DNA from: Thermomonas sp. XSG
GTDB taxonomy: Bacteria > Pseudomonadota > Gammaproteobacteria > Xanthomonadales > Xanthomonadaceae
Reading direction: 5' to 3'
Length of the DNA: 64,000 nucleotides
NCBI RefSeq assembly: GCF_014678725.1
Contig: NZ_CP061497.1
Location: 1,938,001 to 2,002,000 of the forward strand
The translations under genes and the position numbers were made by a program. Below, in pieces: positions 1 to 64,000 of the stretch (the stretch's first letter is position 1; every line of letters starts with the position of its first letter). The notes beneath the pieces were generated by a model. It had not been told where the DNA came from and did no database searches. It was given only the letters and a program-made list of their open reading frames with translations.

Positions 1-1627
<1,627 letters not shown>

Positions 1628-1631
<4 letters not shown>

Positions 1632-2518
1632 GCGTTCGCCGCCCGGTCGCGGCCGCCATCCAGCAGGGCGATGAAGGCCTGCGTAGCGCGCGATGGCGTG
1701 CGCCCGGCATGGGTCACGCAGCCCAGCTGGCGCGACAGCTTCAGGCCGCTGACCGGCAGGACGCGCAGGCTGCGGTCCAGCATGGTCCGCGGCAGCACGC
1801 CCCAGGCCAACCCCACCGAGGCGAGCATCTTCAGTGTCTCCATGTAGTTGCTGGTCATCCGCAGCCGCAGCGGCAGGCCGCGGCGGCCGAAGGCGTCTGC
1901 GACGATGCGATGGGTGAAGGTGTGCGTTTCCGGCAGCACCGCCGGATGCGCTGACAGTTCAGCGAGCGTGGGGCGGGCGCGGCGCGCCAGCGGGTGGTTG
2001 GGCGCGGCGACGAAACACAGCGGATCCTCCCACAGCGGTGCAGCCCGCAGCGGCGACGTGGCGGGCCCGAGGGTGGTGAGGGCCACGTCGATCCGGCCCA
2101 GCAGCACCTCGTTCCAGGCCTGCTCGGAATCGAGGAAGCGGATATCCAGATCCACCTGCGGATACCTGGCCACGAACCGGCGCAGCAGCGGCGGCAGGCG
2201 GTGCAGGCCGATGTGGTGGCTGGTGGCCAAGCGCAGGGCGCCGCCCACGCCCTCGCCCACCTCGCGCAGCGCGCGGCGCGCTTCACCGGCTTCGTCCAGC
2301 AGCCGCTGCGCGCGCGGCAACAGCGTTCGGCCGGCCTCGGTCAGCACCACCTGCCGGCCCAACCGGTCGAACAGGCGCGTTTCCAGCGTGGCTTCCAGCT
2401 GGGCGATGCGCTTGCTGACCGCGGGCTGGGTCAGGTGCAGCCGCTCCGCTGCGAGGGAAAAGCCCCCGTGTTCGGCCACCGCGACGAAAGCGGCAAGCCC
2501 GGGCAGGTCCATATGCAT
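1628..2518 (-). CDS. LysR-family transcriptional regulator
   Basis: A 296-residue LysR-type regulator. The N-terminal winged helix-turn-helix is clear ([20 protein letters not shown], about residues 18-37), followed by the usual two-lobed effector-binding domain. The frame is open far upstream, but LysR homology starts only at the ATG at 2518; a second ATG two codons later (2512) is equally possible. It is divergent from leuCD, with a palindrome between them, so control of leucine biosynthesis genes is a reasonable inference. The ligand cannot be read from the sequence. Confidence 0.9.
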
Positions 2519-2534
2519 TCCTTGATGGAATCGA

Positions 2535-2553
2535 ATGGATGAAAAATATCCAT
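2535..2553. promoter_or_regulatory. Palindrome in the lysR-leuC intergenic region, probable LysR operator
   Basis: ATGGAT-N7-ATCCAT with an A-rich centre lies in the 93-bp gap between the divergent lysR and leuC genes. Spacing and symmetry resemble LysR-type binding sites, and related copies (GATGGAATCGAATGG, CATCCAATGG) flank it. Assignment as operator is inference. Confidence 0.5.
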
Positions 2554-2611
2554 TTGAGTCATCCAATGGAAGCCGGCAGTCTGGGCCGTGCGCCGCACCG
2601 GAGACCGGACC

Positions 2612-4033
2612 ATGCCCGGCAAGACCCTCTACGACAAACTGTGGGAGATGCACGAGGTCAGCCGTCGCGACGACGGTTCCTCGCTGCTTTACATCGACCG
2701 CCACATCCTCCACGAGGTGACCTCGCCGCAGGCGTTCGAGGGCCTGCGGCTGGCGGGTCGCAAGCCGTGGCGGGCGGACGCCAACCTCGCCACGCCCGAC
2801 CACAACGTGCCGACCACGCGGACCGAGCGCGCCGGCGGGCTGGCCGCGATCGCCGACGAGACCTCGCGCATCCAGGTGCGCACGCTGGACGAGAACTGCG
2901 CGGACTTCGGCATCCTCGAGTTCCCGATGGACGACCCGCGCCAGGGCATCGTCCACGTGGTCGGTCCGGAGCAGGGCGCCACGCTGCCGGGCATGACCGT
3001 GGTCTGCGGCGATTCGCACACCTCCACGCACGGCGCGTTCGGCGCGCTGGCGCATGGCATCGGCACCTCGGAGGTCGAGCACGTGCTGGCCACGCAATGC
3101 CTGGTCGCGCAGAAGATGAAGAACATGCGCGTGCGCGTCGAAGGCGAACTGCCGCCGGGCGTGACCGCCAAGGACATCGTGCTGGCCGTCATCGGCCGCA
3201 TCGGCACCGCCGGCGGCACCGGCCATGCGCTGGAATTCTCCGGCAGCGCGATCCGCGCGCTGTCGATGGAAGGCCGCATGACCGTCTGCAACATGGCGAT
3301 CGAGGCGGGCGCGCGGGTCGGCATGGTGGCTGTGGACGACACCACCATCGACTACGTGCGCGGCCGTCCGTTCGCGCCGGCTGGCGAGCAGTGGGATGCG
3401 GCGGTGGCGCTGTGGCGCACGCTGGTCTCCGACGCCGATGCGCATTTCGACGTCGACATCGAACTGCGCGCGGAAGACATCCGCCCGCAGGTGAGCTGGG
3501 GCACTTCGCCGGAAATGGTACTGGCGGTGGACGGCAACGTGCCCGATCCCGCGCGCGAGGCCGACCCGGTGAAAAAGGATTCCATTACGCGCGCCCTCAA
3601 GTACATGGGCCTGCGCGCCAACCAGCCGATCACCGACATCCGGCTGGATCGCGTCTTCATCGGCTCCTGCACCAATGCGCGCATCGAGGACCTGCGCGCG
3701 GCGGCGGCGGTGGCGAAGGGCCGCAAGGTGGCGGCGACGGTGAAGCAGGCGCTGGTGGTGTCGGGCTCCGGGCTGGTCAAGGCGCAGGCCGAGCGCGAAG
3801 GGCTGGATCGCATCTTCCTCGACGCCGGCTTCGAGTGGCGCGAGCCCGGCTGTTCGATGTGCCTGGCCATGAATCCGGATCGGCTGGAAAGCGGCGAACA
3901 CTGCGCGTCCACCTCCAACCGCAATTTCGAGGGCCGGCAGGGCGCCGGCGGCCGCACCCATCTGGTCAGCCCGGCGATGGCCGCCGCCGCCGCGATTGCC
4001 GGCCACTTCATCGACGTGCGGGAGCTGCAATGA
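2612..4033 (+). CDS. leuC: 3-isopropylmalate dehydratase large subunit
   Basis: Large subunit (473 residues) of isopropylmalate isomerase, an aconitase-family [4Fe-4S] enzyme that interconverts 2- and 3-isopropylmalate in leucine synthesis. Visible motifs are [20 protein letters not shown], the cluster-ligand region [14 protein letters not shown] and [13 protein letters not shown]. The frame extends upstream to a GTG at 2588, but family members begin at the TLYDKLW segment, so the ATG at 2612 is preferred. It overlaps leuD by 4 bases (ATGA), so the two subunits are translationally coupled. Confidence 0.97.
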
Positions 4034-4674
4034 ATCCCTTCACCAAGCACACGGGCGTGGCGGTGCCGCTGGATCGCGCCAACGTCGACACGGACCAGAT
4101 CATCCCCAAGCAGTTCCTGAAGTCGATCCGCCGCAGCGGCTTCGGCCCCAACCTGTTCGACGAGTGGCGCTACCTCGACGTCGGCCAGCCGGGACAGGAC
4201 TGTTCGACGCGGCCGCTGAATCCGGACTTCGTGTTCAACCAGCCGCGCTATGCGGGCGCCAGCGTGCTGCTGGCGCGCGCCAACTTCGGCTGCGGCTCCA
4301 GCCGCGAGCACGCACCGTGGGCGCTGGCCGAATACGGCATCCGCGCGATCATCGCGCCGAGCTTCGCCGACATCTTCTTCAACAACAGCTTCAAGAACGG
4401 GCTGCTGCCGATCGTGCTGCAGGACGAGGAAGTGGATGCGCTGTTCGCGCAGTGCGACGCCGCGGAAGGCTATGCGTTGGCCATCGACCTGCAGGCGCAG
4501 ACGGTGACGCGGCCCGATGGGACGCGGCACCACTTCGCCGTCGACGCCTTCCGCAAGCACTGCCTGCTGCACGGGCTGGACGACATCGGCCTGACCCTGC
4601 AGCACGCCGACGCCATCCGCGCCTTCGAGGCGCGCCATCGCGCGGCGCAGCCGTGGGTGTTCGCGCGCGGCTGA
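4030..4674 (+). CDS. leuD: 3-isopropylmalate dehydratase small subunit
   Basis: Small subunit (214 residues) of isopropylmalate isomerase, carrying the swivel domain that completes the active site with LeuC. The conserved segments [14 protein letters not shown] and [15 protein letters not shown] are present, and the length is typical of the bacterial LeuD family. It starts inside the leuC stop codon. It is followed by an inverted repeat and the convergent leuB. Confidence 0.97.
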
Positions 4675-4719
4675 GCGCGGTCACTCGGGCGCATCCGCGT
4701 GCGGATTGGGGTGCGGCGA

Positions 4720-4769
4720 ATGGGGTCGGAGCGGACCTTTCGCTTCGCTGAAAAGACACCCGACCCCAT
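4720..4769. repeat. Inverted repeat between convergent leuD and leuB
   Basis: Perfect 10-bp arms ATGGGGTCGG and CCGACCCCAT are separated by 30 bases that contain a second inner match (AGCG/CGCT). It sits between convergent genes. It could be a REP-type extragenic palindrome, could act as a bidirectional terminator, or both. No T-tract follows it. Confidence 0.6.
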
Positions 4770-4786
4770 CTTCAAGCAGGTTCGCC

Positions 4787-5914
4787 TCAGTCGCGCAGCT
4801 CCATCACATGGCAGGGCAGCTCCAGCTGTTCCAGCACCGCGGCGGTAACGGCGCGCGTGCCGACCGCGCGGCTGCGGTCGCTGGCCAGGTCGGCGGTGAA
4901 TACGCCCGCTTCCAGCGCGCGTGAAACCGCCAGCTCCACGCACTGCGCCTCGCCCTCCAGCCCCAGCGCATGGCGCAGCAGCATCGCCGCGCTGAGGATA
5001 GCGGCGTAGGGATTGGCAACGCCCTTGCCGGCGATGTCCGGCGCACTGCCGTGGATCGGCTCGTATAGCCCAATTTGACGGCTCGGCTGCGCCGATTCAT
5101 CGGGCCCGCTGCTGCCTTCGCCCAGGGAAGCCGACGGCAGCAGGCCCAGCGAGCCGGCCAGCATCGAGGCTTCGTCGGTGAGGATGTCGCCGAACATGTT
5201 CTCGGTCACGATCACGTCGAATGATCGCGGCCGCGCCAGCAGGTGCATTGCCATGGAATCCACCAGCTGGTGTTCCAGCTGCACGTCCGGGAACTCCTCG
5301 CGCACGACGCGCGTCGCCACCTCGCGCCACAGCCGCGAGGTTTCCAGCACGTTGGCCTTGTCCACTGAAGTCAGCCTGCCGCTGCGCGCGCGCGCCAGCC
5401 GGGCGGCGTGGCGCACCACGCGCTCGATCTCGGCGACGCTGTAGCGGCACAGGTCGGATGCGTCGCTGTCACTGCGGACCTTGTCGCCGAAATAGATGCC
5501 GCCGGTCAGCTCGCGCACCACGATCAGGTCCACGCCCTGCAGTAGGTGGGGCTTGATCGGCGAGGCGCCCAGCGTGGCCGCGTGCGGCTTGACCGGGCGC
5601 AGGTTGGCGTACAGGCCCAGCGCCTTGCGGATCGCCAGCAACCCCTGTTCCGGGCGCACCTTGGCGCTGGGGTCGGACCACTTCGGTCCGCCGACCGCGC
5701 CCAGCAGGATGGCGTCGGCGGATCGGGCCGCCGCCAGCGTGGCATCCGGCAGCGCGCTGCCGCTGGCGTCGATGGCGGCGCCGCCAATCAGGTGTTCGCT
5801 GAAGTCGAAGTCGTGGCCATAGCGCGCGGCCACCGCGCGCAGGACGGCAACGGCGGCGGCGGTGACTTCGGGGCCGATGCCGTCACCCGGCAGTACGACG
5901 ATGTTGGCGTGCAT
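4787..5914 (-). CDS. leuB: 3-isopropylmalate dehydrogenase
   Basis: NAD-dependent decarboxylating dehydrogenase of leucine synthesis, 375 residues. Family motifs are [10 protein letters not shown] at the N-terminus, the substrate-binding [18 protein letters not shown], the metal-binding [25 protein letters not shown] and [12 protein letters not shown]. Relative to the E. coli protein there are about 12 extra residues between the PSASLGEG and GLYEP segments (about 5073-5112), in a DNA stretch that looks repeat-like. It lies 27 bp downstream of leuA on the same strand and is probably the last gene of the ilvC-leuB transcription unit. Confidence 0.96.
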
Positions 5915-5941
5915 GTGTGCGGTTCCTTGGAGGGAGTAGGG

Positions 5942-7504
5942 TCAGGCGGGGATCGCCACGGGTTGCGTGGCCTGCGTGCGCAGCACGCGGTTGGCGACGT
6001 CCAGCCAGGCGATCGCGCTGGCTTCCAGCACGTCGCGGCTGGTGCCCTGGCCGGTGAGCGTCTCGCCGTCGATGCGCGTGCTCAGGTTGGCTTCGCCGCG
6101 GGCGTCGCGGCCGATGCCCATGCTGTGCACTTCGTAGCTCTCCAGTGCGAAGTCGACGCCCGTGGCCTGCGCCAGCGCGGCGAACAATGCTGCGATGGGG
6201 CCGTCGCCCCGTGCGTCCTGGCGCACCTGGTGACCTTCGGGATCCGACAGCTCCACCCGTGCGCGGGTGTGCTGGCCCTCGTCGGTCAGGTGCATGGCGG
6301 CCACCCGCCATCCGGGTCCGAAGCGTTCGCCTTCGACCAGCCGCAGCAGGTCGGCATCACCGATCACGTGCTGGGTCTGGGTCAGCGCCTTGGCGTCGGC
6401 GATCACCCGGTCCAGCTGCACATCGTCCAGAACATGGCCCAGCGCGCGCAGGCGGTCGGCCACCGCTGCGCGCCCGCTGTGGCGGCCCAGCACCAGCTGT
6501 GAATCCGGCCAGCCCACGTCCTGCGGACGCATGATCTCGTAGGTATCGCGGTTCTTCAGCATGCCGTGCTGGTGGATGCCGGACTCGTGCGCGAACGCGT
6601 TCAGGCCGACGACGGCCTTGTTGCGCTGGACCTGGATGCCGGTGATCCGCGACAGCAGGCGCGAGGTGTCCAGCAGCTTGGGAGTGTCGATGCGGGTGTC
6701 CACGCCGTACCAGCCGCCGCGCACCTTCATCGCCATCACCAGTTCTTCCAGCGCGGCGTTGCCGGCACGCTCGCCGATGCCGTTGATGGTGCATTCCACC
6801 TGCCGCGCGCCGCCCTCGATGGCGGCCAGCGAGTTGGCCACGGCCAGGCCCAGGTCGTTGTGGCAGTGTGCGCTGAACACGACGCCGTTGGCGCCCTTCA
6901 CGTTGGTGCGCAGGAAACGGAACAGCTCGCGGATTTCCTCCGGCGTGGCGTAACCCACGGTGTCCGGCACGTTGACGGTGCGCGCGCCGGCGGCGATCGC
7001 CGCTTCGAACACCTCGACCAGGAAGTCGCGCTCGGTGCGGAAGGCGTCCTCCGCGGAAAACTCCACGTCATCGACGTGCCGGAGCGCCAGCTCGACGCCC
7101 ATCACCGCGCGTTCGATCACCTGCTGCTTCGACATCGACAGCTTGTGTTCGCGGTGCAGCGGGCTGGTGGAAATGAACACGTGGATGCGCGGTGCGGCGG
7201 CGGCATCCAGCGCGCGTGCGCAGGCTTCGATGTCGCCGGCGTGGCAGCGTGCCAGCCCGGCGATGGCGGCGCCGCGCACATTGCGTGCGATGGCCTGCAC
7301 GGCGCCGAAGTCGGCCGGCGAGCTGTTGGGGAAGCCGGCCTCGATCACGTCCACGCCGAGATCGGCCAGCGCGTGCGCAAAGGCGATCTTCTGCGGGCTG
7401 CTCATGGTGAAACCCGGTGACTGTTCGCCGTCGCGCAGGGTGGTGTCGAAGATGACGACACGATCGGGCGATGCGTGTTCCGGGGCGTTGGCGCTTGCGT
7501 TCAT
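5942..7504 (-). CDS. leuA: 2-isopropylmalate synthase
   Basis: First committed enzyme of leucine synthesis: it condenses acetyl-CoA with 2-oxoisovalerate. The 520-residue length fits the bacterial long form, with a catalytic TIM barrel ([13 protein letters not shown] near residue 20, HCHNDLG metal-binding motif) and a C-terminal regulatory LeuA dimerisation domain, normally the site of leucine feedback. The frame is open further upstream, but the ATG at 7504 is chosen because it overlaps the ilvA stop by 4 bases and starts just before the conserved VVIFDTT segment. Confidence 0.97.
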
Positions 7505-8601
7505 GCGTAGCTGGTCTCGGGTGCGGGTGTTGTGCGCGCGGCGCGCGGCACGGGAATGGCGACGGACGGGAGCGGGCCGGCAGCACGCGCGGGCGTGGAG
7601 GCTGCCGGCGGCGTAAGTCGCTCCTGCCTGCGTTGCCGCGGTTTGCGCGGCGGGCGCGGTCGCACGTCCTGCAGCAGCCCCGCCAGCACCGATGCATCGA
7701 GATTGCCGCCGGAGACCACCGCGCACTTGCGCCTGGCCGCGACGCGCTTGCCCGCGGCCAGCGCCAGCGCGCCCGCGCCCTCGGCGATCAGGTGTTCCTC
7801 CAGCGCCAGGCGCACCAGCGTCTCGCGCAGCTCGGCCTCGCGCACGATGACCACGTCGTCCAGCAGCTCCGCCAGCACGCGGCGGGTCAGCGCACCCGGG
7901 ATCTTCACCTTCACGCCGTCGGCCAACGTGGCCACCGGCTCGATGATCCGGTTGTCGCCGCGCAGCGCGCGCGCCATCGCATCGACGCCTTCCACCTGCG
8001 CGCCGATCACCCGCACGCCCTGAGTTTTCAGCGCCAGCGCAACGCCAGCTGCCAGCCCGCCGCCTCCGATCGGCACGATCACCACGTCCGGCGACAGCGC
8101 GCTGGCGATTTCCAGGCCCACGGTGCCCTGCCCGGCGATCACGTCGGGGTCGTCGAAGGCGGACAGCAGCCGGTAGCCATGCTGCGCGGCCAGCTCGGCG
8201 GCGAAGGCCCTGGCTTCGTCGTAACTGTCGCCGTGCAGGCGCACCGTGGCGCCCCAGTGGGCGACGCCGGCGATCTTGGTGGCCGGCGCGGATTTGGGCA
8301 TCACCGTGATCGCCTGCATGCCCAGACGGTAGGCGGCCCAGGCCAGGCCCTGCGCGTGGTTGCCGGCGGAGGCGGCGATGGTGGGCCTAATGTCTCCGCG
8401 CTCGCGCGCCGCCAGCAGCGCGTTCATGGCGCCGCGGACCTTGTACGAGCCGGTGCGCTGCAGGTTTTCCAGCTTCAGCCAGCAGCCGGAGCGCTCGGCG
8501 TAGTGCAGCGGCGTCGGCCCGAGGTATCGGCGCAGCCGCGCCTGCGCGGCCAGCACGTCGCTGGCGGTGGGTGCGCGAGGCGTGGCCGCATCCGTGTTCA
8601 T
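7501..8601 (-). CDS. ilvA: Threonine dehydratase (PLP-dependent deaminase)
   Basis: Converts threonine to 2-oxobutyrate, the entry to isoleucine synthesis. It is 366 residues long, with the PLP lysine in [16 protein letters not shown] (about residues 47-62), the [11 protein letters not shown] segment and the glycine loop [10 protein letters not shown]. It is shorter than E. coli IlvA and lacks the usual C-terminal ACT-like regulatory domains, having instead a basic, Pro/Ala-rich tail (about residues 310-366). Allosteric control by isoleucine of the usual kind is therefore not expected from the sequence. Both ends overlap their neighbours by 4 bases. Confidence 0.93.
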
Positions 8602-8831
8602 GCTTCGCGTACGTCCACCGCCAGGCAGTCGTACAGCCCGGCCAGCTGGTGCCGCAGGCTTTCCGGTTCGCGGCTGCCTTCCACGGTCATGCGCAGGTGC
8701 CAGCGGTCGCCGTCGTCCTGGGTTTCGCCATCGACGCTGACGGGCTGGAAGCCTCGTCGCTCGGTGGTGCCCAGCACGCGCGCCAGCGCGCCCTCGGCGC
8801 GGCGCAGGGTGAGATCAAGCTGGTAGCGCAT
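8598..8831 (-). CDS. ilvM: Acetolactate synthase regulatory subunit, ACT domain (IlvM-like)
   Basis: A 77-residue protein comprising a single ACT domain (begins MRYQLDLTLRRAEGALARVL). Its position directly after ilvG identifies it as the small regulatory subunit of acetohydroxyacid synthase. It starts inside the 3' end of ilvG (17-base overlap) and its stop overlaps the ilvA start, so expression is tightly coupled. It is close in length to E. coli IlvM. Confidence 0.88.
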   Translation of the reverse strand: MRYQLDLTLRRAEGALARVLGTTERRGFQPVSVDGETQDDGDRWHLRMTVEGSREPESLRHQLAGLYDCLAVDVREA

Positions 8832-10557
8832 GGGGCGTCTCCGTGGCGGTTCGGGTGGGCGCGACGAACGCGTCGTCGACGGCGGGATCGAGCATCTGCG
8901 CGTTGTTGCGGTTGGGTGGCACCAGCGGCCAGACGTTGGCGGCGGTGTCGATGGCCACGTGCAGCAAGGCCGGGCCTTCGGCATCCAGCAGCGCCTGCAG
9001 CGCGGCATCGACGCCATCGGCGCGGTCCACGTGCAGGGCAGTGATGCCGAAGGCGGCGGCGACCGCGGCGAAGTCCGGGTTGTCGGACAGGTCGATCTCG
9101 GAATAGCGCCGGTCGAAGAACAGCTCCTGCCACTGCCGGACCATGCCCAGCGCCTGGTTGTCCAGCAGCACGATCTTCACCGGCGAGCGGTAGCGCTTCA
9201 GCGTCGCCAGTTCCTGGATGTTCATCATGATCGAGCCGTCGCCGCTCACGCAGACCACGCGCGCATCGGGATTGGCCTCCTGCGCCCCCAGCGCCGCCGG
9301 CAGGCCGAAGCCCATCGCGCCGAGGCCGCCGGAGGTCAGGTGCTTGCGCGGATGGTCCAGGCGCCAGTGCTGCGCCACCCACATCTGGTGCTGGCCGACG
9401 TCGCAGGCCACGGTGGCATCCGGCGCCAGCTCCGACAGCCGCTTCAGCAGCGCGGGCGCGTACACGCCGCTGCCCGGCGCGTCATAGCGCGGAGCGAACT
9501 GCTGCGCGCGTTGCTTGCACTGCGCGCGCCAGGCCTTGCGCGCGGCGCCGTGGCGGCCGTGCAGGTGGGCCGCGCAGGGGAGGGTCAGCTTGGTCAGCGT
9601 GGTGACGATGTCGCCGCGCACGCCAGCATCGGCGTGGCGCAGCTTGTCTATCTCGCAGGCGTCGATGTCCATGTGCACCACGCGTGCATGCGGCGCGAAT
9701 TCGGCCAGCTTGCCGGTGGCGCGATCGTCGAAGCGCGCGCCCACCACCACCAGCAGGTCGGCTTCCTGCACCGCCAGGTTGGCGGCGCGGCTGCCGTGCA
9801 TGCCCAGCATGCCGAGGTTGAGCGGGTGCTGGGTCGGCAGTGCGCCGAGGCCCTTCAGGGTCAGCACGGCCGGGATCTGGGTCGCATCGACGAAGGTGCG
9901 GAACGCCTGCACGGCATCGCCCAGCACGATCCCGCCGCCGCCGTACAGTACCGGCCGCTGCGCCTGCGCGATCAGCGCCAGCGCTTCGTGCAGGGAGGCG
10001 TCCTTGGGCGCTTCCGGTACGTCGGTACCCGACGACACATGCGGCGGCAGGTGCGCGGCATCGGCGACCTGCACGTCCTTCGGCAGGTCGATCAGCACCG
10101 GGCCGGGGCGACCGCTGCGCGCCAGCCGGAACGCTTCGCCCACCATCGCCGGCAGGTCCTCGACGCAGCGGGCGATGAAGCTGTGCTTCACCATCGGCAT
10201 CGTCATCCCGAACACGTCCAGCTCCTGGAACGCGTCCGTGCCCATCAGGTGGGTGGGCACCTGGCCAGTGATGACCACCATCGGCACCGAATCCAGCATC
10301 GCATCCGCGATCCCGGTGACCAGGTTGGAGGCGCCGGGGCCGGAGGTGGCCACGCATACGCCGACGCGCCCGCTGGCCCGCGCATACCCGTTCGCCGCGA
10401 ACGCCGCACCCTGCTCGTGGCGGGGCAGCACGTGGCGCAGCTGCGGGGTGTCGTGCAGGGCATCGTAGAACGGCATGATCGCGCCGCCCGGATAGCCGAA
10501 CAGCGTGTCCACGCCTTCGGCCACCAGCGCCTGCGCCAGCCAGCGGGCGCCGTTCAT
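8815..10557 (-). CDS. ilvG: Acetolactate synthase large subunit
   Basis: Thiamine diphosphate enzyme (580 residues) that forms acetolactate or acetohydroxybutyrate, the first shared step of valine, leucine and isoleucine synthesis. Visible features are the N-terminal catalytic glutamate region LPRHEQGAAFAANGYARA (about residue 47), the FAD-associated middle domain, and the C-terminal TPP motif GDGSIMMNIQELATLKRY...LLDNQALGMVRQWQ. The ATG at 10557 is chosen because it overlaps the ilvC stop; the frame upstream is antisense-type shadow of ilvC. Confidence 0.96.
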   Translation of the reverse strand: MNGARWLAQALVAEGVDTLFGYPGGAIMPFYDALHDTPQLRHVLPRHEQGAAFAANGYARASGRVGVCVATSGPGASNLVTGIADAMLDSVPMVVITGQVPTHLMGTDAFQELDVFGMTMPMVKHSFIARCVEDLPAMVGEAFRLARSGRPGPVLIDLPKDVQVADAAHLPPHVSSGTDVPEAPKDASLHEALALIAQAQRPVLYGGGGIVLGDAVQAFRTFVDATQIPAVLTLKGLGALPTQHPLNLGMLGMHGSRAANLAVQEADLLVVVGARFDDRATGKLAEFAPHARVVHMDIDACEIDKLRHADAGVRGDIVTTLTKLTLPCAAHLHGRHGAARKAWRAQCKQRAQQFAPRYDAPGSGVYAPALLKRLSELAPDATVACDVGQHQMWVAQHWRLDHPRKHLTSGGLGAMGFGLPAALGAQEANPDARVVCVSGDGSIMMNIQELATLKRYRSPVKIVLLDNQALGMVRQWQELFFDRRYSEIDLSDNPDFAAVAAAFGITALHVDRADGVDAALQALLDAEGPALLHVAIDTAANVWPLVPPNRNNAQMLDPAVDDAFVAPTRTATETPHALPA

Positions 10558-11549
10558 CACGCGGCCTCGGCTTGCTTGGCGGGCGCCTGCGGCGCGTTGG
10601 CCAGCCACGGCATGTTGGCCCGCAGCTTCCTGCCGGTGGCCTCGATCGGATGCTCCAGGTCGGCCTGCTTCAGCGCCTTGTAGTTGGCATTGCCGGCGGC
10701 GTATTCGGCGATCCACTGGCGGGCGAAGGTGCCGTCCTGGATTTCCGCCAGCACCTTCTTCATCTGCGCGCGGGTATTGGCGTCCACCACGTAGTCGCCG
10801 CGGGTCAGCGCGCCGTACTGCGCGGTCTCGCTGATGAACTCGTGCATGCGGGTGATGCCGCCTTCGTAGAACAGGTCGACGATCAGCTTCAGTTCGTGCA
10901 GGCATTCGTAGTAGGCGACCTCGGGCTGGTAGCCGGCTTCGACCAGCGTTTCCCAACCCGCCTGCACCAGCCGCGTGGCGCCGCCGCACAGCACGGCCTG
11001 CTCGCCGAACAGATCGGTTTCGGTTTCCTCCTTGAAGGTGGTCTTGATGGCGTTCTGGCGCGCGCCGCCGATGCCGGCGCAGTAGGTCATCGCCAGTTGC
11101 TCGGCCTGGCCGCTGCGGTCCTGGTGGACCGCATACACGGACGGCACGCCGCGGCCGATCTCGTATTCGCGGCGCACCAGCGCGCCCGGACCCTTGGGTG
11201 CGACCAGCACCACGTCGAGGTCGTCGCGCGGGGTGATCTGGCCGTAGTGGACGTTGAAGCCGTGCGCGAACAGCAGGCATGCGCCCTGGTCCATGTTCGG
11301 CTCGATCACTTCGCCGTACAGCTGCGGCTGCACCATGTCAGGGGTGAGCACGGCGACGATCTGCGCGCCCTTCACCGCCTCGGCGGGAGTCTTGACGATG
11401 AAGCCGTCGGCCTTCGCCTTGAATTCGGTCGGGCCGCCGGGGCGCAGGCCGATGGTCACGTCGAAGCCGGAGTCGCGCAGGTTGAGCGCATGCGCGCGGC
11501 CCTGGCTGCCGTAGCCGATGATGGCGATGCGGGGTTTGCTGCTGGTCAT
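10557..11549 (-). CDS. ilvC: Ketol-acid reductoisomerase
   Basis: Class I (short-form) enzyme of 330 residues that isomerises and reduces acetolactate and acetohydroxybutyrate with NAD(P)H and Mg2+. The Rossmann motif [17 protein letters not shown] is at residues 12-28, followed by the LRPGG cofactor loop, and the all-helical C-terminal domain contains the expected acidic metal ligands. It is the first structural gene of the ilvC-ilvG-ilvM-ilvA-leuA unit, preceded by an attenuator. Confidence 0.97.
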
Positions 11550-11591
11550 TGCGAAGGTTCCTGTTGGGAGGTTTTTTCGGGGGCCAAAACG

Positions 11592-11622
11592 AAAAACCCC
11601 GCACCTTGCGGTGCGGGGTTTT
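11592..11622 (-). terminator. ilv-leu operon attenuator (Rho-independent terminator)
   Basis: A perfect 13-bp stem (AAAACCCCGCACC / GGTGCGGGGTTTT) closes a GCAA tetraloop and, on the minus strand, is followed by a run of five T then CGTTTT. It sits 30 bases after the stop of the leader peptide and 43 bases before ilvC, exactly where an attenuator terminator should be. A competing antiterminator pairing was not worked out. Confidence 0.9.
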
Positions 11623-11651
11623 GCGATTCGGGCGTTGATTTGTTGCTTTTC

Positions 11652-11765
11652 TTACACGCCGGATCGTCCCGCACCTGTGGGCGAGGTAATAAGTACGAGG
11701 ACGAGGATGGACGCCGCCTGCGAGGCGGTCGTCGGAGTCGGCAGTGGCATGTGGCGCTGCAACAT
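11652..11765 (-). CDS. ilv-leu operon leader peptide
   Basis: A 37-codon frame (or 32 codons from the inner ATG at 11750) contains the run ILVLVLI, encoded by ATC CTC GTC CTC GTA CTT ATT, 12 codons before its stop. This is the signature of a branched-chain attenuation peptide: ribosome stalling on Ile/Leu/Val codons when the charged tRNAs are scarce would prevent formation of the terminator at 11592-11622. Neither start has a strong Shine-Dalgarno sequence, so the exact start is uncertain. The mechanism is inferred from the well-known enterobacterial ilv/leu systems. Confidence 0.85.
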
Positions 11766-11911
11766 GGCTTCAGGTAAACATGATTCCGCAACGCCTGTCA
11801 ACTGTCCCGCACATGCCGTTTTCGCATGAGGGAAAGTTGCAAACGAAACCGCGCAAATGCAGCAGGATCAAGGCCTGCAGCGATGCCCGCACCCCGCCAC
11901 GGATCCCCACG

Positions 11912-13753
11912 ATGCCCGACTACCGCTCCAGGACTTCCACCCACGGCCGCAACATGGCCGGTGCCCGCGCGCTGTGGCGCGCCACTGGCATGACCGATGC
12001 CGACTTCCACAAGCCGATCGTTGCCATCGCCAATTCCTTCACCCAGTTCGTGCCCGGCCACGTGCACCTGAAGGATCTCGGTCAACTGGTCGCGCGCGAA
12101 GTCGAGCTCGCAGGCGGCGTCGCCAAGGAGTTCAACACGATCGCCGTGGACGACGGCATCGCGATGGGGCACGACGGCATGCTGTATTCGCTGCCGTCGC
12201 GCGAGGTCATCGCCGATTCGGTGGAATACATGGTCAACGCGCACTGCGCCGACGCGCTGGTGTGCATCAGCAACTGCGACAAGATCACCCCCGGCATGCT
12301 GATGGCGGCGCTGCGCCTGAACATCCCCACGGTGTTCGTGTCCGGCGGGCCGATGGAGGCGGGCAAGACGAAGCTGGCGGAGCACAAGCTCGACCTGGTC
12401 GATGCGATGGTGATGGCGGCGGACCCCGGCGTCAGCGACGAGCAGGTGGCGGCGGTGGAGCGCAGCGCCTGCCCGACCTGCGGTTCGTGCAGCGGCATGT
12501 TCACCGCCAATTCGATGAACTGCCTGACCGAGGCGCTGGGCCTGTCGCTGCCGGGCAACGGCACCGTGCTGGCGACGCACGCCGACCGTGAAGCGCTGTT
12601 CAAGCGCGCTGGCCGTCTCATTGTCGAGTTGTGCCACCGCTGGTACGGCGGCGAGGACGCCAGCGCGCTGCCGCGCGGCATCGCCACCTTCGAGGCGTTC
12701 GAGAACGCGATGGCGCTGGACATCGCGATGGGCGGCTCCACCAACACCATCCTGCACCTGCTCGCAGCGGCGCAGGAAGCCGAAGTGCCTTTCGATCTGC
12801 GCGACATCGACCGGCTGTCGCGGCGCATCCCGCAGCTGTGCAAGGTGGCGCCGAACTCACCGAAGTACCACGTCGAGGACGTGCATCGCGCTGGCGGGAT
12901 CATGGCGATCCTTGGTGAACTCGCACGCGGCGGACTGCTGCACACGGGCGTGCTGACCGTGCATGCGACATCGCTGGGCGAGGCGATCGCGCAGTGGGAC
13001 ATCGCCACGGTCGATGACGAAGATGTGCGCACGTTCTACCGCGCCGGTCCGGCAGGCATCCCCACCCAGGTCGCCTTCAGCCAGTCCACCCGCTGGCCGA
13101 CACTGGACCTGGATCGCGCCGACGGCTGCATCCGCGATGTGGCGCATGCGTATTCGCAGGAAGGTGGCCTCGCCGTGCTGTACGGCAACATCGCGGTCGA
13201 TGGCTGCGTGGTGAAGACCGCCGGCGTGGACGAGTCCATCCACGTGTTCGAAGGCCGCGCGCGCGTCTACGAGAGTCAGGACGCGGCCGTGGCCGGCATT
13301 CTCGGCGACGAGGTGCAGGCCGGCGACGTGGTGGTGATCCGCTACGAAGGCCCGAAGGGCGGGCCGGGAATGCAGGAGATGCTGTATCCGACCAGCTATC
13401 TCAAATCGAAAGGCCTCGGAAAAGCCTGCGCGCTGCTCACCGACGGGCGTTTCTCCGGTGGCACCTCGGGCCTCTCGATCGGCCACGTCTCGCCGGAAGC
13501 GGCGGCGGGTGGGGCGATCGCGCTGGTGCAGGATGGCGATCGCATCCGCATCGATATTCCCGCCCGCGGCATCGAACTGCTTGTTCCGGACGAGGAGCTC
13601 GGCGCCCGCCGCGCCTTGCAGGCCGCGCGGGGCTGGAAGCCTTCGTTGCCGCGTGCGCGCAAGGTCAGCGTGGCGCTGAAGGCCTATGCCCTGCTCGCCA
13701 CCAGTGCCGACAAGGGCGCGGTGCGCGACAGGACGCTGCTGGACGGCGCCTGA
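11912..13753 (+). CDS. ilvD: Dihydroxy-acid dehydratase
   Basis: Iron-sulfur dehydratase (613 residues, close to E. coli IlvD) giving the 2-oxo acids of valine and isoleucine. Cluster-binding cysteines are in [13 protein letters not shown] and [32 protein letters not shown], with the C-terminal [20 protein letters not shown] motif intact. The frame is open to 11744, but homology begins at [17 protein letters not shown], so the ATG at 11912 is taken. It is transcribed away from ilvC; the 362-bp gap holds the ilvC leader on the other strand and presumably the ilvD promoter. Confidence 0.96.
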
Positions 13754-13762
13754 CGCCTGCGG

Positions 13763-14410
13763 TCAGAGCACCTTCGGCGGCTGCCCGCCGACGATCACCA
13801 CGTCGGCCGGGCGGCGCGCGAACAGGCCCACCGCGACCACGCCGGGGATCTGGTTGAGCTCGCGCTCCATCGCCACCGGATCAGTGATGGCCAGGTTGTG
13901 CACGTCGAGGATGACGTTGCCGTTGTCGGTGGTGACGCCGTCGCGCCAGACCGGCTGGCCGCCGGTCATCCGCACGATCTCGCGCGCCACCAGGCTGCGC
14001 GCCATCGGGATCACTTCCACCGGCAGCGGGAACCGGCCCAGCACGTCCACCTGCTTGCTCGGGTCGACGATGCAGACGAACTTCGCGCTGGCTTCGGCGA
14101 TGATCTTCTCGCGGGTAAGCGCGGCGCCGCCGCCCTTGATCAGGTGCTTGCGCGGGTCGCATTCGTCGGCGCCGTCGACATACAGCGACAGGGGCCCGGC
14201 GGCGTTGAGGTCGATCACCTCGATGCCGTGCGACTTCAACCGCGCGGTGCTCTGTTCGGAGCTGGACACCGTGCCCTTGATGCGGTCCTTCCACGCCGCC
14301 AGCGCGTCGATGAAGTAGGCGACGGTGGAGCCGGTGCCGACGCCGACGATCATGCCGTCCTCGACGTATTCGATGGCTTTTTCGGCGGCGAGTTTCTTGG
14401 CTTCGGACAT
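13763..14410 (-). CDS. rpiA: Ribose-5-phosphate isomerase A
   Basis: Interconverts ribose-5-phosphate and ribulose-5-phosphate in the pentose phosphate pathway. The 215 residues carry the family motifs [30 protein letters not shown] (catalytic Asp region) and [14 protein letters not shown]. The length is typical. It is convergent with ilvD, with only 9 bases between stops. Confidence 0.96.
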
Positions 14411-14456
14411 GGCGGTTCCTGCAGGATGAGGGCGGCGGCGGGCGCGTGCGATGGCG

Positions 14457-14927
<471 letters not shown>

Positions 14928-14937
14928 GCGGCGGCTC

Positions 14938-15531
14938 CTATCCGGCAGGGTGGGCGAGCAAGGTGTCGTCTTCGCAGCAGACCGCATCCAGGCGCACGTC
15001 CCAGGCCTCGCGCGGCAGCGCGTCCACGCGCTGCGCCGCGAACGCCGCGCCAACCAGCCAAGGCGGAGCAGGGCGGTCGTGGCGGAAGGCGAGGCTGCGG
15101 TCGTACCAGCCGCCGCCCATGCCCAGCCGGTGGCAGTCGGCATCGAAGCCGACCAGCGGCATGACCAGCACCGCCATGTCCTCCGCGCGCAGCGCGCCGG
15201 CAGCGGTCACGTCCGGTTCGGGGATGCCGTAGCGGTTGGTGACCAGCGGGTCGCCCGCGCGCCAGGGCGCGAAGCGCAGCGTGCCGTCCTCGTGCAGCAG
15301 GGGGAGGCAGTAGACGAGTGGGGCGGGCAGGCGCAGCTGCACGGCGTGCAGGCCGATCTCGCCATCCATCGCCCAGTAGCCGGCGACGTAGCCGGAGGTG
15401 GGCAGGAAGGGAAGCGCCAGCACCCGTCCGGCCAGTGCCTCGGCGGCGGCGATGCGCTGCTGCGGGGGAAGGCTGCGCCGGCGCTCTCGCAGTGTCTTGC
15501 GCAGCATGGCACGGTCGATGGGCGGGCTCAC
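14938..15531 (-). CDS. 5-formyltetrahydrofolate cyclo-ligase family protein
   Basis: ATP-dependent enzyme converting 5-formyl-THF to 5,10-methenyl-THF (YgfA/MTHFS family), 197 residues. Seen are the basic N-terminal LRKTLRERRRSL and the family signature GFDADCHRLGMGGGWYDRSL. The start used is GTG at 15531; an ATG at 15507 (eight codons in) is a serious alternative. In E. coli this gene also follows the 6S RNA gene, as here. Confidence 0.92.
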   Translation of the reverse strand: MSPPIDRAMLRKTLRERRRSLPPQQRIAAAEALAGRVLALPFLPTSGYVAGYWAMDGEIGLHAVQLRLPAPLVYCLPLLHEDGTLRFAPWRAGDPLVTNRYGIPEPDVTAAGALRAEDMAVLVMPLVGFDADCHRLGMGGGWYDRSLAFRHDRPAPPWLVGAAFAAQRVDALPREAWDVRLDAVCCEDDTLLAHPAG

Positions 15532-15565
15532 GCGGGGACGGCCGGCTGCGGAAGGGAGACGTGGG

Positions 15566-15751
15566 GAAAATGTCTCCGCTGTGGCGATGCATGCGAAACG
15601 ACCTTGAACCCGGGGTTCAAGTGGGAACGCTCGGCGGCCATCGGGCTTTCCGCTCGGGGCGGACTTGCACTCCCGGTTACCGTTGCGTCCCCGTGGTCGT
15701 CATTAAGGGACAAGGCGAATGTTGCGCACGCCGTCGCTCACAGCAGAGGAC
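15566..15751 (-). ncRNA. ssrS: 6S RNA
   Basis: The 283-bp gap between zapA and the cyclo-ligase gene holds a 6S RNA on the minus strand. The terminal stem is visible (CTCTGCTGTG near 15738-15748 pairs with CACAGCGGAG near 15573-15584). The 3' part contains CTTGAACCCCGGGTTCAAGG, which matches the E. coli 6S segment CTTGAACCAAGGGTTCAAGG closely. A TATACT -10 box (15758-15763) is placed about seven bases before the inferred 5' end. 6S RNA binds sigma-70 RNA polymerase in stationary phase. The ends are estimates. Confidence 0.9.
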
Positions 15752-15814
15752 GTAGCCAGTATAGCGTTTCGACCGCGCCGGTGAGTTGCCACGCGCCTGC
15801 GTGCGGCGACTGGT

Positions 15815-16111
15815 TCAGCTTTGCGCCAGCAGCGCGTCCAGCCGCCGGTTGGCCTCGTCGATCAGGCGCAGCGCATCACCGTCGGCCGTGGCGGCCGGCG
15901 TCTTCGCGGTGTGCTGCTGCAGCTCGTGGGCGAGGTTCAGCGCAGTCAGCACCGCCAGGCGGTCGGGGCCGACCATCCTGTTGCCGCCCCGCAGTTCGCG
16001 CATGCGTGCGTCCAGCATCCGGGCCGCCGAGGCCAGCCCGGCGCGCTCCTCGTCGCTGACGCCCACGGTGTATTCACGGTCGAGGATGCGGACGGTGACC
16101 GGCTCGCTCAT
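15815..16111 (-). CDS. zapA: Cell division protein ZapA
   Basis: A 98-residue FtsZ-associated protein that stabilises the Z ring. The N-terminal segment SEPVTVRILDREYTVGVSDEERAGL matches the ZapA globular domain and the remainder is a long helix with predicted coiled coil. Its ATG overlaps the stop of the upstream small coiled-coil gene (ATGA), and 6S RNA lies downstream, the same order as zapA-ssrS in E. coli. Confidence 0.93.
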   Translation of the reverse strand: MSEPVTVRILDREYTVGVSDEERAGLASAARMLDARMRELRGGNRMVGPDRLAVLTALNLAHELQQHTAKTPAATADGDALRLIDEANRRLDALLAQS

Positions 16112-16329
16112 GTGTGCTGCTCCAGCGACTTCAGCCGCCCGATCATTGCTTCCACCCGGCTGCGCGCCTGCTCCTGCTTGGTCAGCAGCTGGGCGCGTTC
16201 CGCCGACATCTGCTCGACCTGCTGGCGCAGGCTGCGGTTTTCCTCCTGCAGGCGCTGCATGCGCGCGCCGAGCAGGTCGATCCGCGCCAGCAGTTTGTGC
16301 AGTTCGCCTTGCGGGTCGCGTCCGTCCAT
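16108..16329 (-). CDS. Small coiled-coil protein, ZapB-like (TIGR02449 family)
   Basis: A 73-residue protein that is almost entirely heptad-patterned (LHKLLARIDLL, MQRLQEENRSLRQQVEQ, RVEAMIGRLKSLEQ). This small family lies directly upstream of zapA in many gammaproteobacteria and resembles ZapB. A role in Z-ring assembly is inferred from context. Its stop overlaps the zapA start by 4 bases. Confidence 0.85.
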   Translation of the reverse strand: MDGRDPQGELHKLLARIDLLGARMQRLQEENRSLRQQVEQMSAERAQLLTKQEQARSRVEAMIGRLKSLEQHT

Positions 16330-16338
16330 CCGCGCACC

Positions 16339-18639
16339 TTAGGCAGGCGTCGTGCCGGGGTCAAGCCGCACGCCTGCGCGCGCCTGTGCGCGCAACAGGA
16401 AGTCCAGGCAGGCGTCCTGCGCCAGCGGTCGCGAGATCCAGTACCCCTGCGCGATGTCGCACGCGCTCTGTTCCAGGAACGCGAGCTGGCCCGCGGTTTC
16501 CACGCCTTCCGCCACCACCTGCAGGCCCAGCGTGCGGGCCATCGCGATGATGGTGGCGGTGATGGTGGCATCCTCGTGGTCGTCGGGCGTGGCCAGGCCG
16601 TCGATGAAGGCCTTGTCGATCTTCAGGGTGTTGATCGGCAGGCGATGCAGGTAGGCCAGCGATGAATAGCCGGTGCCGAAGTCATCCACGGCGATGGACA
16701 CGCCGAGGCGTCGGAAGGCGTGCAGGCGCTCGCTGGCGACCTCGGCATTGCCCATCAGAACGCTTTCGGTGAGTTCCAGTTCCAGCGCGGATGCAGCCAG
16801 GCCACTGTCGTGCAGCGCGGCTTCGACCGCGCGCACCAGGCCGCTGCGCAGCAGCTGCAGCGCGGACACGTTGACCGATACCTTCAGTCGATTGTCCACA
16901 CCGGCGCGATGCCATGCCGCCAGCGTGCTGCATGCCTCGCGGAGCACCCACTCGCCGATCTGCACGATGGTGCCGCTCTCCTCCGCCAGCGGAATGAACT
17001 CGTCGGGCGCGACACTGCCGTATTCGGGACTGTCCCAGCGCAGCAGCGCCTCGACTGCGCCGAAGCGGCCTTCGGTCAGCACCAGTTCCGGCTGGTAGAC
17101 CAGCGACAATTCGCCGCGTTCGATCGCCCTGCGCAGCGCGCCGATCAGGTTGGCGCGGCGGCGAATGTCCCCGTCCATCGCGTCGGCATAGCGCAGGAAC
17201 GCCCGCTTGCCGGTGCCTTTCGCCTTGTACATGGCGGTGTCGGCGTGCTTCAGCAGGTCGGTGGGGACCTGCGCATGGTCGGGGAACAGGCTGATCCCGA
17301 TCGACGGCGAGATGGTGAATTCGTAGCGGTCGTCGAGCCGCAGCGGCGTGTCGAACGCGGTGATGATGCGCTGCGCGCAGTGGTCGGCCTCGGAAGGGTG
17401 GGCCAGGCCTTCCAGCACGACGGCGAATTCGTCGCCGCTGATGCGGGCGACGGTGCGCTCCGCGCCCGCCACTTCCTGCAGCCGCTGGGCGGCAGCGCGC
17501 AGCACGCGGTCGCCGGTGGCATGGCCCAGCGAATCGTTGACGTCCTTGAAGTTGTCCAAATCGAGGAACAGCAGTGCCAGCCGGTTGCCTTGCCGGCGTG
17601 CCTGCACGATGGCGCGCGACAGGCGTTCGGCCAGCAGGGTGCGGTTCGGCAGGTTGGTCAGCGGATCGTAGTTGGCGAGGTAACGCAACTCGTGCTCGAT
17701 GCGGCGCCGTTCGGTGATGTCGCTTGCCACCAGCACGAACAGCTGCCGCTGGGTGGTGGGTTCGCGCAGCGGACTGCACTGCATCGCGCACAGGAAATCG
17801 CTGCCGTCTTTTCGGCGCTGCCACATCTCGCCACTCCAGCCGTCCTGGGCGTGGATGGCACGTCGAGCGTCCTGGTAGAACGCCGGTTCGTGGCGATCGC
17901 CGTCCAGCAGGCTGGTGTCGCGGCCCAGGACCTCTGCTTCCGAATAGCCGGTCATGCGGCTGAACGCGGGATTGACCGCCACGAAGCGGAAATCGGCGTC
18001 CAGCACCGCCACCGACTCGGCCATGCTGCGCATCACCTCCGCGGCGACCTGGCGCTGGTTCTCCATTTCGCGCAGCGAATCGATGTTGCGCGCGGTGCCG
18101 GCGATCCGCGAGACCCGGCCGTCGGGGCCGTGGCCGACGGCGCGGCCGCGTACCCGCATCCACTGCCACTCTCCGTCCTCACCCCGCATCCGGTGTTCCG
18201 ACAGGAACACTGGCACTTCCCCCCGCAGGTAGGCCCGCAGCTGGCGCAGCACGCCCCGGCGATCGGCGTCGTGGAACCTGGGGTTGCGTTCGATGCTGGC
18301 CTGCATGGCCAGCCGGTGGTCGCCTTCCGGGGCCACCCGGGTGACCTCCAGTTCGCGGCTGCGCAGGTCGTATTGCCAGAACACTTCGTTGGAGGCCCAC
18401 AGCGACAGCCGCCACTGCTGCGCACGTTCGTCCTGTTCGCGCTGGTGGGCGCGCTGTTCGCGTTCGCGGCGCCGGTGGCTGGCCAGCGCCAGCCACGCCA
18501 GCAACAGGACCAGCAGCGACAGCAGCAGGGCCAGCGACGTCCCCGCCGACAAACCACCCTCCATCGCGAAGGCAGGCAGGGGCAGCAGCAGCGCGCCGCA
18601 GGCAAGGCCCAGTTTTGCCGGAACGACGCGATCCCCCAT
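16339..18639 (-). CDS. Membrane PAS-GGDEF-EAL c-di-GMP signalling protein
   Basis: A 766-residue protein with an N-terminal signal/membrane region (residues 8-45), two PAS-type sensor domains, a GGDEF domain whose motif is SGDEF (VARISGDEFAVVL), and a C-terminal EAL domain with intact motifs EALLRW, ELTESVLM and DDFGTGYSSLAYLHRLPINTLKIDKAFI. The phosphodiesterase half looks active. The first Gly of GGDEF is Ser, a change tolerated in some active cyclases, so synthesis of c-di-GMP is possible but uncertain. The ATG at 18639 is chosen because the frame further upstream is antisense to ygfB and pepP. Confidence 0.92.
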   Translation of the reverse strand: MGDRVVPAKLGLACGALLLPLPAFAMEGGLSAGTSLALLLSLLVLLLAWLALASHRRREREQRAHQREQDERAQQWRLSLWASNEVFWQYDLRSRELEVTRVAPEGDHRLAMQASIERNPRFHDADRRGVLRQLRAYLRGEVPVFLSEHRMRGEDGEWQWMRVRGRAVGHGPDGRVSRIAGTARNIDSLREMENQRQVAAEVMRSMAESVAVLDADFRFVAVNPAFSRMTGYSEAEVLGRDTSLLDGDRHEPAFYQDARRAIHAQDGWSGEMWQRRKDGSDFLCAMQCSPLREPTTQRQLFVLVASDITERRRIEHELRYLANYDPLTNLPNRTLLAERLSRAIVQARRQGNRLALLFLDLDNFKDVNDSLGHATGDRVLRAAAQRLQEVAGAERTVARISGDEFAVVLEGLAHPSEADHCAQRIITAFDTPLRLDDRYEFTISPSIGISLFPDHAQVPTDLLKHADTAMYKAKGTGKRAFLRYADAMDGDIRRRANLIGALRRAIERGELSLVYQPELVLTEGRFGAVEALLRWDSPEYGSVAPDEFIPLAEESGTIVQIGEWVLREACSTLAAWHRAGVDNRLKVSVNVSALQLLRSGLVRAVEAALHDSGLAASALELELTESVLMGNAEVASERLHAFRRLGVSIAVDDFGTGYSSLAYLHRLPINTLKIDKAFIDGLATPDDHEDATITATIIAMARTLGLQVVAEGVETAGQLAFLEQSACDIAQGYWISRPLAQDACLDFLLRAQARAGVRLDPGTTPA

Positions 18640-18727
18640 CGGCGAAGTGTAGGCATGCGCGCGTGGCGGCAACAAGCGGCGCACGATTGCTAAACTCCCG
18701 GCATCCCCCGCATTTTGAGAATCCCGC

Positions 18728-19270
18728 GTGAGCGAAACCGAGTTGCCGGTGTGGACCGAGGTGGCAGCCGCGGCCGACCGCCTGGCCCTGGCCAGCAGTC
18801 CCGCGGAGTTGCATGGCGCCCTGTGCGGCTGGCTGGCGGCCGGGGGCGCGGATGCGGCGGGCTGGCCCGCGCTGGTGATGGCTGACCCGGGCCTGCCGGC
18901 GCCGCAGCCGGGTGATGCGCTGGACCGCCTGCGCGGCGCCAGTGCCGCACAGCTGGGGGATCCGGAATTCGGTTTCCAGCTGCTGCTGCCCGAGGGCGGG
19001 AAGCCCATCGACCGCGCCGGGGCGTTGTTCGCCTGGTGTCGCGCCTTCCTCGGCGGGTTCGGGCTGGCCCTGGACGGCAAGCCGATGTCGGAAGAGGGGC
19101 AGGAAGCACTGCGCGACCTCGCCAATCTCGGCGCTGCCCAGATCGACGAGGCCGACGACGGCAGCGACGAGGAAGCCCTGGCCGAGATCGAGGAATACCT
19201 GCGGATGGCGGTGCTGCTGCTGCATGCCGACTGCGCGCTGGGGATGCAGCACCGCCAGCGCCTGCACTGA
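18728..19270 (+). CDS. ygfB: UPF0149 family protein (YgfB)
   Basis: A 180-residue UPF0149 protein starting at GTG 18728. The family features are ELHGALCGWLAAGG near residue 27, FAWCRAFLGGFGLAL around residue 100, and an acidic C-terminal helix region (IDEADDGSDEEALAEIEEYLRMAVLLL). The function is not firmly established. It precedes pepP by 5 bp, as in E. coli. Confidence 0.9.
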   Translation: MSETELPVWTEVAAAADRLALASSPAELHGALCGWLAAGGADAAGWPALVMADPGLPAPQPGDALDRLRGASAAQLGDPEFGFQLLLPEGGKPIDRAGALFAWCRAFLGGFGLALDGKPMSEEGQEALRDLANLGAAQIDEADDGSDEEALAEIEEYLRMAVLLLHADCALGMQHRQRLH

Positions 19271-19275
19271 CGGCC

Positions 19276-20598
19276 ATGCAGCCGCTCACCGCCCACTGGC
19301 GCAAGGCGCTGGCGCGCCGCCGCCGGCAGCTGATGCAGGCGGCGGGCGACGGCGCGATCCTGGTGCTGCCGGCCGCGCCGGAGCGCATCCGCAGCCGCGA
19401 CACCCATTTCCCCTATCGGCAGGATTCCGATTTCTGGTACCTGACCGGCTGTGACGAGCCCGACGCGGTACTGGTGCTGGTGCCGGGCCGCAAGCACGGC
19501 GAGGCGATCCTGTTCTGCCGCGAGCGCGATCCCGAGCGCGAGGGGTGGGATGGCCCGCGGCTGGGCCCGGAAGGCGCAGTGGAACTGCTGGGCCTGGACG
19601 ACGCGTATCCGGTGTCGGACATCGACGACATCCTGCCCGGCCTGCTGGAAGGCCGCCGCCGCGTGCACTACCACCTGGGCCGCGATGCCGACTTCGACCT
19701 CAAGCTGATCGGTTGGATCAACCGCGTGCGCGCGCAGGCCCGGCAGGGCGCGCAGCCGCCGCAGGAATTCCTCGAGCTCGGCCACCTGCTGGACGAGATG
19801 CGGCTGTTCAAGTCCGCTGACGAAATCGGGCTGATGCAGAAGGCCGCCGATATCAGCGTGGAGGCGCACCGCGCGGCGATGCGCGCCGTCCGCGCCGGCA
19901 TCCACGAATACGAGTTGCAGGCCGAACTGGAATACGTGTTCCGCCGGCATGGCGCGCAGCCGGCTTACGCCAGCATCGTGGGCGCAGGGGTCAACGCCTG
20001 CGTGCTGCACTACCGCGCCAACAGCGCCAAGGTCCGCGCCGGCGAGCTGGTGCTGGTGGATGCCGGCGCGGAACATCGCGGCTATGCCGCCGACATCACC
20101 CGCACCTTCCCGGTGGACGGGCGCTTCAACCGCCAGCAGCGTGCGTTGCATGACCTGGTTTGCCGCGCGCAGGCCGCGGCGCTGGTGCAGGCGCGCCCCG
20201 GCGTGCCCTACGAGGCCGGCCATGACGCTGCGGTGGCAACGCTGGCAGAAGGCCTGCTGTCGCTGGGCCTGCTGCACGGCCGGCTGGAAACGGTGCTGGC
20301 CAATGGCGACTACAAGCGCTTCTACCGCCACAAGACCGGGCACTGGCTGGGACTGGACGTGCACGATGTCGGCGAATACCGCCTGGATGGCGCATCGCGG
20401 CTGCTGGAGCCGGGCATGGTGTTCACTATCGAGCCGGGACTGTACATCCCGCAGGACGATGCGACCGTGGCGCCGAAGTGGCGCGGCATCGGCATCCGCA
20501 TCGAGGACGACGTGCTGATCACCGGCGATGGCCATCGCGTGCTCACCGGCGCGCTGGAACGCAGCGCCGACGAGGTGGAAGCGTTGATGTCGATGTAA
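19276..20598 (+). CDS. pepP: Xaa-Pro aminopeptidase P
   Basis: Cleaves an N-terminal residue next to proline. At 440 residues it matches E. coli PepP. It has the N-terminal aminopeptidase P domain (FPYRQDSDFWYLTG) and a pita-bread metallopeptidase domain with the metal ligands in LVDAGAEHRGYAADITRTFP (two Asp), HKTGHWLGLDVHDVG (His), FTIEPGLY (Glu) and IRIEDDVL (Glu). The ATG at 19276 is used because the open frame further upstream lies over ygfB. Confidence 0.95.
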   Translation: MQPLTAHWRKALARRRRQLMQAAGDGAILVLPAAPERIRSRDTHFPYRQDSDFWYLTGCDEPDAVLVLVPGRKHGEAILFCRERDPEREGWDGPRLGPEGAVELLGLDDAYPVSDIDDILPGLLEGRRRVHYHLGRDADFDLKLIGWINRVRAQARQGAQPPQEFLELGHLLDEMRLFKSADEIGLMQKAADISVEAHRAAMRAVRAGIHEYELQAELEYVFRRHGAQPAYASIVGAGVNACVLHYRANSAKVRAGELVLVDAGAEHRGYAADITRTFPVDGRFNRQQRALHDLVCRAQAAALVQARPGVPYEAGHDAAVATLAEGLLSLGLLHGRLETVLANGDYKRFYRHKTGHWLGLDVHDVGEYRLDGASRLLEPGMVFTIEPGLYIPQDDATVAPKWRGIGIRIEDDVLITGDGHRVLTGALERSADEVEALMSM

Positions 20599-20621
20599 AG
20601 CCGGCGCTGCCGGGCCGGCGG

Positions 20622-20643
20622 GGGCGGACTCCGCCCGGTTTCG
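20622..20643 (+). terminator. Possible terminator after pepP
   Basis: The short hairpin GGGCGG-ACT-CCGCCC followed by GGTTTC lies 24 bases after the pepP stop in the convergent pepP-pepQ gap. The T-run is only three bases, so this is a weak candidate. Confidence 0.3.
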
Positions 20644-20736
20644 CATCCAGCTGCGATCCGCGGTCGCGCGCGTTCCGTGCGCACTCGATTGCGTGCCCGC
20701 CAGGCCGGCGGCGCAATGGGTTCCTCCGATGGAACG

Positions 20737-22056
20737 TCAGCCTTCGGCGAACGCCTCACGGGTGAGATTCAGCGGCTCGCCCCCGGTGCAGACCACGTCG
20801 TCCTCGATGCGGATGCCGCCGAAGGGCTTGAACATCTCCACCCGTTCCCAGTCCACCGCATCGCCCAGGCCCTTCTGCTTCAGTTCGTCCAGCAGCATGT
20901 CGATGAAATAGATGCCCGGCTCGATGGTCACCACCATGCCGGGTTCCAGCGTGCGGGTGAGGCGCAGGTAGGGGTGGCCATCCGGCTTGGCGATGGTGCC
21001 GCCGGCGTCGGACGCCGCGAACCCTGCCACGTCGTGTACCTGCAGGCCGATGCCATGGCCGATGCCGTGCGGGAAGAACGCGCTGCTGACGCCGCTGGCA
21101 AGCGCGTCTTCGGGCGTGGTCCGGAGCACGCCGAACTCGCGCAGCACGCCGGCCAGCCGCAGGTGGGCATCAAGGTGGATGCGGGCGTAGTGGGTGCCGG
21201 CGCGCACCTGGTCGCACAGCGCCAGCTGCGCGGCATCGACGGCGCGGATCATCGCCGCGAACTCATCGTCGGCCGCGGAGTAGGTGCGGGTGATGTCGCT
21301 GGCATATCCGCCGAAGCTGGCGCCGGCGTCGATCAGGAAGCTGCGCACCGGCTTCGGCGGCAGCCGGTCGCGGCTGGTGTAGTGCAGCACCGCGCCGTGT
21401 TGGTTCAGCGCGACGATATTGCCGTAGGGCAGGTCGTTGGCGTCCTGCCCGGCGGCCTGGCAATAGGCCAGGTGGATGCCGAACTCGCTGCTGCCGGCGC
21501 GGAAGGCGCGTTCGGCGGCGCGGTGCGCGCGCACGCCGATGCGGCTGGCCCGGCGCATCATCTCGATTTCGTACGGCGTCTTGAACGCGCGGTGGTATTC
21601 GAGGTACTGCACCACCGGCTCCGGGTTGTTCGGCACGTAGCCGCCCAGCGCGCTCTGCGGCTCGCCGACGATGGCACAGCGGAACGCCGGCGGCAGCAGG
21701 CGCATCGCTTCGTCCGCGGTCCGGATCACCTCGATGTCGAAATGCTCCACCCAGTAGTCGCTGGGCATCTCCGGCACCACGTGCCAGTAATCATGCGGCT
21801 GCAGGAAGATCAGTTTCGGCCGCTGTCCCGGCGTGATCACCAGCCAGCTGCCCGGTGCCTGCGTCAGCGGCAGCCAGGCCTTGAACTGGGGGTTCACCGC
21901 ATAGGGGTAGTCGCGGTCGTCGAAGGCCTGGTAGTGCAGCGTGCCGCTGGGGATGAGCAGATGGTCGAAGCCGCCCCGGCGCAGCGCCTCGGTGGCGCGT
22001 GCCTGCAGGGTGGCGAGGTGCTGCGGATACAGGGACGAAAGGAGTGCGTTCGACAT
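20737..22056 (-). CDS. pepQ: Xaa-Pro dipeptidase
   Basis: Prolidase of 439 residues in the same M24 fold as PepP. Metal-binding motifs are LIDAGASFGGYASDITRTY (Asp, Asp), FFPHGIGHGIGLQVHDV (His), VVTIEPGIYF (Glu) and GGIRIEDDVV (Glu). The sequence from MSNALLSSLYPQHL onward resembles E. coli PepQ, so the ATG at 22056 is used. It is convergent with pepP; the two peptidases act on different proline substrates. Confidence 0.94.
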   Translation of the reverse strand: MSNALLSSLYPQHLATLQARATEALRRGGFDHLLIPSGTLHYQAFDDRDYPYAVNPQFKAWLPLTQAPGSWLVITPGQRPKLIFLQPHDYWHVVPEMPSDYWVEHFDIEVIRTADEAMRLLPPAFRCAIVGEPQSALGGYVPNNPEPVVQYLEYHRAFKTPYEIEMMRRASRIGVRAHRAAERAFRAGSSEFGIHLAYCQAAGQDANDLPYGNIVALNQHGAVLHYTSRDRLPPKPVRSFLIDAGASFGGYASDITRTYSAADDEFAAMIRAVDAAQLALCDQVRAGTHYARIHLDAHLRLAGVLREFGVLRTTPEDALASGVSSAFFPHGIGHGIGLQVHDVAGFAASDAGGTIAKPDGHPYLRLTRTLEPGMVVTIEPGIYFIDMLLDELKQKGLGDAVDWERVEMFKPFGGIRIEDDVVCTGGEPLNLTREAFAEG

Positions 22057-22115
22057 GGCGGATGCGCGGCGGTGGGGGAGGCCCGATTGTCGCGCATCCG
22101 CGGCAGGGGTGCAGG

Positions 22116-22460
22116 TCAGTCGTCCGCCTGTGCCGCCCATGCGCGCAACCGGACCGTGGCGTCCGGCGAGAGCCCCAGGAAGCGCAGCCCGATCCACGAC
22201 TGCCCGGGTGCGCCGGCCTTGTCCTGCCAGAGCACGTGCGCACCGACTTCCAGCGGTTGCGCCGCACCGATCCCGTCCGGCAGATGGAAGCGGAACTGGA
22301 ACAGCGCATCGTCCGGCAGGCTGCGGTTGGCCATCATCAGCATGCCGCCGGCCGAGAGATTGCCCAGGTAGCCCACCGGTTCCTCGAGGATGACATCGAC
22401 CACCTCGACCCGGCCGGGCACCGCGCGGCGCGGCTGGCGACGGCGGGGATCATGGCTCAT
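22116..22460 (-). CDS. PilZ domain protein
   Basis: A 114-residue single-domain PilZ protein. It contains the N-terminal arginine cluster RRRQPRRAVPGRVEV and the later D/N-x-S-x-x-G segment (LGNLSAGGMLM), which together form the usual c-di-GMP binding site. It starts within the 3' end of the DUF1631 gene (11-base overlap). Together with the two GGDEF proteins nearby it suggests c-di-GMP output, but the target is unknown. Confidence 0.88.
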   Translation of the reverse strand: MSHDPRRRQPRRAVPGRVEVVDVILEEPVGYLGNLSAGGMLMMANRSLPDDALFQFRFHLPDGIGAAQPLEVGAHVLWQDKAGAPGQSWIGLRFLGLSPDATVRLRAWAAQADD

Positions 22461-24717
22461 GGCCGGGCTCCTTTGCGGTGTTGGCCTGTTCCGGCGCGAT
22501 CCGCTGCAGGCTGCTGATGGTGGCGTCCCAGGCTGCGGTGGCCGGTGCGGCATGCCGCTCCAGCAGGCGCAGGCGGCCGGCCGCCAGCTTGCGGGCGAGG
22601 GTGTCGAGGTTGTCGTTGCCTGCACGCAGGCCGCGCCGGTTGACCAGCAAGGCCTGGTCGGTGTGCTCGCTGATCCAGGCCAGCCGGCGCCGCTGCGGAC
22701 CGTCCTGGCCGTCGTCGTCGATTTCCACCCACAACGGCAGCGGCAGCGAGCGCAGCTGCTCGTAGGCGGCCTGCTCCTCCGCGGTCCGTGGCGGCAAGGA
22801 TGGGGTGCTGTCCACGCCGGCGGTGCTGTCCTCGCCCAGCCGCCCGCGTGCGCGGAGCTGCAACAGCAGCTCGGTGCGCGAGGCCTGGTCGTCGTCATCG
22901 CCCTGGCCGTGGGCCAGCTGCGCGGCGATCGCGGCGGCGTCCTCGGCGTGGTAGCCGACCTGCTCCAGGGCGGCGCGGATCTGTTCCAGCAGTGCCGGAT
23001 CACCGGGTTGGGCGGGCGTTTTGGCGCCGGCGTCGACGATCCCGGCGGTGACGTCGAGCAGCTGCCGCCAGGCATCCGACTGTTCGCCGCTGCGCAGGTG
23101 GGTCAGCGACAGCACGTCGGTCCAGGTCTGCTCCAGCAGTGTGGCGTGGAAGCGTGGCAAGTTGCGGCCTTCGAGCAGGCGGTGGATTTCCTGGTCGGCG
23201 CGTTGCCGCGCCAGTTCCAGCTTCTCGCGCCCGCGCGCGGCCTCTACCTGCCGGCGCTCCGCCATCTCCGCCTTGCGGTCCAGCGCCTGCAGCCCTGATT
23301 GCAGGGTGCGGTTGGCCTCGGCGAAGGACTCGGTGGTGCCGCTGGCGTCCTGCTGCACGTGCGAGGCGGCACGTTGCAGCAGGCCCAGCCACTGCGCGTC
23401 GAGGTCGTCCTCGGCCAGCCACTGCGCGCCGGACAGCGAGATGGCGTCGACCAGCTGGCGGGCAGGGTGGGCGGCGTCGGTGAAGAATCCCTGGTCGCGC
23501 AGCGCCAGCTGGGTCAGCGGCAGCCGCAGCCGCTCCAGCATCGCTTCGCCGGGGCTGGTCCTGCGCAGTTCGCGCTGCAGCTGGGTCATGAACAGGCCCA
23601 GCAGGTCGAAGGCGTCGCTGTCGACGTCGGAGAGGGCGACGCCGTGGCCATGCGCCTGGCGCGACTGCGCCAGCAGGATGCGCCGGTAGTCGGCCAGCGT
23701 GTCCGCCTTGTCCGTGCTGGCGCGCATCCGCTGCAGCGTGGCGAGGACTTCGTCGTGCGGCACGGCGTCGAGGGTGCGTTCGTCGCGCTTGCCGGGGCGC
23801 AGCTTGCTGAGCAGGCTGCGCCGCTGCTGGAGCAACGCCTGCAGGGCGGAGAAACCTGCGTCCATCGCCGTCGGCGCTGCGTCGGCGGGTGCGGTCCAGC
23901 CGGGCGGACCGCCGCCAGGCGGCGCATGCGCCGCCTCGGCGGCGGCTGCATCGAATGCCGGTGAGGTGGAGGCGCGTACCCGCATCGGCACGAAACTGAG
24001 GTGCGGCAGGATGCCGTCTTCGACCAAGCGGTTGTTGCAGCTGTCCAGAATTGCCGGGTAGAGGTCCGTGAGGGCTCTTTCAAACTGCTGGAACAGCTGC
24101 ATCCGCGCGTAGCGGGAGAGCTTGAGCCGGTCGGCGGACTCGGCGGTCGCGGCGCACAGGGCGCGCGGCGCCAGCGGCAGGGTGTCGGCATCGAACGCGG
24201 GGGCGCCGGCCAGCACGCCAAAGCGCTGGCCAAGCAGCTGCAGACCCAGACTGTTGCGCGCCTCGATGCGGCTGGCGATGGTGTCGAGCACGAATTCGTC
24301 GCTGACCCCGTCCTCCTCCAGCAGGCTCAGGGTCAGGACCTGGGGCGCATCGGTTTCCTGCTCCTCGTGGCGGCGCGCGCTTTGCAGGCCGGCCAGCGAG
24401 GCTTCGACATGGTCGAGGAATCCGCGGACGAAGACCGCCGCGCCGCCCCCGAGACTGCGCATGGAGGAAATCCGGGCCTGCTCCAGCACGGGGTCGCTGC
24501 CCGCCGCGGTGCGGGCGAGCGCGAGTTCGGTTTCATGCAGAATGCGCGGCAGCAGCTGTTCCATCGTGGGCCGCAGGTCGGCCAGCAGATGTTCCAGCGC
24601 CTGGCGCACGCGCCTGGGGAGGCGGGCGGTCGCCAGCGAGGGTGACGCGTTGCTTGTGGGTGCGGTCGAGGACACGGCGCGTCGGCGCCCCCCTTGGCGC
24701 TTTGGCAATCCGGCCAT
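22450..24717 (-). CDS. DUF1631 family protein
   Basis: A large cytoplasmic protein (755 residues) of the DUF1631 family. It is helical, with recognisable segments LSRYARMQLFQQFERALTDLYP and the C-terminal part leading to a PilZ-type neighbourhood. No catalytic motif is visible. Homologues are sometimes labelled thymidine phosphorylase, which the sequence does not support. The frame opens at a TTG (24729), but the ATG at 24717 is more plausible. It overlaps the PilZ gene, suggesting they work together. Confidence 0.82.
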   Translation of the reverse strand: MAGLPKRQGGRRRAVSSTAPTSNASPSLATARLPRRVRQALEHLLADLRPTMEQLLPRILHETELALARTAAGSDPVLEQARISSMRSLGGGAAVFVRGFLDHVEASLAGLQSARRHEEQETDAPQVLTLSLLEEDGVSDEFVLDTIASRIEARNSLGLQLLGQRFGVLAGAPAFDADTLPLAPRALCAATAESADRLKLSRYARMQLFQQFERALTDLYPAILDSCNNRLVEDGILPHLSFVPMRVRASTSPAFDAAAAEAAHAPPGGGPPGWTAPADAAPTAMDAGFSALQALLQQRRSLLSKLRPGKRDERTLDAVPHDEVLATLQRMRASTDKADTLADYRRILLAQSRQAHGHGVALSDVDSDAFDLLGLFMTQLQRELRRTSPGEAMLERLRLPLTQLALRDQGFFTDAAHPARQLVDAISLSGAQWLAEDDLDAQWLGLLQRAASHVQQDASGTTESFAEANRTLQSGLQALDRKAEMAERRQVEAARGREKLELARQRADQEIHRLLEGRNLPRFHATLLEQTWTDVLSLTHLRSGEQSDAWRQLLDVTAGIVDAGAKTPAQPGDPALLEQIRAALEQVGYHAEDAAAIAAQLAHGQGDDDDQASRTELLLQLRARGRLGEDSTAGVDSTPSLPPRTAEEQAAYEQLRSLPLPLWVEIDDDGQDGPQRRRLAWISEHTDQALLVNRRGLRAGNDNLDTLARKLAAGRLRLLERHAAPATAAWDATISSLQRIAPEQANTAKEPGHEP

Positions 24718-24791
24718 GTTATGCGGCAAGCGTCACAGTCTCAATCACGCTGTCCAAGCGCGTGCGGCTGTCCGTGCAGGTTTTTCCCGGC

Positions 24792-25952
24792 TCAGTCGAG
24801 GAACAGCCCGATCACGTCATTGGCGAAGCGGCGACCCAACTCGGTCGGGCGCAGCCAGGCCGGGTCCGGCTCCAGCCAGCCGCGGATGCGCGCCAAGGCC
24901 ACCCGGTCCGCGATGGCGGCGGCCGGCAGCCCCGTGCGCGCTTCGAACATCGCCATCGGTACGCCTTCGTTGAGTCGCAGGGCGTTGAGCATGAAGTCGA
25001 ACGGCAGCCGCTGCGCGGTCAGGTATTCGTCGCCACCGATTGCCGCGGCAGTGCCGGCCTTGGCCAGGTAGTCGGTGGGATGCTTGAGTTTCCAGCGCCG
25101 CAGCACCTGCTGGGTGGCGCCGAGGGTCAGCTTGCCGTGGGCTCCGGCGCCGATGCCGAGGTAGTCACCGAAGCGCCAGTAGTTGAGGTTGTGCCGGCAC
25201 TGGCGGCCGTCGCGTGCGTAGGCGCTGATCTCGTACTGGGCGAAACCGGCGTCGGCCAGCCGCGCCTGGCAGGCCTCCTGCATGTCCCAGGCGGAATCCT
25301 CGTCGGGGATGCCGGCCGGCACCCGCGCGGCGAACACGGTGTTCGGCTCCAGCGTGAGCTGGTAGTGGCTGATGTGCGTCGGCGCCAGCGCGACCGCGCG
25401 CTCGACGTCGTCCAGCGCCATCGCCAGCGTCTGCTGCGGCAGCGCGTACATCAGGTCGAGGTTGAGGTTGTCGAAGCCTGCATCCTGCGCCGACTTCACC
25501 GCGCGCTCGGCGTCGCCGCTGCTGTGGATGCGGCCGAGCCGCTGCAGGCAGCCGTCGTCGAAGCTCTGCACGCCGAAGCTCAGGCGATTGACCCCGGCGG
25601 CGCGGTATCCGGGGAACGGGCCATGCTCCACCGTGCCGGGGTTGGTCTCGAGGGTGATCTCCACGTCGGGGGCAAAGCGCAGCCGCGCGCTGGCCTGCTG
25701 CAGGAAGCGGTCGATCGCCTCCGGCGGGAACAGCGAGGGCGTGCCACCACCGAAGAACACGCTGTGGACGATGCGGCCCCAGGCCAGCGGCAGGTCGAAG
25801 TCGAGGTCGGCCAGCAGCGCGTCGATGTAGGCATCCAGCGGCAGCGCGCCCTTCGCCGCATGCGAATTGAAGTCGCAGTACGGGCATTTGCGCACGCACC
25901 ACGGCAGGTGCACATACAGCGAGAGGGGCGGCGGAGTGAGCATGTTGGGCAT
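24792..25952 (-). CDS. hemW: Radical SAM family heme chaperone HemW
   Basis: A 386-residue radical SAM protein with the cluster motif CVRKCPYCDF (CxxxCxxC) near residue 20 and the FFGGGTPSLF segment after it. The C-terminal HemN-like domain is present. The protein resembles HemW (formerly annotated as coproporphyrinogen oxidase), which handles heme rather than oxidising coproporphyrinogen. Start candidates are the ATGs at 25952 and 25943. It is next to rdgB, the usual neighbour in gammaproteobacteria. Confidence 0.93.
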   Translation of the reverse strand: MPNMLTPPPLSLYVHLPWCVRKCPYCDFNSHAAKGALPLDAYIDALLADLDFDLPLAWGRIVHSVFFGGGTPSLFPPEAIDRFLQQASARLRFAPDVEITLETNPGTVEHGPFPGYRAAGVNRLSFGVQSFDDGCLQRLGRIHSSGDAERAVKSAQDAGFDNLNLDLMYALPQQTLAMALDDVERAVALAPTHISHYQLTLEPNTVFAARVPAGIPDEDSAWDMQEACQARLADAGFAQYEISAYARDGRQCRHNLNYWRFGDYLGIGAGAHGKLTLGATQQVLRRWKLKHPTDYLAKAGTAAAIGGDEYLTAQRLPFDFMLNALRLNEGVPMAMFEARTGLPAAAIADRVALARIRGWLEPDPAWLRPTELGRRFANDVIGLFLD

Positions 25953-25955
25953 ATT

Positions 25956-26032
25956 GTAGGAGCGCACCGCAGGGGCGCGATGCGCTTTGCATGATCCTGC
26001 AAAAGCATCCGCGCCCCTGCGTTGCGCTCTAC
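25956..26032. repeat. REP-like inverted repeat between hemW and rdgB
   Basis: A long hairpin: left arm GTAGGAGCGCACCGCAGGGG plus GCGCGATGC, right arm the near-perfect complement GCATCCGCGCCCCTGCGTTG plus CGCTCTAC, with a 20-base centre. The form (GTAGGAGCGCA...) resembles extragenic repeats common in Xanthomonadaceae. It includes the rdgB stop codon (26029-26031), so the last codons of rdgB lie at its edge. Confidence 0.75.
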
Positions 26033-26610
26033 GCAAGCAGCGTCCGTAGCCTTGCCAGCGCGACGCCGCGATGGCTGTCGCGGTTCTTCACGTCGGTCGG
26101 CAGCTCCGCCGCGCTGCAGCCGTGCGCCGGCGAAAAGAACACCGGGTCGTAGCCGAAGCCGCCGCTGCCGCAGCGCGCGTGCAGGATGCGGCCTTCCCAC
26201 CTGCCTTCGGCGACCAGCGGCATCGGGTCGTCTGCGTGCTGCACCAGTGCGAGCACGCAGACGAAGCGCGCGCTGCGATCCGCGTCGGCAACGCCGTCGA
26301 GTTCACGCAGCAGCCTGTCGATGTTCGCCTCGCTGTCGCCGTGGCAACCGGCATAGCGGGCGGAATACAGGCCGGGAGCGCCATGCAGCGCATCGACGCA
26401 CAGTCCGGAATCGTCGCCCAGCGCCGCAAGGCCGGTGGCGCGGGCAGCATGGCGGGCCTTGAGGATGGCGTTCTCGATGAAGGACAGGCCGGTTTCCTCG
26501 GCATCGCCCACGCCGAATTCGGACTGTGCATGCAGGTCGAAGCCCCCGCCGAGCAGCGCGCGCAGCTCGGCCAGCTTGCCGGTGTTGCCGCTGGCGAGAA
26601 CGAGCTTCAT
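26029..26610 (-). CDS. rdgB: XTP/dITP pyrophosphatase (RdgB/HAM1)
   Basis: House-cleaning NTPase of 193 residues that removes XTP, dITP and ITP. Signature motifs are [16 protein letters not shown] at the N-terminus, [26 protein letters not shown] and [12 protein letters not shown]. The ATG at 26610 begins immediately before the first motif. It is 13 bp downstream of rph. Confidence 0.95.
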
Positions 26611-26623
26611 CGGGTGGCCTGGC

Positions 26624-27367
26624 TCACGCCAGCCCCAGCGCCGCCCGCTGCGCGGCGAACAGTTCGGCGCAGCCCTTCTCGGCCAATGCCAGCAGCGCGT
26701 CCAGCTCGTCGCGACGGAACGCATGGCCTTCGGCGGTGCCCTGCAGCTCGATGAAGCCGCCGCCGTCGTTCATCACCACGTTCATGTCGGTGTCGCAGCC
26801 GCTGTCCTCGGTGTAGTCGAGGTCCAGCACCGGCACGCCCTGGTAGATGCCGGCCGACACTGCCGCCACTGCACCCACCAGCGGCGTGCGGCCGCTGGCC
26901 GGCAGCTTGATGTCGCGTCGGTCGATCAGGCCCTGCACCGCATCCGCCAGTGCCACGTACGCGCCGGTGATGGCGGCGGTACGGGTGCCACCGTCGGCCT
27001 GCAGCACGTCGCAGTCGAGGGTGATGGTGCGCTCGCCCAGCAGCGCGCGGTCCACGCAGGCGCGCAGGCTGCGGCCGATCAGGCGCTGGATCTCCAGCGT
27101 GCGCCCGCCCTGCTTGCCGCGGGCGGCCTCGCGGTCGCTGCGGGTGTGGGTGGCGCGCGGCAGCATGCCGTATTCGGCGGTGACCCAGCCTTCGCCCTTG
27201 CCGCGCAGGAACGCCGGCACCTTGTTCTCCACGCTCGCGGTGCACAGCACGCGGGTGTCGCCGAAGCTCACCAGCACCGAGCCTTCGGCATGGCGGGTGA
27301 AGCCGCGCTGGATGGAAACGACGCGCAGCTGGTCCGCGCTGCGGCCGCTGGGACGGGCAAAGGCCAT
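26624..27367 (-). CDS. rph: Ribonuclease PH
   Basis: Phosphorolytic 3'-5' exoribonuclease that trims tRNA 3' ends, 247 residues. RNase PH motifs are [19 protein letters not shown], the catalytic-site region [29 protein letters not shown], and [20 protein letters not shown]. The length is slightly above E. coli Rph. It is divergent from yicC with 65 bp between start codons. Confidence 0.96.
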
Positions 27368-27432
27368 GGTGAAAACCGGAAATCGATGGGGCGCTAGATT
27401 ACCATTCGCACTTTGCAGGCCTTGGATTCCGC

Positions 27433-28296
27433 ATGATCCGTAGCATGACCGCCTTCGCCGCCGGCGAGCGTAGCACCGAATGGGGCGTGCTTTCCGGCGA
27501 ACTGCGCGCGGTGAACCACCGTTTCCTGGAACTGGGCCTGCGCCTGCCCGACGAGCTGCGGGCGTTCGAGGCCGTGCTGCGTGAGCGCGTGTCCGCGCGC
27601 GTGTCGCGCGGCAAGCTCGATCTGGTGCTGCGCCTGCGCACGACCGTCGCCGGTGATGCGCTGCAGGTGGACGAGGCGCTGGTGGGCAGGCTTGCGGCGC
27701 TGGCGCAGCGGCTGGACGCCGGCTTCCCCAACCTGCAGGTGCAGTTCACCGAGCTGCTGCAGTTCCCCGGCGTGCTGCAATCGCGCGGACTCGACGCCGA
27801 CGCGCTGCAGCGCGAGGCGCTGGCGGTGCTGGACGCGGTGCTGGACGACTTCGTCGCCGCGCGCGAGCGCGAGGGCGGCAAGATGGCGCAGGTGATCGGC
27901 GAGCGCGCCGAGGCCATCGCCGGGATCGCCGCCGAGGTGCGCACGCTGGTGCCGCAGATCCGTGCCGGCCAGCGCGCCAAGCTGGAGGCGCGGCTGGCCG
28001 ATCTGTCGCAGCCGGCGGACCCCGGGCGGCTGGAGCAGGAGCTGGTGATCTGGCTGCAGAAGCTCGACGTGGACGAGGAGCTTGATCGCCTCGACAGCCA
28101 CCTGGTCGAGCTGCGCCGCATCCTCAAGGGCGGCAAGGAGCCGGTGGGCCGACGCCTCGATTTCCTGCTGCAGGAATTCAACCGCGAGGCGAACACGCTG
28201 GGCAGCAAGTCGGTCGATGCGCGCACCAGCAACGCCGCGGTCGAGCTGAAGGTGCTGATCGACCAGATCCGCGAGCAGATCCAGAACATCGAGTAA
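27433..28296 (+). CDS. yicC: YicC family endoribonuclease
   Basis: A 287-residue YicC-type protein: N-terminal [12 protein letters not shown] with [18 protein letters not shown], and the C-terminal DUF1732 part with [22 protein letters not shown]. Family members are endoribonucleases implicated in RNA degradation. It is six bases upstream of gmk, the standard gene order. Confidence 0.94.
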
Positions 28297-28302
28297 CGGC
28301 CC

Positions 28303-28920
28303 ATGCGCGGAACCCTCTACATCGTCGCTGCGCCCTCGGGCGCCGGCAAATCCAGCATCGTCAATGCGGTGCTGCAGCGGGATGCCAACATCCGTCTGTC
28401 GATTTCGTTCACCTCGCGGGCGCCGCGTCCCGGCGAGCGCCACGCCGAGCACTACAACTTCGTCACCGCCGCGGAGTTCGAGGCGATGGTCGAGGCCGGC
28501 GACTTCTTCGAATACGCGCGCGTCCATGGCGACTGGAAGGGCACCGCCCGGCAGTCGGTGGAGCCGCAGCTGGCGGCCGGCCACGACGTGCTGCTGGAAA
28601 TCGACTGGCAGGGCGCCCGCCAGGTCCGTGCCAAGGTGCCGGATGCGGTCAGCGTGTTCATCCTGCCGCCGTCGCGCGCCGCGCTGGAAGAACGCATGCG
28701 CAAGCGCGGCCAGGACAGCGAGGAAGTAATCGGCCGCCGGCTGGCCGCCGCCCGCGAGGAAATGAGCCATTACGGCGAGTTCGACTACGTGATCGTCAAC
28801 GAGGTCTTCGACCTCGCGGTGGCCGAGATGTGCAGCATCTTCACCGCCAGCCGGCTGCGCAAGGACGCCCAGGTGGCGCGGCACGCCCGGCTGATCACCT
28901 CTCTGCTGGTGGATCCGTAG
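28303..28920 (+). CDS. gmk: Guanylate kinase
   Basis: Phosphorylates GMP to GDP with ATP. The 205 residues include the P-loop APSGAGKSS (residues 9-17), the GMP-binding segment TSRAPRPGERHAEHYNFV, and EIDWQGARQVR. It follows yicC closely and precedes rpoZ-spoT, so guanine nucleotide supply and (p)ppGpp metabolism are linked by position. Confidence 0.97.
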   Translation: MRGTLYIVAAPSGAGKSSIVNAVLQRDANIRLSISFTSRAPRPGERHAEHYNFVTAAEFEAMVEAGDFFEYARVHGDWKGTARQSVEPQLAAGHDVLLEIDWQGARQVRAKVPDAVSVFILPPSRAALEERMRKRGQDSEEVIGRRLAAAREEMSHYGEFDYVIVNEVFDLAVAEMCSIFTASRLRKDAQVARHARLITSLLVDP

Positions 28921-29072
28921 AGCCCTTCGCGATCCGATCCTTGCGCCTGCGGACGGTCGGAAATGGCCCTATGTGATTGATTTTCAAGACCGTGGCTTGC
29001 GGTCCTGGGTCCGTCCGTCTACACTCCCCGGTTCTTTCGATCCCTTGCGCGGCCCATCGCCGCAGGACAGAC

Positions 29073-29372
29073 ATGGCCCGTATTACCGTCGAAGACTGCC
29101 TGCAGGTGGTCGATAACCGCTTCGAACTCGTGATGATGGCCTCCAAGCGCGCGCGCCAGCTGGCTGGCGGCGTGGAGTCCAAGCTGGACAACAGCGAAGC
29201 CAACGACAAGCCCACCGTGCTGGCGCTGCGCGAGATCGCCGCCCGTGCCATCGATACCGACTTCATCGATGCGGTGGAAAAGGCCGAGCGCGAGCGCAAG
29301 GAGCGCGAGGCGCTGGAGTGGGCCGCCGCCGAAGTGGTGGCCGGCGACGACGACATGAAGGGCGACGACTGA
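29073..29372 (+). CDS. rpoZ: RNA polymerase omega subunit
   Basis: A 99-residue omega subunit that assists assembly of the beta' subunit and forms part of the ppGpp site on RNA polymerase. [20 protein letters not shown] is the conserved N-terminus, which fixes the ATG at 29073 although the frame is open further upstream. The C-terminus is strongly acidic. Confidence 0.97.
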
Positions 29373-29396
29373 GCGCAGTCCGCGCCTTCGCCCACG

Positions 29397-29420
29397 GAAG
29401 CGGCCCTGCGGGGCCGCTTC
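29397..29420 (+). terminator. Hairpin after rpoZ
   Basis: A perfect 10-bp stem GAAGCGGCCC/GGGCCGCTTC with a 4-base loop starts 24 bases after the rpoZ stop. No clear T-tract follows, so it may be a weak terminator or processing signal before spoT. Confidence 0.5.
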
Positions 29421-29473
29421 TGCGTTGTGGAGAACCGTTTGCGGGCATGGCGCGGCAAGGTTAGGCTCGACCC

Positions 29474-31645
29474 ATGACACCCGGCGATCCCGCGCTTGCC
29501 CTGCACGACCCCGCGCCCGACGCGGCGGCGGTGCCGGACTACGTGCAGGCGCTGGAGCGCGCCGCCTATTACCTCGACGACGCGCAGCGCGCACAGCTGC
29601 GCCGCGCCTGGGCGATCGGTGCGGCCGCCCACGCCGGGCAGACCCGCAAGTCGGGCGAGCCCTACATCACCCATCCGGTGGCGGTGTCGCAGGTGCTGGC
29701 CGAGCTGGGGCTGGACCTGGAGACGCTGGTCGCGGCGATCCTGCACGACACCATCGAAGACACCCCGCTGACCCGGGCCGACGTCGCCGCGCAGTTCGGC
29801 GAGACCGTGGCCGAGCTGGTCGATGGCGTCACCAAGCTGGAGAAGGTGCGCTTCGCCGACAAGCAGGAAGCGGCGGCGGAAAGCTTCCGCAAGATGCTGC
29901 TGGCGATGTCGCGCGACCTGCGCGTGATCATGATCAAGCTGGCCGACCGCCTGCACAACATGCGCACGCTGGGAGCGAAGTCCCCGGACGCGCGTCGCCG
30001 CATCGCGGTGGAGACGCTGGAGATCTACGCGCCGATCGCGCAGCGCCTGGGCATGAACCTGGTCAAGGCGGAACTGCAGGACCTCGGTTTCAAGGCGCTG
30101 CATCCGTGGCGGCACGCGGTGATCGCCAAGCGCATCCGCAGCCAGCCGCTGGTGCGGCGCGAGGCGCTGGTGCAGATCGAGGCGCGGCTGGCGCAGCGGT
30201 TGGCGCTGGAAAAACTCGAGCACCGCCTGGTGGGCAGGGTGAAGACGCCGTGGAGCGTCTATACCAAGATGCGCGCGCAGAGCCGCAGCTTCGCCCAGGT
30301 GATGGACGTGTTCGGTTTCCGGGTGGTGGTGGACACGGTGGCTGACTGCTACCACGCGCTCGGCGTGGTGCATGCGGTGTACAAGCCGCTGGACGGCCGC
30401 TTCCGCGACTTCATCGCCATCCCCAAGGCGAACGGCTACCAGTCGCTGCACACGGTGCTGTTCGGGCCGTACGGCTCGCCCATCGAGGTGCAGATCCGCA
30501 CCCGCGAGATGGACCTGATCGCCGAGCGCGGCGTGGCCGCGCACTGGGCCTACAAGATCGGCGTCGACGGTGGCGGCAACAGCGCGCAGAGCCGGGCGGC
30601 CGCGTGGATCGCCAACCTGGTGGAGACCCAGCGCGGCACCGGTTCGTCGCTGGAATTCCTGGAGAACGTCAAGGTCGACCTGTTCCCCGACGAGGTCTAC
30701 CTGTTCACGCCGAAGGGCGACATCCTCTCGCTGCCGCGCAATTCCACCGCGCTCGACTTCGCCTACGCTGTGCATACCGATGTGGGCAACCATGCGGTGA
30801 CCGCGCGCGTGGACCGCCGGCTGGCACCGCTGCGTACCAAGCTGGTCAGTGGGCAGTCGGTGGAGATCATCACCGCGAAGTCGGCGGTGCCGACCACCCA
30901 GTGGCTGGAGTTCGTGGCCACCAGCAAGGCGCGCACCGCGATCCGCCAGCAGCTCAAGCAGCTGGAGCACGAGGACGCGGTGCAGCTGGGCCATTACATG
31001 CTGGACCGCGCGTTGGGCGCGCAGGGCACCGCGCTGGACCGCATCCCGATGCCGCGGCTGGAGGCCTACCTGGCCGACAACCGCTACACGCGGCTGGAGG
31101 CGATGCTGGCCGATATCGCGTTGGGCAACCGCATGCCCTCGCAGGTGGCGCTGGCACTGGCGCAGCAGCAGAGCGCCGCGGCCCAGCCGGGCGCCGCCGC
31201 GCCGCAGGAGCGCATCCTCATCACCGGCGGCGAGCGCGGGGTGATCAGCTTTGCGCAGTGCTGCCTGCCGATCCCGCGCGACGAGATCATGGGCTACCAC
31301 AGCGCCGGCAAGGGCATCGTGGTGCACCGGATGGAGTGCCCGAACCTCGCCGAGCTGCGCAAGTCGCCGGAGCGCTGGGTGGCGATCGGCTGGGACCGCG
31401 AGGTGTCCGGCGATTTCAGCTCGGCGATCCGCATCGAGGTGGAGAACCGCCCGGGCGTGCTGGCGCAGGTGGCGGCGGCGATCGCCAATGCCGACTCCAA
31501 CATCGACCGGGTGGAGTACCTGGAGCGCGACAGCAACATCGCCGTGCTGCGTTTCGGCATCGACGTCACCGACGGACGCCACCTGGCCGAAGTCATCCGC
31601 GGCGTGCGCCGGCTGCAGGTGGTGCAGGACGTGCAGCGCTGCTGA
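29474..31645 (+). CDS. spoT: Bifunctional (p)ppGpp synthetase/hydrolase SpoT
   Basis: A long RelA/SpoT-homologue protein (723 residues). The HD hydrolase domain is intact (ITHPVAV, ILHDTIEDT with His91-Asp92, and KLADRLHNMRTL). The synthetase domain has FRDFIAIPKANGYQSLHTVLFGP. A TGS domain (DEVYLFTPKGDILSLPRNSTALDFAYAVHTDVG) and a C-terminal ACT domain follow. It is expected to make and degrade the stringent-response alarmone. Context downstream of gmk and rpoZ is the classical spoT locus. Confidence 0.95.
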   Translation: MTPGDPALALHDPAPDAAAVPDYVQALERAAYYLDDAQRAQLRRAWAIGAAAHAGQTRKSGEPYITHPVAVSQVLAELGLDLETLVAAILHDTIEDTPLTRADVAAQFGETVAELVDGVTKLEKVRFADKQEAAAESFRKMLLAMSRDLRVIMIKLADRLHNMRTLGAKSPDARRRIAVETLEIYAPIAQRLGMNLVKAELQDLGFKALHPWRHAVIAKRIRSQPLVRREALVQIEARLAQRLALEKLEHRLVGRVKTPWSVYTKMRAQSRSFAQVMDVFGFRVVVDTVADCYHALGVVHAVYKPLDGRFRDFIAIPKANGYQSLHTVLFGPYGSPIEVQIRTREMDLIAERGVAAHWAYKIGVDGGGNSAQSRAAAWIANLVETQRGTGSSLEFLENVKVDLFPDEVYLFTPKGDILSLPRNSTALDFAYAVHTDVGNHAVTARVDRRLAPLRTKLVSGQSVEIITAKSAVPTTQWLEFVATSKARTAIRQQLKQLEHEDAVQLGHYMLDRALGAQGTALDRIPMPRLEAYLADNRYTRLEAMLADIALGNRMPSQVALALAQQQSAAAQPGAAAPQERILITGGERGVISFAQCCLPIPRDEIMGYHSAGKGIVVHRMECPNLAELRKSPERWVAIGWDREVSGDFSSAIRIEVENRPGVLAQVAAAIANADSNIDRVEYLERDSNIAVLRFGIDVTDGRHLAEVIRGVRRLQVVQDVQRC

Positions 31646-31726
31646 AGCGGCGCCGCGTGGAGCCGGGGTGGGCTGCGCTGCGCAGCGCCCTACAATGACG
31701 GGACCCACCCATTCCACGGAGTCCCC

Positions 31727-32107
31727 ATGTCCCGCACCCCGATCCATTCCGACGCCGCACCCGCAGCCATCGGCCCGTACTCGCAGGCGATCCGCGCCGG
31801 CAACACCGTCTACCTGTCGGGGCAGACGCCGCTGGTGCCGGCCACCGGGCAGATGGCCGAAGGCGACATCGAGGCGCAGGCGCGGCAGGCATTCGACAAC
31901 CTGAAGGCGGTCTGCGAAGCGGCCGGCGGCTCGTTCGACAACATCGTGCGGCTGGGCCTGTACCTGACCGACCTGGGCGATTTCGCCCGCGTCAACGCGG
32001 TGATGGCGGAATATTTCAGCCAGCCCTATCCGGCGCGTTCCACCATCCAGGCGTCCGCGCTGCCGCGCGGCGCCGCGTTCGAAGTCGATGGCGTGATGGT
32101 GATCTGA
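31727..32107 (+). CDS. ridA: RidA family enamine/imine deaminase
   Basis: A 126-residue YjgF/RidA protein that hydrolyses reactive 2-aminoacrylate-type enamines, a by-product of PLP enzymes such as threonine dehydratase. Motifs are [20 protein letters not shown], and near the C-terminus [21 protein letters not shown], with the substrate-binding arginine in the ARST segment. It lies between spoT and recG, a common order in this group. Confidence 0.95.
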
Positions 32108-32132
32108 AGCCGGCAGCGTTCCGGCCGACACC

Positions 32133-33197
32133 ATGCCCGCCGCAGCATCGCCCGCGCTTGCCGACACCCCTCTTTCCGTCCTGACCGGCGTCGGCCCGGC
32201 GCTGCGGGAGAAGCTGGCTGCGCGCGGGCTTTCCACCCTGCAGGACCTGTGGCTGCACCTGCCGCGCAGCTACGAGGACCGCACCGCTGTCACCCCCATC
32301 AGGCTGCTGCAGCCGGGCGTGGCGGCGCAGGTGGAGGGACGGGTGGAAGCGGTCGAGCGCGGGTTCCGCTACCGCCCGATGCTGCGGGTGGCCCTGTCCG
32401 ACGAAGGCCGCGGCACGCTGGTGCTGCGGTTCTTCCATTTCCGCGCGGCGCAGGTGGCGCAGTTTGCGGTGGGCGCGCGCGTGCGCGCCTACGGCACCCC
32501 GCGGCCCGGCCAGTTCGGGCTGGAGATCGTGCATCCCAGCTATCAGGTGCTGGGTGGCGAAGTGGCGCTGGGCGAAACGCTGGATCCGGTCTATCCGGCC
32601 ATCGAGGGCATCGGCCCGGCCAGCGTGCGCAAGCTGGTGCTGCAGGCCCTGCAGCGACTTCCGGACGAGTCCGCGCTGGAACTGCTGCCGCCAGCACTGC
32701 GGCGCGCGCTGCACCTGCCGTCGCTGCGCGAGGCCATCCTCACCCTGCACATGCCCCCGCGCGATGCCGACGTCGCCGCGCTGCAAAGCGGCCTGCATCC
32801 GGCCCAGCGGCGGCTGGCGCTGGAGGAACTGCTGGCCCACCAGCTGGGCCTGCGCCGGCAGCGGCTGGCGCTGCAGGCCGAGGGCACGCGCGCGCTGCGC
32901 GGCGATGAAAAACTGGTGGCTGAATTGAAGAAGTCGCTGCCGTTCGCGCTCACGTCGGCACAGGCGCGGGTCTATGCGCAGCTGCGCGAGGACCTGCGCC
33001 AGCCGCGCCCGATGCTGCGGCTGGTGCAGGGCGACGTGGCTTTGGGAGTGTTAGCCTGTCGCTCTGTTCACAGTAAGGGTCGGCGATGGCGCGGCCGAAG
33101 AAATTGCTGTCCTCGGGGGCAAACCCGGAGTCGACCCTCACCCTTAACGCTCAAGGTAGCACTTCCTCGTCCGACCATCCGCTCCTCCTCGAGCTAG
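32133..33197 (+). pseudogene. recG: recG 5' fragment, ATP-dependent DNA helicase interrupted by a genomic island
   Basis: The first 302 codons encode the RecG wedge (OB-fold) region and the lead-in to the helicase core: LTGVGPALREKLAARGLSTLQDLWLHLPRSYEDRT at the start and ALTSAQARVYAQLREDLRQPRPMLRLVQGDV at the end. An intact RecG continues GSGKT (Walker A) exactly here. Instead, from about base 33040 the frame reads unrelated sequence and stops at 33197. The helicase domains are missing, so the product cannot be a working RecG. The remainder of recG is presumably beyond the right edge, at the far end of the island. Confidence 0.9.
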
Positions 33198-35647
33198 CCG
33201 CTGCATTCTTACTGGCGCTCCACGACAGCTTGGCTGTCGGATGGCAGGGCGGCCGCTCCCGGAGAGCGACGACATTTACAACGCCGGCGGGGCAGTTTGA
33301 CGTGCGGCTGTTCAACGGACGGGTCGGCGACTGGCGAGCGCCCCGACGCGTGAGTTTCCAGCAAGTCCTCTTGGAGCGATGGGGCGCGCTCGCGGATCTA
33401 TTTAATGCGCTTCTTGCCGGCGACCCCACCGACCTACGCCTGTTCTCCGATCACGTCTCGGCATTTCTCGGCGACCAGTACGACGTTCGACGGACCAACA
33501 CGGTCGTCGCCCGCGTCGAAGCAAAGCTGGTTGTGCTCGGCATTCGTACCGACCCTGAGAAGGACGCCCACAGGCACGCCGACGCGATCCGCACGTGGGT
33601 GCAGATGAACGGTCTTCCCAAGGCAGTGGTCGACCTGGCCCACGGCAGGCCGCGTGTCGACGTCCCTGCTCTCGTGCAGCACGCGGGCGAGTACGACGCG
33701 CACCTGGGCGCTGTTCTTGCTCCGCTGTTGCAGGAGACGCTCGATGAAGTGGCGGTGCGCTCGCCTTGGTCCGAAAGCGCGAAGCGCTTTGTGCCGACGA
33801 CCCACCGACCACACGGCCGCGAAACATTCCCGGGCGTTCTGTTCGACTTCCAACGCTTCGGAGTCGAGCGGGGCGGTCTACTCGACGCCGTCATAGACCA
33901 GATCCAGCTGCCGGGCGACCACCTAACGACGGGGGCGCTACGGAACTGGATCTTGTGGCTCACGTGCGAGAACAGGGACGACTCCCAGCGAGCGCAGGCG
34001 GTCGAGATACTCTCGAAAGTATCCGGACATACACCCGCGGAGGCGCGCACGCTCAGTGAGCTGCTTGCCGGTGTTACCGCGCTCCGCGCGATGACCGACA
34101 AGACTCGCTACGGGTACATCACGAGCTTTCGCCACCTACTGACCCGCACGTATCTCGCCATCGGCGCAGAGGCTCCCCGCTTCCCGCGTGGCGCCATGAA
34201 AGCGCTCGTGACGACAACGCGTGGGATGCTCAGCGACGCGCCTGATCCAGGCGCAATCAACCCCGAATTCCGCTCGACGATCGTGAACGTCGCCCAGGGG
34301 CCGCCGCAGCGGGCTCGGCAAAGTGCGATCGGTCACGTGGAAGACCGACTTCTGCGCGTGAAGGCAGCTTGCGACCAGGACATCGAAGGATTCCTGAAGT
34401 GGAGGGCGTGGACTGAAGCCGCCGAAGCGCTTCCCCTCGACGAACAAGCGCTGGGTTACGTCGACCGCCTCATCGCCCATGGCGCACGCGAAGATTCGAG
34501 CCTCCAGCGCTGGCTGGTCATGGCGGACCTTCAAACCATCGTTGCAGTAGGTCTGGCAGCCATGAGGAAGAATGGCTACCACACGCGAGAAGGTTACGGC
34601 GTGCGGGTCGCGACCAACCGCTCCATCAATCTCGGACTCGCGGCAGAACGGTTACAGATGGCGTTCCCTGAGCTGGAGCGGTGGTCCAGCAAAAGATCGG
34701 GTCAGGGCAGGTTCTCAACCTTCCGCAACCTGCTCAGCCACTGGTATGTCCCACGATGGGTGCAGTTTGCTATCGAGCTGCGGATTCAAGCGGAAACTGC
34801 ATTCAACCGTCATACCGTCAGGAGCCTGACCGCGTCTGGCATAAGTATCAGCAACGCCACGATCGAGCTGCAGGCGCTGAAGGGTAAGACGGAAGAGCTT
34901 CAAACAGCCGAGATCGATGGCTCGGACCGAACGCTCCGTGCTGCACTCGAGCTGATGAGGGGACACAGCAAGAATGTCGTCGAGCACTGGCAGGCCGATG
35001 AAAAGCGTGTCTTCGTTGCGCTGGTGAGCAGCAACGACACGGTTTCGTTCGGTCTTTGGCCATGCCACCACATACATGAGCGCTTCATCGAGTTCCACAA
35101 GCTCTTCAAGTTCACCCGAGAGCAGTTGCGAAACCAGAATGCAGGGCTCGCTTATCTCAAGCGCCAAGATGTCCATGAGGTCCAGGGTCGACTTGGCCAT
35201 GCGAGCCTCAAGACCACCTCGGGCTACGTTCGTCAGCACATAATCTCGGTCCTGAATCGCGCGAACATCGCTGAGTTCGTGCGTCGATTGGGCGCGAGCA
35301 TCGTCTGGGCCATCGAGGGTTCTGAGGCTGTGGGAAGTCGCGGCATGCTGGAGGCCGATGTAAGCGCACGGCTTCTCTTCCCGCTAGGTGTTCAAAAGCA
35401 GGTCACTGCAGCGCCCGAGTGTGATGCGTGGATTGCGGATCCTGAGTGGAAACTGCAAATCGACGAGGTTCGCATACGTCATCTCGTTGCCCAGCGCGCC
35501 TATTACGCGCGGAACTGGCAGAAGCTCAGGGCGTCTTCGCCGGAGGCGTACGAAAAGGTGCATCGGCCGCGTATCGAGTTCGTCGCGGCTCTCTGGGAGA
35601 TCGTGGCCGATTCGGAGTTTGCCCAACTGCTTCAGGAGCCAGCATGA
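33086..35647 (+). CDS. Large tyrosine-recombinase-like protein, first gene of island operon
   Basis: An 853-residue protein. The C-terminal half has the layout of a tyrosine recombinase: a box I-like segment ELRIQAETAFNRHTVRSL (about residues 565-582) and a box II-like segment FTREQLRNQNAGLA...LGHASLKTTSGYVRQ (about 675-715), which keeps the Arg, the LGH and the nucleophile-position Tyr. The His of HxLR and the following His appear changed (EQLRN), so catalysis may be altered. The N-terminal 550 residues have no motif I recognise. It begins 46 bp inside the island and overlaps the next gene by 4 bases (ATGA). Confidence 0.75.
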   Translation: MARPKKLLSSGANPESTLTLNAQGSTSSSDHPLLLELAAAFLLALHDSLAVGWQGGRSRRATTFTTPAGQFDVRLFNGRVGDWRAPRRVSFQQVLLERWGALADLFNALLAGDPTDLRLFSDHVSAFLGDQYDVRRTNTVVARVEAKLVVLGIRTDPEKDAHRHADAIRTWVQMNGLPKAVVDLAHGRPRVDVPALVQHAGEYDAHLGAVLAPLLQETLDEVAVRSPWSESAKRFVPTTHRPHGRETFPGVLFDFQRFGVERGGLLDAVIDQIQLPGDHLTTGALRNWILWLTCENRDDSQRAQAVEILSKVSGHTPAEARTLSELLAGVTALRAMTDKTRYGYITSFRHLLTRTYLAIGAEAPRFPRGAMKALVTTTRGMLSDAPDPGAINPEFRSTIVNVAQGPPQRARQSAIGHVEDRLLRVKAACDQDIEGFLKWRAWTEAAEALPLDEQALGYVDRLIAHGAREDSSLQRWLVMADLQTIVAVGLAAMRKNGYHTREGYGVRVATNRSINLGLAAERLQMAFPELERWSSKRSGQGRFSTFRNLLSHWYVPRWVQFAIELRIQAETAFNRHTVRSLTASGISISNATIELQALKGKTEELQTAEIDGSDRTLRAALELMRGHSKNVVEHWQADEKRVFVALVSSNDTVSFGLWPCHHIHERFIEFHKLFKFTREQLRNQNAGLAYLKRQDVHEVQGRLGHASLKTTSGYVRQHIISVLNRANIAEFVRRLGASIVWAIEGSEAVGSRGMLEADVSARLLFPLGVQKQVTAAPECDAWIADPEWKLQIDEVRIRHLVAQRAYYARNWQKLRASSPEAYEKVHRPRIEFVAALWEIVADSEFAQLLQEPA

Positions 35648-37926
35648 ACCCCGCAGTCGCACTGAGCGAAGCGCACGCAGTCAACGCCTCCCAGGTCGAG
35701 GCTCCGGCCGGGCACTGGCCTGAACATCAGATCTCCCACCCTGCCATTCTCAGTCGCTGGGAAGATCCGTTCCTCCTGATCAGAGCGGAGTCAGGAGTCG
35801 TCCGTCGCTTTGACCTGGCAGAGGTTCCGTTGCCTCGGAATTGCGACGTGGGCGGTCCAATTACAAAGCCATGCAAGCTTGGCGACTTTCCGCACTGGAT
35901 GGACGTCTGTAAAGCCTACGCTGCGCTGGCCCTTCACGACACGTCGGCCTACACAGCCGTTGATATCGTCAGCAACGCATTGGGCAATGTTTATCGATTC
36001 TTTGCCTGGTGCATCAGGCGCCGGGTGCTGCATCTGAACGTTCTGACGGAGAGCGATCTCAAGGCGTTTGCACAGGAGCTCCAGCCCAATGGCTGGTTCA
36101 GTGCCCTTCCGATCGAGCCGTGGATTCGGGCTGCACTCGACGAAGCGAAGGCTGATGAGTATCTACGCTCGCGCCTTATCTCGCATAGGCGCAATAACTC
36201 CTTTGTCAGCTTCAACACGGAGGGGCTGTCGCGCGAGATCGGTTGTGTCGTCACACAACCTGAGTACCCCTCCTGGATGGGGGAGCACCTACAGGAACTC
36301 TCGCCTGATGCCTCGATTCGGTTTCAGGTGCAGCGGGCAAGGAAGGATCGTGCATGGTCCGCGTCCTCTTTCAAGAACTGCTTTGTAGCCGTTCGCCGCC
36401 TGAGTCGCATCGCCGCGCCGTTGGATCGCCTTACTTTCGACCCGTTTCCCAACACGCGGGCAGCCGCCATCGCGTCGGGCGGCCGTCCGGACGGGCGGAC
36501 GCCCAACTTACCCATCGAGGAGGCAGGTCGACTGCTGGGCACCTCCCTGAGTTGGATCTACGAGAAGTCGCCGGGGGTCGAGGAACTTCTCCGTATCTGG
36601 ACGGATGCGAAAGCCTCGGCCGAGGCCGCAGGCCTGAATGGCAAGTCCATTCCGGCGGCATGCCTGCGCGTCGTCAACAAGGCCTATCCCGAGATTGCCG
36701 CCCGATTCGACTTGCCACGCGGGAAGATCGGCCTCGCGAGCATCTCGGCAGACGGGCTATCGATCGCTGACTTTCTACAACGCATTCAGACATCGGCCGT
36801 CGTACTGATCGGCATCAACCAGGCTCGTCGAAAGAACGAGGTCACCGGAGAGGACGACCGCCCTTGGGGCGTCTACGCAGGCTGCGTGTCCAGGTCCGAC
36901 CCGTTCGTCGAAGCCTACGAGATCGACATGTACATCGAGAAGACGTGGCGGGACTGGCGAAAGATGCCAGCGAACCGTATTACGGCTGATGTAGTGAGCG
37001 TACTCGAGCGGCTACGGGTGGCGATGCCCGGTCCTGCCATGCGGGTAAGCGACGACGTCAGTGAGAGGCGAAGGAACAAGCTCTTCGTTTTTCCCACGCA
37101 GGCGCATGACCGAAACGCTGAGCTGGCGGAATACCGGTTTAGCAAACACAGCGACACACTCTTTAAAGAGGCAAAGGTCGATCCAAAGTGGCGGCGCACG
37201 CATCAGTTCAGACGGCTTTTCGCATTGTTGTATATGTACCGACACGATCACCCGTCGCTGCAGGCGCTGTCAGAGATGCTCTGCCATCTGGACATCGAGT
37301 GCACTCGGACATACGTCACGGACGCCAGTATGGTCGCCGAGGCCGAGCGAATCGCAGTGCTGTATCGCTGTCAAGACGAGGCCCCGCTCGAGGAGCTGGC
37401 CGAAGCGCGGCGGGAGTATGCAGAAGAGCAGATCCGGGCCATGCTCACCTCGGCCGAAGCAGGCGGAACGTTGACGCGTCGTGTGCGCAGGTGGGTCAAA
37501 GCCCTGGTGTCGAAAGTGGAATTCGACGCGGATGACCTTGAACGTGCGCTAGCGGCGGTCCGGACGAAGATGGACAAGCGCGGCTACAGTCCGGAGTCAT
37601 ATCCGCACGGCATCTGCTGGGCAAGCCATCGCCACGCGTCGCGCGCGAGCTGCGGCCGTGGCGGGGATCTGGCCCGGGAGCACGCGGGCATCGACGTTTG
37701 CTCGAAGTGCCCATTTCATAGTACGTCGGTCGCATTCCTTGAGAACGTTGAGCGAGATCTTAGGCAGCTGCGTGAAGCCGAGGACGTGGCTGCATGTTCG
37801 GCGGAGGCGGCGACCGTCAGGCAGGAGATCGTGGCCTTGGAAGGACTTCTGGCCATGGAGCGCCGCTTGATGGAGCGCGAGTGGCGGCAAGACCCCGATA
37901 GAGCCGTTTTGGAGGAGCCCGCGTGA
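35644..37926 (+). CDS. Large tyrosine recombinase with C-terminal Cys cluster, second gene of island operon
   Basis: A 760-residue protein starting in the stop codon of the previous gene; the longer frame (from 35446) overlaps that gene and is rejected. Catalytic-type residues are Arg395/396 (GINQARRKNEVTG), His520-x-x-Arg523 (THQFRRLFALLYMYRH), His548 (MLCHLDIECTRTYV) and Tyr557, in the order expected for a tyrosine recombinase. Past the catalytic domain is a Cys/His-rich stretch (GICWASHRH, CGRGGD, DVCSKCPFH), possibly zinc-binding, then a charged helix. Its stop overlaps the GTG of the next gene. Distant relationship to the TnpB-type recombinase of Tn554 elements is possible. Confidence 0.8.
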   Translation: MNPAVALSEAHAVNASQVEAPAGHWPEHQISHPAILSRWEDPFLLIRAESGVVRRFDLAEVPLPRNCDVGGPITKPCKLGDFPHWMDVCKAYAALALHDTSAYTAVDIVSNALGNVYRFFAWCIRRRVLHLNVLTESDLKAFAQELQPNGWFSALPIEPWIRAALDEAKADEYLRSRLISHRRNNSFVSFNTEGLSREIGCVVTQPEYPSWMGEHLQELSPDASIRFQVQRARKDRAWSASSFKNCFVAVRRLSRIAAPLDRLTFDPFPNTRAAAIASGGRPDGRTPNLPIEEAGRLLGTSLSWIYEKSPGVEELLRIWTDAKASAEAAGLNGKSIPAACLRVVNKAYPEIAARFDLPRGKIGLASISADGLSIADFLQRIQTSAVVLIGINQARRKNEVTGEDDRPWGVYAGCVSRSDPFVEAYEIDMYIEKTWRDWRKMPANRITADVVSVLERLRVAMPGPAMRVSDDVSERRRNKLFVFPTQAHDRNAELAEYRFSKHSDTLFKEAKVDPKWRRTHQFRRLFALLYMYRHDHPSLQALSEMLCHLDIECTRTYVTDASMVAEAERIAVLYRCQDEAPLEELAEARREYAEEQIRAMLTSAEAGGTLTRRVRRWVKALVSKVEFDADDLERALAAVRTKMDKRGYSPESYPHGICWASHRHASRASCGRGGDLAREHAGIDVCSKCPFHSTSVAFLENVERDLRQLREAEDVAACSAEAATVRQEIVALEGLLAMERRLMEREWRQDPDRAVLEEPA

Positions 37927-38531
37927 CGACGACTCCGAACCACGTTTCCAACGCCAACAAGGTCGCAGCGAAGGCCGCGATCGTTGCAAAACGCGAGCAG
38001 TTGGAGCACTGGTCGCGGACGGGGCTGCCATTCAAAGGGGGCGCGACGCCTACCGTTGGTGAGCCCTACGAATTCGATTGGTATCCCCAGAGCCTGCGGG
38101 ACTTCTGCCGGTGGGATGGTTCACAGAACAGCCCCGAGATCGGGCCGTTTCGAGCCACGGCGTTTCAAACGCTCTGCTCGTATCCCGAGGAGAAGGCGAC
38201 GGTAACGTCCCTGCTGGCGGCGCTCGAGAAACTGCGGTCGGCAACGATCAAGCGTCTTGATCCTAAAGCCGCGCTACGGGATGCAGAGGGACAGGTGCTG
38301 ATCGAGCGGCAGTTACGCGCGGGGGCATTACTCGGGTATCGCGCGGCCCGCCAGCAGGTGCGTGTCCTGGCCGCGTCCTTGGCCGATGAGCAGCGCGCGC
38401 ATCGGGAATCCATAGCGCACCTGTCGGAGCAGCTAGAGAAGGCCCATCGGGACGTGGCGGCGTTGTCGGCGGAAGTCGCTGCGCTGACGGCGACCATTCG
38501 CAAAGTGAAGCCCATCCGGGCAGTCGGTTGA
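37923..38531 (+). CDS. Coiled-coil accessory protein, third gene of island operon (TnpC-like position)
   Basis: A 202-residue protein starting at GTG 37923, overlapping the upstream stop by 4 bases. The N-terminal 100 residues are compact with no recognised domain; the C-terminal 80 are heptad-patterned (RVLAASLADEQRAHRESIAHLSEQLEKAHRDVAALSAEV pattern, about 135-190). A small coiled-coil protein after two recombinases is reminiscent of TnpC in Tn554, but similarity is by size, position and coiled coil only. Confidence 0.75.
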   Translation: MTTTPNHVSNANKVAAKAAIVAKREQLEHWSRTGLPFKGGATPTVGEPYEFDWYPQSLRDFCRWDGSQNSPEIGPFRATAFQTLCSYPEEKATVTSLLAALEKLRSATIKRLDPKAALRDAEGQVLIERQLRAGALLGYRAARQQVRVLAASLADEQRAHRESIAHLSEQLEKAHRDVAALSAEVAALTATIRKVKPIRAVG

Positions 38532-38544
38532 AAGGACGTCGCAA

Positions 38545-40557
38545 TTGACCTGGATGCTCGACCAGTCCGATACCCCTGTGGGGGGCCATGATCCGAGGGA
38601 TCTTGCTGCTCGACTGAGCGCGGGCGTGGATCGGAGCCGGGCCCTGAAGCGCTTGGGCGCCGTCGGAGTGTCAGAGCTTTGGCAGGCAGCCCTCTATCTT
38701 CCGACCCGTTTTCTCGATGCACGTCAGCCCATAGAACGGTTTTTCGGACTGGGTCCTTCCACGGGCGATGTCGTCTGTGTCGGCCGTTACGCGGGCGACT
38801 TCCGTACCCGGTGGACCCCCCGCCGCGGCCGCGCGACGGCGCCGCAGGCCCAGGGCTCACTGGTCGATGGCGTCGGGATGAAAGTGCGCTTCTCCGTGTT
38901 CGGCGACGCGCGGAGCCTGCAAAAGGCGCTGGAAGAGGCAGGCGTCGAGCCGGTGGCCTTCGCAGGCACGCTCACCGCCGTGGGCGACCTTCTTTTTTTG
39001 AACAATCCGGTCTTGCTGGACGCTAGCGCACTCGGCCACGTGCTTCCCGTATACCCAGGCAAGACGCGCGTGCTGTCGGTCGCCATGGCCCGAAAGCTGG
39101 TGACTGCGCTGCTCCCTGACGCGATTCCTGCCGCGGCGGCACATCTGCGGGCGTCCGTGAGCGGTGTCATTGACCCCTTAGACCTCCGGCGCCTCCTCCG
39201 TCGCCCGCGCGGAACCTTGGAAGACCTGTTGTGGGAAGCGCACCTGCCGGCGGCGCCCGAGATCGGGGAGGCGGCGCAGCAGAGCCTGGAAAGGCTCTCG
39301 GCGATCCTCACGATCGGCGAGCTGCGTGAGCTCCAGGGTGAACACCCACCCGCTCGCCAAGCGTTTGATATCGGGGGATGGCAGGATCTGTTGGGCCGGG
39401 TGCCGTTCCGACTCACCGACGAGCAACGCGCAGCCGCAGCCCAGCTCGTGGACCGTTTCCGAGGGCCGACGACGTCGGCGACCTTGATCAATGCCGACGT
39501 CGGCATGGGCAAGTCGATCGTGTACCAGCTGGCGTCCGCGGCTGCAGTACGCGCGGGCGCCCGGGCCGCTGTGATGCTTCCCAACGAGCGTCTAGCGTCG
39601 CAAGCGCATCAAGAGATCGTGCGCCTGTTTCCGGAGCTCGGTGCCGTATTAGTGACAGGCAAGAGCAGGAAAAACGCCAAGTCGAGCAACTGGCTTGTAG
39701 GAACGACGGCCATGTTGTTCCGGGACGTGGGGCCACTGGACATCTGCGTCGTCGACGAACAGCACCGGTTCTCCGTGGACCAGCGCAGGGCACTCGCGGC
39801 AAACGGCACGCACGTGGTCGAGATCAGCGCGACTCCGATCCCGCGAACACAAGCGCTCTTGCTATACGGAAAGCTGGATGTCATTCGGCTGACGCATCGT
39901 CACAGTCCACAAGACATCCACACGCGCGTGGTCGAGCGCGGCGGTACTGACCAGATGATCGACGAGATTCGGAGCGTCATCGCTCGCGGATCCCGGGTGC
40001 TGATCGTATGTCCGCGTCGCGAGGAGAGCGAGGAGGATGACGGCGAGGCGCTTCCGTCGGTCGCGCGTGTCGCTGGAAAATGGGAGCGTCTCTTTCCCGG
40101 GATCGTCCGGTCGCTGCACGGCGAATCCGAGCCGGAGACGGTGCAGGTCGCCTTCGACGATATCGCGAGCGGTGCGGCTCAGATCCTCGTCGCGACGACA
40201 GTGGTCGAGGTCGGGCTGAACATCCCGGATCTGCGTGCAGTGATCATCGTGCATGCCGAGCGGTTCGGCATTTCCCAGCTCCATCAGCTGCGAGGGCGCC
40301 TGGCCCGTGAAGGCGGGCATGGCGTCTGCTATCTCTACCTTCCTCGACGCGCGGGCATGGATGCCATGGCCCGACTGAACGCCGTGGCGGCAACGAACGA
40401 CGGCTTCGAGCTCGCGGAGTTTGATATGCGTGCTCGGGGCATCGGGGATGTCTCGCAGGCAGGCCAAAGGCAGCACGGGGGCACCGGGAGCATTTTGTTG
40501 ACCCGGCCGGTCCCGATGGACGTCTTCGTCGAGGTACTCGCCGAGGTCAGCCGTTGA
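38545..40557 (+). CDS. RecG-like superfamily 2 helicase carried by the island
   Basis: A 670-residue RecG homologue, divergent from the host gene it replaces in position. The N-terminal wedge-type region (ALKRLGAVGVSELWQAALYLPTRF) is followed by Walker A ADVGMGKS (Lys323), the RecG-type motif II DEQHRFSVDQRRAL (Asp404-Glu-Gln-His), motif III SATPIPRT, and motifs V/VI VVEVGLNIPDLRAVIIVHAERFG with QLHQLRGRLARE; a C-terminal FDMRARGIGDV matches the RecG TRG-like tail. It starts at TTG 38545 with AAAGGA seven bases before it (ATG 38554 possible). It is embedded in the recombinase operon and overlaps the next gene. A role in branch migration during element movement, or substitution for host RecG, is inference. 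Confidence 0.88.
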   Translation: MTWMLDQSDTPVGGHDPRDLAARLSAGVDRSRALKRLGAVGVSELWQAALYLPTRFLDARQPIERFFGLGPSTGDVVCVGRYAGDFRTRWTPRRGRATAPQAQGSLVDGVGMKVRFSVFGDARSLQKALEEAGVEPVAFAGTLTAVGDLLFLNNPVLLDASALGHVLPVYPGKTRVLSVAMARKLVTALLPDAIPAAAAHLRASVSGVIDPLDLRRLLRRPRGTLEDLLWEAHLPAAPEIGEAAQQSLERLSAILTIGELRELQGEHPPARQAFDIGGWQDLLGRVPFRLTDEQRAAAAQLVDRFRGPTTSATLINADVGMGKSIVYQLASAAAVRAGARAAVMLPNERLASQAHQEIVRLFPELGAVLVTGKSRKNAKSSNWLVGTTAMLFRDVGPLDICVVDEQHRFSVDQRRALAANGTHVVEISATPIPRTQALLLYGKLDVIRLTHRHSPQDIHTRVVERGGTDQMIDEIRSVIARGSRVLIVCPRREESEEDDGEALPSVARVAGKWERLFPGIVRSLHGESEPETVQVAFDDIASGAAQILVATTVVEVGLNIPDLRAVIIVHAERFGISQLHQLRGRLAREGGHGVCYLYLPRRAGMDAMARLNAVAATNDGFELAEFDMRARGIGDVSQAGQRQHGGTGSILLTRPVPMDVFVEVLAEVSR

Positions 40558-41858
40558 GCACGGCCCTCGCGCTCGTTGAGTGGACCGATGACGGGCGCGG
40601 TGGGGTGCCCGTGTTCTACGACCGCCGCCGGCGGCTGGTGGATGCGCTCCACGACTTCGTCGAGTCCATCGCGGCAGCCAAGCGTGACGTCGCCTCTCCG
40701 ACCGGGTATCGCTCGGCTGTCGATCCGGTCACATACGCGCTTCTGGGCTGGCTTCGCTTCCTGGACGCCAAAGGGCTCGACCTGTGGGCGGCCACCGACG
40801 CTCTTCTGGTCGAGCACCGGGACAACGAAGTAAAGGCCGTCATGCAGTCTCCGCGCGCGAAGCAGGAGAAGCGCCTGGCCATGCGGACCGTCAATGATCG
40901 TTTGCGCTGGATCTATCGCTTCTATGCATGGTGTCGACGGGATGCGCTGCTGGGCGTGGCCGTTTTGGGCCTGAAGGGGCCGGTCACCTCGACCCTCTGC
41001 GAGCCCGCGGCGCGCACGAGTCAAGGAAAGCCCAAGCGCGATCCCGCAACCGACTATCCGAAGTGTTTCAAGCGAGTATCAGGCCGGGGAAGTGGTAAGC
41101 AACATTTTGCTACCAGCGAGGAGAAGCGAAGGCTCATCGAGGCGCTGACGACCAGTGACGACGCATTCGTGCGCGAGAGGAACCGACTGTGGATCGAGCT
41201 GACTGACCGCGTCGGTTGGCGCGCTGTAACGCTCACAGGCTTGGAGGTAGACGACTTTTCGCCGGATCGATCGACCGAGCTGGACGATGGCAGTCGCCTG
41301 GTATCGCCCAAAGTACAAAAGTTCGGCTACGGCGACAGCTTCGAGGTTCCCGCGACGCTTTTCGCACGCGTGACGCGGTTTATTGCCGCGCGCGAGGCTC
41401 GTATGAAGCAGAACGGGTGGTCGGAAGCGGTATCGCAGCGAAGGCTCTTCACCAGTGCCACATCAGGGCGGCCGTTGGGCGACCAGACCATCGTGCAGGC
41501 GTTCGGCAAGGCGTATCGCGCGATTGGTGTACCTGCGCGTCAGGGGGCCGGCCACCACAGTCTGCGGCGAAAATTCGGCGATGGGGCGGCCGTGCAGGAG
41601 CTCCAGTCCCGCAAGGAGCTCGGCCTCTCGACAGCTGCGGAAGACGTGATGCACGCGACCGCGCGGAAGCTCGGACAGCGCAGCATTGCGTCGCAGACGC
41701 CTTACCAGCGCGCCGTTCGGTCAGGCACGCGCGAGTCGACGGTTGCGAAGCTCAGCCAGACGGTCGAGGAGCAGAATTCCGTCATTGCCGATCAAGACGA
41801 GGAAATTCGCCGCTTGCGGCTTGAGGTGGAGCGAGCAAAGGCTGGGCTCCAGACTTAG
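40554..41858 (+). CDS. Tyrosine recombinase/integrase, fifth gene of island operon
   Basis: A 434-residue tyrosine recombinase that starts with TTG inside the stop of the helicase gene (TTGA overlap). It has an N-terminal SAM-like domain (residues 20-130, including RWIYRFYAWCRRDALL). The catalytic set is complete: Arg223 (DRVGWRAVTLTGLEVDDF), a Lys in the KVQKFG hairpin, His335-Ser-Leu-Arg338, the GH/GQ position as LGQ, and Tyr384 (QTPYQRAV). The C-terminal 40 residues are a coiled coil (VAKLSQTVEEQNSVIADQDEEI pattern). It is the best candidate for the enzyme that cuts and joins the island ends. Confidence 0.88.
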   Translation: MSTALALVEWTDDGRGGVPVFYDRRRRLVDALHDFVESIAAAKRDVASPTGYRSAVDPVTYALLGWLRFLDAKGLDLWAATDALLVEHRDNEVKAVMQSPRAKQEKRLAMRTVNDRLRWIYRFYAWCRRDALLGVAVLGLKGPVTSTLCEPAARTSQGKPKRDPATDYPKCFKRVSGRGSGKQHFATSEEKRRLIEALTTSDDAFVRERNRLWIELTDRVGWRAVTLTGLEVDDFSPDRSTELDDGSRLVSPKVQKFGYGDSFEVPATLFARVTRFIAAREARMKQNGWSEAVSQRRLFTSATSGRPLGDQTIVQAFGKAYRAIGVPARQGAGHHSLRRKFGDGAAVQELQSRKELGLSTAAEDVMHATARKLGQRSIASQTPYQRAVRSGTRESTVAKLSQTVEEQNSVIADQDEEIRRLRLEVERAKAGLQT

Positions 41859-41910
41859 GGGGTCGGCGAGACGCCTCGCGACCGGTCTCGGGGATCAGTC
41901 AGCGCCGGCG

Positions 41911-42693
41911 CTACTCAGCAGGCGTCATCGGTGTGAACGCGCGAGCGATCAGAAGACTTTCGGGCTCGTACGGAAGCGTCCAGAAGGCTGCTCCCAGCCG
42001 TGTCAGCTTGGACGCGAACAAACGGCTGGCAGCACTTTCAGGGGTCGGCTGAAACGGTACGAAGGCGCAGTTCGACCAGTCGCCGTTGGCGAGGCGCTGG
42101 GCGCGCTTGCGCAACTCCGTGTAGATCCCTTCGCGAATCACGCCCGTCTCCGTGCTGCGAAGTTGCTGCGCCAAGGACGCGCCGTAGCGGGTGGCGGCCC
42201 AGCAGCAGTAGCGCCACTGTGCGATGGGAAGAACCTGCCGGCTATCCCGGACGACAAATGCCAGGTCGGATGCCCACGAGGTCTCGAAATGATGGCGGGC
42301 CAGTTGGGATTCGAAGAACCGCTCGGCTTCGGAGGCAGCGAGTTCGTGCCATAGGCGGATGCGCGACGCGAGTCCGTAATTGTCGTGGGGGACCTCTTCG
42401 AGAAAGTCCTCAAGCGCTTGCAAAAGGCCAGGCCGCAGGTAGTCCTTCCAGGCATACCGCCACTGGATCTGCTCGATCGGCGTCTCTTCCGCGGTCGGGT
42501 CCAGCTCCCATCGGGCGTCTGGCCACGGCGCTTCGATGATCCCCTGCTCGCGTAGGGCATGGAGCATTGCAAGGGAGTGGCGACGGGTGGGCGCTACCGG
42601 GATGCGCTTGTGCTGGGCCATCAGCAGCGCAGCAAGCGCCAGGCAACCTTGGATCCCCAAGTCGTCCAGGGTAGGCGCTGGTACGGGGGCCAT
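41911..42693 (-). CDS. Protein of unknown function, divergent from XRE regulator
   Basis: A 260-residue protein not recognised as a known family. The ATG at 42693 is preferred because GGAGG lies seven bases upstream; 42723 and the longer frame are less likely. It is largely alpha-helical by composition, with Trp-rich segments (QIQWRYAWKDYL, QWRYCCWAATRYG) and no signal peptide or membrane segment. The intergenic region shared with the XRE gene carries overlapping promoter-like sequence (TAGTAT at 42737), so the regulator may control both. A toxin-like or element-maintenance role is possible but unsupported. Confidence 0.65.
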   Translation of the reverse strand: MAPVPAPTLDDLGIQGCLALAALLMAQHKRIPVAPTRRHSLAMLHALREQGIIEAPWPDARWELDPTAEETPIEQIQWRYAWKDYLRPGLLQALEDFLEEVPHDNYGLASRIRLWHELAASEAERFFESQLARHHFETSWASDLAFVVRDSRQVLPIAQWRYCCWAATRYGASLAQQLRSTETGVIREGIYTELRKRAQRLANGDWSNCAFVPFQPTPESAASRLFASKLTRLGAAFWTLPYEPESLLIARAFTPMTPAE

Positions 42694-42774
42694 GAACGGG
42701 CCTCCGCCCTCGCTGGTAAGCATCCTAAGTTTACCATAGTATCGCTGGCGGCCGGTCTTTCTCACCCTATTGGC

Positions 42775-43125
42775 ATGGCCAAGTTGAGCAAGACTGTCAA
42801 AAGGGTGCAGCCATCGACCACGTTCTCGAAACGCCTCAGGCAGGCACGGGAGCGCGCGGGGCTGACACAAACCGAGCTCGGCCTTCGGGTCGGGATGGAC
42901 CCGTCAGCCGCCAGTCCGCGAATGAACCAGTACGAGAAGGGCATCCACGAGCCCCCGCACGCGATGGTCAAGCGTCTCGCGGAGGAGCTTGGCGTGCCGG
43001 CAGCCTTCTTGTTCGTAGACGACGATCGGCTCGCGGATCTGCTGCTCTTATGGACCGAGCTCGGGGACGAGGGTCACGAGAAGCTTCTGCGGTACGCCAA
43101 GCGGCAGGTAAAGGCGCAGGAGTAG
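42775..43125 (+). CDS. XRE-family transcriptional regulator
   Basis: A 116-residue helix-turn-helix protein of the Cro/CI type: FSKRLRQARERAGLTQTELGLRVGM...QYEKGIHEPPHAMVKRLAEELGVPAAFLF (residues 16-75), then a short helical tail. The ATG at 42775 is chosen because the frame upstream covers the divergent promoter region and gene 41911-42693. Regulation of the recombinase operon or of its divergent neighbour is plausible. Confidence 0.88.
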   Translation: MAKLSKTVKRVQPSTTFSKRLRQARERAGLTQTELGLRVGMDPSAASPRMNQYEKGIHEPPHAMVKRLAEELGVPAAFLFVDDDRLADLLLLWTELGDEGHEKLLRYAKRQVKAQE

Positions 43126-43198
43126 GCGTGTGCCACTGCATGAGGTGAGTCGACCGGGCGCTGGCAGGACGACGTCAATGCTGGGTCACGATCCGGGC

Positions 43199-43229
43199 TT
43201 GACCCTGTAGTAGCTCCAGACTCTAGTAT
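43199..43229 (+). promoter_or_regulatory. MerR-type (PbrR/CadR-like) promoter-operator upstream of dihydrolipoyl dehydrogenase
   Basis: TTGACC and TAGTAT are separated by 19 bp, the over-long spacing typical of MerR-family controlled promoters. The spacer carries the imperfect dyad CTGTAGTAGCTCCAG. The sequence is nearly the same as that upstream of the permease at 48589-48619, so the same regulator probably acts on both. Confidence 0.8.
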
Positions 43230-43256
43230 CGGTCGCCTGTCCCCGGGAGCTTCAGC

Positions 43257-44663
43257 ATGGCCGAGACATACGACGTCATCATCATTGGCGGTGGACCAGG
43301 CGGCTATCCGGCCGCGATTCGTGGCGCGCAGCTGGGTCTCAAAGTCGCTTGCATCGAACGTCGCCGGCGCCTGGGTGGGACATGCCTCAACATTGGCTGC
43401 ATTCCGTCCAAGGCCCTGCTCGAGTCATCCGAGCGCTTCCACGCGGCCTCGAGCGAATTCGCGGTGCACGGGGTCGAGTTCGATGGGTTGCGGGTCAACC
43501 TGCCCCGGTTGCTGGCTCACAAGGATGATGTCGTCGCCGGCCTGGGCAACGGCATCGACTTCCTCTTCAAGAAGCACGGCGTAACGCGCCTGCAGGGTAG
43601 CGGCCGGATCGCAGCGCCAGGGCGCGTCGAAGTCACGGACGATGCCGGGCACACTCAAGAGTTTTCAGGCCGCTGGATCATCATCGCGACCGGATCGGAC
43701 AGCACGCCGCTGCGCGGCGTCGAGGTCGATGAGGATCGGATCGTATCGTCGACAGGCGCGCTTTCGTTCCCGGAGGTGCCCGCGCACCTCGTGGTCATCG
43801 GTGCGGGCTACGTCGGCCTCGAACTCGGCTCGGTGTGGCGTCGACTGGGTGCCCGAGTCACCGTGGTCGAATACCTTGACCGCATCACACCAGGAATGGA
43901 CGTCGAAGCAGCGACGGTGCTGCACAAGGCGCTGAAGTCGCAGGGCTTCGAGTTCCGCCTCTCCCAGAAAGTCGTCGGCGCGGCAGTGAACGGTGACGGT
44001 GTTGAGCTCTTGATCGAACCGGCCAACGGCGGTGCTCAGGATCGGATCCACGCTGATCGGGTGCTGGTCTCCATCGGGCGTCGGCCCTTCACCGAGGGAC
44101 TAAACCTGGAACAGCTCGGCGTGGAGCGCGACGCGAAGGGCTTCATCAAGGTCGACGACCACTGGCGCACGAATGTCGAAGGGATCTACGCGATCGGCGA
44201 TGTCATCGGTGGCGCGATGCTCGCGCACAAGGCGAGCGAAGAGGGTGTTGCGTTGATCGAGCAGCTGGCGGGACTGCCGGGGCATGTGAACTACGGGACG
44301 ATCCCGGCCGTGATCTACACGGCACCCGAGGTGGGCTCGGTCGGTCAGACGGAGGAGCAGCTCAAGGCTGCAGGCATCCCATACAAGGTGGGGCGATTCC
44401 CCTTCAGCGCCAGCGCGCGTGCACGTGCCAAGGCGCAGACCGATGGGCTCGCCAAGGTGCTGGCGCACGCGGAGACGGACCGCATTCTTGGCGTACACAT
44501 CGTGGGCCCGGAGGCGGGCTCGCTCATCCATGAGGCCGTCGTCGCGATGGAGTTCAGCGGATCGGCGGACGACGTGGCGCGCAGCTGCCACGCCCATCCC
44601 ACGCTCCCGGAGGCCCTGAAGGAAGCTGCGATGGCGGTGAACGGCTGGGCCCTGCACATCTAA
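43257..44663 (+). CDS. lpdA: Dihydrolipoyl dehydrogenase
   Basis: A 468-residue flavoprotein disulfide reductase. The FAD motif IIGGGPGGYPAAIRGAQLG is at residues 9-27, the redox-active pair in GGTCLNIGCIPSKALL, the NAD-binding GAGYVGLELGS near residue 184, and the catalytic His-Glu in HAHPTLPEALKEA near the end. Unlike the host enzyme it is not beside pyruvate or 2-oxoglutarate dehydrogenase subunits; it has its own metal-regulator-type promoter. In this setting it may serve thiol redox under metal stress, an inference. Confidence 0.92.
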   Translation: MAETYDVIIIGGGPGGYPAAIRGAQLGLKVACIERRRRLGGTCLNIGCIPSKALLESSERFHAASSEFAVHGVEFDGLRVNLPRLLAHKDDVVAGLGNGIDFLFKKHGVTRLQGSGRIAAPGRVEVTDDAGHTQEFSGRWIIIATGSDSTPLRGVEVDEDRIVSSTGALSFPEVPAHLVVIGAGYVGLELGSVWRRLGARVTVVEYLDRITPGMDVEAATVLHKALKSQGFEFRLSQKVVGAAVNGDGVELLIEPANGGAQDRIHADRVLVSIGRRPFTEGLNLEQLGVERDAKGFIKVDDHWRTNVEGIYAIGDVIGGAMLAHKASEEGVALIEQLAGLPGHVNYGTIPAVIYTAPEVGSVGQTEEQLKAAGIPYKVGRFPFSASARARAKAQTDGLAKVLAHAETDRILGVHIVGPEAGSLIHEAVVAMEFSGSADDVARSCHAHPTLPEALKEAAMAVNGWALHI

Positions 44664-44727
44664 CGCGAGGGTTCGCTCCTTCCTTGCCGCGTGTCTGATC
44701 GCCGCAGAAGGTCCGCGGCAGGATGGT

Positions 44728-45990
44728 CTACGCCCCAGTTACGGGCGCAGGGGCGCCAGTACCGCGCGGAGCCGGCGCGGGAATATCGAAGACGAGCACG
44801 GTCATGATCAGTTCGCGATTGCTATCGGCCGGGTGGTGCATCACGAACCGGTACCCGGACTCGTGGGTCCAGGCAGGCGTCCGCTTGTAGTTCGCGTGGG
44901 CCTCGGTGGTCTTCTTGACCTCCTCCAGCACTTTCGTCGTATCCCTGTTTCGATTGAAGACGACGATTGCGGCCTTGGTATCACGCCAGGCGGAGTAGCC
45001 GAGCAGCTGGTCGATCGTCGCGGCGTAGCCTTTGGCGCCTTTCCAGAACTTGCACTCGGCAATGAAGATGTTCCTGTCCTGCTCCCGGATCAGGATGTCG
45101 GTCTTGCCCTGGTTGTTGAACGTCTCTCCCGTCGCGGAACCCTGGTAGTGGCCGTTCAGCTGTACGAGGTAGTGGTCGCGAAGGGACTCCTCGTCCATCC
45201 GCGCGAAGGTCGCGGGGCTGCGCTCCATGACGGTCGTCATGTTCTGGATCACGTCGAGGATGTGGTCGTAATGCTCCATCGCCAGGACAGGCTCCGGCTT
45301 GAATGGCGCAGTCGAGGCCGCCGGCAGTGTAGGCACTGCCTTCCTGCGCACGGCAGGAACGACATAGGTCTCCGGTGCGCCTGCGCGCTCACGCAACGGG
45401 ATGCCGAGTCCAGCGACCAAGCCCTGCTGGTGGAGGACTTGCTCGCGTCGTCGCCGGATCGCTTGGTCGGCAATCGCACCCAGAGAGCCGTTATAGGCCT
45501 CCAGGTCATTCCTGATCCATGCGAGGTGTCGCTCCACTTCGTCGATCTCGCGATCGATCAAAGCACGGACCGCCTCGGGCCCTCCCTGCTGGCCAGGCGT
45601 AAACGCCAAGGTCAGCGTCTGCGCTCCGGCGACCCCTCGAGGCGGCGACATCGTGAAGGTGCTCGCCCGCGACATGAAGAGGTCCCGGTCGCCAACGAAC
45701 GGAATGTGCACGTAAAGCCGCTGGACCGTTGCAGTGAACCGGTGACCGTAGTCCTCCCTCGTCTCGGTTTCCTCTTTCGACTCGACGCTCCATTGGTCCC
45801 GGTAAAGCGCAGGAGGCTCCATGTGGTACTTCTCGACGAAGAAGCGGGCAAGGTCGTCAGGTGATGTGTTCAAAAGCCGGTTGGGGTCGAGGGCGCGCAC
45901 TTCGCTATCGATCGCATGGCGGCGTGCATCAAGCGATGCGCGAAGGTCGAGATTGCTGAAAAGCAGATTGCTGCGGTCTGACAGGCCCAT
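44728..45990 (-). CDS. Probable PD-(D/E)xK-type nuclease-like protein
   Basis: A 420-residue protein with no known family match by eye. Near residues 305-325 it has a restriction-endonuclease-like core: GKTDILIREQDRNIFIAECKFW, i.e. Asp then Glu-x-Lys on successive strands, preceded by HYLVQLNGHYQGSATGE, which resembles Mrr/PD-(D/E)xK enzymes. The N-terminal part (1-200) includes a helical segment with many charged residues. It stands alone between lpdA and the small membrane protein, with no methylase partner, so a stand-alone defence or element-protection nuclease is possible. Not a confident assignment. Confidence 0.6.
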   Translation of the reverse strand: MGLSDRSNLLFSNLDLRASLDARRHAIDSEVRALDPNRLLNTSPDDLARFFVEKYHMEPPALYRDQWSVESKEETETREDYGHRFTATVQRLYVHIPFVGDRDLFMSRASTFTMSPPRGVAGAQTLTLAFTPGQQGGPEAVRALIDREIDEVERHLAWIRNDLEAYNGSLGAIADQAIRRRREQVLHQQGLVAGLGIPLRERAGAPETYVVPAVRRKAVPTLPAASTAPFKPEPVLAMEHYDHILDVIQNMTTVMERSPATFARMDEESLRDHYLVQLNGHYQGSATGETFNNQGKTDILIREQDRNIFIAECKFWKGAKGYAATIDQLLGYSAWRDTKAAIVVFNRNRDTTKVLEEVKKTTEAHANYKRTPAWTHESGYRFVMHHPADSNRELIMTVLVFDIPAPAPRGTGAPAPVTGA

Positions 45991-46197
45991 TCATGGCTTC
46001 CTTCTCGGTCGACCCCAAGGTCACTCAACGTGACGAGCCCATCGGACATCACTTCCGCGGCTGCGTCTCGAGCTGCCTGCATTGTTGCACCGGAGCGAGC
46101 CGTGCCCCAGCGACGGGTCTAGGCTGCAGGCAGGCGTCGCAGATTTTGGGACGGCTGCAAGGAGGATGCGATAAGGAATCAACTCAGGGGTGTAGGT

Positions 46198-46551
46198 ATG
46201 GACAGAAGTGCGTGGATGTTGGTGAGAGCGTGTCTACCCGGTGCAGTGCTGTTTGCCGGAGCGCTCGTGTCGGCCGCACTACTCGCCGGCTTGAATCGAG
46301 GGCCATTGGCTGCAGGCTTGTTCGACATGCTCCGGTGGGTGCCGATCGCAATGGCCGGAGTGGGCTTTCTGCTCATAGGCGCCGCAAGTTATCGGCTATG
46401 GCGCTGGGAGCGCGGGATGGGCCCGTCGTGCGTAACGTGCGGTGGCCCGTTGGGACACGAGCGCGAGGGGCGCGCCAATCGCGGCGGCGCATTTCGGCGG
46501 TGCTATGCCTGCGGCAAAGCCGTGAACCACCGGTACTACGCCCATCAGTAG
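46198..46551 (+). CDS. Small membrane protein with zinc-ribbon-like tail
   Basis: A 117-residue protein with two hydrophobic segments (residues 7-30 and 40-65) and a cytoplasmic-type tail with two CxxC knuckles (CVTCGG and CYACGK, about 79-105). It looks like a membrane-anchored zinc ribbon. A plausible Shine-Dalgarno (CAGGGG) precedes the ATG. Its 3' end overlaps the end of convergent nadE by 7 bases. No function is known. Confidence 0.6.
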   Translation: MDRSAWMLVRACLPGAVLFAGALVSAALLAGLNRGPLAAGLFDMLRWVPIAMAGVGFLLIGAASYRLWRWERGMGPSCVTCGGPLGHEREGRANRGGAFRRCYACGKAVNHRYYAHQ

Positions 46552-48167
46552 CGGAAACCGTTGGAGATCGGGTATCGCCGTTCGCGCCCAAATGCGCGTC
46601 GACTGACCTTGGGTCCAGGGGCTGCCTGCTGCCGCTTCCACTCCGCGATGCGAACCAGTCGCAGGATGTTGTCGACCAGCTGCTCGCCGAAGCCGGCAGC
46701 GACGATCTCGGCGCGCGACTGTTCCTGATCGATGTGCCTGAAGAGCAGTGCGTCAAGGACATCGTAGGGCGGTAATGAGTCCTGGTCCTTCTGATCGGGC
46801 CGCAGCTCCGCGGAGGGAGCGCGCTGGATGACGCCCTGGGGGATCGCGAGGGATCCTTGGGTGTTTCGCCAGTGCGCGAGGCGGTAGACCTCGGTCTTGT
46901 AGACGTCCTTGAGCGGTGCATAGCCGCCGACCATGTCGCCGTAGATCGTGGCGTATCCGACCGCGTACTCGCTCTTGTTGCCTGTCGTCAGCACCAATCC
47001 GCCGAGCTTGTTGGACAGCGCCATCAGCATTGCTCCGCGGATGCGCGCCTGCAGGTTCTCCTCAGTGGTATCGATAGCCGCGCCTTTGAACACCGGCGCG
47101 AGCGTATCCAGATATGTCTGGAAAGGCGTCTCGATCGGCAGCGTCAGCATCGGCACGCCCAGCGCTTCGCATTGCGCGGAGGCCAGATCGTTCGAGAGCT
47201 CCGCCGTGTAGCGTGAGGGCATGCGCACCGCGGTGACGTTGCTGCCGCCCAGTGCGTCGGCGGCGATCGCGAGCATCAGTGACGAGTCGATCCCACCTGA
47301 GAGGCCCAGGATCACCTTGTCGAACCCATTCTTCTTGCAGTAGTCGCGAGTGCCGATGACCAGCGCCTGGTACATCAGGCCGTCCTCGCTTTCATCCGCG
47401 CTGCGCGGCCAGGCGATCGGCGTGAAGGTCTGCAGCTCCGGGTCGAAGTCCGTGATCAGCAGGTGTTCCTCAAACGCAATGGCAGCCGGGGCGACCGCAC
47501 CGCGGGCGTCTGCCAGCAGCGACGCCCCATCGAAAACCGTGGAGTCCTGCCCGCCCACGACATTGACGTAGGCGATGGCAGTCCCGTTGTCCCGCGCACG
47601 CTCGGCAAGGAGCGCATCGCGCTCGGCATGCTTGTGGCGTTCGAAAGGCGAGGCGTTCGGCACGAGCACCAGGCGCGCACCCGCCGCGGCGGTCTCGGCC
47701 ATCGGCTCCAGGCCCCACAGGTCCTGGCAGATCAACAGGCCAACTGGAACCGGGCCGACCTGGAAGACGCAAACGCCCCCGTCCGGATCGGTCTCGAAGT
47801 AACGGCGTTCGTCGAAAACAGCGTGATTGGGCAGGTCCCGCTTGCGATAGATCGTTTCGATGCGCCCTTCGCGAATGACGCTTGCAGCGTTGTAGACCAC
47901 GCTGCCCGCGGCTTCGGGCCAGCCGACGACCGCGACGATACCCTGCGTCGAATGCGCAATCGCCCGCACGGCCGAGTCGCACTCCGCGAGGAACTGGGGG
48001 CGAAACAGCAGGTCCTCCGGCGAATAGCCGCTGACGCAGAGTTCGGGGAAAACGATCAGGTCAGCCCCGTGCGCGTCGCGCGCCTGCTCGATGAGCGTCT
48101 GGATCCGCCTGACGTTGCCGGCGATATCTCCGACCGGGAAGTCGTACTGGGCCAGGGCGATGCGCAT
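46545..48167 (-). CDS. nadE: Glutamine-dependent NAD+ synthetase
   Basis: A 540-residue fusion of an N-terminal carbon-nitrogen hydrolase (glutaminase) domain (Glu in VFPELCVSGYSPEDLL, Lys in YRKRDLPNH, Cys in LLICQDLWG) and a C-terminal NAD synthetase with the PP-loop GLSGGIDSS. It makes NAD+ from deamido-NAD. The ATG at 48167 shares its base with the stop of the MerR-type regulator, so regulator and synthetase form one operon. It is an unusual cargo gene for a metal-resistance cluster. Confidence 0.94.
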   Translation of the reverse strand: MRIALAQYDFPVGDIAGNVRRIQTLIEQARDAHGADLIVFPELCVSGYSPEDLLFRPQFLAECDSAVRAIAHSTQGIVAVVGWPEAAGSVVYNAASVIREGRIETIYRKRDLPNHAVFDERRYFETDPDGGVCVFQVGPVPVGLLICQDLWGLEPMAETAAAGARLVLVPNASPFERHKHAERDALLAERARDNGTAIAYVNVVGGQDSTVFDGASLLADARGAVAPAAIAFEEHLLITDFDPELQTFTPIAWPRSADESEDGLMYQALVIGTRDYCKKNGFDKVILGLSGGIDSSLMLAIAADALGGSNVTAVRMPSRYTAELSNDLASAQCEALGVPMLTLPIETPFQTYLDTLAPVFKGAAIDTTEENLQARIRGAMLMALSNKLGGLVLTTGNKSEYAVGYATIYGDMVGGYAPLKDVYKTEVYRLAHWRNTQGSLAIPQGVIQRAPSAELRPDQKDQDSLPPYDVLDALLFRHIDQEQSRAEIVAAGFGEQLVDNILRLVRIAEWKRQQAAPGPKVSRRAFGRERRYPISNGFRY

Positions 48168-48577
48168 CACGCCGCCTCGCCCGGGGCAGGAGAGTGCTTG
48201 AGGGCGTCGAGGATGGCGCACTGGGCCCGAACGCCGCCACCGCAGCTGCGGATGGTGCGCTCCAGCTCGCGCGCCACGCGCTGCAGGTCGCGAATGCGTT
48301 CCTGGACGTCGATCAGGTGCTGCTGCGCGAGGCGGGTGACGTCCTCGCACGCCAGATCGCCGTTCTGGTCCAGCCGCATCAGGCTTCGGATCTCGTCCAG
48401 GCTGAAGCCCAGATCCCGACCCCGGGTAATGAAGCGCAGACGTTCCACGTCCTGCTCCGAATACGACCGGTACCCGCTGCCCGTCCGGGTTGGCGACGGC
48501 ATGAGGCCGATCCGCTCGTAGTACCGGATCGTTTCCAGGTGGCAGCCGCTTGCCTGGGAGGCTTCGCTGATCTTCAC
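48167..48577 (-). CDS. MerR-family metal-responsive regulator (PbrR/CadR type)
   Basis: A 136-residue MerR-type activator: the N-terminal HTH MKISEASQASGCHLETIRYYERIGLM, long dimerisation helix and metal-binding cysteines Cys77, Cys112 and Cys120. Three cysteines in this spacing fit Pb/Cd/Zn-type regulators (PbrR, CadR, ZntR relatives), but the metal cannot be read from sequence alone. The divergent permease promoter has the matching 19-bp spacer. Co-transcribed with nadE. Confidence 0.9.
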   Translation of the reverse strand: MKISEASQASGCHLETIRYYERIGLMPSPTRTGSGYRSYSEQDVERLRFITRGRDLGFSLDEIRSLMRLDQNGDLACEDVTRLAQQHLIDVQERIRDLQRVARELERTIRSCGGGVRAQCAILDALKHSPAPGEAA

Positions 48578-48588
48578 GCTCGGATCCC

Positions 48589-48619
48589 TTGACTCTGTAG
48601 TCGCTACGGACTCTACGAT
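48589..48619 (+). promoter_or_regulatory. MerR-type (PbrR/CadR-like) promoter-operator upstream of the FTR1-family permease
   Basis: TTGACT and TACGAT with a 19-bp spacer carrying the near-perfect dyad CTGTAGTCGCTACGGA. It starts 12 bp upstream of the MerR-type gene, so it likely controls the divergent permease and autoregulates. Because the -10 overlaps 48618, the frame opening at that ATG cannot be the true start of the permease. Confidence 0.85.
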
Positions 48620-48647
48620 GCCAGCTCCGTCGAAGCGTGAAAAGTCG

Positions 48648-50624
48648 ATGTTCCCGATTGCCCAGCGCTGCGTACTGTCCGTCCTCCTTGCCGTGGTGGG
48701 GCTGGCGTCCGCTTGTTCGGTACGCGCGGCCGACCCGGCGGCCGAGGCGCGGCAGGCATGGCAGCTGCTCGACTACATCGCGGTCGACTACCCCGCGGCG
48801 ATCCAGAACGGTGAGGTGGTCGACGCGGGCGAATACGCGGAGATGCAGGAGTTCACCGCATCCGTCAGCGCGAAGCTGGCCGCATTACCGTCGGGCGCGG
48901 GGCACGCGGCGCGCCTTGCGAAGGCCAAGCAACTGCAAGGGCTGGTGGCCGAGCGCGCTGACGCAGAGCAGATCGCCCGCAGCGCAGGGGCCTTGGCGTC
49001 CGAGCTCCTGACCGTCTACAAGATCGAGGCCGCGCCCGCCGCGGTCCCGGATCTGGCGCGGGGCGCGGCCCTGTACGCCCAGCAGTGCACCGCGTGCCAT
49101 GGCGCGACCGGCCGAGGCGGTGGTCCCGCTGCCGCCGGCATGGATCCGCCCCCGATCGCCTTCACCGACGCCGACCGTGCAAAGCACCGCAGCCCGCTGT
49201 CGCTCTACCAGGTCATTTCGCAAGGACTGCCGGGCACCGCGATGATGAGCTACGCCCATCTGTCAAACGATGATCGATGGGCCTTGGCCTATTACACCGG
49301 CGGACTGGCGTACGACGCGGCGGCCCGGGAACAGGGTGCGGCGGTCTGGGCAGACAACGAGCAGGTGCGTCGCGTATTTCCCGACCTGGCTGCGTTATCG
49401 GGCGCTACCGAAGCCGACATCTCGAAAACGCTGGGAGCGGACAGGGCGCGCGCGATCACCGCCTATCTGCGTGGTGAGCCGAGTGCCGTGGCCGCCTCCT
49501 CGCCAGTCAACAGCAATGCATCTCTAGCGCTGGCCCGTCAGCGCCTGCAGCAGAGCGTTGCCGCCTACCGGTCGGGTGACCGGGGGCAGGCGTCGGCACT
49601 GGCTTTGTCCGCGTATCTCGACGGTATCGAGCCTGTCGAGCCGCAGCTCGGATCGCGGAACCGCAAGCTTCTCCGACAGATCGAGTCCGCCATGGCGACC
49701 CTTCGCGCCAGGATCGGCGAGGGCGCACCGACCTCCGCCGTCGAAGCTCAGGCCGCAGCGGTCGGACAGCTGCTGGACCGCAGCGAGTCGGCGCTTGCCG
49801 ACCGGAGCAATAGCACCACCACAGCGTTCCTGGGCAGCTTCACCATCCTCTTGCGCGAAGGGGTCGAAGCCCTGCTGATCGTCATCGGCATGATCGCCTT
49901 CCTGCGCAAGGCCGAGCGCAGGGATGTGCTGCCGTACGTGCATGCCGGATGGATCGGTGCGCTGTTGGCGGGCGGCGTAACGTGGGCCATCGCGACGTAT
50001 GCAGTGAGCATTAGTGGCGCGGAGCGGGAGGTCACCGAAGGGCTGTCGGCACTGTTCGCGGCGATCGTCCTGCTCAGCGTCGGCATCTGGATGCACCAGA
50101 AGAGCACGGCCGGCCGCTGGCAGCAGTACCTGCAGGAAAAGATGTCCGCGGCGCTCACGCGTCGTTCCGCGACCTTCCTGTTCGTGCTGTCGTTCGTCGC
50201 GGTGTACCGAGAGGTCTTCGAGACCATCCTGTTCTACGCCGCGATGTGGAACGAACAGGACAGCTCCGCGATCCTCGCCGGGCTGGGCTTGGGCCTGGTC
50301 GTCCTGGCCGTCATCGCATTCGCGCTGCTGCGACTGGGAACGCGATTGCCGATCGGCCAGTTCTTCCGCTTCAGCTCGATCCTGATCGCCGTCCTTGCCG
50401 TGGTGCTTGTGGGCAAGGGGGTGGCGGCGCTGCAGGAAGCCGGCTGGATCAGCCAGGCCTTGGCTGCCGTGCCACAGATCGAGTGGCTGGGCCTTTACCC
50501 GACGTGGCAGTCGATCCTCGCCCAGCTCGCCGTCGCGGCGATCGCCATCTTCGGTTTCGTCGCCAATGCGCGTGGCGCAAAGGCCATGCCTTCCGCGCAC
50601 GAGCCTCCGAGAGGTAATGCATGA
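48648..50624 (+). CDS. Cytochrome c-FTR1 fusion permease (PbrT-like metal uptake protein)
   Basis: A 658-residue protein. A signal peptide (residues 1-27, VRA/AD cleavage) precedes a helical periplasmic domain, a c-type heme site CTACH (Cys147-His151), and seven membrane helices of the FTR1 iron/lead permease family with the REGVEALLIV and REVFETILF motifs (REGxE type). The same domain fusion is found in PbrT, a Pb2+ uptake protein of the pbr lead-resistance operon. The ATG at 48648 is used because 48618 lies in the promoter. Directed by the MerR-type promoter upstream. Confidence 0.85.
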   Translation: MFPIAQRCVLSVLLAVVGLASACSVRAADPAAEARQAWQLLDYIAVDYPAAIQNGEVVDAGEYAEMQEFTASVSAKLAALPSGAGHAARLAKAKQLQGLVAERADAEQIARSAGALASELLTVYKIEAAPAAVPDLARGAALYAQQCTACHGATGRGGGPAAAGMDPPPIAFTDADRAKHRSPLSLYQVISQGLPGTAMMSYAHLSNDDRWALAYYTGGLAYDAAAREQGAAVWADNEQVRRVFPDLAALSGATEADISKTLGADRARAITAYLRGEPSAVAASSPVNSNASLALARQRLQQSVAAYRSGDRGQASALALSAYLDGIEPVEPQLGSRNRKLLRQIESAMATLRARIGEGAPTSAVEAQAAAVGQLLDRSESALADRSNSTTTAFLGSFTILLREGVEALLIVIGMIAFLRKAERRDVLPYVHAGWIGALLAGGVTWAIATYAVSISGAEREVTEGLSALFAAIVLLSVGIWMHQKSTAGRWQQYLQEKMSAALTRRSATFLFVLSFVAVYREVFETILFYAAMWNEQDSSAILAGLGLGLVVLAVIAFALLRLGTRLPIGQFFRFSSILIAVLAVVLVGKGVAALQEAGWISQALAAVPQIEWLGLYPTWQSILAQLAVAAIAIFGFVANARGAKAMPSAHEPPRGNA

Positions 50625-50746
50625 TTGCGGTACTTCGCCCCTGGGTATGGATGCCTAGCGGCAATACCGGTGGTGCACGAGTCGGTGCGCTGCGCTCGAT
50701 GCCAGTTGCCGATGAAATCCGTCCCTTTCTGGAACCCCACCGATGA
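50621..50746 (+). CDS. Predicted 41-residue small protein between permease and CDF genes
   Basis: An ATG overlaps the permease stop (ATGA) and its own stop TGA overlaps the CDF start (ATGA), so a 41-codon frame bridges the two genes exactly, with no unused base. Double 4-base overlaps in a tight operon argue for real translation. The product (starts MIAVLRPWVWMPSG, ends FLEPHR) is not recognised and has no signal or membrane segment. It may act as a coupling peptide or be functional. Confidence 0.5.
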   Translation: MIAVLRPWVWMPSGNTGGARVGALRSMPVADEIRPFLEPHR

Positions 50747-51366
50747 GTGACTGCGGCTGCCACCACGAAGCGAAAAATGCTCAGGAACGCAAGATCCTGA
50801 TGATTGCGCTTGCCCTCAACGCTACGATGGCCGTCGTCGGCGGTATTGCAGGCTGGATTGGCCAGTCCACAGGCCTGCTCGCCGATGCGCTCGACATGCT
50901 TTCGGACGCCACGGCCTATGCGATCGGCTTGGTCGCCATTGGCCGCACCGCGAGCTTCAAGGCCAATGCGGCCACGCTCAGCGGCATCGCCCTGCTGCTG
51001 CTCGGCCTGGGCGTCCTGTTCGAGGTGGGACGTCGCGTGGTCTACGGCGCCGAGCCGGCCAGCGGGTGGATGATCGGCACGGCCGCCGTGTCGCTCATCG
51101 TGAACATGTCGGTCCTTCGGATGCTCGCTCCGCTCAAGTCCGGCGAGGTGCATCTCCGGGCCACATGGATATTCACGCGCGCGGACATCGTCGCAAACGT
51201 GGGTGTGATCGTGGCGGGCATGCTCGTGTTTTGGCTGCGTTCACCTATTCCTGACTACGTCATCGGCACCCTGATCGGGCTCTACGTCGTCAAGGAAGCC
51301 GTGTCGATCCTGGTGGAAGCGCGCCGCGCGCGTCGCGGCGGCCCGACGCCCAACGGGTCGAGCTAG
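50743..51366 (+). CDS. Cation diffusion facilitator family transporter
   Basis: A 207-residue CDF-type transporter: N-terminal MSDCGCHHEAKNAQER metal-binding-like segment, then TM1-2 with LLADALDMLSDATAYAIGLVAIG (the DxxxD zinc site), and later ARADIVANVGVIVAGMLVFW. It is short, lacking the usual C-terminal cytoplasmic domain, like other members found beside CadR/PbrR. It exports Zn2+, Cd2+ or similar. Coupled to the upstream small ORF. Confidence 0.88.
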   Translation: MSDCGCHHEAKNAQERKILMIALALNATMAVVGGIAGWIGQSTGLLADALDMLSDATAYAIGLVAIGRTASFKANAATLSGIALLLLGLGVLFEVGRRVVYGAEPASGWMIGTAAVSLIVNMSVLRMLAPLKSGEVHLRATWIFTRADIVANVGVIVAGMLVFWLRSPIPDYVIGTLIGLYVVKEAVSILVEARRARRGGPTPNGSS

Positions 51367-51472
51367 GTGCTTGGTAGAGCCTGCCATCGCCGAGCGGTTG
51401 CTCCAGACCCGGCGGTCGGCACCCACCCTTTTGAAATAGTGTACAGCTTGATGATCGCCTAACTTATCCACC

Positions 51473-51850
51473 GTGCTGAGCTGGAATGGCCCCCGCTGGA
51501 GAAACACGCTGCGCGTGCTCGCGTTGGCGCTGCTCGTGCTCAGCATGGTGGCCCGGCCTGTGCTAGCTGCGATCGGAGAGGCGCACGAACTGGCGCATGA
51601 TCCTAGCGGTCGGCATGTTCATGTCGCCGAAGCGGGCGGGACGGCCGCGGACGCGGCACCGGAAGAACGCTCAGTCGGGCACGCCCTGCTCCATTTCGCG
51701 CACTGTTGCGCCCAGCTGTCGGTGGCCATGGCGGATGGGCTGTTCATCCCCGCCGTAATGCCGCGCAGTTCGCTCGCGGTGCGCCCCGAGGTGGCGCCAC
51801 CCGGTTCGGGCGCCCGCGTCTCGCCGTTCCGACCTCCCATCGCGGGCTGA
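51473..51850 (+). CDS. Secreted His-containing protein, CzcI-like
   Basis: A 125-residue protein starting at GTG 51473 with a signal peptide (ALALLLVLSMVARPVLA) and a His-rich mature region (HELAHDPSGRHVHVAE, HALLHFAHCC). Small periplasmic proteins of this kind (CzcI type) stand directly before czcCBA. Similarity is by size, location and His content; function is unclear. Confidence 0.6.
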   Translation: MLSWNGPRWRNTLRVLALALLVLSMVARPVLAAIGEAHELAHDPSGRHVHVAEAGGTAADAAPEERSVGHALLHFAHCCAQLSVAMADGLFIPAVMPRSSLAVRPEVAPPGSGARVSPFRPPIAG

Positions 51851-51909
51851 CGAACGCGCCGATTAATGCGGCGCAGCGCTGTTCGTCTCATCTTCCCTGG
51901 AGTTTTCCC

Positions 51910-53183
51910 ATGCGATCGCGATTCGCGGCTACGGCCGCGTGCGTCGCAGCGATGCTGTTCACCCATTCTGCATCCGCTGCCGACCGTTTGACCCTTGACG
52001 ACGCGTTTGCGCGCGTCGGGCAGGCACACCCTGATTTGCGACTGGCCGGCGGCCAGCGCAACGTATTGAATGCGGAACTCGACCGGGCGAGCTTCAGGCC
52101 GCCGCTCGTGGTCGGCGCATCGGCCGAGAACGTGCTCGGGACCGGCGAGGCGAGCGGCCTGTCGGGCGCGGAGCTGACCCTCACTCTCGCATCCGTCCTT
52201 GAACGCGGCGGCAAGCTCGACGCCCGCCGCGCGCTGGTGCAGTCGCGGATCGACTCGCTGGCGATCCAGCGGGAGGCCAAGCGGCTCGACCTCCTGGCGG
52301 AAGTGGCGAGGCGCTACCTCGCCGTCGTTTCGGCGCAAAAGCAGCGCGAAATCGCCGACCTTGACATCGCGCAGCGCCGCCGAACCGTCGCAGGTGCCCG
52401 GGAGCGGCTGAATGCCGGCGCCTCACCCGAATCGGTCGTACTTACCGCCGAGGCCATGCTCGCCCGCGCCGAGCTGGAACGGGCCCGCGCCGTGCAGCGC
52501 GAGGCCGGCGCGCGGCAGCATCTGGCCGCCCTGTGGGGCGAGCGCGACCCGAATTTTCAAGTGGTCGCGACCAATCCCATGGCGCTGCCGAAGGTGTCGG
52601 GCTTCGACGAGTTGACGACATGGCTCGCCCGCACGCCCGAGATCGCCCAATTCGCCGGCGAACAGCGCATCCGCGAAGCGCGGCTGCAGCTGGCTCGCAC
52701 GCAGGCGACCCCGGACATTGACTGGCAGGTCGGCGTGCGCCGGCTCCAGGCGACGGACGACTTCGGCTTCGTGGCCAGCGCCTCCATGCCTCTGGGGGCA
52801 CGCACCCGCGCGCAGCCCGAAATCCGGGTGGCGGAGGCCGAGCTCGCGCTGCTCGAGATCGAGCGCGAGAGCCGCAACATCTCACTGTATTCGACGCTCG
52901 CCGACGCGCATGCGCGCTACCTGTCCGCGCAGCTCGAGGTGCGCCGGCTGGCCAGCGACGTCATCCCCAAGCTCGGTCGCGCCGAGGCGGCTGCCGAGCG
53001 GGCATACCGCGCGGGCGCCATCAGCTATCTCGAATGGGCGCAGTTGCAGTCCGAACGCACCAATGCCCGCAAGCAACAACTCGAAGCCGCGCTGGAAGCC
53101 CAGCGCGCCCTGATCGAAATCCAGCGCCTGACCGGCCAGCCCTTCGTGGCGGCCCCCGCAGAGCGCGTATCCGGAGAGACCCC

Positions 53184-53187
<4 letters not shown>
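51910..53187 (+). CDS. czcC: Outer membrane factor of heavy-metal RND efflux (CzcC)
   Basis: A 425-residue TolC-type outer membrane protein with signal peptide (MRSRFAATAACVAAMLFTHSASA) and two repeats of the alpha-helical OEP domain. It forms the outer channel of the CzcCBA tripartite pump that exports Co, Zn and Cd. The ATG at 51910 is chosen for its signal peptide; the open frame before it runs into the upstream gene. It overlaps czcB by 4 bases. Confidence 0.88.
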
Positions 53188-60473
<7,286 letters not shown>

Positions 60474-60477
<4 letters not shown>

Positions 60478-60575
60478 GCCGGCGAGGCGGATACGTGCCG
60501 CACTCGGCCCTTCGAATGGCGTCGGGCCGGCGAGCCTGCCCGCACGGCTGCCCGATGAACCGGGCGGTGCCATGA
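60474..60575 (+). CDS. Possible 33-residue ORF after the ATPase
   Basis: ATGA overlap with the ATPase stop, and its stop TGA overlaps another ATG at 60572 (MNMPTDL...) that runs into the IS. Arginine-rich with a CPHGCP segment, not recognised. Arrangement resembles the 41-residue frame above, but codon use is weak. Confidence 0.3.
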
Positions 60576-60666
60576 ACATGCCCACCGACCTCACGGCCGT
60601 AACCTCCCCCTGAAGGTGGACACCTGAGAAGTAGAGCTTTCTGGCATCTTTCCGTCAGGAGGTTCC

Positions 60667-60933
60667 ATGAAGAAGTCGAAGTTCAGCGAGACCCAGATCG
60701 TCGCCATCCTCAAGCAGGGCGACATCGGCGTTCCGATCAAGGATCTGTGTCGACAGGCCGGGATCAGCACCGCCACCTACTACCAATGGAAGTCGAAGTA
60801 CGGCGGCATGGAGGCGTCGGACCTGAGGCGGGTCAAGGATCTGGAAGCCGAGAACGCCAAGCTCAAGCGGATGTACGCAGAGCAGGCACTGGACATTGCC
60901 GCGATGAAGGAGTTGATCGCAAAAAAACTGTAG
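60667..60933 (+). CDS. IS3-family transposase OrfA
   Basis: An 88-residue helix-turn-helix protein (KFSETQIVAILKQGD, DLCRQAGISTATYYQWKSKYGG) with a leucine-zipper tail (LEAENAKLKRMYAEQALDIAAMKELI). It ends at a run AAAAAAA (60921-60927) followed by the stop TAG at 60931. The slippery site would allow -1 frameshifting to make the OrfAB transposase. Confidence 0.93.
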   Translation: MKKSKFSETQIVAILKQGDIGVPIKDLCRQAGISTATYYQWKSKYGGMEASDLRRVKDLEAENAKLKRMYAEQALDIAAMKELIAKKL

Positions 60934-61781
60934 GGCCGGCGCAGAAGCGCGAGGCGGTGCGGTTCCTGGTGGAGACGCAGGGCCGCCCGCTCCGCCGGTC
61001 CTGCGACTGTGTCGGCCTGTCGCGCTCGGCCTGGTATGCGCCGCCGTTGGACTGGACGGTGCGGGATGCCGAACTGATTGCCGCACTGGCGAAGCTGGTG
61101 GAGGAACGCCCCAGTCGTGGGTTCGGGAAGTGCTGCCAGCGCTTGGCGAAGAGCCATCCGCACTGGAACGACAAGCGGATCTACCGGGTGTACTGCGCCA
61201 TGAAGCTCAACTTGCGCCGTGCCGCCAGCCGTCGCCTGCCCAAGCGCGAGTGCGTACCGCTGTACGTGCCCGAGCACCCCGACATCGTGTGGTCCGCCGA
61301 CTTCATGCTCGATGCGCTGGCCTGTGGCCGCAGCTTCCGCACCTTCAACATCATCGACGACTTCAATCGGGAGATCGTGCATATCGAAGTCGACACCTCG
61401 ATCACTTCGCAGCGGTTGGTGCGGATCTTCGAGCAGATCCGCCAGGAACGGCCGCTCCCGCAGGTGCTGCGTACCGACAACGGACCGGAGTTCCTGGGGG
61501 AAGCCTTCACCGCATGGGCCAAGGCCAACGGCATGGCGATCCAGTACATCCAGCCCGGCAAACCCAACCAGAACGCCTACATCGAGCGCTTCAACCGCAC
61601 CTACCGCGAGGATGTGCTCGACCGCTACCTGTTCGCCCGACTGGACGATGTCCGCGAAGCCACGTGGCGCTTCCTCATCGACTACAACGAGCACCGGGAG
61701 CACGACGCACTCAACGGCATGACGCCCATCGAGTACCGCAACCAACCCGCCAGACGTTCTACTTTTGAAATGTCCGCTTGA
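60918..61781 (+). CDS. IS3-family transposase OrfB (frameshift product part)
   Basis: Integrase-core transposase in the -1 frame relative to OrfA, coordinates given from the frameshift zone. HTH_21-type segment then an rve domain with the DDE triad: Asp in WSADFMLDA, Asp in RTDNGPEFLG and Glu in NAYIERFNRTYRED, followed by FLIDYNEHREHDALNGMTPIEY. No mutation is seen, so the IS looks active. Made by fusion with OrfA. Confidence 0.92.
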   Translation, partial: RKKTVGPAQKREAVRFLVETQGRPLRRSCDCVGLSRSAWYAPPLDWTVRDAELIAALAKLVEERPSRGFGKCCQRLAKSHPHWNDKRIYRVYCAMKLNLRRAASRRLPKRECVPLYVPEHPDIVWSADFMLDALACGRSFRTFNIIDDFNREIVHIEVDTSITSQRLVRIFEQIRQERPLPQVLRTDNGPEFLGEAFTAWAKANGMAIQYIQPGKPNQNAYIERFNRTYREDVLDRYLFARLDDVREATWRFLIDYNEHREHDALNGMTPIEYRNQPARRSTFEMSA

Positions 61782-61791
61782 CGGGGGAGGT

Positions 61792-61923
61792 TACGACTAC
61801 TACTGGCCGTCGTTCAACCTGGGCGACGTGGCCATCGTGGTCGGCGCGGTGGGGCTCGTCCTTTCAGAGGGCGTGTCCGCGCGACGCAGGCGGTCACCCG
61901 GCGCGCGGCGCGCGGGTCGGTGA
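61792..61923 (+). pseudogene. lspA: lspA (signal peptidase II) 3' remnant
   Basis: Directly after the IS the frame YDYYWPSFNLGDVAIVVGAVGLVL matches the C-terminal catalytic region of lipoprotein signal peptidase (usual form FNxAD). The N-terminal two-thirds are absent, so the IS insertion came with a deletion. In pbr-type lead operons an LspA-like gene often sits after the ATPase, matching this position. The remnant continues to a stop at 61921-61923. Confidence 0.75.
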
Positions 61924-62435
61924 CGATGCGAGCGAGCGCGGTGGTGCGCGAGGGCGACGCGTGAGCAGCCCCGCGCGCCGACGCATCGCGACCGCATGGC
62001 GGCACGGCGGCGCCAGAAGCGGCAGGTACGCGCAGACGCCGCGCCGCGCTGGGGTACGCCATCGCTCACGAGCCATCTAAGCGCTTGATACAGAACGATA
62101 AAACAGCGTTTGTGCACTGTTTTTACACGTATCTCGGCTGACCCCCGGCCGTAGGACTTGTCCTATTGACGCTCCCGTCCAGAGACCACGCTGCTCGTTC
62201 AAAAAAATCGGGTATCCGGATTTTAGTGTGGGAAGACCGCACTAGCCCTTCTTGTCTGACAGCTCTCGTTCGGTAGGTTTCTGGTATCGCAAGGCTTACG
62301 CGCTTTTAGCCTTCAGTGTGGGCTTTGTCTGGCGCATGTCGGTGCAAGGAAACAATCAGTGGCAGGTCACCTTGCCCCCGGCTCGAACTGGGGTTTGAGG
62401 CGCAGTGGAACGGAAAACCGGGTTAAGCCACGCGC
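61924..62435. other. Non-coding stretch between lspA remnant and merR
   Basis: No convincing gene in 512 bp. The first 150 bases are GC-rich and may be the tail of the broken lspA region; from about 62080 the composition turns distinctly A/T-richer. There is a weak hairpin AAAATCGG-GTAT-CCGGATTTT (62204-62224). No Tn3 or Tn5053 end repeat or res site was recognised by eye. It probably holds a mer-transposon end or junction. Confidence 0.4.
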
Positions 62436-62843
62436 CTAGCTCCCGTGCAGAGAATCGATCAGCGGGCACGACACAGTGCCTCGCTGCGCATGGCACTCGT
62501 TGACCAACCGTGACAGCACCGCTTCGATTCGCGTCAGGTCCGCCATCTTGGTGCGCACGTCGGTGAGCTGGAGCGCAGCCAGCTCGGCGGCTTCGCTGCA
62601 GTGAGTGCCGTCCTCAAGCTGTAGGAGTTGGCCGACTTCGTCCAGGTTGAACCCCAGCCGCTGGGCGGATTTCACGAAACGCACCCGCGCCACGTCCGCC
62701 GATCCGTAGCGGCGAATACTGCCGACGGGCCGACCTGGTTCTGGCAATAACCCCTTGCGCTGATAGAACCGGATGGTCTCCACGTTGACCCCAGCGGCCT
62801 TGGCGAAAGCCCCGATGGTCAGTGTTTGCGGATCGTTCACCAT
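62436..62843 (-). CDS. merR: Mercury resistance regulator MerR
   Basis: A 135-residue Hg(II)-responsive activator/repressor. HTH at residues 9-30 ([22 protein letters not shown]), and the three mercury-ligand cysteines Cys82, Cys117 and Cys126 at the same positions as in Tn501 MerR. Divergent from merTPA across a 74-bp gap with the MerR operator. It differs from the PbrR/CadR-type regulator upstream, so the island carries two metal sensors. Confidence 0.95.
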
Positions 62844-62848
62844 CGCGC

Positions 62849-62879
62849 TTGACTCCGTACTTGACTACGGAAGTAACCT
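62849..62879 (+). promoter_or_regulatory. mer operator-promoter
   Basis: TTGACT-N19-TAACCT with the dyad CCGTAC-TTGA-CTACGG inside the 19-bp spacer; almost identical to the Tn501/Tn21 mer promoter. MerR-Hg activates merTPA from here by untwisting the long spacer. Confidence 0.93.
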
Positions 62880-62917
62880 TAGCGCATCACGCAACGTCTC
62901 GGAAGGAGATCCCTCAC

Positions 62918-63268
62918 ATGGCAGACCCCAGCAACGGCCGCGGTGCACTGGCCGCCGGTGGCCTCGCCGCCATCCTCGCCTCGACCTGCTGCCTCGGTCC
63001 GCTGGTGCTGATCACGCTGGGTTTCTCCGGCGCCTGGATCGGCAACTTGACCGCGCTGGAACCGTACCGGCCGATCTTCATTGGCGTGGCGCTCGTGGCG
63101 CTGTTCTTCGCGTGGCGTCGCATCTTCCGGCCGGCTCGCGCCTGCGCGCCGGACGACGCATGCGCCGTGCCCCAGGTGCGGACGGCCTACAAGGTGATCT
63201 TCTGGATCGTCACCGCCCTGGTGCTGATCGCGCTCGTGTTCCCCTACCTCATGCCCCTGTTCTACTGA
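62918..63268 (+). CDS. merT: Mercuric transport protein MerT
   Basis: A 116-residue inner membrane protein with three hydrophobic helices and two cysteine pairs: Cys24-Cys25 (STCCLGP) in the first helix and ACAPDDAC in the loop. It passes Hg2+ from MerP into the cytoplasm. Strong Shine-Dalgarno GGAAGGAG before the ATG at 62918; the longer frame upstream overlaps the operator and is rejected. Confidence 0.95.
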   Translation: MADPSNGRGALAAGGLAAILASTCCLGPLVLITLGFSGAWIGNLTALEPYRPIFIGVALVALFFAWRRIFRPARACAPDDACAVPQVRTAYKVIFWIVTALVLIALVFPYLMPLFY

Positions 63269-63280
63269 AAGGAGATTGCC

Positions 63281-64000
<720 letters not shown>

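Follow-up and report, generated by a model that had tools for sequence, protein, structure and literature searches.

A genomic island with a multi-recombinase operon splits recG and carries a distant RecG homologue

Introduction

Tn554 targets radC, and the gamma-mobile-trio (GMT) is the trio gmtX-gmtY-gmtZ. To our knowledge, islands that break genes usually restore just the end of the gene or pick a harmless site. GInt is called a Tn6571-family transposon (PMC10121019). SEs are strand-biased circularizing integrative elements described with the gene order intA-tfp-intB-srap and no named helicase gene, and a copy-out route has been suggested for their movement (PMC10214605). Tn554 carries the three genes tnpABC without a helicase, and RITs carry three adjacent, overlapping recombinase genes in ~3.5 kb, for proteins of 315-410 aa that all have the catalytic Tyr, with no small fourth gene (PMC3414803, PMC10214605). 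Here we describe an island that interrupts the gene for a conserved repair helicase and has a remote homologue of that helicase in its recombination operon.

Results

A five-gene module lies within the host recG

The window, the whole 64,000-nucleotide stretch of DNA analysed, covers positions 1938001-2002000 of a 3.05-Mb genome (G000) assembled as a single contig. A sequence-only reading of it had proposed a module of five genes packed by 4-base overlaps, encoding two giant tyrosine recombinases, a coiled-coil protein, a RecG-like helicase and a small integrase. Five consecutive plus-strand open reading frames (ORFs) are indeed present there (Table 1). The tight packing holds at three of the four junctions (ATGA, GTGA, TTGA) and gives way to a 13-base gap between the coiled-coil protein and the helicase; the overlaps suggest that the five ORFs form one operon. 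What that reading missed is the most interesting fact here: the module interrupts the host recG, and the embedded helicase, which we call RecGe, is itself a RecG homologue.

The module is the left end of an island of ~34.9 kb that sits within the host recG and extends from window position 33040 to genome position 2005901, past the window end. The gene is cut in its Walker A codons (GDV|GSGKT), and joining the flanks in silico yields a 694-aa RecG reading without interruption and with GDVGSGKT restored. The G+C content of the island is 65.2%, versus 69.8% in the left and 69.0% in the right stretch, and no tRNA gene was found in the 64-kb window. As part of the whole explanation given below, the module is best read as an operon for the recombination of a mobile genomic island, whose insertion would be specific for the Walker A codons of chromosomal recG.

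Table 1. Features of the recG locus and its island, in window positions unless marked as genome positions
Feature	Position	Strand	Remarks
spoT	29474-31645		upstream of recG 5' part; name from reading of translation
RidA-like gene	31727-32107		between spoT and recG 5' part; name from reading of translation
Host recG 5' part	32133-33039	+	~302 codons; TIGR00643 positions 2-268; cut in Walker A codons
Left spacer CTTTGG	33040-33045	none	6 bp, foreign to host site
Left end arm GAGTGTTAGCC	33046-33056	none	inverted counterpart at right end
IntA (ORF1)	33086-35647	+	853 aa; diverged, recombinase-like, without Arg-I
IntB (ORF2)	35644-37926	+	760 aa; large tyrosine recombinase, complete catalytic residues, Cys/His-rich C-terminal stretch
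Small protein (ORF3)	37923-38531	+	202 aa; coiled coil at C-terminus
RecGe (ORF4)	38545-40557	+	670 aa; full-length RecG homologue, all helicase motifs
IntC (ORF5)	40554-41858	+	434 aa; tyrosine recombinase of ordinary size
Island cargo inside window	41911-64000		HTH regulator, lipoamide dehydrogenase, PDC-S54, NAD synthase, FTR1/cytochrome, efflux genes, P-type ATPase, IS
Lipoamide dehydrogenase copy	43257-44663	+	further genome matches at 363105 and 2082920
PDC-S54, candidate anti-phage gene (PADLOC)	44728-45990	-	E 1.8e-157
NAD synthase copy	46545-48350	-	second nadE match in genome at 2095329
Cation efflux cargo genes			CDF, OEP-HlyD-RND
Cargo past window end			MerA-like reductase, transposases
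Right end arm GGGCTTGCTAACATA	genome 2005886-2005900		beyond window; inverted repeat of left arm
Host recG 3' part	genome 2005895-2006986		beyond window; TIGR00643 positions 264-627

Two recombinases and a diverged third protein

IntB, whose 760 aa are counted from the ATG that overlaps the previous stop (the mechanical ORF has 826 aa), holds a complete residue set (R396, K433, H520, R523, H548 and Y557) and matches Phage_integrase weakly (E 0.001). Its profile matched no solved structure at E 1, and it matched no phage protein at E 1e-3; one viral-collection relative bears IntB, RecD2 and IntC matches. IntC has R223, K256, H335, R338, Q375 and Y384, the fifth catalytic place being Gln in the window version and His in the Pseudoxanthomonas version. 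Together with this residue set, a match to the integrase profile phrog_216 (E 3e-6) bears out the proposed small integrase; Pfam integrase models gave no match at E 0.1. The predicted IntC model (mean pLDDT 63.8) finds Cre and integron integrases as top structures and also XerH/XerD, at low TM-scores (0.3-0.4).

IntA retains K599, R682, H705 and Y714, and is without both Arg-I and the His of HxxR. Two of the six members of its family match Phage_integrase (best E 3.5e-7), and the C-terminal Xer match of IntA itself is weak (E 0.012). Profile comparison found no relation of the IntA family to the IntB and IntC families (probability 0.1-0.2%), and the IntA structure model is poor (pLDDT 46.9) and unfit as a search query. 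IntA may thus be called recombinase-like through its relatives and its own weak Xer match, a weak case for a recombinase. Profile searches for recombinase domains, proposed along with the sequence-only reading, recover IntB and IntC and, for IntA, that Xer match only, so that two giant tyrosine recombinases, as proposed, are not supported: one stands by its full catalytic set and the other is recombinase-like by relationship only. The coiled coil of ORF3 was judged from its sequence and from weak coiled-coil family matches. In plasmids the module DNA had no near match, and searches of plasmid records with ORF1, ORF2 and ORF5 at E 1e-5 returned nothing beyond the related-module plasmids described below.

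The RecG-type module recurs in four further genomes

Carriers are few. With the window's own genome counted in each case, searches with a profile of IntB relatives gave matches in 5 of 395 genomes at family level, 3 of 398 at order level and 2 of 398 at phylum level, and a search with the single IntB protein gave 2 of 369 in the class. A scan of the named genome collection reduced 62 candidate stretches to 14 loci, five of which hold a full module: four with RecGe (MAG WH4.bin29, L029; MAG Gammapro7, L030; Pseudoxanthomonas sp. Root630, L031; Pseudoxanthomonas mexicana DSM 17121, L032) and one with a RecD2-like helicase (L033, in genome G309). At the remaining nine loci the IntB match is weak, and eight of them have an IntC match downstream; in two such loci the ORFs, when read, encode a large protein, IntB, a small protein and IntC, in that four-gene order. 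The neighbourhood search thus finds the five-gene order in four genomes besides the window's own, which argues that the arrangement is not chance.

These five genomes fall into two lineages, G000 with G625 and G629 with G658 and G1135, and all five module ORFs are open in each. In every one recG is split at the same codons and model positions; the two parts share a contig in G000, G629 (~53 kb apart) and G1135 (~51 kb apart) and lie on separate ones in G625 and G658. The metagenome bin G1135 has two more near-full-length RecG matches on other contigs, each scoring 630 bits, under the cut-off, and these may not belong to that genome. In the two genomes checked whose modules lack RecGe, recG is intact (753 bits in G309, 733 bits in G667). 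In the window's genus recG exceeds the cut-off in 20 of 25 genomes, the rest being two carriers, two partial matches and one genome without a match at threshold. The second genus gives 33 of 38, with two carriers and three genomes without a match at threshold; among these three, G736 has recG in one frame plus an extra stretch, and the sole match in G752 and G1402 was read as Mfd. The genomes of the two genera with a split recG are the island carriers.

Modules are far more alike than the chromosomes around them. The left ~9.5 kb of the island is 99.98% identical between G629 and both G658 and G1135, where the left flanks are 89.7% and 84.6% identical, respectively, and the modules of these three genomes have 2 to 4 differences over 8774 bases. 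G000 and G625 share 99.6% identity over 15.6 kb of island, against 95.5% in the left and 93.7% in the right flank. Cargo past the module differs: in the stretches compared, the G629-G658 match stops after 9.5 kb. Near-identical modules in hosts with 85-90% identical flanks, the inverted ends and the 6-bp spacers indicate that the element moves, and the comparison points to recent passage between hosts into identical recG codons. A site-specific mobile island, as the sequence-only reading had surmised, is well borne out by the split of recG at the same codons in five of five genomes and by these identities.

Spacers and target site

Short inverted repeats form the arms of the island. At the left junction the sequence is ...GGCGACGTGG, then the spacer CTTTGG, then GAGTGTTAGCC; at the right junction it is GGGCTTGCTAACATA, G, the spacer GCAGCG and GCAAGACC. 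The window contains a single TGTTAGC, and the 11-kb right-end locus (L011) a single GCTAACA. In 22 recG loci from the window's genus the spacer reads GCAGCG in 21 and GCAGTG in one, indicating that the right spacer is host-derived and the left one foreign. In the second genus GCAGCG is found in 26 of 30 loci and GSGKT is encoded in all 30, these loci coming from 33 genomes over the cut-off, the remaining three of which gave no locus.

Both junctions are readable in all five RecG-type carriers. The left and right spacers are CTTTGG/GCAGCG in G625, GCACCG/GCAGCG in G629 and GGACAG/GCAGCG in G1135, so that the left spacer is foreign in these three and in G000; in G658 both are GTACGG and, being alike, leave no footprint to be read. 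GCACCG, GTACGG and GGACAG vary solely at third positions of Gly-Thr codons, and we infer that these left spacers are footprints of earlier recG sites, that of G658 being uninformative. The Walker A region of RecGe itself differs from the 21-bp host target by five mismatches in the window and by seven in the second lineage, so that the RecGe gene may escape being targeted.

RecGe belongs with plasmid RecG-like proteins

The helicase of the module is RecG-like, as had been proposed: RecGe matches the RecG family model TIGR00643 strongly (E 5e-85, at 286.6 bits below the curated cut-off of 659.4) and the solved RecG structure 1gm5 at E 1e-54. Motifs I, II, III, V and VI are kept, and the N-terminal region, corresponding to the RecG wedge/OB region, matches that of the host RecG with an hhalign probability of 99.5%. 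RecGe shares 27-29% identity with five chromosomal RecG proteins and 30-37% with eight RecG-like proteins of plasmids. A 15-protein tree splits the chromosomal RecG proteins from RecGe and the plasmid proteins with 100/100 support, and leaves the branching order on the latter side unresolved. Capture of the host recG as the origin of RecGe is ruled out by this placement. The low identity and the separate side of the tree also mean that equivalence to chromosomal RecG is not given. Unlike RecGe, the plasmid-borne helicases on its side of the tree lie, in all eight stretches inspected, without an annotated recombinase module within 3-7 kb.

The two RecG-type lineages share 62% identity in RecGe and 36-43% in the remaining four module proteins, and the RecGe differences fall mostly at third codon positions (0.65 versus 0.33 and 0.21). 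Such high conservation is as expected of a steady cellular duty; a RecG that generally changes more slowly would also explain it.

The helicase slot varies among related modules

A RecD2-like helicase fills the same slot, between the coiled-coil protein and IntC, in G309 (E 1.6e-103 against TIGR01448), an Alteromonas plasmid and a Rhodovastum plasmid, and the slot is without a helicase in a Methylibium plasmid and in G667. Pairs of RecD2-type modules are 32-33% identical in the helicase and 20-32% in the other proteins. A slot helicase that always matches the target gene found no support, the left end in G309 lying upstream of a gene that looks intact. The sole recD-model match of G309 at E 1e-15 is the RecD2-like gene of the element itself; at this threshold no second match, and hence no broken recD, was found.

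Other members of this group differ further. In G667 (L028 7449-15827) the IntB of the helicase-free module is broken by an insertion sequence and, by our reading of the ORFs, the module lies beside a truncated comM-like gene. The Rhodovastum plasmid has a RepB-type primase between the small protein and the RecD2-like helicase (L018 9855-10703), an arrangement that would suit a copying step. Modules of four genes (for a large, an IntB-like, a small and an IntC-like protein) occur in marine genomes, in Acinetobacter and, beside umuDC, in an IncT plasmid of Providencia (L035-L042, L145); they may represent a broader family with this gene order, and the plasmid modules in Pseudomonas and Providencia are possible GInts.

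Island cargo

Metal-related genes occupy window positions 48618-60477 and positions 570-2264 of the right-end locus L011 (FTR1/cytochrome, cation efflux, an RND set, a P-type ATPase and a MerA-like reductase). The second-lineage island also has efflux genes behind its module, by our reading of the ORFs. Given the other nadE and lipoamide dehydrogenase matches in the genome, the island versions are extra housekeeping copies.

Discussion

We favour, with a probability of roughly 0.6, a three-integrase island whose RecGe probably substitutes for the broken RecG and perhaps also serves recombination. IntB and IntC would recombine the two short inverted ends across a 6-bp spacer and so release a circle, which they would then insert into recG in a new host; IntA would assist as a partner with half or no catalytic function, and the coiled-coil protein would be an accessory. 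Circle formation is suggested by the work on GInt and SE (PMC5385486, PMC10214605). Insertion would destroy the host RecG while the operon supplies the plasmid-type RecGe; lying downstream of the recG promoter and running the same way, the operon could express RecGe in place of RecG. By taking over the work of RecG, RecGe would make insertion cheaper and loss of the island costlier, and it might also process branched intermediates of the element's own recombination. Comparison of the genomes shows the place of insertion, the ends, the split recG, the conserved module and the spread between species; we infer the circle, the part played by each recombinase, read-through of transcription from the recG promoter and the replacement of RecG by RecGe.

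Substitution is the simplest reading of RecGe elements lying in recG in five of five genomes, yet it draws on one or two evolutionary events: five genomes represent two element lineages, so the pairing of RecG with recG may be a single event. A direct role in recombination is the main rival, and may hold together with substitution. In its strict form, the helicase would be a factor for recombination or copying only, through branch migration or strand displacement in copy-out, and a RecG in recG would be coincidence or reflect the origin of the target preference. The RecD2-like helicases in the same slot of the G309, Alteromonas and Rhodovastum modules, the last with its primase, agree with this, and their left flanks, which show no broken recD, suggest movement rather than replacement. 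So does the place of the helicase gene inside the recombinase operon, its end overlapped by the start of IntC, as does the copy-out route suggested for SE-type islands (PMC10214605). Against it, the helicase-free four-gene modules of G667 and Methylibium imply that the machinery in general can dispense with a helicase, the conservation of RecGe far exceeds that of its partners, which is not so for RecD2 in the sister modules, and modules of the RecG type were found in recG only (five of five). We consider an exclusive role of this kind unlikely.

It is improbable that the element is a GInt (Tn6571 family) plus a captured helicase gene. Three recombinase-like genes with a small gene for a coiled-coil protein at one end of a cargo island, imperfect terminal repeats, 6-nt cuts and one recombinase without Arg-I, like GinC, would all suit a GInt as described (PMC5385486); the gene order does not, for ginD comes last in GInts, and here, as in the helicase-free relatives, the small gene is third and a recombinase last. 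A dead or passive island, with an accidental break in recG, a decaying module and a RecGe without a role, would suit the scarcity of carriers (2/369, 5/395, 2/398 and 3/398), and is very hard to reconcile with five ORFs open in five genomes, modules with no more than 4 differences in 8774 bases in three hosts that share 85-90% flank identity, and RecGe changes concentrated at third codon positions.

If RecGe replaces RecG, as we favour, the island would be a case of gene substitution by a mobile element with built-in host retention, and a natural test of how diverged two RecG proteins can be while keeping the same function. If RecGe serves movement, it would exemplify, with the RecD2-type sisters, helicase-assisted tyrosine recombination, which would bear on the way in which elements of the SE, GInt and Tn554 kinds are copied or excised. 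Tentatively, and with rather less confidence than in substitution itself, we propose a class of islands that pay for their own damage: they would disrupt a conserved helicase gene of genome maintenance at its ATP-binding codons and provide a remote but functional form of that helicase from the recombination operon, making the host dependent and possibly coupling movement to RecG activity.

Comparison with known multi-recombinase elements

Described elements share much with the recG island. GInts likewise have a recombination operon with three recombinase-like genes plus a small gene at one island end, one recombinase without the first Arg (GinC there, IntA here), large variable cargo including metal resistance, site-specific insertion, and imperfect terminal repeats with 6-7 nt cuts, beside the 6-bp spacers and short inverted arms of the island (PMC5385486). 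Excision of GInts as circles needs all four of their genes. The order ginABCD is replaced here by one in which RecGe and IntC follow the small gene, and the island, compared with GInt by description rather than by Gin sequence, adds the embedded helicase and a target in the middle of recG. SEs resemble it in two recombinases of unequal size, a further recombinase-like protein without the full catalytic set and a small accessory protein, and differ in gene order and in hosts; their 6-bp footprint lies at attR, whereas the putative footprint of the recG island lies at the left end (PMC10214605). Tn554 has one large and one ordinary tyrosine recombinase, a small TnpC-like protein and the 6-bp spacer behaviour, in three genes against five here (PMC3414803, PMC10214605). 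The run of adjacent, overlapping recombinase genes recalls RITs, from which recombinase-like proteins of 853, 760 and 434 aa and two further genes set the island apart. In position and size, ORF3 resembles GinD, Srap and TnpC. No NCBIfam match named gamma-mobile-trio was obtained for the five module proteins from a library that may or may not hold such models.

The sequence-only reading had suggested an undescribed type of transposon. The literature searched, outside which lie preprints and most subscription papers, yielded no element in recG or with this gene set, and to that extent the suggestion holds; the likeness in kind to GInt, SE and Tn554 tempers it. The five-gene island is better put as a variant of these known islands with several tyrosine recombinases and a small coiled-coil protein, and what is unusual in it is the pairing of a recG target with an embedded RecG homologue.
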